From Anthopleura xanthogrammica (taxonomy: Eukaryota > Cnidaria > Anthozoa > Actiniaria > Actiniidae), in contig OZ025217.1 of the NCBI GenBank assembly GCA_964019055.1, positions 4,324,617 through 4,388,616 on the forward strand: a stretch of DNA of 64,000 nt, given 5' to 3'. The notes under the pieces were generated by a model. It was given only the letters and a program-made list of their open reading frames with translations. It was not told the DNA's origin and searched no databases. Positions 1-64,000 of this stretch are shown here, in pieces; the first letter of the stretch is position 1, and each line of letters opens with the position of its first letter. Position numbers and translations under genes: made by a program.

Positions 1-980
1 TTGGTATAAATACCATGAGTGATATTTATGCCAAATATCTCGAACAAACCATGATATTATTTGTTTATCATATGGCCTAAGAAATTTACTGAAAAATTTG
101 TATAAGTTTGTTTGTTCATCGTTTGAGCGGCCGCTTCATCACGTACGGAGCACAAGATTTAATAAGCTTAAGCTTAAATAATAAAAAGAAACCACCAAAA
201 GTGTGACTTAAAGCCTTTTTCTAAAATATATAAAAAGCTAAAGCTGAGCTAAAACAGCATATTCTAGTCATTTTAAGGAAGTTCGAGTTGACAAATTACA
301 ATTCTGACTTATCTGCTTGTCTTGACTTGAGACCCATTGTAAATATTAAGTTTTCAAAGTCTGTGTGATCTTGAATTTGAAAAACAAAGTTTTCCAGGAA
401 TAAACAGCCGTCGGATATCTTTATCTTCATCAGGAGAACTTCAACAGAAGCATGTTTTTGTGAGTTTTTACTTTGCTGGTTTTCTTCTTTTGCCGAAAAA
501 ATCTCCACACGATTTTCAAGTTTCTGGCACAAGAAATCCTTTCTTAAGTTGATTCCATTGATAAAAGCCAACTCTTGAAACGTTCTGTCATACATACACT
601 ATTGTTCTTTTAGTGTTCGTTAATGTTTTTGCTTGTAGATTCAAATAATTAGCTTAATATTTAGGGAAATCTTTCTGCCACTTCAAACATGTTTTGGTGG
701 TTGCCATGGCAATTTTGAAACCACACTTCCGAGAGCTTGAAATCACACTATTACGTTGAAATCACACTCCTCTTAGCCAATCAGATTTAATAATATTCAA
801 ATACGTTTTTGCAAGAGTGTATGTAATATTATCACAACCAGAAAAAAGAATGTTTCATCAAATATCCATTCAAATGACAAGTTCTAAGTGGGTTGGAAAA
901 TTTTGAATATTTTAGACTAATTTGCTGATGTTTTGAAACCATTTTCATAGTATTTTATAAATTCTTTGCATTTCCCAAAG
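1..980. other. upstream intronic or unassigned DNA
   Basis: No exon is recognised here. It precedes the first visible exon of the SNX27-type gene and is probably its intron; the PDZ, PX and early FERM-like exons must lie outside the window. An open frame on the minus strand at 296-595 (99 codons) has no recognisable motif and is not supported as a gene. Confidence 0.5.
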
Positions 981-4254
<3,274 letters not shown>

Positions 4255-5114
4255 ATGAAATTAGATTAATATCACCTTTGTAGCTAGAGAGATACATATT
4301 ATTATTTAGTAAGACTTTGATCACTGACATTGGTAGATCAGCATAATTATTATCACAGAGAATATTAGTATATTACTAATTACATTATGGTATTGCTGGG
4401 TCGGTCTTGCTGATGTGTGTTTACAATCATGAACCCCAGATGTTTATATTTTAAATGACCAAAACTACACTGTAGTTTATATATTGTAAACAGGTACAGT
4501 CATGTAATTGTGCATTGCTGGGTCTTTCTAGTGATCGTCATACTTACCATACCATATTTACTCGATTAAGCACTGCGGTGCTGTTTAAATTTTTAGTGTT
4601 TCGGTTGCTGCACCAGCTGAGTTGACCTTCAGAACAAACTCAAGGTCATCATATTTTGATTAGCATTTTTCATTTTTTCTGCGCTAGTCAAACTCATGGC
4701 GGAATCATATTTCAATCAACAAGAAAAGTCTACTTGTATACTTGCAAAATGCTTGAAAAATGCTAACCAAAAATAGTGACCCATAATTCCTTTCGGGGAA
4801 GGCAATCAACTCAACTGGCACTTATTCGGGAAAACATTTATTTGAGGCGGTGCTCTTTCACATTAATTTTATCTTTAACCTAGTATTTAAATTAGTCCAG
4901 TAGTTGAACAAAACAAGTTATTAATAATTTGATTACAAAAAAATAGAGTTGTGGGCAGTTCTTGGGTTATAAATCCATTGAACTGCCCCTAATCTTCAGG
5001 GCTCAAATTTCATTTTTTGATAAATTTATCATGACTTGTGACAGGATTAAAGATAATTGCCAAAAAGTTTAGTACCGTAGTCAATTTAGCTTTTAAGCAA
5101 ATTTCATTATCAAA

Positions 5115-5260
5115 TAGACGGTCCCCTTGCAGCATGTTGGAATGCAGCTCAATTTGGAGGGAGTGAAGACAATAGGTTCTAATTCTCAGGAGATTGAAAT
5201 TGTTTTGTTTTGTTCTCCAAATCTAGCTTCTTTCCAATGTACTGCAGTTTAGGGGTCTAT
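5115..5260. mobile_element. MITE-like foldback, CAGCTCAATTTGG family copy 1
   Basis: It begins TAGACGGTCCCC, carries GCAGCTCAATTTGGAG and its near reverse complement CTCCAAATCTAGC, and ends AGGGGTCTA. Sister copies are at 17749-17891, 28114-28230 and 33321-33409. Confidence 0.65.
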
Positions 5261-6456
5261 TTCACTAGATATAGCTAAAACAAAATTTCACTAGTATTTG
5301 ACTTATAATTTATAGTTGACTACTGCCAAGTTTGTGCCCTGAATATCAAAAAGCTAGATGACCAGCTAGGTTATAGTTGAAACCTTTTTTTATAAAATAC
5401 AATAGATATTAGGTTATTATTACATGAAAAGTTGTTAGGTATTTTGATTTGTGGTGTATTTTGAAGAGTCTGTAGGCTGAGTCAGTATTCCGATGTTTAA
5501 TGCCAGTACATCCACACTAGAGCACTGATTTCGTATGTGTGTGAAAAGTCACAGCACGGTTACGGCGCTGACACATGTTGAATGTTTTCATTGAAGGCAA
5601 AGCACAGACATGGTCAAGGTAAGGCGCAGCCCGTGCTGTACATTTTTCAGTCATACAAAACAGCTCTAGTGTGTTTTCATTTTTTATTTGAAAACATAAT
5701 TTTTTTATGCAATTTGGCCTTGCGTCCACACTTAGCAAAATGGATACACCAAAAAGCTCTCCAGAGTGAAGTCTTTTTAAAACAAAAGCCATTCCTATTA
5801 GTCTGGATGTGAAGCCAAAAGGGAGCATAATTTTTGAAAATGCATTAGAAAAGTGTGGACATGGTCTACCTTGCATTGGGAGCAGTAAGAATATCAACAA
5901 CTTTTTATGTACTAATTATTTATTATATGCCAGAAAAAGTATAGTTTTTTTGTTGAAAAATCAGGCACGTATTACACGTCTCCCAAACACCCCAGAAAGG
6001 TTGTATTCTCTATTCCCTTATTATCACTATCATTATTATCTTGCAACTCTCAAATTCAAAGAGGATTCTAGACATTGTCATAAGGAGATTATAATGGAAA
6101 TTTTACAGTAGGAAAGTGGACATTCATTACATAGCGATTATTAATAGTAAGACAGTACATGTAAGTACTTGCCAAACACACATATAGTGGGGTGGTTTTA
6201 CTTGGCCTATGATGGAATAGTTAGCATAACACATAGTTGACAATTATAATTCCATTGTTTTCTTTGATGGTTATTGTTCAATAATTAATAATTATACAAC
6301 TTTGTTCCATGGGCTAAATAAAATCACTCTAGTACATTAGTAGTAAAATCAATGCATTTACTATATTAAAAATAATAATCCACTAATATATATTATATGG
6401 TGCTCTGGAAACATGCAGGTTGGGACTTTTTAAGCCAAACATTATACCAATAAAAA

Positions 6457-6833
6457 TACCACTGTTTTCAATTGCCATGCTCTGATAACAATGTTACAGT
6501 TGCGAGGGAAATAGGGAAGGTTCTGCGTGTACCACAAAGAGTAATTCTACGTAATGAATAGGTATAGTCTACATAATTCGATAGCCACAACAAAACTCCA
6601 AGTTATATGGTAGAATGAAGCTAACAAAGAATACAATAGGTTTCTATTGAATTATAATTATACACTGTGTTCTCTATTGTGTGGTACAGGAAGGAGGACC
6701 TGGAAATAGGCAATAGACTAATATGAATCAAACAAATTGTTACACAATCTGATTGACGGACTGTAGTCCATTGCCTGATTTTCTTGTCACAGCTTTTGTC
6801 TCGAATAGCGTGTAGCAATGAAAACAGTGGTAA
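6457..6833. mobile_element. MITE-like foldback, TTACCACTG family copy 2
   Basis: The left end is TACCACTGTTTTCAATTGCC. The right end in reverse complement is TTACCACTGTTTTCATTGCT. This is the clearest terminal inverted repeat of the three copies. No coding capacity was recognised. Confidence 0.65.
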
Positions 6834-8101
6834 AAGAAAAATATAATATGCTCTTGGGGGGTACTAAAGGATTTTGCAAAATGCAAAAGTACTTACAAAA
6901 TGTAAAATCTTCCTAAGACTAGGAGCCTTTTAATGACTTCACGACACTCTAACCCACCCATCTACAGTATCCTAGTCAAGTATTCACACCAAACTCACCA
7001 CATTCCTACTGACTGTATATTAATAGTTTGCCTAGTATTAACATTTAATATTAGGGCAAGGATAATCAGTAATATTGTAACAGTGTTCAAAGAATTTTGG
7101 TACTATATATATATATTGCAGTATTAAATTGCACTATTGCAGTGTATTTGTTGCTGTCAAACTAGTGAGAAGCTTTCTTGGAGGCACATTTGATAAATAT
7201 TATCTGCTAAAGTCTCTTATGAAGTGTTAAATATTTTAGCTTTGTTGTTTGTTGTGCCTATTTCAGACCATGTGATGCCACTCTTGGAAGTTGATTCTTT
7301 CATGTGTAAATATTTTAACAAAAGAACATGCCTCAAGGGAATGTCATGAAGTCTTAAATGGGCAATTACAAAGCTAAAAAGATCTATTAGAAGTCACAGT
7401 AAAGATCACTCTCAAAATTACTTGCCGAGGCAATGGTGGTTTTTAACAAAATATTTCTCATTTGCACCCATCGTTAATACCACCAACATGGCTGCCATGT
7501 CTTTGTCATCGACACTCTTGGAAATTAATGCTTGTAATCCATCAATAAATTAGGCTTTCAGGAAAGACAAATTAATTCCAATTACACTTCTCACACAGGA
7601 AACTTTCCTTGGACCAATGGGGTAATACTAAAAAGCTGACACAATTCATTTATGCTACCTATTTAATGGCCTCCCATTCAGGTTTAAGACTATACCTTAG
7701 ATAACCTAAGCAGTTGAGTACTGATTGCAGATGTTGGGCGAGGTGGGGTGGCGCTACACATCTCAATAACCTCAGCTGTACATGCCTTCAGTCTATTTCA
7801 TGTTCCAAATACATCTTGTATCTCACTTCCTAATTGATACAAGGCACTGGCTTTATGAGCACACACAGCATTTGCCGAGTACATCATTTATCTAAGGCAA
7901 ACTGCAAGGTAGCTTACATTATCAACAGTTTACATCAATGCCATTCAGCACATTGAAAAGTTTATTTTTTCTTAAAATATTAATATTAATATTTATTAGC
8001 AACACTGTCCTTATCATAGCAATATGGTGCTATGTAATACTGCACTTTAGTGTAGCAACATCATAATAACTTGATAATTATTATTTTTATCCATTTTTGT
8101 A

Positions 8102-11100
8102 TTATCTTTTCCCATTAAAATCCTGCGATAGCTGTACATAAATAAACTTTGTGATCTTAAGGATAAGGAAGTACAAGACACACTGAACAATCAGAGCTCC
8201 AAAGCCCCTGTAAAATCCCAGAATTCCTTCCTCACGCCAGATAGTACGGAAACAGTCCATCATACCAACATAATTTGTACTCAAGGGCACTACATCATAA
8301 CCGTTATCCAAATCATCAATTATGGTCCTTGTGCCTTGTACATATAGCCGATTAAGTACTGTGCTGAATGGATATAAGACCAGGTTAGGGATGGCAAATG
8401 CCATAAAGTTTGCTGCAAGTTCTGGGTAGTAGCATTGGGTCATATCATTTGGGGGCTGAGGTTCATCACTTGATGATGAGCCTTCTTTTTGAGACCCTGT
8501 TGAAATGAGGCCCACTTCGCGCATGGATCTGAGGACCCAATGCTGAACACATGTTTCAATGATATAATGAATAAGGCCATGTAGTACTGTTGGTAATCCT
8601 ATTGTCCACATGGGAAGGAGACGGCCATGCCGACCAGATGAACGATTCCAGCCAACAAATCTGTAAAGACTATCTTTGAGTGTGTCCAACGCACTGTGGC
8701 CCGCTTTAATGCGATCAGTCTGCAAAAAGAGAATAAAGGTTTTCAATTGAATTACAGTGTCTGGCAGACTTATAATTTTGGCATGCCCTTTAAGAAAAAT
8801 AAATGGCAGCTCTTAAATAAATGGGTTATGGAATGTGCTACTGTATGCAAAAGAAAATGTAATAAGCCTCAATTAATTCATTGCCCTTTAATTGTAATGA
8901 CAAGGTTCTGTGAACTTCCACTCCAAATTGACATGCTTGCACGTCCAGCTTTGGAAGTCTATCCACTCCAGTGACTGTTAATAGATTGACAATAAAACAA
9001 TAGCAAATGACAGTATTAAGCTTACCTTGACTGTTTCAACCAAACTTGCTGCTGCAATTGGCATGCTTACTATCAGACCCAAACTGAAAAAATCATGAAC
9101 CAAGGATATAATTGTATAACAGACCAAATGAATCATTCATCTAGTTATTTTTCAAATAGTGTAAAAAATTTGCAAACTTCAAAGTCTCCCTAGATATTAC
9201 ACAAAGCATAAAGTACAAGTTGCATCACACCTTTTCAGCAGTAAATGAGCTCCAACTTGTTTAATAGATGTATCTTGAGTAGGTTTTTCTCTGAATGAAT
9301 AAAAATCCAAGAAAAAATCTAAAAAAAAACACTAGAGATTATAGTGAATAGAATGGTTGTTACTTACTTTGGTAGTTGAGTTAAGTTGCTCAAAGCTGCC
9401 TCACTGAAGAAGTTCACAGCACAAACAATATACGTACTACCATACCCTTTCCAAAGTGAGCTCAGGCCCTAAAACATTCATATGTATTAAATAATTTTCA
9501 ATGCCTCCAAGGGATCAAAGCATGTTATATTTATTGATCTTAACGCCAAACTTATCATATATGACAATGAGTTTTAATGAACAATAAAGCCCATGAGCTA
9601 TCGATCAACACTTCTGAGCTGAATTCAGTGAAGTTGGTTGGTCATACCTGTTTTCTTTCAAGTCTTGTCATAAATTGAAACACTGTAAAGGGCGACAGAT
9701 GAAAACGGCTGGCATTATTGTTGACCTGACATTGACGACCAAATACAACAAATGGATGTGATATTGCTTGAGCAGCAAGCATGCTAACAAAGAAAAAACA
9801 TATGAAAAAACAAAAAGATGTTTATAAAAATTAATAAGGTAATCTTGTATACTTTATGACCAGCTGACTTACTACCAAACCTGCTGAACCATGCATGGTT
9901 TTGACGCACAAATTTGTATAACGACTACAGTACGCCTACAAACGTTAACAACTGATCCGCCAACAAATATCAAAGTTTTAGTCTGCATTCCTTTCTCCAT
10001 GGGTCGGCATTTTGATGAGTCGTAGAGAAGAAAATCATCAAAAGGAGACCAACCCACAAAGAAAGGAATGCAGAGTAAAATGTTGATGTAGCCTGTTTCA
10101 CTATGAAGGAAAATACTATTTTATAAGTGTTGATTTCCTTTTTACCTGCCAGCCCCAACAGCAAATCCTGTGATCCTCTGCGCATTCTCTGAAAAGCAGA
10201 ATCATTCTCAACAAACTGAGTCTAAAATCATGACTTCTTACAACTACTGTAATGCTATGATATTTGGGAACATTTTAGTCTATCATATATCCTGACCATT
10301 GATGAACCATATACTTAAAACCATTGTATAACTAGTATTTATCCCACACCATAGAAAATACAGCCAATCAGAAAGCAGGAAAGCTGTTGTATATTTATCG
10401 GTATTTCACTCTTCCTTCCGTGAAAGGTGGGCGAACGCAGGGGGGTTTGGGGGCATGCCCCCCCCCGAAAAATTTTGGAAATTGAGACCCTCGGAAATAC
10501 GATTTCCAGTGATTTGAGAAGGGCATTCACAACATATTTATAAAGTTCGTGCCATTACCTTTGACCTGTGCTTGCTCGATATTTTTTTTTCGCACAGAAG
10601 AGCCTGCTCGATATTTTTTTTGAGGTTTAAGAGCCTGCGCGATATTTTTTTGGGGATTTACGCAACCCCCCCATCAACTATCTAATGGTTCGTCCCTTAT
10701 GTAATGAAATTTATCAGTTTCCATAATCTTGATGATCAATATCATGTAAGCTTTTAAATATTCCTAAGTTATGTATTCTGGATTATGTAATTTTAAAAAC
10801 TAACATCTCCACTATAATGTTCACATTATCACATATTATTTAAAACCAATTAGTTTTACTGTAATAAGATTTTTTCAAAACGTCAAACACGGGGCGATCT
10901 GTAGCCATATCATACAGCTGGTAGCAATGAATGTGTAACATGATCAAGAACAGTCATGATCACTGAAGCGTGTAAAATATCACAAGAACTGGTCATTCGC
11001 TGAAGAAAGAACGAAAATCTAAAACAACAGCAAAATCCTTTGTCCTTTCAGCTTGCCGCCAAACGCTCATCTTCACCTAATATGACTGTTCATTCACAGA

Positions 11101-11341
11101 AAAAAAGCTCATCAATCTGATTTGCAGCTTTTTTGTTTGGTTTGGGGGTCAAAACATTTTGGCGCTCAATCTTACACTGCAGATCCTCACCTATTTTGTG
11201 TTCCTTTGGCGTTTTTGAGGCGATAGAATGTAAGACATTGTCTTCAGCTACTGAGGTGGTGTTAGGATCGGCCATATTTGATGATGTATGGGGTTGTTTA
11301 TGCCGTGGTATGTCCACCCCTGGTAGACGATCATACACCAT
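8102..11341 (-). CDS. SLC25A46: solute carrier family 25 member 46
   Basis: SLC25A46 is a modified mitochondrial carrier of the outer membrane (Ugo1 relative) acting in mitochondrial dynamics and lipid exchange. Exons on the minus strand: 11341-11191, 10188-10146, 9783-9648, 9468-9368, 9290-9231, 9083-9026, 8719-8102. Phases join without error to give 388 aa (human about 418). Diagnostic stretches are ENAQRITGFAVGAGS, FGRQCQVN, GLSSLWKGYGSTYIV, KSLGLIVSMPIAAASLVET, PTVLHGLIHYII, QGTRTIIDD, EEGILGFYRGFGA. The first coding exon is the least certain part. The chosen ATG gives MVYDRLPGVDIPRHK, whose VDIP recalls the human N-terminus. A second ATG at 11275 would give MADPNTTS. A good splice acceptor at 11357-11359 allows an extra upstream exon. 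It shares a short divergent promoter region with SERINC. Confidence 0.92.
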
Positions 11342-11941
11342 ATTGACCTGGTGAGCCTGCAAGACCAGCGGATAATTCGAACAAAAACACAGGGAGCCCA
11401 ATACCCAAGAGCAAAATGCTTTATGATTTGTTCTTTTACGTATATTTTACTTTGACAATAGATATTGCGCTCAATCAGTGTAATGATATTAATCACTTCA
11501 ATAAGAAATGACTTTTTAATAATTATTTTTATTGTTGCAACCCTTGCATCGTAATCCATATAGATTAAGACGTGCAATCATAAAGCAAAAAAATTTTAAA
11601 TTCTCATATTTGGATAAACCAAAAAATTTTCAGTTTATTTTAAACTGAAACAAAAAATAAAAAAGTTATATTTTCGTATTTTAAGAAAACCACAGGCAGC
11701 CCACTAGCAATTCCCAGTCTCTCACGTCTATTTCTTGTTTATTCCGTTTCTGACTTGATCGAACTTTTGGCATCAGTGGATTCTGTATAATCTGTCATCT
11801 CTAAAATCAACGAAATTATACCTTTTGGTAATACATATCATCAAATTTAGTACCTTGAAGCGTTATATTTTAGCTGAATTAACTTTTTTTCCATTTTTAG
11901 GGGTGTTTTAATCAGGTAAAGAAAAGTTAGCAGTGTTCAAC
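11342..11941. promoter_or_regulatory. putative bidirectional promoter region
   Basis: About 600 bp separate the SLC25A46 start (-) from the SERINC start (+), head to head. It must include both 5' UTRs or promoters. It is AT-rich with no obvious TATA arrangement; no binding site is claimed. A short minus-strand frame begins near 11800 (MTDYTESTDAKSS), without a convincing donor. Confidence 0.4.
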
Positions 11942-14900
11942 ATGGGCGCTGTTTTGGCGTTATGCACGGCAGCACAGGTAAGATCGAAGTTAGGAATCGA
12001 TTCTACTTTAGCTTATAATCATCATAGGCTTTGAAAAAGTTACATTTAAATCGATGAAGTCTGTGTTGTTGATATAAAGTGTGAGTATTGTAGCACGAAT
12101 CGGTTAATACCTAGAACTGGACTGGTGGTCGAGACGTCTGCTAGTTTTATAATTTTCGATGACGTACTCCATGACGACAGAATATATTTTCGAAAAACAG
12201 TCTTTGTTCGCTGTATCTCTATTTGGGTTATGTTAAAAATTAGAGTGAATATAATACCTGTGAAAGTCTAGCCTACCAATGAATGATAATAAGAAACCAG
12301 TGAAGCATTAAAGATTAAAACCACTGATTTCTTACCATTTTTGAGGGTCACTGTACTTGCCATAGAGCAGGGAGAGGGGAGGGGAGGGGAGGGGGTGCAT
12401 TCGTGAATAAATGGCATGCTTTCAGAGTGGGAGGTGCGTTTGTGAATAGTCCTGTTATGAGCAAATCAACATTTCACTATCACATCAATCCTATAAAAAA
12501 ATGCAGAAAATCCCAAGTGTTTGTGTGGCCTACAGGCCTGAATAATTCTAGATACATTGTTATATTATACATAGGCTAAAGTGATTATCTATGACAGTCA
12601 GTCGGATATTATTACAACAGATTAAAGTATTATTATAGCCCTTTTCATAGGAGTGCGACCTGTGACGCTTTATGTCTTGTTAGCCAAATAGCACTTTGTT
12701 GGCCATCAATCAAAGAACTATATTATAGAAAAGTTACATATTTGAGAGAAATTTTAGACTGAATTAAATATTTAGATCCTCTAATCCTCTAAAATCTTTA
12801 ATTCAGTCCAAAATCTCCCTCAAAAATCGTTTTTCTCGTTTAGTTCTTTGATTGATGGCCGACGAAATGCTAGTTGGCAAATGAGACATTAATGCAAATT
12901 TCATCGGGTCGCACTTCATTGCAAACAGTTATAATGTTTTCAGCTCTTAATATGCATACATGTATCATCATCATCATCATCATCATCACCATGATTATTG
13001 TTATTATTACTCTATAAAATTATACCGTATTGTTATAATAATTATAATTATTATAATTATTATTAATAAATTATTACATCTTGATAACGAGCAGATAATG
13101 TTGCATTTTAACCACTTTTTTCATTGCTATGCACTGATTGAGTTAACAGACTAGCAACAATTATATCAAGCAATCAACTACAATCAATCGAATAAATCAG
13201 TAGGTTAGGTTCCCATTTACCGTAACATCAATCTAGCAATTTATTTAATTGGGAGTAGTCTATTGCCCAATTTATTCCTCTCCTGAAAACAGTGGTAATA
13301 AAATAAATGCAGTTAATTCAATCTTTCATATTTGTAGTGTGCATGGTGTTGCTGCCCTGTTGCTGTGGGCTGTTGCTGTTCCTGTTGCCCATCATGTAAA
13401 AGTTCCACATCAACTCGTATCATGAACAGCATTTTCTTGCTTCTCGGCACTGGTGTTTCTTGTTTGATGTTGTCATCCAAAGTACAAGATACCATGGTCA
13501 ACAATGTAAGTTATGTAGTGTTTGGAAAAAAAAACAATTGGGAGTGTTTTATCAGGTATAAAAGTACAAGGCATAGACCTTACAAAACATATCTGCAAGT
13601 TTATATTATTGATAACTGCCTAAAAAACCTCATGAATAATTCATAAGCCTTTCGTTGAATAAGAGTTACCATTATACACCTCAAGAACATGGAACTTTAT
13701 AGGTTGATAGAGGTTTGTATGTCAGTCTAAAAAAAGGCTCCCACAAATTGAAGACATTTTTGAAAATAAAAACTAGGTTATTTTAAAGAACAGCCCAAAA
13801 AGTGAGTTTATGATTAAATTTCTCCTAACTTCTACATACATCTGTATAATGTTTATTGTTCAAGGTACCATTTGGGTTGTTTGACAAAGCATGTTCTAAG
13901 GGTGGAGCAGGAAGAAACTGTGATGAGTTGACAGGATATCTTGCTGTCTATCGTGTGTGCTTTGCTATGGCTTGCTTCTTTTTTCTGTTGATGCTCATTA
14001 CCATTGGTGTCAAGTCAAACAAGGACCCTAGAGGAGGAATCCATAATGGGTAAGAATAGCTTCATATACAAGTGATAAAAGGCTACTAATGTCAGTCGTC
14101 ACATATTGGTTGGTGGGTTGTGGCTAGATGGTCTGTGATTGGTTTGTACCATAGCTTCATGAATTTCATCATTTTCTTCAGAATCTAAATCTCAAAGCTT
14201 TACTCGTCTGAATATTTCCTGCTTGGGGTATTCCCTATATTGGACTATACATGTATATACATGTACAGGGCCGGGGTACTCCGCCTGAAAGGGGTTCCTT
14301 TTGTAGGACTGGTATAGAAAAGGGTTGGGAATTTGTAAATTTTGGTATAGAAAAGGTCAGGAATTCACAAGTTTAGGTATAGAAAAAGGAGAAGCTAAAA
14401 TTACTATCAAGGAAATGAAGCTGAATTTGCATGTTTTTTTATGTGACAATCAATATTGAATTTCATATCTGGCGCCTGCTTCTTCAAATTTAAGGTTTCT
14501 GAAAGGGGTTGCTTTTCAGGCAAAAAGGTACATGAAAAGGGTATCTTTTTGCCAAAATTTGGTATTAAAAGGGTAAGGGTTCGAGAGTATGGGTGGAGCT
14601 TCCCCATACAAAATGTTTAGGAATACCACTACCCCCTGGATTTCCTGTTCAAATATGATATAATAGTGTACTACAAGTTCAGGGTACAAGGAAAAATTTA
14701 AACAAATGCATTTCTTTATATTGTCTATATACATGTAGATTCTGGCTGATCAAACTGCTTGCTTTGATTGGGCTTTGTGTTGGTGCTTTCTTCATTCCCA
14801 GAGGGGATTTTGGAGTTGGTAGGTATCAGAAGTAATTATAATAAATTTTTGGTTTTAATAAATTAATATGGATAGATTTTATACTGCAACATTTTTAGTA

Positions 14901-17900
14901 ATTCAGAATCAAACAAAAATACAGTATATAATATTGGACTGAGCCAAATTCCTCCTTAGCGAACCTGAACTTAGCTGACTGTAGTTGAAAAAAGGGTCCT
15001 GATACAAGAAATACCCCATTCATTAATTAAATATATACACGCATAACTATCTAATTTATAATTTGACTGTACTAACTTAGAATTTTTTCTGAATTAATTA
15101 GTTTGGATGTACTTTGGGTTCATTGGTGCATTCGTGTTCATTCTCATCCAGGTCATATTGCTGGTAGACTTTGCTCATACATGGAATGAGCGCTGGTATG
15201 TAATTACTTAAATGGGATTTATTATGCTTGTCACACCTTAGGGACTGTGGAGCACGAAGTAGCCTCCTCCACAGGCTACCAAGGTTTTTTTCAGGCAATT
15301 GGGCTTCCTATGGGGCAAAGAAAGAGAAGGGAGAAGTTTTCTGAGGACTTTTCTGGCACACCACTGCTATACTTTATATACTTTGCCACAGGAATCCTGA
15401 TTAGAGTTGCCTGTGGACCTTTGTACCTTTTTTACCTAAAAAGATGGTATTGGGGACTTAGATTGGAAAATGTAACATACAAGTTTGCATAAGACTCAAA
15501 CTTGGGGGGGGGGACCTGAAAATTTAGTGGAAATTTTTGGTACATTAAAGTCAATTTAACAAAAACTTCAGAAGTTATAGCCTCCATCCCCCCCCCCCCC
15601 CCCAACACACACTCCCAGCTCTCCATCTCTGCTGCACACCTGCGCCAACATGTATCACTAGAGTCTGTAGGGTTAGTACAGTACCATACTGATTACAGAA
15701 AAAAACAAGCTTTTAGGGAGGAAAATAGAAGGTATTTATTTACAGGGTTCGTGCAGGTCCTCAAACTCCTTGAAAAGTGCTGGAATTTGAAAACTCATTT
15801 CAAGGGCACTTGAAACTCCTTGAAAAAAGAAAAAATTCCTTGAAAATCGTAAATACTCCTTGAAAAATATTTAGAAAGGTTTTTGTAACCCAAAACGCCT
15901 GTTTTCCTCATCTAAAAGTTTGTAATCCCGATCGCACCCATCGTTATGTGGTCCTTGAAAATTTTCATTTTGGTCCTTGAATACTCCTTGAAATGTCCTT
16001 GACATGTCCTTGTCCTTCGCAAGAAGCCTGCACGGACCCTGTATTTACTAGATTCCAGCAAATTATTATTCTTGCTTTAAAAACTTGAAAAAACATTTAT
16101 TTTTATTTAACTTCTTGCTTAAATTAAATTATCCATCATGATTGCTTTTCAGGACATCAAATGCAGATGAATCTGACAACAAATGCTGGTACATTGGTAA
16201 GCTTCAGTTACTGTGCTTTTCTTATGTTTGCGACCTCTAGGCGTCTGGCATCTTGGCTTTCATCAATCAAACTTACAACAGACCGAGTTCATGAATCCGA
16301 ACAAGAGATTAAGTAAATTCCCATGACTAGACATCCATTTTCACAAAGGAATTTCTTTATCGCTTGCAATATCAGAATATACTCGGATCATCGTAAATTT
16401 GATTGATGGAAGCCAAAAATACCAGCGTCTGGAGTTGGTAGGTGGCAGAAACATCAAAACTGCTGTAAATTCCTTTATTTTTTAGACATTCCTTGGTTTT
16501 TACGAGGGTAGCACTAAATAGCCAGTGGCTAACAAACCTGTGGCCCTCGTTCCATGATCGAATTGGAATTTAGAAGTTGATTTTTGTGGAGGGAGGAAAA
16601 CTGGAGAACCCGGAGAAAAACCCTCGAAGCACAGGAGAGAACCAACTAGAAACTCTACTCACATACAACACCGAGCCTGGCAGGACTCCAACTCGGGTCA
16701 CATTGGTGAGAGGCAAGCGCTCTCGCCGCTACGCCACCCGTAACATTGACAGTTACTCAGTTTTTACTCAGGGTTAGCCTCATTTCAGTTTCAAAATATC
16801 TTTTCCCAAATACCAATGGTAATAAAGTAAGCACTTACATTTCATGGCCCTTGATTGGTACGCTTGAATATTCTACACAAAATCGAGAACAACCCTAAGC
16901 AACGAAGAATTCAAAATTTTAATTGATGAGTATATTTTTATTTTTTAGGTCTGTTTTTCTTCATGGCTTTGTTTTATTGTTTGGCTTTGACTGCATTTAT
17001 CCTCGGTTATGTTTACTTCACTGAGGTGTGTAACAAATAATTTTGACATTAAACAATCAAAATCAAGTTTCAGGACAATCATTCATAATAAATATACGGT
17101 AATGAATTTTCAAAATTAATTTTGCAGTCACAAAAATATCTGTGGATGTGCCCTCCACTCCCCATATAAGAAAGCACACACAAACACACAATAATATATT
17201 TTATACTTTTATACTTAACAATAAAAATCAAGTTTCAGGACAATCATTCAGAATAAATATAATGAATTTTCAAAATTAATTTTTCAGTCACAAAAATATC
17301 TGTGGATGTGCCCTCCACCCCCACCCCCCCTATATGAAAGCACACACAAACACAAAAATTAATCACACAATATATTTTATACTTCGTCTAGTTTTAATTT
17401 GAATTTTTTGTGATTTGTTTCTAGGCCTCAGGATGTCACCTCAATAAGTTCTTCATCAGTTTTAATCTGATCTTGTGTATTGTCATTTCCGTCATTTCTA
17501 TTCTTCCAAAAGTACAGGAAGGTATTTAACAAATGACATCTCTCTGCTGTGCTGTTACTGTGGGTGCATTAGAAACTAAAATGTGTTGTCCAGAAAATAC
17601 CCAATATCATTCCTCCACTTCCTTGTTATCAGAACTTCCAAGGGGTAGCAAGGACCTGAGGAGGGGCACTTTCATTGATAAGTACTCTATTTTATTTGTG
17701 GGAAGTGGCTAGAAGGTATAGGATCAATTCCACCTTGACAGCTTTCAATAGACCCCTTTAGACGTGATGTCAAAGCAGCTCAGTTTGAAGAAAAAAAACA
17801 AAATAATTTCAATTTTCTGAGAATATGAAACCTTTTTTTTTTTTGCCCTCCAAATTGAGCTGCATTCCAAAAGTGCTGCATCAGGGGTCTATCAGGGTTC

Positions 17901-20900
17901 TGTCAGGGGTCTATCAGGGGTCTATCAGGGGTCTATCAGGGTTCTATCAGGGTTCTGTCAGGGGTCTATCAGGGGTCTATCAGGTGCTATCAGGTGCTAT
18001 CAGGGGTCTATCAGGGTTCTATCAGGGTTCTATCAGGGGTCTATCAGGGGTATATTGGTGTCATCTCACTTGCTTGGCCGATTCCCTGTGTAATAGTGTG
18101 TACCTGTGCTAAAATAATAGATTGAATTTCTTCCCTAGTTCAACCAAGGTCTGGTCTCTTACAAGCTTCAATCATTTCTGTATATACTGGATATCTGACT
18201 GTATCAGCACTTGCAAATGAGCCCTTGGAACCAGGTAGAGCACAAAATTGGGATATTAAGGACTGGCAAAATACTTGGACCCAAATTTGACCAGGAATAT
18301 GTTGCCATCGCTAAAAATACTGCAACAGTTATCATGGGCAGATAAAGGATTTTTTCAGGAAGGGGTGCAGCGTTGGAAGCGCACCCACATGTGAAAAACA
18401 GCAAAAAAAAAAAAAGAAAATCAAACAAACAAACAAACAACAACAACAATAGTATCCATGAAAGATAAAGTTGTTACAGCACTGTTAAGCCATCCTTTTT
18501 GATATAGGGGTAAATCCCTGAAGTCAGCTATTCAGATAAAAGATATTGATAGCTAGTATAATTACTTTTTTTAGTTCGTATTGGCAACAGAACTGTGGAC
18601 ACTATTTGTGGAAGTGCAAGGGGAATATCCAGTATTACCGATTCTGGAGTGGAAGGATCAGAGACAACTACTCTTGTTATCGGCTTGGTGATTCTTTTTA
18701 TCACTGTCATTTATTCCAGGTACGTAGATATATATATAAATATACACACAGCTATTTCAAAAAAGGCGAAGGGGCGAACGGCGATCGGTGATTCGCTATT
18801 GGTGAAGTAAAATAACCAAGTAAAATGAGACCTTTTCGATCGAAAAGTTCACAATATGAACAAGCCACACTACACATACTCTAAGGTCTTCGCTGAATGG
18901 TGCAGGCATTGTCTAGGTGTGAATATAACTGAAGAAACTCTTATTGTCCCACAGTCGTGCAATCGCCAATCACCATTCGCCATTTGCCGCTCGCCCCTTC
19001 AATCTTTTTTTAAATAGCCATATACAAACTGAAGATGTACCCAACCAATATTTACGTCTGCTTGTATGTGGGTGTTGTACGTTAGTACGTTAGTACGTTA
19101 GTACGTTAGTACGTTAGTACGTTAGTACGTTAGTACGTTAGTACGTTAGTACGTTAGTACGTTAGTACGTTAGTACGTTAGTACGTTAGTACGTTAGTAC
19201 GTTAGTACGTTAGTACGTTAGTACGTTAGTACGTTAGTACGTTAGTACGTTAGTACGTTAGTACGTTAGTACGTTAGTACGTTAGTACGTTAGTACGTTA
19301 GTACGTTAGTACGTTAGTACGTTAGTACGTTAGTACGTTAGTACGTTAGTACGTTCGTACGTACGGCATACATAGCTCACTCTAGTATACATAGTATGGG
19401 GTTATGTGTCAGTATTGCTCAGTATATCTACTATACTTCGTATAAAGATTGCTTCAGATTGCCGCTGATTCAAACAACAACTCTATAGGTACGGCTAATA
19501 CGCGTACTAAGAACAAAACGCGAAACAAACGGACCTATAACGCGCACCATATGGGGTGTTGGGGGAAGGATTGGGAAGGGAAGAGAGCGAAATTTTTTTT
19601 TTTTAACTTTATACCCCAAATAAATTATTTATAATATTTATTTCCAACAGTTTGAGGACTGGCAGTTCAGACCGAATGAGTACTAGCACTCAGAAATCTG
19701 GTAAGTGCACCTGGGCAAACGTTCTAGTATATGTCTTAAATGGAAGCTTTCAAGTTGAAGTATTATGTGAGAAACTTTTTATGGACATTATCAAAGATCC
19801 AAGCAACAAGTTACACAATCTTCTCCCTGCATTCAACGTTAACACAAGATACTCTTTAAGGAACAATAGACTTTTTATTGAACCACGTTATTGTACTGAA
19901 CGTTTTAAGAAATCTTTTATTATGGCTTCTATTAGGAACTTTTAATATTTTCCAAACGTGCGTTTTTATATGTGAGCAGTTCTTCGTTACGGACGTTACA
20001 TCAAAATTGTAACTTCCGTAACGCTACTTTCTACTTCTTTAAAAATACAGTTTCAAAGAGTCAAAGGATACTGATTATACCAGAGATTAAGCTCTGACTA
20101 GTCTGATATTATAAATATTTAAGGCAGCAAAATTGCTTTTTTTTTTAGAAATAATCCATGAATTAAGTTTCAAAATATTGTCTGAAATGTAACATCCGTA
20201 ACGAAGAACTGCTCATGTTTTCTTATTTCACCAGTGTAATTCAGTCTCATGACGGCAATATTGGTTGTCAATAAAACTATTATTATTATTTTATTTTATT
20301 ATCAAACGACCAATTTTTCCATTATAAAACACGTAGTTTTGCCATTATGATACTAAACAGTCAATGGATATCTATAATGTACAAGATTAATGCCTATATC
20401 TGCTTTGGAGCAAATGTTGGTACATAACAGGATAACAGTTCCCCAAAATGTAAAGAGAAAAACAGGGCTCCTTGCAGCGAAAACCTAACTAACTACCCTT
20501 CTATTTGTAGGCTAACTAACTACCCTTCTATTTGTAGGCGAAGAAGGAACAAAGGTTACAGATGATGAAGAGGATAGCGTGGCGTATAGCTATTCGTTTT
20601 TCAACTTCATATTCTTTTTGGCATCATTATTCATCATGATGAACCTCACGAATTGGCACAGGTAAGACCTATGAAAACTGATTGGCCAATTATAACTGTT
20701 AATGGTTGTGGGAATTGCTCTATTTTGTGGTATTGCTGGGTTTCAATCAGCTGATAAAAGTCTTTGAATCTCATTATCTGCTCCAAATGGTGGTCAAACA
20801 CTGACCACCATGTGCTGTCAACCAGAAAGAATTCTATTGAAAACTTGTGATTCAGCTGAGGAACATTCCGCACGAGACAGGAAATGACGTCAAGTGAAAC

Positions 20901-21404
20901 CCAGCTATTGTTAACCAAAACGAACCCCTATGCATTTGGCCAACGCGCCATGGAATTTTAAGAGGTGTAAGGAAAGAAATGTACTGGTGCAGAATGAAAG
21001 AACAGAGAGCAAAAAAGAAACGAAGGGAAGTAAGAAGTAAGAAAGTGAACAAAGGAGAGGAAGAAACAAACAAACAAACAAACAAAGAAGCAAAGATACA
21101 TTTAAGGAAACAAAAGAAACTAAGAAAGAAAAAAGGAAATTGAAAGGAGTTTTTTTTATTATCTATGTGACCTGTTGATCCTCACAATGTTAAACATTTG
21201 CAAAGTCGAATATTTCATGCCATTGTGCTATTTTTTCTTAATATTTTTAGCCCTGCAGGCTCAACCTTGGAGAAATTCCAGCGCAACTGGGGCTCAGTTT
21301 GGGTGAAGATGATTTGCACCTGGCTGTGTCACGTGATCTACTTGTGGACGATTGTGGCGCCAGTCTGTTTTCCGGACAGGGAATTTGGTGTTGGATTTAC
21401 CTGA
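11942..21404 (+). CDS. SERINC: serine incorporator family protein
   Basis: Multipass membrane protein of the SERINC/TDE1 family, linked to serine incorporation into lipids and lipid scrambling. Exons: 11942-11977, 13338-13505, 13865-14049, 14739-14818, 15102-15195, 16153-16196, 16949-17025, 17425-17521, 18139-18234, 18575-18719, 19651-19700, 20538-20661, 21251-21404. All phases fit, giving 449 aa, a normal family length. Hallmarks: MGAVLALC start, Cys-rich early segment [93 protein letters not shown] and [26 protein letters not shown] (several long hydrophobic segments, about ten or eleven helices expected). Exon 12 has a tandemly duplicated splice acceptor. The paralogue number (SERINC1/3/5) cannot be set. 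Confidence 0.95.
12648..12922. mobile_element. foldback element in SERINC intron 1
   Basis: The left arm contains GGCCATCAATCAAAGAACTA. The right arm contains its near complement TAGTTCTTTGATTGATGGCC, with outer ends GAGTGCGACC and GGGTCGCACTT. The arms are roughly 70 bp and imperfect, around an AT-rich centre. Confidence 0.7.
13108..13297. mobile_element. MITE-like foldback, TTACCACTG family copy 3
   Basis: The left end is AACCACTTTTTTCATTGCTA. The right end is CTGAAAACAGTGGTAA. It lies just before SERINC exon 2. Confidence 0.55.
14265..14640. repeat. dispersed repeat-like segment in SERINC intron
   Basis: The segment repeats GGTATAGAAAAGG several times and runs from GGCCGGGGTACTCC to ACTACCCCCTGGA. 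These ends are near complements, so a degenerate foldback is likely. Non-coding. Confidence 0.4.
15743..16041. mobile_element. 299-bp MITE with 6-bp target duplication
   Basis: The ends CAGGGTTCGTGCAGG and CCTGCACGGACCCTG are terminal inverted repeats. The flanking hexamer TATTTA is present on both sides (15737-15742 and 16042-16047). The interior carries repeated CTCCTTGAAA motifs. It lies in the SERINC intron between exons 5 and 6. Confidence 0.85.
16505..16743 (-). mobile_element. tRNA-derived SINE
   Basis: Read on the minus strand it starts GGGTGGCGTAGCGGCGAGAG (box A-like) followed by a box B-like GAGTTGGAGTCC. Then comes a body containing GGGTTTTTCTCCGGGTTCTC and CAGTTTTCCTCCC. That body resembles the conserved central domain shared by some eumetazoan SINEs. 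It lies in a SERINC intron. Confidence 0.7.
17055..17390. repeat. tandem duplication of about 165 bp
   Basis: Two adjacent copies (about 17055-17218 and 17219-17390) share TTTCAGGACAATCATTCA and TATCTGTGGATGTGCCCTCC. They differ by substitutions and small indels. Intronic in SERINC, just upstream of exon 8. Confidence 0.85.
17749..17891. mobile_element. MITE-like foldback, CAGCTCAATTTGG family copy 2
   Basis: It starts TAGACCCCTTTAGACGTGAT and continues CAAAGCAGCTCAGTTTG. The other arm is CTCCAAATTGAGCTGCATTC, ending AGGGGTCTA. The right end runs straight into an 11-bp minisatellite made of the same end sequence. Confidence 0.75.
17881..18053. repeat. 11-bp minisatellite (TCAGGGGTCTA)
   Basis: About fifteen units of TCAGGGGTCTA, TCAGGGTTCTA and close variants, with two shorter units. 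It is located in the SERINC intron before exon 9. Confidence 0.95.
18751..19020. mobile_element. foldback element in SERINC intron 10
   Basis: The left arm GCTATTTCAAAAAAGGCGAA with GGGGCGAACGG is matched by the right arm CCGCTCGCCCCTTCAATC and TTTTAAATAGCCA. The arms are about 55 bp and imperfect. Confidence 0.75.
19077..19356. repeat. 8-bp array (GTACGTTA)n
   Basis: About 35 almost perfect copies of GTACGTTA in the SERINC intron between exons 10 and 11, decaying at the right edge to CGTACGTACGG. Confidence 0.97.
19972..20216. mobile_element. foldback element in SERINC intron 11
   Basis: The left end GAGCAGTTCTTCGTTACGGA has its complement at the right end, CCGTAACGAAGAACTGCTC. The terminal inverted repeats are about 30 bp with one or two mismatches. 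Non-coding interior. Confidence 0.85.
20485..20538 (+). repeat. 27-bp tandem duplication of a splice acceptor
   Basis: Two exact copies (20485-20511 and 20512-20538) each include CCCTTCTATTTGTAGG. Only the second acceptor keeps the SERINC frame. Use of the first would read GGC TAA at once. Confidence 0.95.
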
Positions 21405-21734
21405 GTATCATCCCCTAGAGCCTGATACTCAGGTTAGTGTTGGATCGTTATAAAAACGTACCCTTGTGTTCCTTTATGTCCCCAATTATCCCCTTAATAG
21501 ATTATTCACTTCTATATTCACACTCCTTAGGGGGCTCTCCATTAGTCGGAACTGGCCGGCAAGACCGGTCATTACATAAAGAGAATTCTGTTATTAATCA
21601 AAACTGTCCAGCCAGATCAAGCAATTCCTAAATTGTATCCACTATTCTGGGGGGTGTATATAAAAATAGGAAAAACTCTCAAGAAAAAAGCCTTCTCTCT
21701 ATTAAATTGACTGGTATGGCTGGTCAGTTCTGGT

Positions 21735-21937
21735 CAAGAGAGTATGAAGTAAGAGAGCCCATTTCCCATATATAAATCTATTCCATGAAAATTATTTGAA
21801 AATCTAATTTTAGCTGCGCGCGCAGCCTGAACAAAATTAGGAATCGCACGATTTCGGGCTGTGCGCGTAGCAAAAAATAGATTTTCAAATAATTATCATA
21901 TAGGACACGGAGATGTGCTCTCTTCATATTCTCTTGG
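21735..21937. mobile_element. foldback element
   Basis: Outer arms CAAGAGAGTATGAAG and CTTCATATTCTCTTGG. The inner arms ATTATTTGAAAATCTA and TAGATTTTCAAATAAT are exact complements around a GC-rich centre with CGCGCGCAGCC and GGCTGTGCGCG. Confidence 0.8.
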
Positions 21938-22442
21938 TTTTGACTTATGGAAAGTGCCCCTAGTTATGGCACATGGTTTCAAGACACTTAGCCCTAGATT
22001 CAGTTAACTTTTTGGTATAAATATCAATCCACTATATATCATTCACCCCAAACAAGGACTTGATACGCCTGCATTTAAAAGACCTAGCTTTCTTTCAGCT
22101 TTAAATGTTTAAAATCACTAGTTGCATATAGAGGCTTTTATGAGTTTGACAGCATTGAATGTATCACTTTATAAAATAGTTCAGATATAACGCGCGCTCT
22201 GATTGGCTGGTAGCCGTGTTTACGCGCTACGCCTGCGGCTCGGTTTTACACAGCAGCTCTCGACTTCTCCCAAACTTCCCTTGTGTTTATATCAGGCTAT
22301 GTAAACACGGGAAAACGTTTTCTATTTGTTAAATATAATACTGTATAATATTGTAATATTAATTCGTACTGCAACAGTACTATAACCGAGTCCAAGTATG
22401 ATTGAGGAATTGCTGGGAAGTCATCACGTTCGGGAAGTCTCG

Positions 22443-22786
22443 TACCAATAAAAATATCCGGAATTTTCGGTTGGGACTAACTGGTTCATATTGAACGCAA
22501 ATTTCTCGTATTGAAAAAGCCCCCTTGGGGTTCGAGTGTTCCATTTACAACGAAAGCCCAAGTAATTTTGTCATTGGTTTGGATTGAGGAAGGTTTGGAA
22601 CTAGTATGAAACTCCATCATAGAATATGTAAATGGTACACGAACCGTACATTCCAAAATTCCGACCGAGAAAAGGGGGCTACCTTTTCAGATGATCCGTT
22701 AATTTCGGGAATTTTCCAGTTCGAAGCGAAATAGCGTTTACCATTTACTTCACAACCGAAATTTCCGGAATTTTTCGTAAATGGTT
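22443..22786. mobile_element. foldback element with imperfect ends
   Basis: The left end TATCCGGAATTTTCGGTTGG pairs with the right end CAACCGAAATTTCCGGAATT, allowing mismatches. The interior has further internal symmetry (GTTCGAGTGTTCCATTTAC against GTAAATGGTACACGAAC). Confidence 0.6.
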
Positions 22787-24558
22787 AACACCCTAGGTTT
22801 TCCACTACGAAAGTCACTGTTTAAAGACAAAAAAAAAAAAATGATGACCAGCGGTTACTCGGTTAATACTCAGTTAACTGACGAAGGACTAAAGTCCGAA
22901 ACGTATGCAAAGCTTTTTACAAACACAGTTTTACACGTGTTTAACTTTTCTTTTTTTAAAACTTAAAAGTTTACTTCATATTCAGAGTAGTTTCTCAGGG
23001 TGTGAGTAAGGTCGCGTTGCTAGTATTGGCCGAAAAAGCTACAGGTATTAAGAAAACTTTGTCAACTTCTTTGAGATTCGGCTTTGCCGGAAAAAAGCAC
23101 CTCTCGCCAAGCGAGAGGTGGCAGCGAACGACGAAGTCGCGAGTAATTAATTTGTATAAAACTGGCGCGAAAATGTATATTACGTCATTAATAGGTGTGA
23201 CTTCCCTTAAACTCGAGCATGACTCATGACTACAGAAGGTGCACCGATAATGTGAGCTTGTGGACGTCAATCTAATGCGAAAGAAGCAAACGAAAAACAA
23301 ATAAGTGCAAAGCAAAACATTGTTACGCGCTATTAACCCCTCGCAAATAAACACGAGTTCTTGCATTTCCATTATAATTTTTTCAAATATCTTTGTTTAC
23401 CATGTGCTTTGTGTTTCAATAGTTAATTTGAATTAAGTTTGAGTTATGCAAACCAGACACGATAGTAAAATCGACCAAAGTCTTGGAGTCGGGGAGGACT
23501 AAATCAAACATTGATATATAGGTATCAATCAGTAGCAACAAAAGAGCATATACTCTCTTAGTAACAACCACTAATAAGCTGATAAGGGAGGGTTATGAAA
23601 AAAGACAGTGCCTCTTGGAAGAATCAGTTTCATTAATTTGTCGTGTTATAACAAAAAAGCTCAAACCCGCCATCCCCCAGGCGACAAATAATGACCGAGT
23701 GTTCTCTTACACAAAGTCTTCTAATAGACCCTTTTTGAATTTTGTGCCTATGACGTCAAAAGAAGATAATCCTGGGATGTCCCGGATGTGAGTGAAACCT
23801 TCAGTTGTCGTTTGGACTCTTCCGAGTTAGTGTAAATTAACAGATTTTTTTCTCATGTGAAATGCTGTTTTTAATTGATAGAAATGTTCTCCGACCATGT
23901 AAGAAATAGATGATAAGACGGCGGCCAATCCTCGTTTGACGTCATCGGCGCAATACTCGAAAAGGTTCTCGCTTTTTTCAAAAGAAGTCGGCGACCTTTA
24001 AAAATTCACAAACGAAGCCATGGGGAATACGATTCTTATGCTACAAAAGTCTGGGAGAAGTAGTCATTTTTTCGTAGTTTTGGACTTCCTAAATGGAATA
24101 CAAAAAAATAAACTAGAGCAATGGAACATGCTTGGAGCATTACAAACGCGCCTAGCAACAAAATAGATTCATTTGGCCCATTGTTTATTTATCTATTCTT
24201 TTGTTTAACCAATCGTCTTTCATTCGTGTATTCGTTCATTATTATGATCAAGATTTCTTCCAGCTGAAAATTAGTGAGCATCCGTGAAACGGAATTCGAA
24301 ACGATCAATTTGGCGACTTTGGCGTGAAAAATCCTCAAAGTATAAGTACTGGGCAGGGAAAATCAGTCTTTGCAAGGTCAGTATGTAGTACCAGTAGGGG
24401 TAGTGTTACAAATATTTTTTTATCCAAATCTGATCAAAAATGGTGAACCAATGGAAGATGCATGTATAAGACTATATACGATACACCGAGGGATGGCGGT
24501 CTCAGTGGACTGCTCGGGTTTCTTTATTGATTCTTGTACTTAGAAGCTGCTTACAAGT

Positions 24559-24560
24559 TA

Positions 24561-24615
<55 letters not shown>

Positions 24616-24780
24616 TTGTACATTTATATAGCGCCATATATATATACTCTATGGCGCTTCACAGTCCAACATGCCAAAAATGTAGTTCAAAAATATATAA
24701 AAAAATAATAATAATAATAATATAATATATTTATATAGCGCCATTTCCAGCAGTTCAATGGCGCTGCGCTAGAGACGGTA
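24559..24780. repeat. (AAT)n with two TATATAGCGCCA repeat tails
   Basis: A trinucleotide array of about 55 bp is followed by TTTATATAGCGCCA...CTATGGCGCTTC. A second copy at about 24725-24770 reads TTTATATAGCGCCATTTCC...CAATGGCGCTGC. It looks like 3' ends of retroposons; the element class is not assigned. Confidence 0.6.
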
Positions 24781-25520
24781 AGAAATGGTAAATTATTTAC
24801 AAAATTCATTTGAGCAGAGTCAAGAGAAAAACCTGTGGCACAGGGCTGCCAAGAAATCGGCGCTCACTGTCCAAGATTTCGCGTTGTCAAAATTACGAGT
24901 TTTGCAGCGAGATGGGCAGGTAGGAAGTGTTAGTGAACTCAGCTAGTTCTGGAGGGGTATAGTAGAGTCTTGTTTTGGAGAGTGAGTGACTTAAGTGTGT
25001 TGATCGTCCCGAAGAAGAAGACGAAAAAACACAAGAAGAACAAGAACAAGAAAAAGAAGAACAAGAAGAAGCAGCAGCAGCATATGTAGCAGAAAAAAAG
25101 AAGATAAAGTAAAAGACGAAAAGTACTTGAAAAAGTAGGCATTTGCTGTTTTTCTTGATTCGAGGATCCATCTGAAAATACAGTGGGGCTTATTTTGCTT
25201 CAAACAACCCCAGAACGAACTTGATGTTTTAGTTCTTACATTTAAAGTAACAAGTTTGAATATTACATAAAGCCGCCAAAGCTTTCATTCAATCGAATTT
25301 CGAAGAAAATTATTTATGTAGAAAACAAATCCAAGTTTAGTAATTTTATTCATTTATGTATTCAATGCTTTCCAAAAATACACTCATTTAAAATTTCAAA
25401 AAGATAAAAGCAAAATGTCCTTGGGTCATCCTTGGAAAATTCCTAGTATAGATAAAGATATCCTAATTAGTATTCTTTATATAAAGAAGGGTGAGAACTT
25501 TATATAGAATACTCATCTTC

Positions 25521-25556
25521 ATTAGTATTCTTTATATATATATAAAGAATACTAAT
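25521..25556. other. 36-bp perfect palindrome
   Basis: ATTAGTATTCTTTATATA followed directly by its exact reverse complement. Additional nearby copies of TAGTATTCTTTATATA precede it (25469-25515). Confidence 0.9.
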
Positions 25557-26258
25557 AAAGAAGACTATCTTGTATTAAGGTCCATGCACGTGACGTTTGT
25601 GGTCGTTTTTGAAGTATAGTTCCTAATTAACGTACTGAGTTCTTAACGTTGCTGTAGTTTTCAAGGTAATCATTTCTGTTTTTACAGTTGGCGGATACAA
25701 CTGTACTGTTTTCCAAACTGGCCAACTTCCACCTACGAGTACACATTCAGGCTACATTCAATATTCTATGGGTACAATCTTGCAACAGTCACATGCATTT
25801 TCATTTTTTAGGAGAAAGTATAGGAGAACCAATTACCAATGAAGAAGCAAACTCAGCTCATATATGTGGTTTATTCGAGCACCAGCGAGCCCGCGGCCAA
25901 TGCATGAGCTAAACAAGTGCAAGTAAGAATGCCGTAAGAGCAGATGGCTCAATTCGAATGCTAGAATGTTAAACTAACTGATATATTACTGGTATCATTG
26001 TTAAGTCATTTTGTAAAGCTATACGCCGATTTCAGAGAATTAACACCAATGATTGCATTTTGCTGCATTATTAGAAATCGAAACTACCACAAGAAAAATA
26101 GCGAAAGCCTGTTTGTACCTCAAAGTTTGAGTTTACTAGTGAAGACATCACGTAAAACCGGCATTTGCATATAATTGCCTAAACTTTTTTGCCATATTTG
26201 TAAAACATTTTCGATGGGAAACCAACCTGTACTTTATATTGCAGACCCTCACTGCCCA

Positions 26259-29200
26259 ATGTCGACCACGGAAAAAGGGAAGGCCAACCAGAATCCCAGA
26301 GATCAAGCAGGATGTCTCTCCTTGTTGTTTTTCTCCTGGCTGCATGGTTTGATCAGGCTTGCTTATCAACGACCTTTGAATGAAGATGATCTGTATGAAT
26401 TGTCAGAAAGTGAAAAGGCAGAGGATATAGTTGAACACTTGGAAGATTTGTGGAAGTTAGAGGTCAACCATGCGAAAAACAAGGGCAGAAATCCTCGGCT
26501 TTGGAAGGCAATGTTCAGATTCATTTCCCTCAGAGAATATGTGTTTATATTCATTCTATTCTCGATAGAATCGTGCATATCTTGGTCGTTAGTTGTATTT
26601 CTGTGGATATTTCAAAAACTGTCTTTAGAAGATCCTGATAAGAGCATGTCAAATCTTCATGTCGCTGCGATGATTGGCATCTGCCTCTTTTGTCTCGTTG
26701 AAGTGTTTTTTCTCAATCATAACTTCAACAAGCCTTTGAAAATGGGAATGCAAATGAAAATAGCCTGCATGGGCATTGTCTACAAAAAGGTATTTGTGCC
26801 GTTTTTATTAATTTGACTATTTAACAGAGAATATCTGTAAAAGAAGAGGTGCATACAATAAAGCAAAGCTAAAGCGATCGACTCTGTCCCTGGTTGGGAA
26901 ACTGAAGATATGGGGTCGAAATCTCCTATCTTGAAATATATTGTAGGTTATATGAATCCATTTTCAAAGATGGCGGCCGGAAATTCGAATGAGTTAAAAT
27001 TAAACTGAGTGAAAAACCAATACCAGAACAAGAAAGAGCACCTTTTTCTTTAATAACCTTACGAAGATTCATTGAAAGGTGTTATATTGGCCGAGAAAAC
27101 TTTTTATTTTTAAATGGACAAATTCATAGACGTTTGTGTTATGGCTGGGGATATATATATAGCGTATAGTATGTAAATTTGTCGATTTTCAAAAAAAATA
27201 CGTTAACGATTTCTTGGCCGATATAACACCTGAAATATAATTAAACTTCGTAAAGGTGCTCTTTCTAGTGCTGGTATTGGTATTTTAACTCATTTGAATT
27301 TTCGGCCGCCACTTCATTTTTGAAAAAGGTCTATTGGCATCATTCAACAACAACAACAATAACAATAATTTATTGTACCCGAAGGATTTCTTTCTTACAA
27401 ATATTTCATACTTGCATGAGCATTGCAAATATGTAAGCTTTCAGCTTTCAGAAATAACTAGATTCGTAGATCTCCCACTAATTCTTCAACAAACACCGGC
27501 ACTTTGCAAAACAAATGACAATTAAAACAATGCATATGCAAACCCATGCAAATAACTTTCACTTCTAAAATCTAACGGATGCACATACACAAAATTATAA
27601 ATATGCTTGGCAGATTAGCAAAAGGGCGTTTAATATGAATGCACTGTTTTGTTACACAGGTTCTTGCGTCCAGTCGTAGCAGTATCTCCAAGATCACAGC
27701 CGGTCACATTCTCAATTTGGTATCCAACGATGCAAAAAGGATCGAAAGTCTATATATAAATGCAAGATATACTATGAGATTCTTATTTGATCTTCCAGTA
27801 ACGATTGTGATACTGACTGTACTAGTGGAATGGCAGACCTTATCTGGACTTTTCTTTATATTGGTTATTTCTTTTGTCGATAATTTACTGATTTCCAAGC
27901 ACTTTGGCAAGCTCAGAATTAAACAAGCTAGCATCACAGACAAGCTTCTTGCCAATTTGAACGACATCGTTAAAGGAATAAGAACGGTGAAAATGTATGC
28001 GTTAGAATGGAAATACAGGAACAGAGTAAAAGAGTTAAGAAGGTATGTTGATGATTCACTGTCACTCCAGGCATGAATATCGATGTCTAATTTTCATAGC
28101 CCATTCCTTTATATAGACCTCTTTCACGTGACGTCAAAGCAGCTCAATCTCCTGTGAATTGGAACCTATTCCATGTTGCTTTGTTCTCCAAATTGAGCTG
28201 CATTCCCGACGTGCTGCAAACAGGGTCTAGAACAAATAATATTTGCGGGATCCGGGAAACGGATAAAATATATCGCGGGATCCGGGAAAATAGGAAAATC
28301 TTACAAGATTTGGGATTTTTGGCATGGATTGTAACTCGGGAATTGCCGAATTCAATGTCTAGCCATGGGATGCGGGATTTGGATTCTGATTGTCGGGAAA
28401 AATGTGAAAAGATCAATAAGTAAAATAAAAATTTAAAGGCCTGTGCATATCAGGCCTGTGGTAGTCGCTTAAAATTAAGGGACTGTTAGTTATGGCAAAA
28501 TGTTGCGGGAACCGGGATTTCGGTAAAAAATAGTGCGTGATGAAAGATCCGGACCCCCTTCCAGACCTTGTGCAAAGGGAATGTAGTTCATATGTTGCCT
28601 GAGAAAATTATATATATGGATATTATTTAACGTATCTGTAAATAGAATGAGCGCTGAAATATACTGTATTATCGTATTATAGTTTGAAATAGTGGTTTAT
28701 GTTTTCGTTCGTTAGTGTAGCTTATTCGTAGCTACTGATGGTGGTTTTGAATATTAGGCGACAATACCTCAAATAAACGTCTCGGGTGTTGATTTAAAAT
28801 AGGGCCTCGTACACCCGACGTTTATTCGAGCCCGACATTTGTACGGGAACAGGCGTTTAATGAAGTAAATATTGTATTTAATAACATTATTTTCTTTAGG
28901 AAAGAGATAAACGTCATAGGTCTTAAGAATTGGATGCTCAGTATCCCATCACTCAAGATGTTCTCATTCTCAGCATTTGCAACCCTGATTTCAGTCGTGA
29001 CCATGGTATACTCTGGCATCCACGTTAATGCCGTAAACCTTTTTACTATTGCTCTAACATTGGAAGCAATCAATAGATCGACGTCTTTACAACTGGTAAG
29101 CACTACAGGAATGAGTGAGATTTTTGCTTCAATCTTTAGAATTGAACAATTATTAGCTGCCCATAACCAGTGTTCTGTGGAGGGGAGGAAACCATCTTTG

Positions 29201-31261
29201 CAAAGAAAATGGATAGGAAAGGGAATTTTCAAATACTTCAGTAATTATTTTGAAAACAATAAACAAAAGCATGTTGGGAATCCCGGTGAACCTCCCGAGA
29301 ATTCCGGCTACACTTTCATTGAAAAGACTGCGGGATCCATCAAGCGATCAGATCATCATGGCAATGTCCCCACAATCATGCTCTCCCAAGTAAGCAGCGG
29401 TTGGGTAAATGACTCGAATCAATGCTCATTGAATGATATTTCTCTGAATGTCCTTCCCACGCAGCTGTGTATGGTAATAGGTCCTGTAGGAAGCGGCAAA
29501 TCTACTTTACTTATGACAATTTTGGAGCAGATTTCAATCAAATCAGGAAACGTCTCGACTGATGGACAAATAGCCTATGCAAGTCAGATGCCTTGGATAT
29601 TCACAGGAACAGTTCGTGATAATATCTTATTTGGTAAGGAGTACCAGGAGAAGAAATATCAGAGAGTCTTAGAAGTCTGTGATCTATCTCAAGACATCCG
29701 TCGGTTTCCAAAAGGAGACCTGAGCATGATAGGCCAAAGAGGTGTCCGCCTAAGCGGTGGTCAGCGGGCTAGAGTTGGCTTGGCACGTGCAGTTTACTCA
29801 GATGCTGATATCTTCTTGTTGGATGACCCACTAAGTGCAGTAGATGCCAAGGTTGGAAAACACATCTTTGACAAATGCATCTGTGAAGAACTCTCTGGAA
29901 AAACACGAATCCTTGTTACACATCAACTGCAACATCTTCACCGAGCTGATGAGATCGTTGTCTTGAAGGAAGGTCGTATTGTAGACCATGGCTCGTATGA
30001 ACACATCAGTAAAGATAAATCCATCAGTAAAATGATTGAGGATTACAAAACAGTTGACCTGAAAGGTATTGCCACTGATGCAAGTAATCCATTGCCATTC
30101 CAAGATGACTTCGATGAGCGTAGTGGACGTGACATGATTGAAGAAGTTGAAGAGAAAGGAGCTGGATCAGGAACTGTATCATGGTGGTTATTCTGGGATT
30201 ACTTACATGTAGGGCTACCATGTCCACTGCTCGTGTGTCTTTGTGTGTTCTCCGTAATTGTACAAGGTAAAAAACTGACCACATTTGGGTATCAATTTTG
30301 CATCTGATGAGGATGAGGATGAGGATGAGGATGAGGATGAGGATGAGGATGAGGATGAGGATGAGGATGAGGATGAGGATGAGGATGAGGATGAGGATGA
30401 GGATGAGGATGAGGATGAGGATGAGGATGAGGATGAGGATGAGGATGAGGATGAGGATGAGGATGATGGTGTATCAAATTGATTATAGTGACTTCTTGTT
30501 AATTTTAGGTGGTGTCGTAGTTTCAGTCTGGTGGCAAAAAGTCATCGCTACTATGCCTTACACTAAACAAAGGATCCCTACGACCCTTGGTGTTTATGCA
30601 GCGATTGTGTGCGGGGCTCTTATCTTAGCAACTTGCCGTGTCCTTCTTATCGTTCTCGCTTTTATCAGATCATCAGAAAGGATTCACGATGGGATGACAG
30701 TCGCTGTCCTGAAGTCTCCAGTGTTTTTCTTCGATACCAACCCAGTTGGAAGAATAATGAACCGCTTCTCGAAAGACATGGGAACTCTAGATGATTTCCT
30801 TCCACCTGACTTCATAATTTTTGCTTCCTGTTTTGTTTATTTTCTCGGAGTTGTCTGTCTAACAGGCATCATGAACATCTGGTTTATTATTGTACTCATT
30901 CCTATTGTCTGTCTAACAGGCATCATGAACATCTGGTTTATTATTGTACTCATTCCTATATTAGTTCTTATTATCTTTTTAAGCATTTTGTACTTGAAGA
31001 TTGTCCGTCAGCTATCAAGAATTGAAGCAATACGATGCAGTCCAATCTATGAACATATCGGAGAGACCATATCGGGATTAGAAGTCATTCACACGTCAGA
31101 GATGGATACTTCATTCTTGGAAAAGTACTATAGGTATGTTCGTACTGACATAGTGTCCCCGATTAGTGTGCTACTTGTGGCATGCTAGAAGTTTGACACA
31201 TTAATAAAGTTGATGTATGTATGTATGTATGTATGTATGTATGTATGTATGTATGTATGTA

Positions 31262-31343
<82 letters not shown>

Positions 31344-33230
31344 CATTCCTTTGCTTGAGTACATCTGAGACCAACTTTGGTTTCAGTGACTGGAATAAGC
31401 ACGTTAACAATCTTCATACAAGCTGAATAAGATGGATATAGATAGCCATTTGACGATATTAAATTCCAGAGATAGGAAAGGTTGATTTGACTACATCTTT
31501 TTCTGAGAATTGTAAATTATTTTGAAATTGCACTCAGTTCCCTAGTCACGGGTCAACAGCAATAGGACATTTAAGATATCTCAAAGTTTGTTTTTCATAT
31601 TTGTTCCATAGGATTCAAAACCTGCACACTAGAGCATTTTCACTGCTGATATATGTGCGTGAAGCTATTGCTCTGTACATCATGTTACTCTTTAGCTCGT
31701 TTGTTGCGGCGATAGGCATTGGGTGTTTACTACTATCTTTGGATGCAGGTGAGTCGGAAAGCTTAACAGAAGGATTAGACGTTGAGTTTTGTCACTCTTT
31801 CAGTAAGGCTTGAAGTTGGTAGGGTTTTACGTCTCTCCTTTGATTCTTGGGTTTCCCTTGCATGGTCATTAAACTCCGGGTTCTTCAAATTTGGTTTTCC
31901 CCCATCATATGCATGCACCAAAAACCTACAGCGCGAACTTCCAATTTCATATATGAGTTAGGTTTGCCCAGCCCTGCCTTAGATCAGCCAAGAGCTTGTT
32001 TCAAGGTTGGATTAAAATGATGGTTGTGGCTATCCATTGCTTTCGTCATCCCGACCTCTCTCTCAAGGAACCATCACTCACTTAAAATTGAGGATCTATA
32101 GGTTAAGCCCATGACCACTATGTTCAGTTTGAGACAAAACCAATTATGGGAAACGATTATTAAATTAGATTAAGAATACCATTGTACGTGAGTTTATCCA
32201 TATTACAAATTAAAGTTACAACCACGTGAATTTGAAATATGCCCGCCCCCCCCCCCCCCCCCCGGGGAAATATGATTACTAAATTCCAATTCTATGCTTT
32301 GGCTCATTTAAAGGAACAACTGGGCTGCTTTTGTCCTATGCTATGACAATCAAGGGGAAAATTTCAGTAGGTTTACGCTATGCATCTCAAGTAGAAGCTG
32401 AACTAGTGTCCGTGGCAAGACTCCAAGCCTACACTCAACTTCCCTCTGAACCAGGATATAAAAGACAAGCTGAGGCACCAACCAACTGGCCCAATCAAGG
32501 TGCTCTGAGTCTGCGTGGAGTTTCTTTGGCTTATTTTGAGGGTGGATCTTCAATACTAAAGGACATCGAGTTAGATGTTCAACCACGAGAAAAAGTCGGT
32601 ATTGCGGGCCGTACTGGAGCAGGCAAGTCATCCCTTGTAGCTGCCTTATTTCGTATGCCCGATCCTCAAGGTCAGGTGATCATTGATGGTATAGATCTTG
32701 GTACCATTAATATACAAGACGCTCGTAGTTCTATGGCTGTCATTACTCAATCACCTGTGCTGTTTGAAGGTAGTTTAAAGACGAATCTAGATCCATTTGA
32801 CCAATTCACTGAAGACGAAATCTGGACAGCTTTGAAAGAGGTACAGTTGTTGGAGCGCGTTAGTAAACTTCATGGTCTACTTAGCTACTCCTTTGGAGAG
32901 GAAGGATCGGGTTTCAGTGTTGGGGAGCGTCAACTGTTGTGTCTTGCTCGTGCACTGCTCCAAAGACGTAAGATCCTCGTACTGGACGAAGCAACAGCCA
33001 ACGTGGACTACAGAACAGATCAGCTTATCCAACAAGTCATCAGAGACAGGTTTTCCGACTGCACTGTGCTGACCATAGCACATCGACTCAAGACCATCAT
33101 CGACTACGACAGGGTGGTAATTCTTGATGGAGGTCGCATTGTTGAAGACGACAGTCCACGAGTTCTGGCTTCCAAGAGTGACGGGATTTTTGCAAGACTT
33201 CTAAAAGATAACGGTCACGAAAAATCTTAA
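26259..33230 (+). CDS. ABCC4: ABC transporter subfamily C, MRP4 type
   Basis: Plasma-membrane exporter of organic anions (the ABCC4 family moves cyclic nucleotides, prostanoids and conjugates). Exons: 26259-26789, 27660-28042, 28900-30266, 30509-31133, 31612-31748, 32314-33230. All GT/AG and in phase; 1319 aa, close to human MRP4. The start MSTTEKGKANQNP leads into LLFFSWLHGLI and RPLNEDDLYEL, as in the family. It lacks the extra N-terminal membrane domain of long MRPs. NBD1: Walker A GPVGSGKST (about aa 499), signature LSGGQ, Walker B IFLLDDPLS, H-loop VTHQL. NBD2: Walker A GRTGAGKSS (about aa 1112), signature FSVGE, Walker B ILVLDEAT, H-loop IAHR. NBD1 has the canonical signature, and NBD2 keeps a Glu after Walker B. 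A 54-bp in-frame tandem duplication (30853-30960) lies in the second membrane domain. Other short ABCCs are possible, but the overall fit is best with ABCC4. Confidence 0.9.
26957..27326. mobile_element. foldback element in ABCC4 intron 1
   Basis: The left arm holds GATGGCGGCCGGAAATTCGA and GAAAGAGCACCTTTT. The right arm holds AAAGGTGCTCTTTCTAG and TTTCGGCCGCCACTTC. The arms are about 90 bp and imperfect, with an inner pair GGTGTTATATTGGCC and GGCCGATATAACACC. Confidence 0.85.
28114..28230. mobile_element. MITE-like foldback, CAGCTCAATTTGG family copy 3
   Basis: It begins TAGACCTCTTTCACGTGACG then TCAAAGCAGCTCAATC. The other arm is CTCCAAATTGAGCTGCATTC, ending CAGGGTCTA. It lies in ABCC4 intron 2. 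The following 28232-28550 is a GCGGGATCCGGG-type low-copy repeat. Confidence 0.75.
30305..30467. repeat. (GATGAG)n hexanucleotide array
   Basis: About 27 copies fill most of the 242-bp ABCC4 intron 3 (30267-30508), starting about 38 bp after the donor. Reading through the donor hits TGA at the first repeat, so retention would truncate the protein. Open frames of Met-Arg or Asp-Glu here are repeat artefacts. Confidence 0.95.
30853..30960 (+). repeat. 54-bp in-frame tandem duplication in ABCC4 exon 4
   Basis: Two copies (30853-30906 and 30907-30960) differ only at the last base. Each encodes VCLTGIMNIWFIIVLIPI, about aa 876-911. MRP4 relatives carry a single such membrane segment here. Confidence 0.95.
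31213..31346. repeat. (GTAT)n(GT)n microsatellite
   Basis: A compound array: GTAT units, then about 40 GT units, then GTAT again. It lies in ABCC4 intron 4. Confidence 0.97.
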
Positions 33231-33320
33231 CATTTTTAGATTAATAATTATAATTAGATTATTTCACGTTTACTTGACATCAAGTGAAGAAGTGACTGAA
33301 GTACTGTTTAAAAAAAAAAA

Positions 33321-33409
33321 ACTCTGGGAATGCACTTGGGAATGCAACTCAATTTGTAAAACAGAAGAATAGTTTCCAAATTGAGCCGCAATTACGTCAC
33401 GTGTAAGGG
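33321..33409. mobile_element. MITE-like foldback, CAGCTCAATTTGG family copy 4
   Basis: One arm reads GGGAATGCAACTCAATTTG; the other reads CCAAATTGAGCCGCAATTAC followed by GTCACGTGTAAGGG. Its right end resumes at 33761 (TCACGTGTAAGGGGTCTAG) after an insertion. Confidence 0.6.
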
Positions 33410-33760
33410 TATGAATATGAGGACCGCGTAGCACTGTGAAATACATAGAAAGGAAATAAGTTAAAGTTATAGTGCTAAGAGAAACGAGGTTATTCCGGGC
33501 GAAAAACCCTTGGAAATAAATTCGGAAAAATTAATTCCGACCTCGATAGGATTCGAACCCACGGCCTTCGGATTTGTACACCGACGCTCTACCAGCTGAG
33601 CTAAAGGTCGAACTGGGAGCAAACCGGGGTGTACAAATCCGAAGGCCGTGGGTTCGAATCCTATCGAGGTCGGAATTAATTTTTCCGAATTTATTTCCAA
33701 GGGTTTTTCGCCCGGAATAACCTCGTTTCTCTTAGCACTATAACTTTAACTTATTTCCTT
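33410..33760. mobile_element. tRNA-containing snapback insertion with 13-bp direct repeats
   Basis: The insert is flanked by TCACGTGTAAGGG at 33397-33409 and 33761-33773. Inside are 135-bp inverted arms that match perfectly by eye (33448-33582 and 33628-33762), around a 45-nt centre. The flank repeats look like a target-site duplication splitting an older foldback. Confidence 0.85.
33537..33610 (-). tRNA. tRNA-like sequence (probable pseudogene)
   Basis: Minus strand: 5' CGACCTTTAGCTCAGCTGG gives an acceptor strand and D arm with box A. GTGGGTTCGAATCCTAT is a clean T arm with box B. The 3' GAGGTCG pairs with the 5' end. There is one extra base beside the T stem, and the anticodon stem closes with a mismatch around GTACAAA, so no standard anticodon can be assigned. 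The 3' half is repeated in inverse orientation in the other arm. Confidence 0.6.
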
Positions 33761-33776
33761 TCACGTGTAAGGGGTC

Positions 33777-33921
33777 TAGAGTACAAACACTAAAAGTGTG
33801 CAATACTTTGCACTATTTACCACTAAATAGTGTTGATTAAACAATAGAGAACAATAGAATTAGCATAATTTACCAGTATTTAGTGGTATTTATGTTGCAC
33901 ACTTTTAGTGTTTGTACTCTA
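33777..33921. mobile_element. foldback element with 27-bp perfect ends
   Basis: The left end TAGAGTACAAACACTAAAAG and the right end CTTTTAGTGTTTGTACTCTA are exact complements. The inversion continues imperfectly inward (TACCACTAAATAG against TATTTAGTGGTA). Confidence 0.9.
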
Positions 33922-34899
33922 TTAAGGAATTGAGATTTAATATGGGGAAGCACTTAATATTGAGGACTAGATACGTAGGAGAACACAACCTGTAGATGAG
34001 GCGCGGAGGTCAACTCTATCCCATCTCTTTTAACAACAATGAGGGGAGTGAAGGGTGTTTTGTAATTGTTACACAGCAGTGATAAAAAAGAAATCTACTT
34101 TCAACAAAAAATTGGTTAAACCAGGTGAGATCACTAGGGGTAGCAGAGACTGCAAGCCCCCTCCTATTCCCCCACGTTTTTAGTCACAGTTTCAAAATTT
34201 TCAGGGGCCTGGGTAGAGCATAGAAAAACATAGAGAAACGTAAACAATATGGTTATTCCCACGTACAATAACATTTTAGAAATAATAATGTTTATTAAAA
34301 CCAAAAATTACATTTGGGCCCAAGATAACTATCATAAACTATATACATGTAAACGATAAATATAAACTTGTAGATTTACATTCTAGCTACTTGAGCGTTT
34401 ATAAATGCGTTTGAAAATCTATTTGTCTTAAACGATATGTGTTATTTTCTCACTCTATACGTAAATTATAATTCTTAGAGTTCTATGCTGGTAACAATTC
34501 ATATAGCTTGTGATTCTTGTCCTTTTGTATATTCGCGTCCGTAGTATTTTAGTTTGCTAGATATTTCTCACACATTTTTCTCTGTAAAACCAATCGTGAT
34601 TTTAGCGAGAGTTCCTGGTGGATTGTGCTGAAATATTTAACTAAGAATTGTACTTTGATCGTTACTTACGCCGGTACGTTATGGTCTCTTGGTTACTGTA
34701 AGTGCTTTTACAGGGACCTGAATAAAGGTCGTCAAAAGACTGACTTCATTCATGATCAACACTTCACGGTTGTTGTTTTTTTTTTTGCGAATTTGTGTGC
34801 AAACGTAATGAAGAACAATAATATGGTTGGACAAAGAAGTAGACAAATCAACCTTGAATTAGTTAATGTAATGAAGAACAATAATGAAGAACAATAAAT

Positions 34900-35041
34900 A
34901 GAGTGAAGGTATTAAACCCGTGAAATAAAAATTGCTTGTTAAGGTGTAATAGTCAAATAGACACAAAAGAAAACAATAGAATTAGGGTCTACTAAAGTGT
35001 ATTAGTCTAATATCTATTTCACGGGTTTATTGACCTCACCC
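34900..35041. mobile_element. MITE, ACCCGTGAAAT family copy 1
   Basis: The ends TAAACCCGTGAAATA and TATTTCACGGGTTTA are exact complements. It is nested inside the locally repeated AATGAAGAACAAT segment. The second copy is at 35487-35632. Confidence 0.85.
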
Positions 35042-35299
35042 TATGATTGGACAAAGAAGTAGACCAAGACAAATCAACCTGTGAATTAGTTAATGTAATG
35101 AAGAACAATAATGAAGAACAATAAATATGATTGGACAAAGAAGTAGACCAAGACAAATCAACCTGTGAAATAGTTAATGCGTCGGTTTCCAGTGTTCGAG
35201 GAAAAGAGAACGTGTGTATAGCCACGAAACCATAATACATGGTAATCCATTCCTTAAGGATCGGAGTTGATCAACTTTTAATTTGCCATAGTAATTCTA

Positions 35300-35464
35300 A
35301 TGAAATTGCTACTTTTGGTGTTGTGTCTATTTTTTGCACCAATTCATCTAAGCATGATGGAGTATCTGCTAGTGGGAGGCCCAGTTTGTCATCGTCGATT
35401 TTATCGCACCCGCGTGGATTTCATGATGATTTTAATCTAGAAATCATTCATTATGCCAAACAAG
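35300..35464 (+). pseudogene. decayed exon 1 of a BMP-prodomain-like secreted protein
   Basis: The segment aligns to exon 1 of the intact copies at 42184 and 55440. It keeps the start (MKLLLLVLCLF), the SGRPSLSSS stretch and the splice donor at 35465 (AAACAAG then GTATTA). The upstream 5' region is also shared (GGTAATCCATTCCTTAAGGA). A small deletion in the signal peptide puts the start and the later homologous stretch in different frames, so the ATG frame ends after 46 codons with unrelated residues. No exon 2 was found before 41,427. This is probably a dead third member of the family. Confidence 0.75.
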
Positions 35465-35486
35465 GTATTATAGCATACATTGCTTA

Positions 35487-35632
35487 GAGTAAAGTCACTA
35501 TACCCGTGAAATAAAAATTACTTGTCAGTGTGTAATAGTCAAATAGACAGAAAAGAAAACAATGGAAAATAAGGTGTATTAATGTGTATTAGTCGTCTAA
35601 TATCTATTGCACGGGCTTAGTAATTTCGCTCA
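35487..35632. mobile_element. MITE, ACCCGTGAAAT family copy 2
   Basis: The left end ACCCGTGAAATAAAAATTAC and the right end TATCTATTGCACGGGC pair as terminal inverted repeats. The interior matches copy 1 (GTAATAGTCAAATAGACA). It lies just after the decayed exon donor. Confidence 0.85.
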
Positions 35633-36510
35633 ATATTGCCGGGCTAAACTTTATTCAGATTTTGTAATTAAGCGTGCCCTCTTTTTCTAGTAGTCATTCT
35701 CATTTAGATTTCTTACCTTCTTCATTTTCATAAATCAAGTTGAAAAAGCTAAAGTGTAGTTCTAGAGCTAGAGTCTAGTGAAGTTCTTTACTGGTGCATG
35801 TACTTTTCTTGAGGCAGTCCGGCTAACCAAAAGGCTATTTTTCGGGGGTAGAAGGGAATAAAGAATCATTTTTTCTACATATTTTTTCAACACTCATTCA
35901 TGATGTCTTATAATTGAAGAGATTTGATTTATGATTCCGCGAATTATCAAAATTTCATGATTCATAAATTTCAAATGCCTTTCGTGCTTTGGTTTTTGTG
36001 AACGAGGCAGCAAAAATGCAGGATTTCGCTTAGTCATAGTGCCTGTCTGATGGTCAATTTAGTACATTTTGAAAAACTTCGATTTTGAAGGAAATAAAAA
36101 CCCATTTGAACTTTCGATACGATTTTTGAAAACAGTTAACCAAAGGGGTTTGATTGGTGAAAGAAAAATATTTCGGTTTTATGCGACTGTCCACCGACTG
36201 CAGTCCATCCCATATTTACAGACAACGGCTCTTAAGTAACAGCGTGCCCACCAGTAGATAAAGACGTCATTCAATTTGTTATTCATTCATTGGTTCTGTG
36301 ATTTCCCTTTCCATCCGACTTGTTTTTTTTTTCCTAAATTGAAAGAGCTCTGTCAAAGTCATCGTGGACCTGCTCGCTTTGGAGTGTTTGGATCTTTTCC
36401 CCTCTAATATTCTAGTTTTTAGTGACCCTAAACCCAGTCCCACTGCAAGCATCAATAGCGACCTTCAGATCCGACTGCGAGTACGAGAACGAGTACAAGT
36501 ACGAGTTTTG

Positions 36511-36683
36511 CAATAGAGGCTTTGCACCATCACGTGATGGCAGCCATGACAGGCAGGAACAATTGAATCAGGTCTAATATGATTTACATGAGAAAGAATT
36601 CAGTTTCCCAGGGGGAAAGACTCGATCTATTGTTGTGCCTCCTGTCATGACTGCCATCACATGATGGTGCAAAGCCTCTATTG
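36511..36683. mobile_element. foldback element with about 45-bp arms
   Basis: The left arm starts CAATAGAGGCTTTGCACCAT and the right arm ends ATGGTGCAAAGCCTCTATTG. Only a few mismatches (ACGTGATGG against ACATGATGG). Confidence 0.9.
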
Positions 36684-36811
36684 GCCATGTGCTCCTGCTT
36701 AGCACTGAATCGTATTGAATTTCCTATTTAACCTGAACTCTGCTCTTGTGACAGTGGACGCCGTACTTTCTACTACAGTACTTCTGCTCTTTGGAACTCC
36801 TTACTCCGGGT

Positions 36812-37156
36812 GTGAAGTATCGGGTATGCTCGTCGTATCTCTTAGGGGTAAAAATCAGCGATTTGGTATCTTTTAGGGTCTTAAATTTGAGTTTTATCAA
36901 ATCAGCACTTTCTGGTATATTTTAGGGTGTTGAAAAAGGAACTAGCACATCGCATAATAACGCAATACGTATGCCTGCGTAAACTCGGAATATTACTCAA
37001 GGAAAAACATTTAAAAGCCTTTATTTTTTAATAGTATTATTTTTGTGGTATCTCTTAGGGGTTAAAATTTGCCAAGCCACGCCCTTTTCAAAAAACTTCC
37101 GGTATCTTTTAGGGGTATTTTTGGAAATTTCCGACGAGCATACCCGATACTTTACC
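36812..37156. mobile_element. foldback element, TATCGGGTATGCTCGTCG family
   Basis: The left end GAAGTATCGGGTATGCTCGT is matched by the right end CGAGCATACCCGATACTTTA. Both arms carry GGTATCTTTTAGGG. Partial left-end copies occur at 52050-52135 and 63107-63192. Confidence 0.85.
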
Positions 37157-37245
37157 CCCTGAGTCCCCCCCCCCCCCGGGAATCTGCTCTTGGAATCTGT
37201 ATTTCCACTCAACATTAACATAGGATTTTAACTTGCCCACTTATA

Positions 37246-38380
37246 AGGAGGTCATATACAAAACGTGGCCGAATTTGGTTTGATAATGTTCAGTATTTTA
37301 CATAAACCGTAATGCTTTGAAAAACACATTTTTGTACATATTCTGTGCTCATAGAGTCATTTCTTTGTTAACGTTGACCAACCTGAATATTATATTTCAA
37401 AACGTTCTTCTACTTTTACTTGGCTAACTTTAGTTATATATTAAAAGTACATATATGCCGATGACAGAACTATTGAGTCACCACTTGCCATAATGATGTA
37501 ATCGTCACACCTTACAAACACTTTTCTAAAGAGATTTAAGAAACCCTTCTTAGAAGTTTTTTCTTAGTCAAAGCTCCTCGTGTTCCTTGTTTTTGGCGCT
37601 AACAAACATTAAGCTGTAAAGGAATAAAATTCAAAATATTGCAAAGATTTTAGAGAACAATAGAAATGACAAATATTAACCTAAGTTTAGTCAAAAGGAA
37701 CCAGTGACATCTACTTTTATACATTACGAATTATGTTACCAGTGAATTTAGTAATTGATTATTGATGTTTACATGTTACAACCTGTATGTTAGAAATCTC
37801 TGACATGTAGTCATAGTTGAGTGTAGCTAACTGTCGAGGGTCGAGGGTACCAAGCCCACGGGCGCCAGAGTCGCCTCCACGTTTGTAAAACTAACGCTTT
37901 ATTTTGTTTTCTTGAACGGTCTAATAAAACTGCTTTGGTACGGCTGACCTTTAGTAGTGAATAAACATCTAGCTCCGATTTCAATCTCGTGATGTTTGTC
38001 TGTTTAATATTAAGAACCGATCGTGTGTCACTCGGAATTAATCGGTAACGCACTTAACGAGGCCCCATGTTGTGTTTCAGTTAGAAGAAATCATTTTAAA
38101 ATTATATATATTCTGTTCAAACGTGGAATTTCACATGAGCCGAACGCATTGAAAACAGTGAATTATTTGATAATGATAATTTGAATCATTGATATTATTT
38201 GGTTCACTTCGGCTCATGAGAAGATTGACGGTTGAACTTGTCTAAATGGTGGACTTACATGTACACAACTCACTCTATTGTGTGTTCAGAGACGCAACAG
38301 CTTAATATTTAATGGTTTAATAATATTATATAATATATATTCATTTAGAACCCAAAAACAATCAGTCTTCTAGAAGTTTT
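37246..38380. repeat. segmental duplication block R1, copy A
   Basis: Matches 53474-54667 with substitutions and indels, starting AGGAGGTCATATACAAAACG. It carries an open frame on the minus strand (37811-38053) that is nearly identical in both copies. I read this frame as part of a repeated element, not a gene, because related sequence (GACCTTTACTAGTGAATAAA) recurs near 43840 and 57250. Confidence 0.85.
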
Positions 38381-38389
38381 AATTAAGGA

Positions 38390-38422
38390 ATGGACAATGT
38401 CTAGCGTGCGTCCATCCAATTC

Positions 38423-38476
<54 letters not shown>

Positions 38477-38571
38477 ACGCAGTCGAGAGCATCTCTAGCT
38501 AGCTGAGTGCTCTCCCAACTATCCGCGTGCATCCCGAATTGGATGGACGCACAAGCTAGACATTTTCCATT
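38390..38571. repeat. large cruciform-forming inverted repeat
   Basis: The left arm GTGCGTCCATCCAATTCGGG continues to ATAGTTGGGAGAGCAC. The right arm GTGCTCTCCCAACTAT continues to CCCGAATTGGATGGACGCAC. An inner hairpin, AGAGATGCTCGAGACGCAGT against GAGAGCATCTCT, sits in the loop. Confidence 0.9.
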
Positions 38572-39717
38572 GCTTTTATAACATAGCGAGATATTTTTCG
38601 CTCCGAAAAGTCATATTTTCTGTTCTGATCAAGCGACAAATTCTCCTAAGCGTGCGAATGCAGACTAAAAATAGAACAACTTGATTTAGTTCAAGGTCAG
38701 TATTTTTATTGAAGCTAAGTACAAGTGTGAGTCACTAAATTGTGTCTAAATACAACACAAAAGATGTCCATTCTAAAAATATTTGACTTCAATGTCAACG
38801 ATAAAGTTTGTTTGAAGTTTATCCATTCAAAAGATCAAAAGTATTTGCTAAGATCAAAAGTTATTTTGAAGGATTCGCCGAAGCTGAAGAGACGACGACT
38901 TGCACATTTTGAATGGTGCAATTGCTGAAAATGGCATTGCCAGAAATATTGGACATTGTCAGCGGTGTTACGCATGAATGAAAATGAAGTGGTTTTCTAG
39001 AGGAAAAATATAACTACATGGTTTCCAAGCACATATTTATATTCAACTATGATGTTAGTAAAACAATTCTTGCCAAAAAATAGTTACTTGCCAATCAAAA
39101 GAACAACTATTATTTTTCTGTTGATAAGCCTCACCACAGGAAGCCCATGAAGGACAAAAAACAAGTTTCAAACCTAAATCGTTACTTTAAGCTTCCTTAT
39201 TGTATCTCAGCAGTCAATAGGAGCTTGTAAAAACAAAATGGCGATATTTAGGGGGTTTTGAAGCTGTTTGGAGCAGTTCTCTGTGGTTTCTTGTCATTTT
39301 TAACTGAAAACTACGAGCTAACAACGCGTCGAATCGCTTAAAATTTCACCTAACTTCAAGCTTCTTGGGAACCTACATTCTGAAGGCATGCTGTCTATTT
39401 TGAGCGGTTTTGGATTTATTAAACACTCGTTTGGTGATATCGAGGTGGAGCTCTTTTACTTTTAAATTTTTTCGAGCTCAAATAAGACGATTTTGGGGTC
39501 AAGTGTGGCCAGATTTATAGACGATGTATGGAATCTAGAGCTTTCGAAGCCTTTCGAAGGCAAGTAGTCCGGGAACCAATATGTCGCATGATTCAATGAT
39601 CATTTTATGCTTATTTAGTAGCTTGTAGGGTGGGTTGTTTGTCGCGATGTGGAGCTCAGAGGAAATAAAACCCTATTCGCCGTAAATAGAGGAAGCTCTA
39701 TATTCCCCATACATTTC
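38572..39717. other. element interior, no recognised gene
   Basis: Downstream of the recombinase gene within the element. A short plus-strand frame at 38740-38928 (62 codons, Lys-rich) has no recognisable feature. Nothing else is seen. Confidence 0.4.
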
Positions 39718-41247
39718 CTATAAGACTCGGCGGCTATTTTGTAAGCTGAAACGCATCATTGCGCATGTATGAGCAGGCTCATGTCCCATATTTCTGGCAA
39801 TGGATTCAAAACTGCTCATCATCGGCCTCAACTCATGGTTTACTGATATGGTGGTGGACCTAGAAGCTGTGTTGGTTGATTGCTGAACGGGAACTAACGC
39901 CGTGGACCCTTGAATATGGCTGGAAAGGACTTCGCTGCAGTGCAGAAGTTGAGCGGTCGAAGGACGAGTGTTGTAGTGAGCCAAGCTCTGCTCATTTCTA
40001 TGGCCAGAAATTGCCATTATATGGCGGTTAGGAACTCCAGCATTTGACCAGAGGGTAATTGCTGTGGCACGGACGGAGTGGTTAGTATAAACTCTTGAAA
40101 GTTGGGCTGCTTGACTAATTTCCTTCATCATATTGTCAAGTTTATTGATGCCGAGCGGCTTGTTGTCGTACCAAACGTCATGGGAAGGCGCCCAGTTTCG
40201 GCTGGGATACTGGAAGAATGCTGAACATTTGGGGTTGAGCTTGGAAATATAGAGCTTTACAGCTTTATAACCGTCTTTGGGACTTTCCGTCTCATACATC
40301 CTTGCATATTTTTCCGAGCTGCTGGTATCTTTCAGGCCACCTGGGTGGTTTTTAGACACTTCATCGTGAGCCATCGTTACGTAATTTCTCCCACTCGCAT
40401 CGATCTCAAGTTTAAAACTGGATTTCTGCAGTTCTCGCTGCCCTTCACGGCCTCGTCTGCAGAAAAAGAGAATGATATTAAACCAGACATTTCGAAGCGA
40501 AGAGACAGAGGGCCATTTAGGGAGAGTGATTCTGATGTTTTTAACTTCTCCAGGTCTTCATCTTCAATCGTTGGCTTGTGTTGACTGTTTTCTTTGCCGA
40601 CCCGCTTGAGTTGAACTAGCTGTGCGTCCAGCATCGAGTTTGATCTTGAAAAACTGGGGTCTGTCGACATCTTAAGATTTCTTGAGAACTGTGGCTGATT
40701 AAGGTATCTTTCGATGCCGTGGCGGAAACCTAGTAGGGTCTTCTTGCTGTACGTCTCGCCATCCTTTTTCCTAGCCTCTGCGTAAAATCTTCTCAGATTT
40801 GCGTCAAGTTGACCAATCGTCATGTTTTCCAACTGTGTTTGTATATTTTTCTCTTTACACCATGCTGTAAATTACAAGACAAGAGGTAATATTAAACTTT
40901 TAAATCAATTTATTGTGTAAGTACTTTTGTTTTCGTTCATTGTTTATCGTCAGGTTTCAATATTTCGTAAGTTTACTTTATCAATTTTAACTAGAAAAAA
41001 AACTGTTTAAAATCTGAAACTTACCCTTAAATGTAGAAACACACCAGTTAGTGTTTAACTTTGTCTTTTTTGATGCTTTGTCTTCAATAATTTTGTCTAA
41101 ATCTCGCTCAGTTAGATTAGCGAAGCGATTCGTATTTGATCCAGTTTTGTTTTGTTTATCTTTCTCAAGTTCTGATACATTCACGTTCTCTGAATCCGCT
41201 TCAAAGTTGAGAAACCCAAACTCAAATGTTGGGCTATTACTAGCCAT
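39718..41247 (-). pseudogene. Crypton-type tyrosine recombinase (DUF3504-like), frameshifted
   Basis: Exon 1 runs 41247-41025 from ATG (MASNSPTFEFGFLNFEAD) with a good donor. Exon 2 starts at 40864 and joins in phase (CVSTFK then AWCKEKN). The fold continues through ENMTIGQLDANLRRFYAEAR and ETYSKKTLLGFRHGIERYL. Near 40,495 a frameshift occurs: the frame on one side ends at 40377, while the other frame carries RRGREGQRELQKSS and then NHPGGLKD. The C-terminal part has the catalytic pattern of tyrosine recombinases: HSVRATA (Arg), SGHRNEQ (His-x-x-Arg) and AHY (nucleophile Tyr), ending at TAA 39718-39720. The family was domesticated into ZMYM and QRICH1 proteins in animals. The break and the presence/absence polymorphism between units favour a mobile, recently active element. 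Confidence 0.8.
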
Positions 41248-41427
41248 TCCTTAATGAGAATTTTAAGACTAATATCAAGAAAAAAATGGGAAAACTTTTT
41301 GCTGGAAATTTTTTTTTCAGCAATGCTGACGTCAGCATGAACCATCTCTATGAACCATCCATTTCTTTTTCATAGAATATTATCCAATCAGAGCGCGCGT
41401 TATATAGTATCTATGTTATAATATCTA

Positions 41428-42960
41428 ATTTCTCGTAGAATCTTTCTATTTGAGCTGTTCGACATTTGCTATGGCACACTAACACTGGAATGGAAATAAT
41501 CAACAAAGAAAATCATGGTAGCGATCAAAGAAATTTTTGTTCGATAACATGCATTACGTCATGCATTCTTTATGTATCAAACAATGTGGCCAAAGGTACC
41601 AGGTGATTATGACATTACCATGGCTGAGTCGCGCAACTGCGATATCACACTACGATATTAAATGATTTCTATGTGCACTGAAATACTCATACGAAATATT
41701 CGTTATTCGACTATTTGATCCTCGTACGACTCAGATTTCTTCCAGCCAAGGTTGATATTTCTCACGTCGTTTTTGTTGCGGTAAAATCAATCGTGAATTT
41801 AGCGAGAGTTATTGGTGGATTGTGCTAAAATATTAACCAGGAAGAAGTACTTGAGTACAAAAGAACCCTCTTGGTCTCTCTCAGGTGGTCTCTTTGTTAC
41901 GATAAGTGCTTTTACAGAGACCTGAATAAAGCTTGTCAAAAAAACTTCAACACTTTAAAAAACCGTACACAAATTCGTGAAAAAAATTATAGAATTCGAA
42001 AAATGATTGGATAAAGAATTAGACCATGAAAACTCAACTGGTGAATTAGGTAATGCGTCGGTTTCCAGTTTTCAATAAAGAAGAGAACGTATCAGACACT
42101 AAACCATAATACAAGGTAATCCATTCCATAAGGACCGGAGTTGATCTACTTTTGATTTCTCTAAGTAAACCTAGTGAGTGAAAATGCTTCTTTTGGTGTT
42201 GTACCTATTCGTCTTTGCACCATTGATTTCATCCAAGCCTGCTGGAATATCTACTGCTGAAGACGAGATTGCAATTCCTGCTGAACTAAAACGAGAGAAT
42301 TCGCAACTCAATCGGAGGCAATTTCCCCAAGGATCTACCAACCCATCTGGCAGACCCAGTTTATCATCGTCACTAGGGTTGCACCTGTTGAGGTTGGCAC
42401 TAACTGAGGGTGCGAAACCCGGAATATATACTACTGGCTACGATAAACAAGGTATTATTGACCGAATGCCAATATGGCCGCATCTTCATTATCATAATTT
42501 TTCAAGTTCATATTTTAGTTGACCACTACATTAGAATTATAGATTAGAATGACATCAACAAAGTTAGAAAGTTTAAGACAAAAATATTAAATTCTTGAGA
42601 AGTTATGAGAATTTAAAATTTTTTGAAAAACACTACAACGAGGCTAGCAAGGAAGTAGATCACTGAACACATACAAATCTTTGTAATCTTTGTAATCTTT
42701 GTAAAATAGCTTCACTTGAATTCAATTTATAGCAATGAAACTTTCCAAAAATACATATATGTGTTTGCTCTTTCTAATGGTTGTATTTTTTAATTCGAAA
42801 AAAGTCAATGGCGGCCATATTGGCATTCAGTCTATAGCATGCACTACTCTTACCGGGCTAAATGGCGTATTATCTTTTTCTGGTAGGCATTCGGCGTTTA
42901 GCTTCCTCCTCAGTCATTAACATAAATCAGATTTCTAGATTTTTTCTATGACAAAATGAA
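41428..42960. repeat. segmental duplication block R2, copy A
   Basis: Matches 54668-56250 at high identity, including the 5' region, exon 1 and first part of intron 1 of the BMP-prodomain-like gene. Confidence 0.9.
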
Positions 42961-45900
42961 GGTATAATTTTTCTGAAACAGTCGAACAAAAAAAATCCCT
43001 TCTACATGTAGGGAATAATACGATGGCACAGTTTTATACGATATGGACGTCTCATTTCAGAGATATAAAAGTTTAAAATTTAAAAATGCAAATCAGATGA
43101 CATCGAGCCAGGATTCGTTTAAAATACGACCGTTACTATCCTGCAAGCTAATTCCAGTTTTCAATTAATAAATGATATTTGTTACCAAAATATATGTTGT
43201 AGTAGAGTTTTGGTGAGTTTCACGGCTTGAGAGTCACTGGCACACACAAGAAAAGAGGACAGATACCTGGGTGGACGTCATCTCATTTGCATTTTTAAAT
43301 TTTAAACTTTTATATCTCTGAAATAAGAAGTCCATAACCTGTAAAACTGTGCCATTATATTATATCCTACATGTAGAAGTGATTTTCAAACTAAACCGTC
43401 AGGGTTACGTTGATAACAATGCACTGCGCGTCGAAAACAATGCAATCCATCATTTTCTCTGCCAGGCAAAATGGCGGTTTTGTAGGTGAAGTTTGGGAAT
43501 CCAGTTCCATCGGTCTTGTTATTCAAGATAGAAGTTTTAAAGTCATCAAGATATGATGATAAGTAGTTATTTTATGCTTTTGGTGAGATTTTATAAATTC
43601 TTGTAACGAATCTAAGGTAAATTTCGTATGTAAAGAATGATATAGTCGCACTGTGCATTGTAGTTAGTCAGCGTCACATCCGGAAATACCTCGGTCCGGA
43701 CAAATACCCCAGTGGACTAACACGGTTATATGAAGCAATTTCTGATTGGCTCTCCGGCGACTTGTTTGATTCTAACACGATCTATGATTGGTCAACGAAC
43801 AGTAGCTCGTTGGTGACCAACGGCGCTAGTGCTGACCTTTACTAGTGAATAAAGCTCCAATTTCAATGTCGTTATGTAACTCGATTGTACTCGACTATGA
43901 TATTTTTCGTCGCTTTTCTTTGTTATTCATAGGCATTTATATCCCTAATATCCCCAGTAATTACTTCTGTTACATGAAAACACCAAGTCTTTGATCAATG
44001 ACTGGGATTCGGGCTCTTACTCCGTGTTGCAAAATCAATGCAGATAAGATGACAGGGAGCCCACTAAATTTAGATAAAAGAAAAAGGTGAAAATAAAATC
44101 GGGAAAAATCTACATTAATTATTATTTTTTTAATTTAAGGTCAAGATAGGATACCATAGGGGAATTATATACACGCATCAAGCATTCCGCGCTACTGCTC
44201 TAAGCGCATGCTCAGGGGATTAAAAGTGATTAAAACATTACGAGTCGTGAGATTTTTTATTTATAGTTCACTTAACAAAATTTTATAAAAAATGCGAAGC
44301 GAAGGCATTCATCCATCTTCATTGCCTTTGCTATAACCGACCCTTCTCCAAGAAAGCTAAGTCAAGAACAGCATAGAAAGTGTTAACGTTGCTGTAAAAG
44401 CTTTTTAAATTAGTATTTTATGGGTATGATTTGAACTACAAAATACTAGAAAATAATTTTACATCGCAAGTAAAAAGTCATTTTAATGCATGTTTACATG
44501 CTTACAACTATTGAATGACAGTACTGACAGCGAATCAAGAAGCGACTTTTCTTTGAAAACGTACTGTGAAAACTAAGCGAAAGTTGAGAGTTTAAGTTCG
44601 CTAAAATATGTTTTTTTCCTCTTAGCATTTGCTAATCACTGCAAAAAACACAATTGCAAAAATTCTTTCTTTTAAAACAAGTTAGCTGGACAACATCAAA
44701 AGGGATAAAAGCGACAAATATGTCGTTCAAGTTAAAAGTTTTGAAGTACAGCTTGCCGTGAACGAGTTGCCTGTGATCAGAATATGTGCTTTGGATAATA
44801 TTCCCTACTGTAGCTTGAAGAATTTCGCTGCTATTTTCTTTGAATGGTGAATTATCTGAAGATTTTATTATTTCAAGACTGGATTGACAACTTAGGATCA
44901 ATTAACTTGTGATAAATAGCTGAATTCGTCTCTTTACAACTACTCGACAGTTTGTCGGTAAGATTTGATCTTAACTATTTTAAAACAAAAAACGAGCCTC
45001 TACTCGCTGTGTTTTTTCGCTAAACGGAAAAAAATTTGCTTTAAAACTATTGTTAGCTGTTTTCTACATATTGTAATATTGTAGATGTGGTGTTGAATAG
45101 CATTTTCTGGTTACTAAAAATAGATATATCGCAAAGCCTTGTGGGATCGAAATGCGGACAAACATTGTAAAAAAAAGGCTTCGGCATGGAAAAGAAGATC
45201 AATATCAGTCGAAAAACTATGGTTTTTCCACGAATTCACCATTCCTCTTATCACTTCTTGATATCACTACCACTAGAATCCTCTTCGAATCAATTTTCTT
45301 ATTCAAATGTTTTAACTCCTTCGGAAGTCGCAAGATAATGGTCTTAACTAGGCCAAGGAAAGGAACTACGAACATGATTCTGTAAAAGTGGTATCAAGGG
45401 TAATAAGGGGAACCAGAATTAGAAACAACAAGACAAGAAAACATTGTTGCAGCATATTAGCATGTGTTTTTGGCTTGGCTTGTCCGCATTTCAGTTCCAT
45501 AATGCATCATTGTGACGTCATCCGTGGAAAGCGCTATTGATTTTTTAGAGAAAACCACACAAGACAACAGGTAAGAACATTCAAAACTCCAACTCAAATT
45601 GTTTGGCGAAAACTAGAAAGAAAAAAACGACTTTCTACTACAAAACATGATTTATTACGTCTTGAATTTGTCTAGTTATCATAATTTGAGGCCTTCCTAT
45701 GTGTGTATCGAACAGTTTTCTGATTTTTAGGGAATTGTACTGAAGAAATTTGCCGCTTTTGGCCGTGTTTCCATAGCAACTTAATAGGTACTCCTACGGA
45801 GTACAATTAACACTCTAATTGTACTCCCCTCGACCTCTATCGCCCTGCGTGGTTAAAATTCAGATTAAGCCAGGTTTTTTTAGCGTTTTTTTCCCTCCAC

Positions 45901-47401
45901 CGTTAACTGTTTATATTCCAAACTGATCGACATTGAAATTGGAGCTTTATTCCGGCTAGTAAAGGTCAGCCGTTGGTGACCAACGAGCTACTGTTGATTA
46001 ATCATAGATCGTATTAGAATCGAAAAAGTCGAGGGCCAATCAGAAATCGCTTCATATAACCGTGCTAGTCCGCAGACGGACTTTACCAAGGTATTTGTCC
46101 GGATGTGGCGCAGCTGGCTATAATCCTAGTTGACTAGGATTCTTTATTGTTATATACCAACTGTCAAAGTCCATTTTTCTCGTACTCTGATTGGGCGAGA
46201 GGGTAACACATGAACGTGGACAAGTTTCGATGTTTCCCCGGCAACGGCTCTCAGCGGGCAACAATATAATATTTCCCGGGTATTAAGAACACTGGAAGTG
46301 ATTTCACCGGAAGCCTAACTTTTTCTAATTTTTCAAAGTCAAGTAATTAACAAAAAAATCGGCTATGCCTCGGGAAACATCGTCGTCTCGGGACCACAAA
46401 ACACACTGTTTCCCTCGGTTCCATTTAATGAGTGTTTCGTTATATTAATATTACTTTCTATTTATTGTAACCTTAAACCCAGTCCCACTGGAAGCATCAA
46501 TAATCAAATGGAATGACAGCCATCACCTCCTATCGATCCTTGGCCTCACAAGGGAAGGGAGGGGAGGGGGGAAGGGGACTAGGGAGGAGGAAGGAATGAA
46601 GGGAGAGCTCTCCTTTCCCCTCCCCCTCCCTATCCCCCTCCCGTCCCAGTCCTCCTGAGAGCCTGTTGACAGACTAGATTCTCAACCGATTCCAGCCCAT
46701 TGATAAGTATTTTTATTCTGGCCGGAGACGTCAATTAAAGAAACAAATGTTTATTTCTTTTGTTAGATACAAGGAATGTGGGTGCCACTATCGATACCAC
46801 CAATGAAGCAATGTTCAAGTTCCAAATTACAAGGCCTTCTACTGATGTCCAAAAAGTCAATTCTGCAGAGTTTCACATTTATAAGAGAGCCATAGCTGTG
46901 AGCTCACCAAATGCAAATTCTGATTATATCCTCCATTTGATCGAAATCCGTCCTACTGGGCCAAATCGTTGTCTAGGGATTCGTAAACGTAGCATGAGTT
47001 CCTCCACCCATAACTGGGAAGTTTTTACCATATCAGATTCTTTTAAAAGGTGGTTTAGAAATGGGACAACCAACCGTGGTCTGCTTTTGACAACCATCGT
47101 GTCAGGGATAAAAGTACACCCAAACACGTTAGGCTATGTTGGTTTTGATGGACCAGAAGAAAGGCGTCCATTCATAGTTGTGGAATACCAAAAGAGATCG
47201 CAAAACGATGAAGAAAAAAGCAATGACAATGATGACGAAAAAGTTACGTCCAACCCCCAAGCACCAGAAAAAGACAATGACAAAGATGACGAAAAAGGCA
47301 CGTCCAACCCCCAAGCACCAGAAAAAGACAATGACAATGATGACGATGAAGGCACGTCCAACCCCCAAGCACAAGAAAAAGACAATGACGAAGATGACTA
47401 A
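42184..47401 (+). CDS. secreted BMP5-8-type prodomain protein without ligand, copy A
   Basis: Two exons, 42184-42451 and 46767-47401, joined in phase 1 (GYDKQ + DTRNV), giving 300 aa. Residues 1-17 or so (MLLLVLYLFVFAPLISS) are a signal peptide. Dibasic sites follow at LKR and NRR. Exon 2 reads like the second half of a TGF-beta superfamily prodomain: MFKFQI, NSAEFHIYKRAI, NWEVFTISDSFKRWF, NRGLLLTT, IKVHPNTLGYVGFDGP, RRPFIVVEY. This order and the HPN..GYVG.DGP..RPF run are typical of BMP5-8 prodomains. A mature ligand should follow, but the frame instead gives three 18-residue acidic repeats (SNPQAPEKDND) and TAA. The protein has one cysteine in exon 2, so there is no cystine knot. The ATG at 42184 is the first Met in this frame. 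Function unknown: secreted antagonist, matrix protein or decoy are guesses. Its 4.3-kb intron is full of inverted repeats. Alternative: a ligand exon could be spliced in, but none was seen downstream. Confidence 0.75.
42735..42920 (+). CDS. small secreted-peptide ORF or alternative first exon
   Basis: ATG 42735 gives MKLSKNTYMCLLFLMVVFF, a signal-peptide-like start, then KVNGGHIGIQSIACTT, 61 aa in total. Inside it TCTG followed by GTAGGC (donor at 42883) ends a 148-nt exon in phase 1, the same phase as exon 1 of the surrounding gene. It could therefore splice to 46767 as an alternative first exon. The matching start in unit B (55988) is interrupted after 20 codons by an indel. Expression is unproven. 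Confidence 0.35.
   Translation: MKLSKNTYMCLLFLMVVFFNSKKVNGGHIGIQSIACTTLTGLNGVLSFSGRHSAFSFLLSH
43010..43380. mobile_element. foldback element with about 95-bp arms
   Basis: The left arm contains GAGATATAAAAGTTTAAAAT and the right arm ATTTTAAACTTTTATATCTC. The outer parts CTACATGTAG are also shared. Confidence 0.85.
43655..46135. repeat. inverted pair of about 210-bp arms
   Basis: Arm 1 (43655-43880) includes TCGTTGGTGACCAACGGC and CTTTACTAGTGAATAAAGC. Arm 2 (45930-46135) is its imperfect reverse complement, with GCCGTTGGTGACCAACGAGC. A further copy is at 57220-57420. The 2-kb centre may be an inserted element. Confidence 0.7.
43998..44160 (+). mobile_element. tRNA-derived SINE, copy 1 (head truncated)
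   Basis: It contains GGGATTCGGGCTCTTACTCC, a box B relic, then GACAGGGAGCCCAC, TTTAGATAAAAG and AAAATCGGGAAAAATCTAC. The copy at 56465-56665 on the minus strand has the same body and a fuller tRNA-like head. Confidence 0.7.
47235..47398 (+). repeat. 54-bp coding repeat, three units (copy A)
   Basis: Each unit encodes SNPQAPEKDND with acidic spacers. The last unit has QAQEKDND. Because there are few stops in the other plus frame, a basic alternative frame (PTPKHQKK) also stays open through it. Confidence 0.9.
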
Positions 47402-47859
47402 GCACAGAACAAAAAAAGCGGCAAAGAAGACAACGACAGCACTTACAGTTTACAGTAAAATAAGACCCCCCGGCACGTTTGAGAGGAAGGGAGCTTATTG
47501 CAGTGATGGGGGTTATCGATTTAGCGAGACCCATGCAGAACGGCGTACGCCGTCAAGATAATATGCCATTTGATAACTTGCTTTAAACACGGTAAACTCA
47601 TGTTCAGGATTAAACTCGGCACTATAGCATTAAAATTATATGAATAAATATTACACGGTTTTGTGTGATTGATCTGAACTTCTAATAATGATCACAAATC
47701 ACTTTAACAAATGAAAGAGAATGGAGGCTTAATATTTTTTTCTCTAAAGGGAGGGGGGTGCGGATTGTCGTATCAGAGAGAGGGTGGGCATATATTAATT
47801 GAATGGAGTTGAGAAACGGTATCCCTGTTGTGCACCAACTAAGTTAGGATCTATCAAGG

Positions 47860-48470
47860 AAAGGAAAGGATTGCCGCAAAAACACAAGGTAGAAAAATAA
47901 TAAAAAAGAAATAAGAGGTGAATTGATAAGAAAAAGGAATAAAAAAAGCGAAAAGAAAAATAATTGAAATGAAAAATAATAACAGAAAAGAGAAAGGAAA
48001 AATAAAGGAAAGGAAAAGAAAAGACAAGTAAAAGAAACTGGGAAAGAGAAAAATAAACGATAAAAAAAATTAAGAAGAAACAGAAAGAAAAACTGAAGGA
48101 AAGTAACAAACTGAAAAGATGAAGAAAAAAAGAAAGAAAGAAAGAATGAAAGAAAGAAAGAAAGAATAAAAGAAAGAAAGAAAGAAAGAAAGAAAGAATG
48201 AAAGAAAGAAATGTAAATGTGAAAAGCAAAGACCGCATACAAAATGCTGAAGACCATACGTAGGATCTATGAAAGATCTAATCAGCTCACAGAGAAAATC
48301 ATGAAATATAAGGAATAGCTGAATACTACGTAGGAATTAAGACGCTTATCACAAAACCAACATGATAGAGCCAGAAAGAGCCAAGCATGCAAAGAAAGAA
48401 AGAAAGAGAGAAAGAAAGAAAGAATATTCATTTTAGTAGCTGACCCCATTCTTGGAAGCGTGCCCGGTAG
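47860..48470. repeat. purine-rich AAAG-type tract
   Basis: A long A/G-rich strand with AAAG and AAAGA runs. Reverse-strand frames rich in Phe, Leu and Ser are artefacts. In unit B the counterpart 59205-59480 is shorter. Confidence 0.9.
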
Positions 48471-48617
48471 CAGCAGTGAAGCGCCAGTTTGTCCTTCACT
48501 TCATGCAGGCTACAACGTGGTTTTACTACTTCTCGGATCCATGCCCCTTCCGGTGCCTTGTCCTCATATCCGGAGGCTGCATCATTCTTCTCAACAATAA
48601 GCTGAGATAAGCTGGAT

Positions 48618-49824
48618 CAGGGGCGGATCCAGGATTTTTGAGAGGGGGGTGACTGAGATCCCAAAACTTTGAATGTACTTTTATATAATATTCACGGAGT
48701 GCAAAGGGGTTCTGATCTGAAGTCCCAGGAGAACAATCTGATGGAGAGTTAGAACAATTTTGATACTATATAATGAACGCTTATTATAAATGTTGATTAT
48801 TTTAATTTATTATCTTCGCTGATAATAGGGTTGTTGCCAGGTTTTTATGTACTGTTCATTTAAATATTACATTACATGTTACAAATTACGCTAAAAAATT
48901 CTGGTTGGCTGCTGAGAGCAGTTTATTTAGTTTCTGTTTGTTTTTGGAAATCAAAATGAAGGAAAAAAAGGAAATTGAGTGCTAATTTGCTTCTGGTTAG
49001 CTCAAATTGAAAACAATAAAAATCATTACGTAAGCTGCTTATTTAGGCAGTTACTCTCACTATAAAATATATTTTGAAGACAGTTTTATTTTATCTTTAT
49101 TATTCAGTTATAAAGTTCTTACCGACGGATTGCGAAACTTCTGTTGTCCTTGTCTCAGTGCATGGTTGCTCATTCAAGCTCACTGAATTCGTAATAGAAA
49201 AACAGCTTACTGAGTTAAAGATGAAATATTTAATTTAAAGAAAAGCATTTTTAAAAAAGAGCATACCAGGTCCAGGGTTTGTTTTCTTTGCTTGGGGCTC
49301 GTAGGTTTCACATTCAGATTGCTTGCCATGTGCTCGAACGGATTGGTCTTCTTGACATTGACTAGTTAAAATCAAATTTCATTTTTGAAATATAACCATT
49401 AAATAATTCATTGACTTTGCAAAACTACTGCCGGCTCCACTCGTATTTAGCACGTTTTACTTACCTACTAGACTGGCTAAAAAACGAAAATAGTTTCTTT
49501 TAATTTGCTTTGATATGATCGTAAAGCTCTTCGATCGAAGCGTTTGGGTCTAGATCTTGCTCAGGTGTACAAACGCGTTTATCAGACATACACAGGAAGC
49601 CCAAAAAGGCGGGAAAGTAGAAAAGGCGGGAAAGCAGATATGGGGCAGAAAGCCGTGATGCCTGTTACACGCGAGAAATGAGACAGCTTGAATGAAAAAT
49701 GATATCAAAATTTAAAAAAATGAAAAAAATCTAAAAAGCTGATGTCAAGATCAAAAGTAAATATTCAACTGACCAAAAAGGGGGTGACTAATCACCCCCG
49801 TCACCACCCCTAAATCCACCCCTG
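48618..49824 (-). mobile_element. 1.2-kb TIR element with 5-bp target duplication, copy A
   Basis: The ends CAGGGGCGGATCCAGGATTT and CCTAAATCCACCCCTG are inverted repeats, flanked by TGGAT on both sides (48613-48617 and 49825-49829). The minus strand has an ATG frame at 49589-49500 (MSDKRVCTPEQDLDPNASIE) and stretches flanked by splice-like signals (49131-49165, 49265-49370). It looks like a deleted autonomous transposon; hAT-like ends are possible. Confidence 0.75.
49500..49589 (-). pseudogene. residual transposon exon, copy A
   Basis: 29 codons from ATG: MSDKRVCTPEQDLDPN, then ASIEELYDHIKAN, stop. It sits near the outer end of the 1.2-kb element, as a first transposase exon would. Too short to assign. 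Confidence 0.3.
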
Positions 49825-52800
49825 TGGATATTATATGATACTAGCTGATACTAATAAGAAAACGCTAATTTCTCGAAGGTTCTTGTTATAAATACCGATA
49901 CGTGACAAGGAAATCTACAGAAAATCATACAATAACAATGATAAACAATTGATAAAGGACTTTGGTTTCATGACTGAACAGGAATAGGGTGTGACGACAT
50001 GAACGTCATTTACACTAAACGCGCCAAAAGTGCTGACAAATCGATTGACCCGATTACGAAACGAGAAGCCGAGCACACCATGTCGTTTCCGGAATCATTC
50101 GATTATCGATTACTTCTTTGTGCTTTACTTCTGGGATTTGTTAAGACTCTTCCACAGTCCTTGCTCGGCCGCTGCACTCTCCACGCTATGGGACTGTAAC
50201 GGTAGAATGGTAGCGTTTCCCTGATTGGCTGATATATCTACTGTTCTAAGCTCCTCTCTCATTGGTTGACCAGTGAGTCCTTCTTATTTTGAAAGATCAT
50301 TGTTTACTAACAGTACTAGTATTTTTACAAAGGAAAGCACGATGGATTGTTGTCGAAAGAAAGTTTTTGTTGAAGCAAGCACGTCAACATTGGTAAATCT
50401 AAGCAGATACAATGGCCTAGACAGACAAAGCGATCGTATAGATCTGTATTAGAGGGATATCCTAGGTCATTTCAAATCGAATGATTACGAGTTTGACGTT
50501 GAATGTTTACCACTTAAAATCACATCAAGCAAATTCTGGATACACAAGGTACCCAAAGGTATAGAAAATAAATAAACCACTCTCAGAACTATATATGCTT
50601 ATAGTGCTTTTTATGACCCTTTTATACTAAACCGATAAGAAATATAAAATTAAATCAGTGAGGGCGGCTAATTCTAAAATCCCGAGATTTAACAAAAAAT
50701 CGTCCGAAAAGCTGAAAAGAATAAAAATAAAAACAACTTCAAAGTATTTTTAAAAAATTTCAAAAGAAAAAACCCTGATAATCGTTGAAAATAAAGGTAG
50801 CCAGCTTGGGCTTCCTGTGATATATTTCGGTTCTCAAGGCATGATGGGTCCAAGATTCCTGGACCCAGAAGCCCTTTCGGCATTGTACCGTTTGCACCCC
50901 TTACCAAAATATTTAAGTCCTAGCGTTTTAAATCATCTCTGAAATATCGTAATACATAGCTCATGATAGCAAATTCGATTAACGTTGTGGTCGCTAAAAA
51001 AAGCCTAAACATTATTTGCTTTATTTACCAACAAACTTCACTGTAGGCTAATTTTCATAATTCCGCTCTCAAATAAAGCTTTAGACTTTAGGCTTTTTGT
51101 CATACACAACGTTAATTGAATTAGCTATAAATTATATATACCAGATCTAGAAGTATTCTATTTCTAAAGTAAATCTTAACAGGCAGTAGCTTAATATATA
51201 TTTCTTTGGCACTTGTACTAACTTTGCAAATCAACAGAAACGAACAGATTTTTACGATATTTGGCCCAATTATACAAGAAACGCATTGCTTTGTGTCTTT
51301 TCCCGTAAAATCGAAATATCATATTTTGGAAGCATTTCTGTGATTTTTTTGAATCGATTCTAGACCACGTCTTGCCAATATTCAGCTTCCAAACGGCAAC
51401 TTATTTGCGTTCTTTGACGTATTACTAATTTAGATAAGTTTTGGTTTCTTACCGGCGTATGCACATGGCATTGGAGTAGTATTTTTGACTGTTATCGACA
51501 TACTATGGTCTTTTACATTCGCTCTGACATAATTCGAAATAAATATATTAACAATTTGTCAGACATGTCTTATGAGACAATTTTTAACATTTTAACCATT
51601 TTATGAGATAAAACTCAAAAGCGTGTTTTTTTCTTCAAAACTTGTACTTAGAATGTTGTCTTGAAATTATATTGAAACTTGTCGACAGAAACCTTGGCCA
51701 CTTACGTCTCTTCATGTAAAATTTACAGTTACAAATGACTATGTAAATTTTCGATTAAAATTCTTAAGTCTCGAGGGACAGACCATCACATACATGTTCT
51801 TAATGAACAGAACATTTCATTGTATTTCTGCTATTGCAAAGCTAAAAAAATATGTCGTATATCACTTTTATTCAAAGATTCATTCTTTCTTGGGAGAGGA
51901 CTAACAAAAAAACGTAGCAAACAAATGCATACAAACAATGGTCTCGTGATTATGACAGTTATATTCTAAATCGGTTATAGAATAAACACTCGTGCTTTAT
52001 GGGATTTAAAGCTCCTCGCAATGATAGAAACCCGGGGGGGGGGGGATTCCGGGGGTAAAGTATCGGGTATGCTCGTCGTATCTCTGTATAGGGGTAGAAA
52101 TTAGCGATTTGGTATCTTTTAGGGTCTTAAAAGCGACATTCTGTAAAAATCGACCAAATATTGGCACAAGTCAAAAAATCGATTTCGCTCATATTTTGTT
52201 TATTGATAGCCCTTAGTATGAAGTACATCCTGGTGTTTTTAGTTTTGAAAAATTTTACTTGGTTTTCGAGAAATTTACGAAAATCGATTTCGGCCCTACG
52301 CATCGAAAAAATGCCCGCCGAGATAACGGAATTTAGTGTAAAAATAAACGCATCGTACAGCTAAATCACATATCTATATTTTTGGTCGGGTATTTTTTAT
52401 CAAAAGAATGGATATTCCTCTTCCTTTTGGTTGTATTTAGATTAGAATATTTGGCGTTTTAAGATACGAAAAAAATTATCTACGAAGCTAATTATTTCCA
52501 AAGTTCACAAATGCAAATTAAGGCCTTAAAATACGGCTTATAAAAATACGGCTTGTATATATATGCTCTTTTTCCAAATCATAAAAAACCTACAACCAGA
52601 GGATTATCTAATGTACTTCTATTAGAATCAAAAGAAAATTCTCTGGGCAAACCATTTTTACTGTTCCGTTGAGGACGCTTTTCTGTCCCTATATTTGACG
52701 ACAAATGAAGATGCAAATTGTGGTCTCGTAATATCAATGCTCGGAGCTCTAAATCCCTAAAGCACTCGCGTTTATTCTCTAACCCTTACTTAGCAATACG

Positions 52801-52865
52801 TTAAACTAAATAGCGAATTACAATAAAACATGATATTCGTCAAAACAATCATTGGTTAGACTAAA

Positions 52866-54078
52866 CTATGACTACATGTCAGGGATTTCTAACATACAGG
52901 TTGTAACATGTAAACATCAATAATCAATTGCTAAAATCAATGGTAACATAATTCGTAATGTATAAAGTTAGATGATTGGTTTAACGAGGTTGGAGTCCAA
53001 TAAACCGTAAACTGATACTAGTAGTTTTTAGCAGTAGACAACATGTGATTCCTAGAAAACCTGTCACTCGTTTCTATTGTTCTCTAAAATCTTTCCAATA
53101 TTTTGAATTTTATTCCTTTACGGCTTAATGTTTGTTAGCGCACATCCAGCTGTACGAACTAAGCGCGGAAAGGATTGTTGTCGTAATTCAAGCGGCCCTC
53201 GCCCGAGTCTTAAAAGTCATATATCTCACAGAATTTGAGGAGATGGATCGCAAAGATTTACTTTAATTTCTTAAACAACACGTATACTTCAACTTTTTTT
53301 CTTTGAAATTCTTTGAAACGCTTGTTTTTGTATTGGGAAGAGACTTGGAGCAAGGGCCGCTTGGCTAAGCATCGAAGCGCGCTGTGATTGGACGGTTCGT
53401 GCGTGCTCCGGACACCTGGATAGACCAGTTAAGGTTACTGGAGACCTTCAGGGGTATCTTTCGTTTAGCGCGAAAGGAGGTCATATACAAAACGTGAATT
53501 TGGTTTGATAATGTTCAGTATTTTACATAAACCGTAATGTTTTGACGCTGACCAACCTGAATATTATATTTCAAAACGTTTTTCTACTTTTACTTGGCTA
53601 ACTTTAGTTATATATTAAGAATACATATATGCCGATGACAGAACCCTTGAGTCAACACTTGCCATAATGATGTAATCCTCACACCTTACAAACACTTTTC
53701 TAAAGAGATTTAAGAACCCCTGCTTAGAAGTTTTTTCTTAATCAGGCTCCTCGTGTTCCTTGTTTTTGGCGCTAACAAACATTAAGCTGTAAAGGAATAA
53801 GACTCAAAATATTGCAAAGATTTTAGAGAACAATAGAAATGACAAATATTAACCTAAGTTTAGTCAAAAGGAACCAGTGACAGGTTTTCTAGGAATCACA
53901 TGTTGCCTACTGCTAAAAACTACTAGTACCAGTTTACGGTTTATTGGACTCGAACCTTGTTAAACCAATCATCTACCTTTATACATTACGAATTATGTTA
54001 CCAGTGAATTTAGTAATTGATTATTGATGTTTACATGTTACAACCTGTATGTTAGAAATCTCTGACATGTAGTCATAG
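52866..54078. repeat. large inverted repeat flanking about 630 bp
   Basis: The left arm 52866-53140 starts CTATGACTACATGTCAGG. The right arm 53770-54078 ends CTGACATGTAGTCATAG, with indels between them. The left arm also restarts at 63923, at the end of the window. Confidence 0.85.
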
Positions 54079-54667
54079 TTGAGTGTAGCTAACTGTCGAG
54101 GGTCGAGGGTACCAAGTCCACGGGCGCCAGAGTCGCCTCCACGTTTGTAAAACTAACGCTTTATTTTGTTTTCTTGAACGGTCTAATAAAACTGCTTTGG
54201 TACGGCTGACCTTTAGTAGTGAATAAACATCTAGCTCCGATTTCAATCTCGTGATGTTTGTCTGTTTAAAATTAAGAACCGATCGTGTGTCACTCGGAAT
54301 TAATCGGTAACGCACTTAACGAGGCCCCATGTTGTGTTTCAGTTAGAAGAAATCATTTTAAAATGATTTAAAATGGCACCTTGAGCTCGATCCCTGTATT
54401 CTGTTCAAACGTGGAATTTCACATGAGCCGAACGCATTGAAAACAGTGAATTATTTGATAATGATAATTTGAATCATTGATATTATTTGGTTCACTTCGG
54501 CTCATGAGAAGATTGACGGTTGAACTTGTCTAAATGGTGGACTTACATGTACACAACTCACTCTATTGTGTGTTCAGAGACGCAACAGCTTAATATTTAA
54601 TGGTTTGATAATATAATATAATATATATTTATTTAGAACCCAAAAACAATCAGTCTTCTAGAAGTTT
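53474..54667. repeat. segmental duplication block R1, copy B
   Basis: Counterpart of 37246-38380. It includes about 90 extra bp (around 53885-53970) that are also in the left arm at 52970-53060 but missing from copy A. Confidence 0.85.
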
Positions 54668-55439
54668 AATATCTAATTTGTTATAGAATCTTTTTATTTG
54701 AGCTGTTCGACATTTGCCATGGCACACTAACACTGGAATGGAAATAATCAACAAAGAAAATCATGGTAGCGATCAAAGAAATTTTTGTTCGATAACATGC
54801 ATTACGTCATGCATTCTTTATGTATCAAACAATGTGGCCAAAGGTACCAGGTGATTATAACATTACCATGGCTGAGTCACGCAACTGCGATATCCCACTA
54901 CGATATTAAATGATTTCTATGTGCACTGAAATACTGATTCATACGAAATATTCATTATTCGACTATTTGGTCCCCGTACGACTCAGATTTCTTCCAGACA
55001 AGGCTGATATTTCTCACGTCGTTTTTGTTGCGGTAAAATCAATCGTGAATTTAGCGAGAGTTACTGGTGGATTGTGCTAAAATATTAACCAGGAAGACTG
55101 AAGTGATCGTAAAGAACTCTCTTGGTCGCGTCTCTCTCAGGTGGTCTCTTTGTTACGATAAGTGCTTTTACAGAGACCTGAATAAAGCTTGTCAAAAAAA
55201 CTTCAACACTTTAAAAAACCGTACACAAATTCGTGAAAAAAATTATAGAATTCGAAAAATGATTGGATAAAGAATTAGACCATGAAAACTCAACTGGTGA
55301 ATTAGGTAATGCGTCGGTTTCCAGTTTTCAATAAAGAAGAGAACGTATCAGACACTAAACCATAATACAAGGTAATCCATTCCTTAAGGACCGGAGTTGA
55401 TCTACTTTTGATTTCTCTAAGTAAACCTAGTGAGTGAAA

Positions 55440-58400
55440 ATGCTTCTTTTGGTGTTGTACCTATTCGTCTTTGCACCATTGATTTCATCCAAGCCTGCTG
55501 GAATATCTACTGCTGAAGACGAGATTGCAATTTCTGCTGAACTAAAACGAGAGAATTCGCAACTCAATCGGAGGACACTTCCCCAAAGATCTACCAGCTC
55601 ATCTGACAGACCCAATTTATCATCGCCACTAAATGTGCACCTGAAGAAGTTGCTTCGTATACGTGGGACTAAGAGCTTGAGAGGTTTAAAGATCACTGGC
55701 TACGATCAACAAGGTATTATTGACCGAATGCCAATATGGCCGCATCTTCATTATCATAATTTTTGAAGTTCATATTTTAGTAGACCACTACATTAGAATT
55801 ATAGATTAGAATGACATCAACAAAGCTATAAAATTTGAGACAAAAATATTAAATTCTTGAGAAGTTATTAGAATTCTTAAAAAATTTGAAAAACACTACG
55901 AGGCTAGCAAGGAAGTAGATCACTGAACATACACAAATCTCTGTAATTTTGATTCCAAATAGCTTCACTTGAATTCAATTTATAGCAATGAAACGTTCCA
56001 AAAATACATATTTCTGTTTGCTCTTTCTGATGGTGGTACTTATTTTTTAAGATTAGGTTTTTATTTCCGTATAAGTCAATGGCGGCCATATTGTCTTTAG
56101 TCTATAGCATATTGCTATAGTCTATAGCATATTGCTATAGTCTATAGCATGCACTACTCTTACCGGGCTAAATGGCGTATTATCTTTTTCTGGTAGGCAT
56201 TCGGCGTTTAGCTTTCTCCTCAGTCATTATCATAAATCAGATTTCTAGATTTGTACGAGTAAAAAAATCGGTAAAAAAATGCACTAGAACTTTTTTTTCG
56301 CTGGCGCCTTTGTTTTCCTATATGATTCCTCTATGGTATGGTATGTGTGGATTTGTGTCAATATACTTTTACAAGGGAGGAAAGTCCAGTCGCCATCTTG
56401 AAAACACGAGCAAAGTATGTTGACACTATTGCATTTTTTAAGGATTTTTTTCCCCCCATTCGTATTATAGAGAATATTATCTTCATCTTGAAATTTAAAA
56501 AAATAATTAAAGTAGATTTTTCCCGATTTTATTTTCGCCTTTTACTTTTATCTAAATTGGGCTCCCTGTGGTAAGATTTGGTGCCTTGCAACACAAAGGA
56601 CACAAAGTAAGAGCCGGGATTCGAACCCGAGACCTTCTGCACTCGTATACCCGAGCTAACTGTTGGAATCTTCTGAACAAAATAGTGTTTTGTGTGTTGT
56701 GATGAAGTTCGTTAGCATTTTCTGCCGAATGGAATTGAAAAGCAATTGTTTAAGGTTTCCTTCTGTGTGGGAATTGACTAACAATGATCTCATTGTTGAG
56801 AGTCCTTTTGGGTCTTCAGTGATATTGCTTTGGTGTATAAACCTCCTCAATCATATAATAAGTCTGTTAAATACCTCGAACCTAGGCTTTTATCCATATA
56901 CATCCCTGGGGCATGGCTAAAAGCCTCGGTTCTCGGTATTTAACTCTTCCGCTATGATGATCAGTATCGTACTTAGCTGCTCCTCAAGGTCCTCCTCCTG
57001 TAACCCCTTTTCTACTCCCGATATGTACTATTCCGGTTACAGGCTCTGCTCAAAGGCTCTCCCTCGGGAATCGTTTCAGTGTAAAAATAATAATAAACAA
57101 AATATTAGTTGACCTTTGAAAAGTAATATCTCTATCGCCCTGCGTGGTTAAAATTCAGATTAAGCCAGGTTTTTTTTAGCGTTTTTTCCCCTCCACCGTT
57201 AACTGTTTATGTTCCAAACTGATCGAAATTAAAATTGGAGCTTTATTCACTAGTAAAGGTCAGCCGTTGGTGACCAACGAGCTACTGTTGACCAATCATA
57301 GATCGTGTTAGAATCGAAGAAGTCGAGAGCCAATCAGAAATCGCTTCATATAACCGTGTTAGTCCGCTGGGGGTCGGAACAAGCTTTTGTCCGGATGTGA
57401 CGCAGGCTATAATCCTAGTTGACTAGGATTCTTTATTGTTATATACCAACTGTCAAAGTCCATTTTTCTCGTACTCTGATTGGGCGAGAGGGTAACACAT
57501 GAACGTGGAAAAATTTCGATGTTTCCCCGGCAACGGCTCTCAGCGGGCAACAATATAATATTTCCCGGGAATTAAGAACACCGGAAGTGATTTCACCGGA
57601 AACCTAACTTTTTCTAATTTTTCAAAGTCAAGTAATTAACAAAAAAATCGGCTACGCCTCGGGAAACATCGTCGTCTAGGGACCACTGGCAAAACACACT
57701 GTTTCTCTCCTACTGGAAGCATCAATACTCAAATGGAATGACAGCCATCACCTCCTATCGATCCTTGGCCTCACAAGGGAAAGGAGGTGAGAGGGGAAGG
57801 GGACTAGGGAGGAGGAAGGAATGAAGGGAGAGCTCTCCTTTCCCCTCCCCCTCCCATAGCCCTTTCCCCCTCTGCCCCTCCCCCTCCCCCCTCCCCCTCC
57901 CGTCCCAGTCCCCCTGAGAGCCTGTTGACAGGCTAGATTCTCAACCGATTCCAGCCCATTGATAAGTATTTTTATTCTGGCCGGAGACGTCAATTAAAGA
58001 AACAAATGTTTATTTCTTTTGTTAGATACAAGGAATGTGACCACTATCAATACCACCAATGATGTAATGCTCAAGTTCGACATTGATATAACGCCTTCTG
58101 GTGCTCGAGGAGTCAAATATGCAGAGTTTCACATTTATAAGACCTCCATAGCAAGCTCATCAAATGCAAGTTCTGATTATACCCTCGGATTGAACGAAAT
58201 CAGTCCTACTGGGCAAAATCATCATCTAGCGACTCGTAATCTAAACATGAGTTCCCAAGGCTGGGAAATTTTTAATATATCAGATTCTTTTAAAAAGTGG
58301 TTTGGAAATAGGGCAACCAACCGTGGTCTGCTTTTGACAACCACCAAGTCAGGGATAAAAGTACACCCAAACACGTCAGGCTATGTTGGTTTTGATGGAC

Positions 58401-58705
58401 CAATAAGCCAGCGTCCATTCATAGTTGTGGAATTTAAACTATATGTTTCGAAAAAGGATGAAATAAAAAGCAATGACAATGATGACGAAGATGTTACGTC
58501 CAACCCCCAAGCACCAGAAAAAGACAATGGCAATGATGACGAAGAAGGCATGTCCAACCCCCAAGCACAAGAAAAAGACAATGACAAAGATGACGAAGAA
58601 GGCATGTCCAACCCCCAAGCACCAGAAAAAGACAATGACAATGATGACGATGAAGGCACGTCCAACCCCCAAGCACAAGAAAAAGACAATGACGAAGATG
58701 ACTAA
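55440..58705 (+). CDS. secreted BMP5-8-type prodomain protein without ligand, copy B
   Basis: Two exons, 55440-55713 and 58026-58705, joined in phase 1 (GYDQQ + DTRNV), giving 317 aa. The signal peptide and first 40 or so residues nearly equal copy A. After the NRR site the sequence diverges strongly (TLPQRSTSSS, LKKLLRIRGTKS). Exon 2 keeps the prodomain frame: MLKFDIDITP, YAEFHIYK, WEIFNISDSFKKWF, NRGLLLTT, IKVHPNTSGYVGFDGP, QRPFIVVEF. It ends in four acidic 18-residue repeats, one more than copy A. Exon 2 has no cysteine. Intron 1 is 2.3 kb. Introns and 3' flank are almost identical to copy A while exons are not. Function unknown; same alternatives as copy A. Confidence 0.75.
55988..56050 (+). 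pseudogene. interrupted counterpart of the 42735 small ORF
   Basis: It starts MKRSKNTYFCLLFLMVV and stops after LIF because of indels relative to unit A. Downstream GTCAATGGCGGCCATATT is kept. Confidence 0.5.
56092..56152. repeat. 20-bp near-palindromic tandem repeat
   Basis: Two and a half copies of TCTATAGCATATTGCTATAG, single in unit A (42830). Each unit is almost its own reverse complement. Confidence 0.85.
56251..57128. other. unit-B-specific intron segment
   Basis: It contains the full SINE copy (56465-56665) and a region at 56940-57110 that is not in unit A. No exon was recognised. Confidence 0.5.
56465..56665 (-). mobile_element. tRNA-derived SINE, copy 2
   Basis: Minus strand: GTTAGCTCGGGTATACGAG resembles a D arm with box A. 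TCGGGTTCGAATCCCGGCTC is a clean box B and T arm. Then comes a body shared with 43998-44160 (CAGGGAGCCCAATTTAGATA and AAAATCGGGAAAAATCTAC). Confidence 0.75.
58497..58702 (+). repeat. 54-bp coding repeat, four units (copy B)
   Basis: Units alternate SNPQAPEKDND and SNPQAQEKDND. The expansion relative to copy A is in frame. Confidence 0.9.
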
Positions 58706-61700
58706 GCACAGAACAAAAAAAGCGCCAAAGAAGACAACGACAGCACTTAAAGTTTACAGTAAAATAAGACCCCCCGGCACGTTTGAGAGGAAGGGAGCTT
58801 ATTGCAGTGATGGGGGTTATCGATTTAGCGAGACCCATGCAGAACGGCGTACGCCGTCAAGATAATATGCCATTTGATAACTTGCTTTAAACACGGTAAA
58901 CTCATGTTCAGGATTAAACTCGGCACTATATAGCATTAAAATTATATGAATAAATATTACACGGTTTTGTGTGATTGATCTGAACTTCTAATAATGATCA
59001 CAAATCACTTTAACAAATGAAAGAGAATGGAAGCTTAATATTTTTTTCTCTAAAGGGAGGGGGGTGCGGATTGTCGTATCAGAGAGAGGGTGGGCATATA
59101 TTACTTGAATGGAGTTGAGAAACGGTATCCCTGTTGTGCACCAACTAAGTTAGGATCTATCAAGGAAAGGAAAGGATTGCCGCAAAAACACAAGGTAGAA
59201 AAATAATGAAAAAGAAATAAGAGGTGAATTGAAAAAAAAAAAGAAAAAGGAATAAAAAAAGCGAAAAGAAAAATAATTGAAATGAAAAATAATAACAGAA
59301 AAGAGAAAGGAAAAATAAAGGAAAGGAAAAGAAAAGACAAGAAAAAGAAACTGGGAAAGAGAAAAATAAACGATAAAAAAAATTAAGAAGAAACAGAAAG
59401 AAAAACTGAACACAAAACCAACATGATAGAGCCAGAAAGAGCCAGGCATGCAAAGAAAGAAAGAGAGAAAGAAAGAAAGAATATTCATTTTAGTAGCTGA
59501 CCCCATTCTTGGAAGCGTGCCCGGTAGCAGCAGTGAAGCGCCAGTTTGTCCTTCACTTCATGCAGGCTCCAACGTGGTTTTACTACTTCCCGGATCCATG
59601 CCCCTTCCGGTGCCTTGTCCTCATATCCGGAGGCTGCATCATTCTGCTCAACAATAAGCTGAGATAAGCTGGATCAGGGGCGGATCCAGGATTTTTGAGA
59701 GGGGGGTGACTGAGATCCCAAAACTTTGAATGTACTTTTATATAATATTCACGGAGTGCAAAGGGGTTCTGATCTGAAGTCCCAGGAGAACAATCTGATG
59801 GAGAGTTAGAACAATTTTGATACTATATAATGAACGCTTATTATAAATGTTGATTATTTTAATTTATTATCTTCGCTGATAATAGGGTTGTTGCCAGGTT
59901 TTTATGTACTGTTCATTTAAATATTACATTACATGTTACAAATTACGCTAAAAAATTCTGGTTGGCTGCTGAGAGCAGTTTAATTTGTTTCTGTTTGTTT
60001 TTGGAAATCAAAATGAAGGAAAAAAAGGAAATTGAGTGCTAATTTGCTTCTGGTTAGCTCAAATTGAAAACAATAAAAATCATTACGTAAGCTGCTTATT
60101 TAGGCAGTTACTCTCACTATAAAATATATTTTGAAGACAGTTTTATTTTATCTTTATTATTCAGTTATAAAGTTCTTACCGACGGATTGCGAAACTTCTG
60201 TTGTCCTTGTCTCAGTGCATGGTTGCTCATTCAAGCTCACTGAATTCGTAATAGAAAAACAGCTTACTGAGTTAAAGATGAAATATTTAATTTAAAGAAA
60301 AGCATTTTTAAAAAAGAGCATACCAGGTCCAGGGTTTGTTTTCTTTGCTTGGGGCTCGTAGGTTTCACATTCAGATTGCTTGCCATGTGCTCGAACGGAT
60401 TGGTCTTCTTGACATTGACTAGTTAAAATCAAATTTCATTTTTGAAATATAACCATTAAATAATTCATTGACTTTGCAAAACTACTGCCGGCTCCACTCG
60501 TATTTAGCACGTTTTACTTACCTACTAGACTGGCTAAAAAACGAAAATAGTTTCTTTTAATTTGCTTTGATATGATCGTAAAGCTCTTCGATCGAAGCGT
60601 TTGGGTCTAGATCTTGCTCAGGTGTACAAACGCGTTTATCAGACATACACAGGAAGCCCAAAAAGGCGGGAAAGTAGAAAAGGCGGGAAAGCAGATATGG
60701 GGCAGAAAGCCGTGATGCCTGTTACACGCGAGAAATGAGACAGCTTGAATGAAAAATGATATCAAAATTTAAAAAAATGAAAAAAATCTAAAAAGCTGAT
60801 GTCAAGATCAAAAGTAAATATTCAACTGACCAAAAAGGGGGTGACTAATCACCCCCGTCACCACCCCTAAATCCACCCCTGTGGATATTATATGATACTA
60901 GCTGATACTAATAAGAAAACGCTAATTTCTCGAAGGTTCTTGTTATAAATACCGATACGTGACAAGGAAATCTACAGAAAATCATACAATAACAATGATA
61001 AACAATTGATAAAGGACTTTGGTTTCATGACTGAACAGGAATAGGGTGTGACGACATGAACGTCATTTACACTAAACGCGCCAAAAGTGCTGACAAATCG
61101 ATTGACCCGATTACGAAACGAGAAGCCGAGCACACCATGTCGTTTCCGGAATCATTCGATTATCGATTACTTCTTTGTGCTTTACTTCTGGGATTTGTTA
61201 AGACTCTTCCACAGTCCTTGCTCGGCCGCTGCACTCTCCACGCTATGGGACTGTAACGGTAGAATGGTAGCGTTTCCCTGATTGGCTGATATATCTACTG
61301 TTCTAAGCTCCTCTCTCATTGGTTGACCAGTGAGTCCTTCTTATTTTGAAAGATCATTGTTTACTAACAGTACTAGTATTTTTACAAAGGAAAGCACGAT
61401 GGATTGTTGTCGAAAGAAAGTTTTTGTTGAAGCAAGCACGTCAACATTGGTAAATCTAAGCAGATACAATGGCCTAGACAGACAAAGCGATCGTATAGAT
61501 CTGTATTAGAGGGATATCCTAGGTCATTTCAAATCGAATGATTACGAGTTTGACGTTGAATGTTTACCACTTAAAATCACATCAAGCAAATTCTGGATAC
61601 ACAAGGTACCCAAAGGTATAGAAAATAAATAAACCACTCTCAGAACTATATATGCTTATAGTGCTTTTTATGACCCTTTTATACTAAACCGATAAGAAAT

Positions 61701-64000
61701 ATAAAATTAAATCAGTGAGGGCGGCTAATTCTAAAATCCCGAGATTTAACAAAAAATCGTCCGAAAAGCTGAAAAGAATAAAAATAAAAACAACTTCAAA
61801 GTATTTTTAAAAAATTTCAAAAGAAAAAACCCTGATAATCGTTGAAAATAAAGGTAGCCAGCTTGGGCTTCCTGTGATATATTTCGGTTCTCAAGGCATG
61901 ATGGGTCCAAGATTCCTGGACCCAGAAGCCCTTTCGGCATTGTACCGTTTGCACCCCTTACCAAAATATTTAAGTCCTAGCGTTTTAAATCATCTCTGAA
62001 ATATCGTAATACATAGCTCATGATAGCAAATTCGATTAACGTTGTGGTCGCTAAAAAAAGCCTAAACATTATTTGCTTTATTTACCAACAAACTTCACTG
62101 TAGGCTAATTTTCATAATTCCGCTCTCAAATAAAGCTTTAGACTTTAGGCTTTTTGTCATACACAACGTTAATTGAATTAGCTATAAATTATATATACCA
62201 GATCTAGAAGTATTCTATTTCTAAAGTAAATCTTAACAGGCAGTAGCTTAATATATATTTCTTTGGCACTTGTACTAACTTTGCAAATCAACAGAAACGA
62301 ACAGATTTTTACGATATTTGGCCCAATTATACAAGAAACGCATTGCTTTGTGTCTTTTCCCGTAAAATCGAAATATCATATTTTGGAAGCATTTCTGTGA
62401 TTTTTTTGAATCGATTCTAGACCACGTCTTGCCAATATTCAGCTTCCAAACGGCAACTTATTTGCGTTCTTTGACGTATTACTAATTTAGATAAGTTTTG
62501 GTTTCTTACCGGCGTATGCACATGGCATTGGAGTAGTATTTTTGACTGTTATCGACATACTATGGTCTTTTACATTCGCTCTGACATAATTCGAAATAAA
62601 TATATTAACAATTTGTCAGACATGTCTTATGAGACAATTTTTAACATTTTAACCATTTTATGAGATAAAACTCAAAAGCGTGTTTTTTTCTTCAAAACTT
62701 GTACTTAGAATGTTGTCTTGAAATTATATTGAAACTTGTCGACAGAAACCTTGGCCACTTACGTCTCTTCATGTAAAATTTACAGTTACAAATGACTATG
62801 TAAATTTTCGATTAAAATTCTTAAGTCTCGAGGGACAGACCATCACATACATGTTCTTAATGAACAGAACATTTCATTGTATTTCTGCTATTGCAAAGCT
62901 AAAAAAATATGTCGTATATCACTTTTATTCAAAGATTCATTCTTTCTTGGGAGAGGACTAACAAAAAAACGTAGCAAACAAATGCATACAAACAATGGTC
63001 TCGTGATTATGACAGTTATATTCTAAATCGGTTATAGAATAAACACTCGTGCTTTATGGGATTTAAAGCTCCTCGCAATGATAGAAACCCGGGGGGGGGG
63101 GGATTCCGGGGGTAAAGTATCGGGTATGCTCGTCGTATCTCTGTATAGGGGTAGAAATTAGCGATTTGGTATCTTTTAGGGTCTTAAAAGCGACATTCTG
63201 TAAAAATCGACCAAATATTGGCACAAGTCAAAAAATCGATTTCGCTCATATTTTGTTTATTGATAGCCCTTAGTATGAAGTACATCCTGGTGTTTTTAGT
63301 TTTGAAAAATTTTACTTGGTTTTCGAGAAATTTACGAAAATCGATTTCGGCCCTACGCATCGAAAAAATGCCCGCCGAGATAACGGAATTTAGTGTAAAA
63401 ATAAACGCATCGTACAGCTAAATCACATATCTATATTTTTGGTCGGGTATTTTTTATCAAAAGAATGGATATTCCTCTTCCTTTTGGTTGTATTTAGATT
63501 AGAATATTTGGCGTTTTAAGATACGAAAAAAATTATCTACGAAGCTAATTATTTCCAAAGTTCACAAATGCAAATTAAGGCCTTAAAATACGGCTTATAA
63601 AAATACGGCTTGTATATATATGCTCTTTTTCCAAATCATAAAAAACCTACAACCAGAGGATTATCTAATGTACTTCTATTAGAATCAAAAGAAAATTCTC
63701 TGGGCAAACCATTTTTACTGTTCCGTTGAGGACGCTTTTCTGTCCCTATATTTGACGACAAATGAAGATGCAAATTGTGGTCTCGTAATATCAATGCTCG
63801 GAGCTCTAAATCCCTAAAGCACTCGCGTTTATTCTCTAACCCTTACTTAGCAATACGTTAAACTAAATAGCGAATTACAATAAAACATGATATTCGTCAA
63901 AACAATCATTGGTTAGACTAAACTATGACTACATGTCAGGGATTTCTAACATACAGGTTGTAACATGTAAACATCAATAATCAATTGCTAAAATCAATGG
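58706..64000. other. non-coding spacer after copy B
   Basis: Near-identical to the spacer after copy A: 3' UTR, shortened purine tract, TIR element copy B (59675-60881), partial foldback end (63107-63192) and the start of the inverted-repeat arm (63923-64000). No new coding exon was recognised. Confidence 0.6.
59675..60881 (-). mobile_element. 1.2-kb TIR element, copy B
   Basis: Same ends and same TGGAT flanks as copy A at an offset of 11,057 bp, including the MSDKRV frame at 60557-60646. It was duplicated with the segment, not inserted independently. Confidence 0.85.

Follow-up and report, generated by a model that had tools for sequence, protein, structure and literature searches.

A four-gene tandem array of BMP5-8-type prodomain arms with no cystine-knot ligand found in Anthopleura xanthogrammica

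Gene layout and the tandem array

The window, i.e., the whole stretch of 64,000 nucleotides analyzed here, contains two genes, A and B, which follow an identical two-exon plan on the + strand. Gene A spans 42184-47401 as an open two-exon frame and gives a product of 300 amino acids; gene B (B1) spans 55440-58705, likewise as an open two-exon frame, and gives a product of 317 amino acids. Exon 1 of gene A (42184..42451) encodes a signal peptide, near-invariant residues 1-45 ending in NRR, and diverged residues 46-89. A phase-1 intron follows (42452..46766; donor CAAG/GTATTA, acceptor TTGTTAG/AT), and exon 2 (46767..47401) encodes a PF00688 arm domain, then acidic repeats and a stop. Exon 1 (55440..55713), the phase-1 intron (55714..58025) and exon 2 (58026..58705) of gene B are arranged in the same way, again with a PF00688 arm domain, acidic repeats and a stop, and the two genes have donor, acceptor and splice phase in common. 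This layout, with a signal peptide in exon 1 and a phase-1 splice to the arm exon, is the one that had been read from the sequence in a preliminary description, and it is present in both genes; the signal peptide was read by eye from the hydrophobic N-terminus.

Both products consist of a hydrophobic start, the stretch ending in NRR, a variable segment, the arm, and a tail of acidic 18-residue repeats, the number of which varies among copies. The tail of A (47216..47398, + strand) comprises 61 residues with 38% D+E, that of B (58466..58702, + strand) 79 residues with 39% D+E, both with a pI of 4.05; D+E of the whole proteins is 15-16%, and the arm is basic. Protein A has one cysteine and one N-glycosylation sequon, protein B no cysteine and seven sequons. 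Poly-A signals AATAAA lie on the + strand at 47643..47648 for gene A, with a GT-rich stretch after it, and at 58949..58954 for gene B, 242-244 nt behind the stop codons.

A and B are members of a tandem array of four genes, as assembled, on contig C12 of the window's own 290-Mb assembly. Exon 1 gave four matches genome-wide, all on C12, in a search that could not pick up a decayed relic in the window, and the frames of all four genes are open. The B1 and B2 units differ at 3 positions over 11,057 bp (99.97% identity). Along its first 4.7 kb B3 is 98.5% identical; 3 coding differences fall in the 317 aligned codons, and a longer tail brings its product to 336 amino acids. A real array is supported by the regular spacing and by the absence of any N base from the 104-kb stretch, an assembly-based argument that leaves the copy number of B unproven. 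The 3' flank of A (48350..52943) is 99.8% identical to 59411-64000 behind B. The relic is an exon 1 of a further copy (35300..35464, + strand) in which a start, a piece of the signal region and the donor CAAG/GTATTA can still be recognized; it carries an in-frame stop ahead of the donor, and tblastn found no exon 2 for it. Protein homologue searches returned a single protein, P0001, and two other searches gave no match. P0001, an open relative counted in 10 public contigs, is identical to A at 151/168 and to B at 115/165 positions, which shows that a further predicted variant exists elsewhere. The tandem family proposed earlier is thus borne out, as a four-gene array, by the family scan and by searching the whole genome for PF00688, PF00019, P0001, and the B arm.

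Arm domain, kinship, and the missing ligand

A Pfam scan (PF00688 cut-off 25.8) placed PF00688 in A at 5.8e-13 (49.5 bits, profile positions 110-240 of 242) and in B at 2.1e-14 (54.2 bits, positions 101-240 of 242), and listed no other domain above cut-off in either protein. The cystine-knot domain PF00019 was not listed for A, B, or P0001; the positive control, the genome's own BMP5-8 exon, yielded both PF00688 and PF00019. By sequence comparison the array arm aligns to BMP7 residues 156-282. The modeled arm has the fold expected of a PF00688 member: with a three-sequence model, Foldseek ranked TGF-beta-family pro-forms first among the matches listed (the top 38 of 50 rows, best E 1.5e-5). 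A PDB sequence search with one array sequence as query gave no match, and a two-sequence profile found BMP9 (E 0.098) and TGF-beta-3 (E 1.7). The bacterial DNRLRE domain (NF033679) also matches array B over 127 residues (E 3e-7, 30.7 bits) but does not reach its curated cut-off of 34 bits, and A scores 17.6 bits, likewise under the cut-off. PF00688 scores far higher in the array sequences, and the arms of BMP2 and BMP7 match DNRLRE as well.

The nearest kin of the array among the genome's TGF-beta genes are two genes on C7 and C6, which we take to be BMP5-8 from their motifs. A genome search with the B arm ranked these two directly after the array (5.9e-13 and 2.4e-11), followed by BMP2/4 (0.25), and a tree of the genome's TGF-beta genes placed the array as their sister with support 82/84. 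A, B, and both BMP5-8 genes have in common a phase-1 intron between straitjacket and arm with the donor CAAG/GTA, and the distance from this intron to the first FKF strand is near-equal in the array and both BMP5-8 genes. The BMP5-8 type assigned at the outset is therefore supported by the comparison with BMP7 and BMP2, the genome searches, the tree, the place and phase of the intron, and the structure search. The likeness comprises the signal peptide, the same-place phase-1 intron, and an arm with EF..YK, W..F.I, GL.L, and G..G..GP...PF, whereas in the array no cystine-knot ligand, R..R behind the arm, or recognizable straitjacket was found, and the array has an acidic repeat tail, four genes, and a dN/dS above 2 versus 0.10.

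In the N-terminal part of the prodomain, Pfam gave no match of A or B to PF00688 profile positions 1-100. Exon 1 of B shows a weak likeness to exon 1 of the C6 BMP5-8 gene, equalled by 3/1000 and 2/1000 shuffles, and the three other pairs of array and BMP5-8 exon 1 gave no excess over shuffles. Exon 1 of both BMP5-8 genes contains RPRP and SAP..M..LY, and A and B have neither. A straitjacket exon hidden in the intron was sought with BMP7 30-155 and BMP2 20-140 queries, without a convincing match; the best one in the window had an E of 0.56 and lay outside the array. The central part of the intron does not align from one copy to another (57.6% across 868 columns). According to the cited part of a study on human BMP-7, growth-factor binding needs the N-terminal PHRP motif and was not measurable for the prodomain pieces 74-292, 116-292, and 185-292 (PMC4933460). 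Mainly because the PHRP/RPRP clamp is missing in A and B and BMP-7 pieces without it show no measurable binding, we doubt that the products act as a BMP trap, and think it improbable that they hold any BMP growth factor. Of the BMP5-8 prodomain described earlier, the arm half is thus recognizable and the growth-factor-binding straitjacket is not, which makes the suggestion that the proteins could bind or mimic BMP ligands the weaker of the options then considered.

The absence of the ligand is corroborated by the family scan and by whole-genome searches. The arm half has at least 13 matches genome-wide, 4 of which lie on C12 without a ligand and 9 elsewhere, each of the latter with PF00019 70-469 nt downstream; PF00019 itself has at least 10 matches, none among them on C12. 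No R..R site for cleavage between arm and ligand lies behind the arm in A and B: the single R..R of A lies within the arm (184) and B has none, whereas both BMP5-8 genes have R..R behind the arm. To look for a hidden ligand exon, tblastn was run on the window with the human BMP7 ligand as query and on the window plus 40 kb with the ligands of the genome's two BMP5-8 genes; in both searches, only an 11-residue remnant rose above chance.

This ligand-like remnant, PCCAPTKLGSI, occupies 11 codons on the + strand behind gene A (47823..47855) and, likewise, behind gene B (59129..59161), and agrees at 9 of its 11 residues with the ligands of the genome's two BMP5-8 genes; the remainder of the ligand around it is unrecognizable. 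The distance from the arm to its CC is 637 nt in A and 699 nt in B, against 664 nt in the C7 BMP5-8 gene and 340 nt in the C6 gene, so that it sits roughly where a ligand would be expected. Over random 64-kb sequences the score is unremarkable (25.0 bits reached by 2/100 with either query set). Within 1.5 kb downstream on the same strand, 1/2000 random stretches reached the B score and 7/2000 the A score, and 0/94 genomic stretches reached even the A score; this location control was designed after the remnant had been noticed, and the A and B remnants, being copies of each other, are one observation and were counted once. The remnant is probably a fossil of the lost ligand, but we grade it as no more than suggestive, because it was seen before the location control was set up.

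Divergence between genes A and B

Identity between A and B varies sharply along the unit. It is highest in the 5' leader (99.5%), codons 1-45 (99.3%; 1/135 nt differ) and the 3' UTR (99.3%), intermediate in the alignable intron ends (92.0% and 95.4%) and the tail (93.4%), and lowest in the arm (83.5%) and codons 46-89 (73.8%; 34/130 nt differ). The arm has 68 mismatches in 411 coding positions versus 39/857 in the adjoining intron end (p 8e-12). Near-identical flanks around coding parts of greater age suggest that gene conversion or unequal crossing-over has acted alongside selection holding the coding parts apart.

The arms of A and B show an excess of replacement changes, with coding constraint. 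Arm dN/dS of the pair was 2.23 (NG86), 2.14 (LWL85), 3.81 (YN00), and 3.08 (ML); for A and B3 it was 2.54 (NG86) and 4.26 (ML), values that are not independent of A-B1. The BMP5-8 pair gave 0.10 (NG86) and 0.13 (ML), with dS near saturation (1.4 and 1.0). Neutral simulations attained the A-B1 dN/dS in 4 of 1000 runs, and dN exceeded dS in 500/500 bootstrap samples of the arm; for exon 1 alone the dN excess was not significant (fraction 0.71). All 7 indels that separate the coding parts of A and B preserve the frame, compared with 6/19 in the flanks and alignable intron ends; poorly aligned stretches, with 18/41 in frame, were excluded from this comparison. dN/dS is thus above 1 in the mature part, on the thin ground of one divergent pair.

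Origin and possible roles of the array

We propose, at a probability of roughly 60%, that a BMP5-8 copy became a secreted arm-domain protein under diversifying selection, with the arm alone as binding module. A BMP5-8 gene would have duplicated at the DNA level, since the intron is retained. The copy would have dropped the cystine-knot ligand, the furin linker, and the recognizable straitjacket, retained the signal peptide and the prodomain arm, gained the acidic 18-residue repeats, and then multiplied in tandem to four genes on a single contig. Judging by its visible signal sequence, the product would be secreted, and it is predicted to fold as a TGF-beta-type arm beta-sandwich. The free arm may serve as an extracellular binding module for a matrix, cell-surface, or foreign partner, the acidic tail may form a soluble, cation- or matrix-binding extension, and selection would push A and B to differing binding surfaces. 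More tentatively, and at worse than even odds, the array may record how a morphogen gene turned into a recognition or effector family: the ligand discarded, the arm set free, tandem expansion under diversifying selection, and a ligand fossil still readable downstream.

Several other readings have to be weighed against this one. A secreted effector of mucus, immunity, or venom, with an invariant leader and a fast mature part in a tandem array that looks like an arms race, is unlikely, if worth serious thought: the step in divergence after residue 45, the dN/dS above 1, and the difference in sequons (one in A, seven in B) fit it, but Pfam lists no further domain above cut-off, cysteines are scarce, and the identity of the leaders may stem from recent gene conversion at the 5' end. 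Also unlikely is an acidic matrix or mineral-associated protein, whose tail would bind calcium or mineral while the arm anchors it in the matrix. The acidity of the tail and its varying repeat number speak for it, although the proteins as a whole have merely 15-16% D+E and a basic arm. The BMP-7 prodomain without its N-terminus (74-292) binds fibrillin-1 through a site mapped to 74-184 (cited part of PMC4933460), an interval that overlaps the array arm (156-282) only in part, so matrix binding of the arm is a guess. The titles and abstract beginnings among the literature matches listed gave no pointer to such a protein, and the sole shell-proteome passage among them concerns a full myostatin. 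A matrix role does not require rapid change of the arm, and the arm dN/dS leans to recognition instead.

Quite improbable, in our view, is a BMP regulator whose free arm pairs with the full-length BMP5-8 prodomain or sticks to the growth factor and dampens signaling. The arm is clearly BMP5-8-like, and two BMP-7 pieces that lie mostly inside the arm, 218-292 and 241-292, have affinities of 27 and 39 nM for the full prodomain, but the longer pieces 74-292, 116-292, and 185-292 fail to bind it and PHRP is needed in BMP-7 (cited part of PMC4933460), while A and B are devoid of the BMP5-8 motifs RPRP and SAP..M..LY; nor is a dN/dS above 1 expected of a conserved decoy. We give very little credence to an ancient stand-alone propeptide that was ligand-free from the start. 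Choanoflagellates have TGFb_propeptide proteins without a ligand (cited part of PMC6040629) and the arm resembles bacterial DNRLRE, but the specific BMP5-8 kinship, the common intron and phase, and the ligand-like remnant argue otherwise. Decaying pseudogenes, or two alleles assembled as a duplicate, are hardly credible: they would suit the near-identity of B1 and B2 and the upstream relic with its stop, but not four open frames out of four, seven in-frame coding indels out of seven, a dN/dS above rather than near 1, or a 104-kb stretch without N, even with the copy number of B unproven.

Prodomains are usually regarded as servants of their growth factor, and free ones such as latency-associated peptide and the myostatin propeptide act apart from their ligand; these are cleavage products that keep the straitjacket, whereas the array consists of separate genes in which it is unrecognizable. 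The stand-alone TGFb_propeptide proteins of choanoflagellates resemble the array in having the propeptide domain and no ligand in the protein, but no ligand domain is known there, whereas the array apparently descends from a ligand-bearing BMP5-8 gene (cited part of PMC6040629). In the cnidarian genomes of a published survey the counts of propeptide and ligand domains are close, e.g., 6 and 7 or 9 and 10, which, as far as the cited part of that survey goes, gives no sign of large families without a ligand there (PMC7642931). The titles and abstract beginnings among the literature matches listed describe no ligand-less BMP5-8 family in an animal; judged by these, ligand-less propeptide proteins are already known from choanoflagellates, and a BMP5-8-derived, fast-changing animal version appears to be new.

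An animal lineage thus seems to have freed a prodomain and exposed it to fast change, which hints at a novel role in recognition or in the matrix. The resemblance between the BMP arm and bacterial DNRLRE bears on the origin of prodomains, and the array bears on how a conserved morphogen gene may yield a new secreted protein family and provides a natural experiment on the function of the arm domain by itself.

Genes and repeats around the array

Upstream of the array of tandem ligand-less BMP5-8-like genes, exons of an ABC transporter, which we take to be ABCC-like, lie on the forward strand at 26175-33230 and give two ABC_tran matches. On the reverse strand, 8102-8812 matches a mitochondrial carrier domain, presumably SLC25A46-like. 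Long simple-repeat arrays, each of which reads open in several frames, are located at about 2290-2590 and 30290-30470. At 35300-35464, we found an exon 1 relic from another array copy; the relic carries an in-frame stop, and tblastn found no exon 2 for it. Within the A unit, the repeated segment around gene A, tyrosine-recombinase open frames on the reverse strand (39718-40871) match DUF3504, Phage_integrase and, weakly, QRICH1. As far as the window covers the B unit, nothing there corresponds to this stretch, which thus looks like a mobile-element insertion.

Further TGF-beta family loci in the genome

An extra copy of a BMP5-8 exon 1, encoding the signal and the straitjacket (the N-terminal prodomain part), is present at locus L045 (contig C6, 15151500-15161499 of the window's own assembly). 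It is 95.5% identical to exon 1 of the ligand-bearing BMP5-8 gene of the same contig, which lies ~415 kb away. Neither arm nor ligand was found in the 10 kb read at L045; this stretch contains N, so that their absence there need not mean loss. Two BMP-like genes, L004 (C1:13520282) and L005 (C8:3607924), form a close pair on separate contigs. For the TGF-beta ligand at L028 (C1:14922698), the genome search found no prodomain match nearby.

The prodomain arm and a bacterial domain

The TGF-beta propeptide arm of human BMP2 scored 36.6 bits against the bacterial DNRLRE model NF033679, exceeding its cut-off of 34 bits, and that of human BMP7 scored 33.3 bits. Against the same cut-off, the arms of array genes B (58026-58462) and A (46767-47200) reached 30.7 and 17.6 bits, respectively. 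This likeness of the BMP prodomain arm to DNRLRE is possibly a clue to where the TGF-beta prodomain came from.
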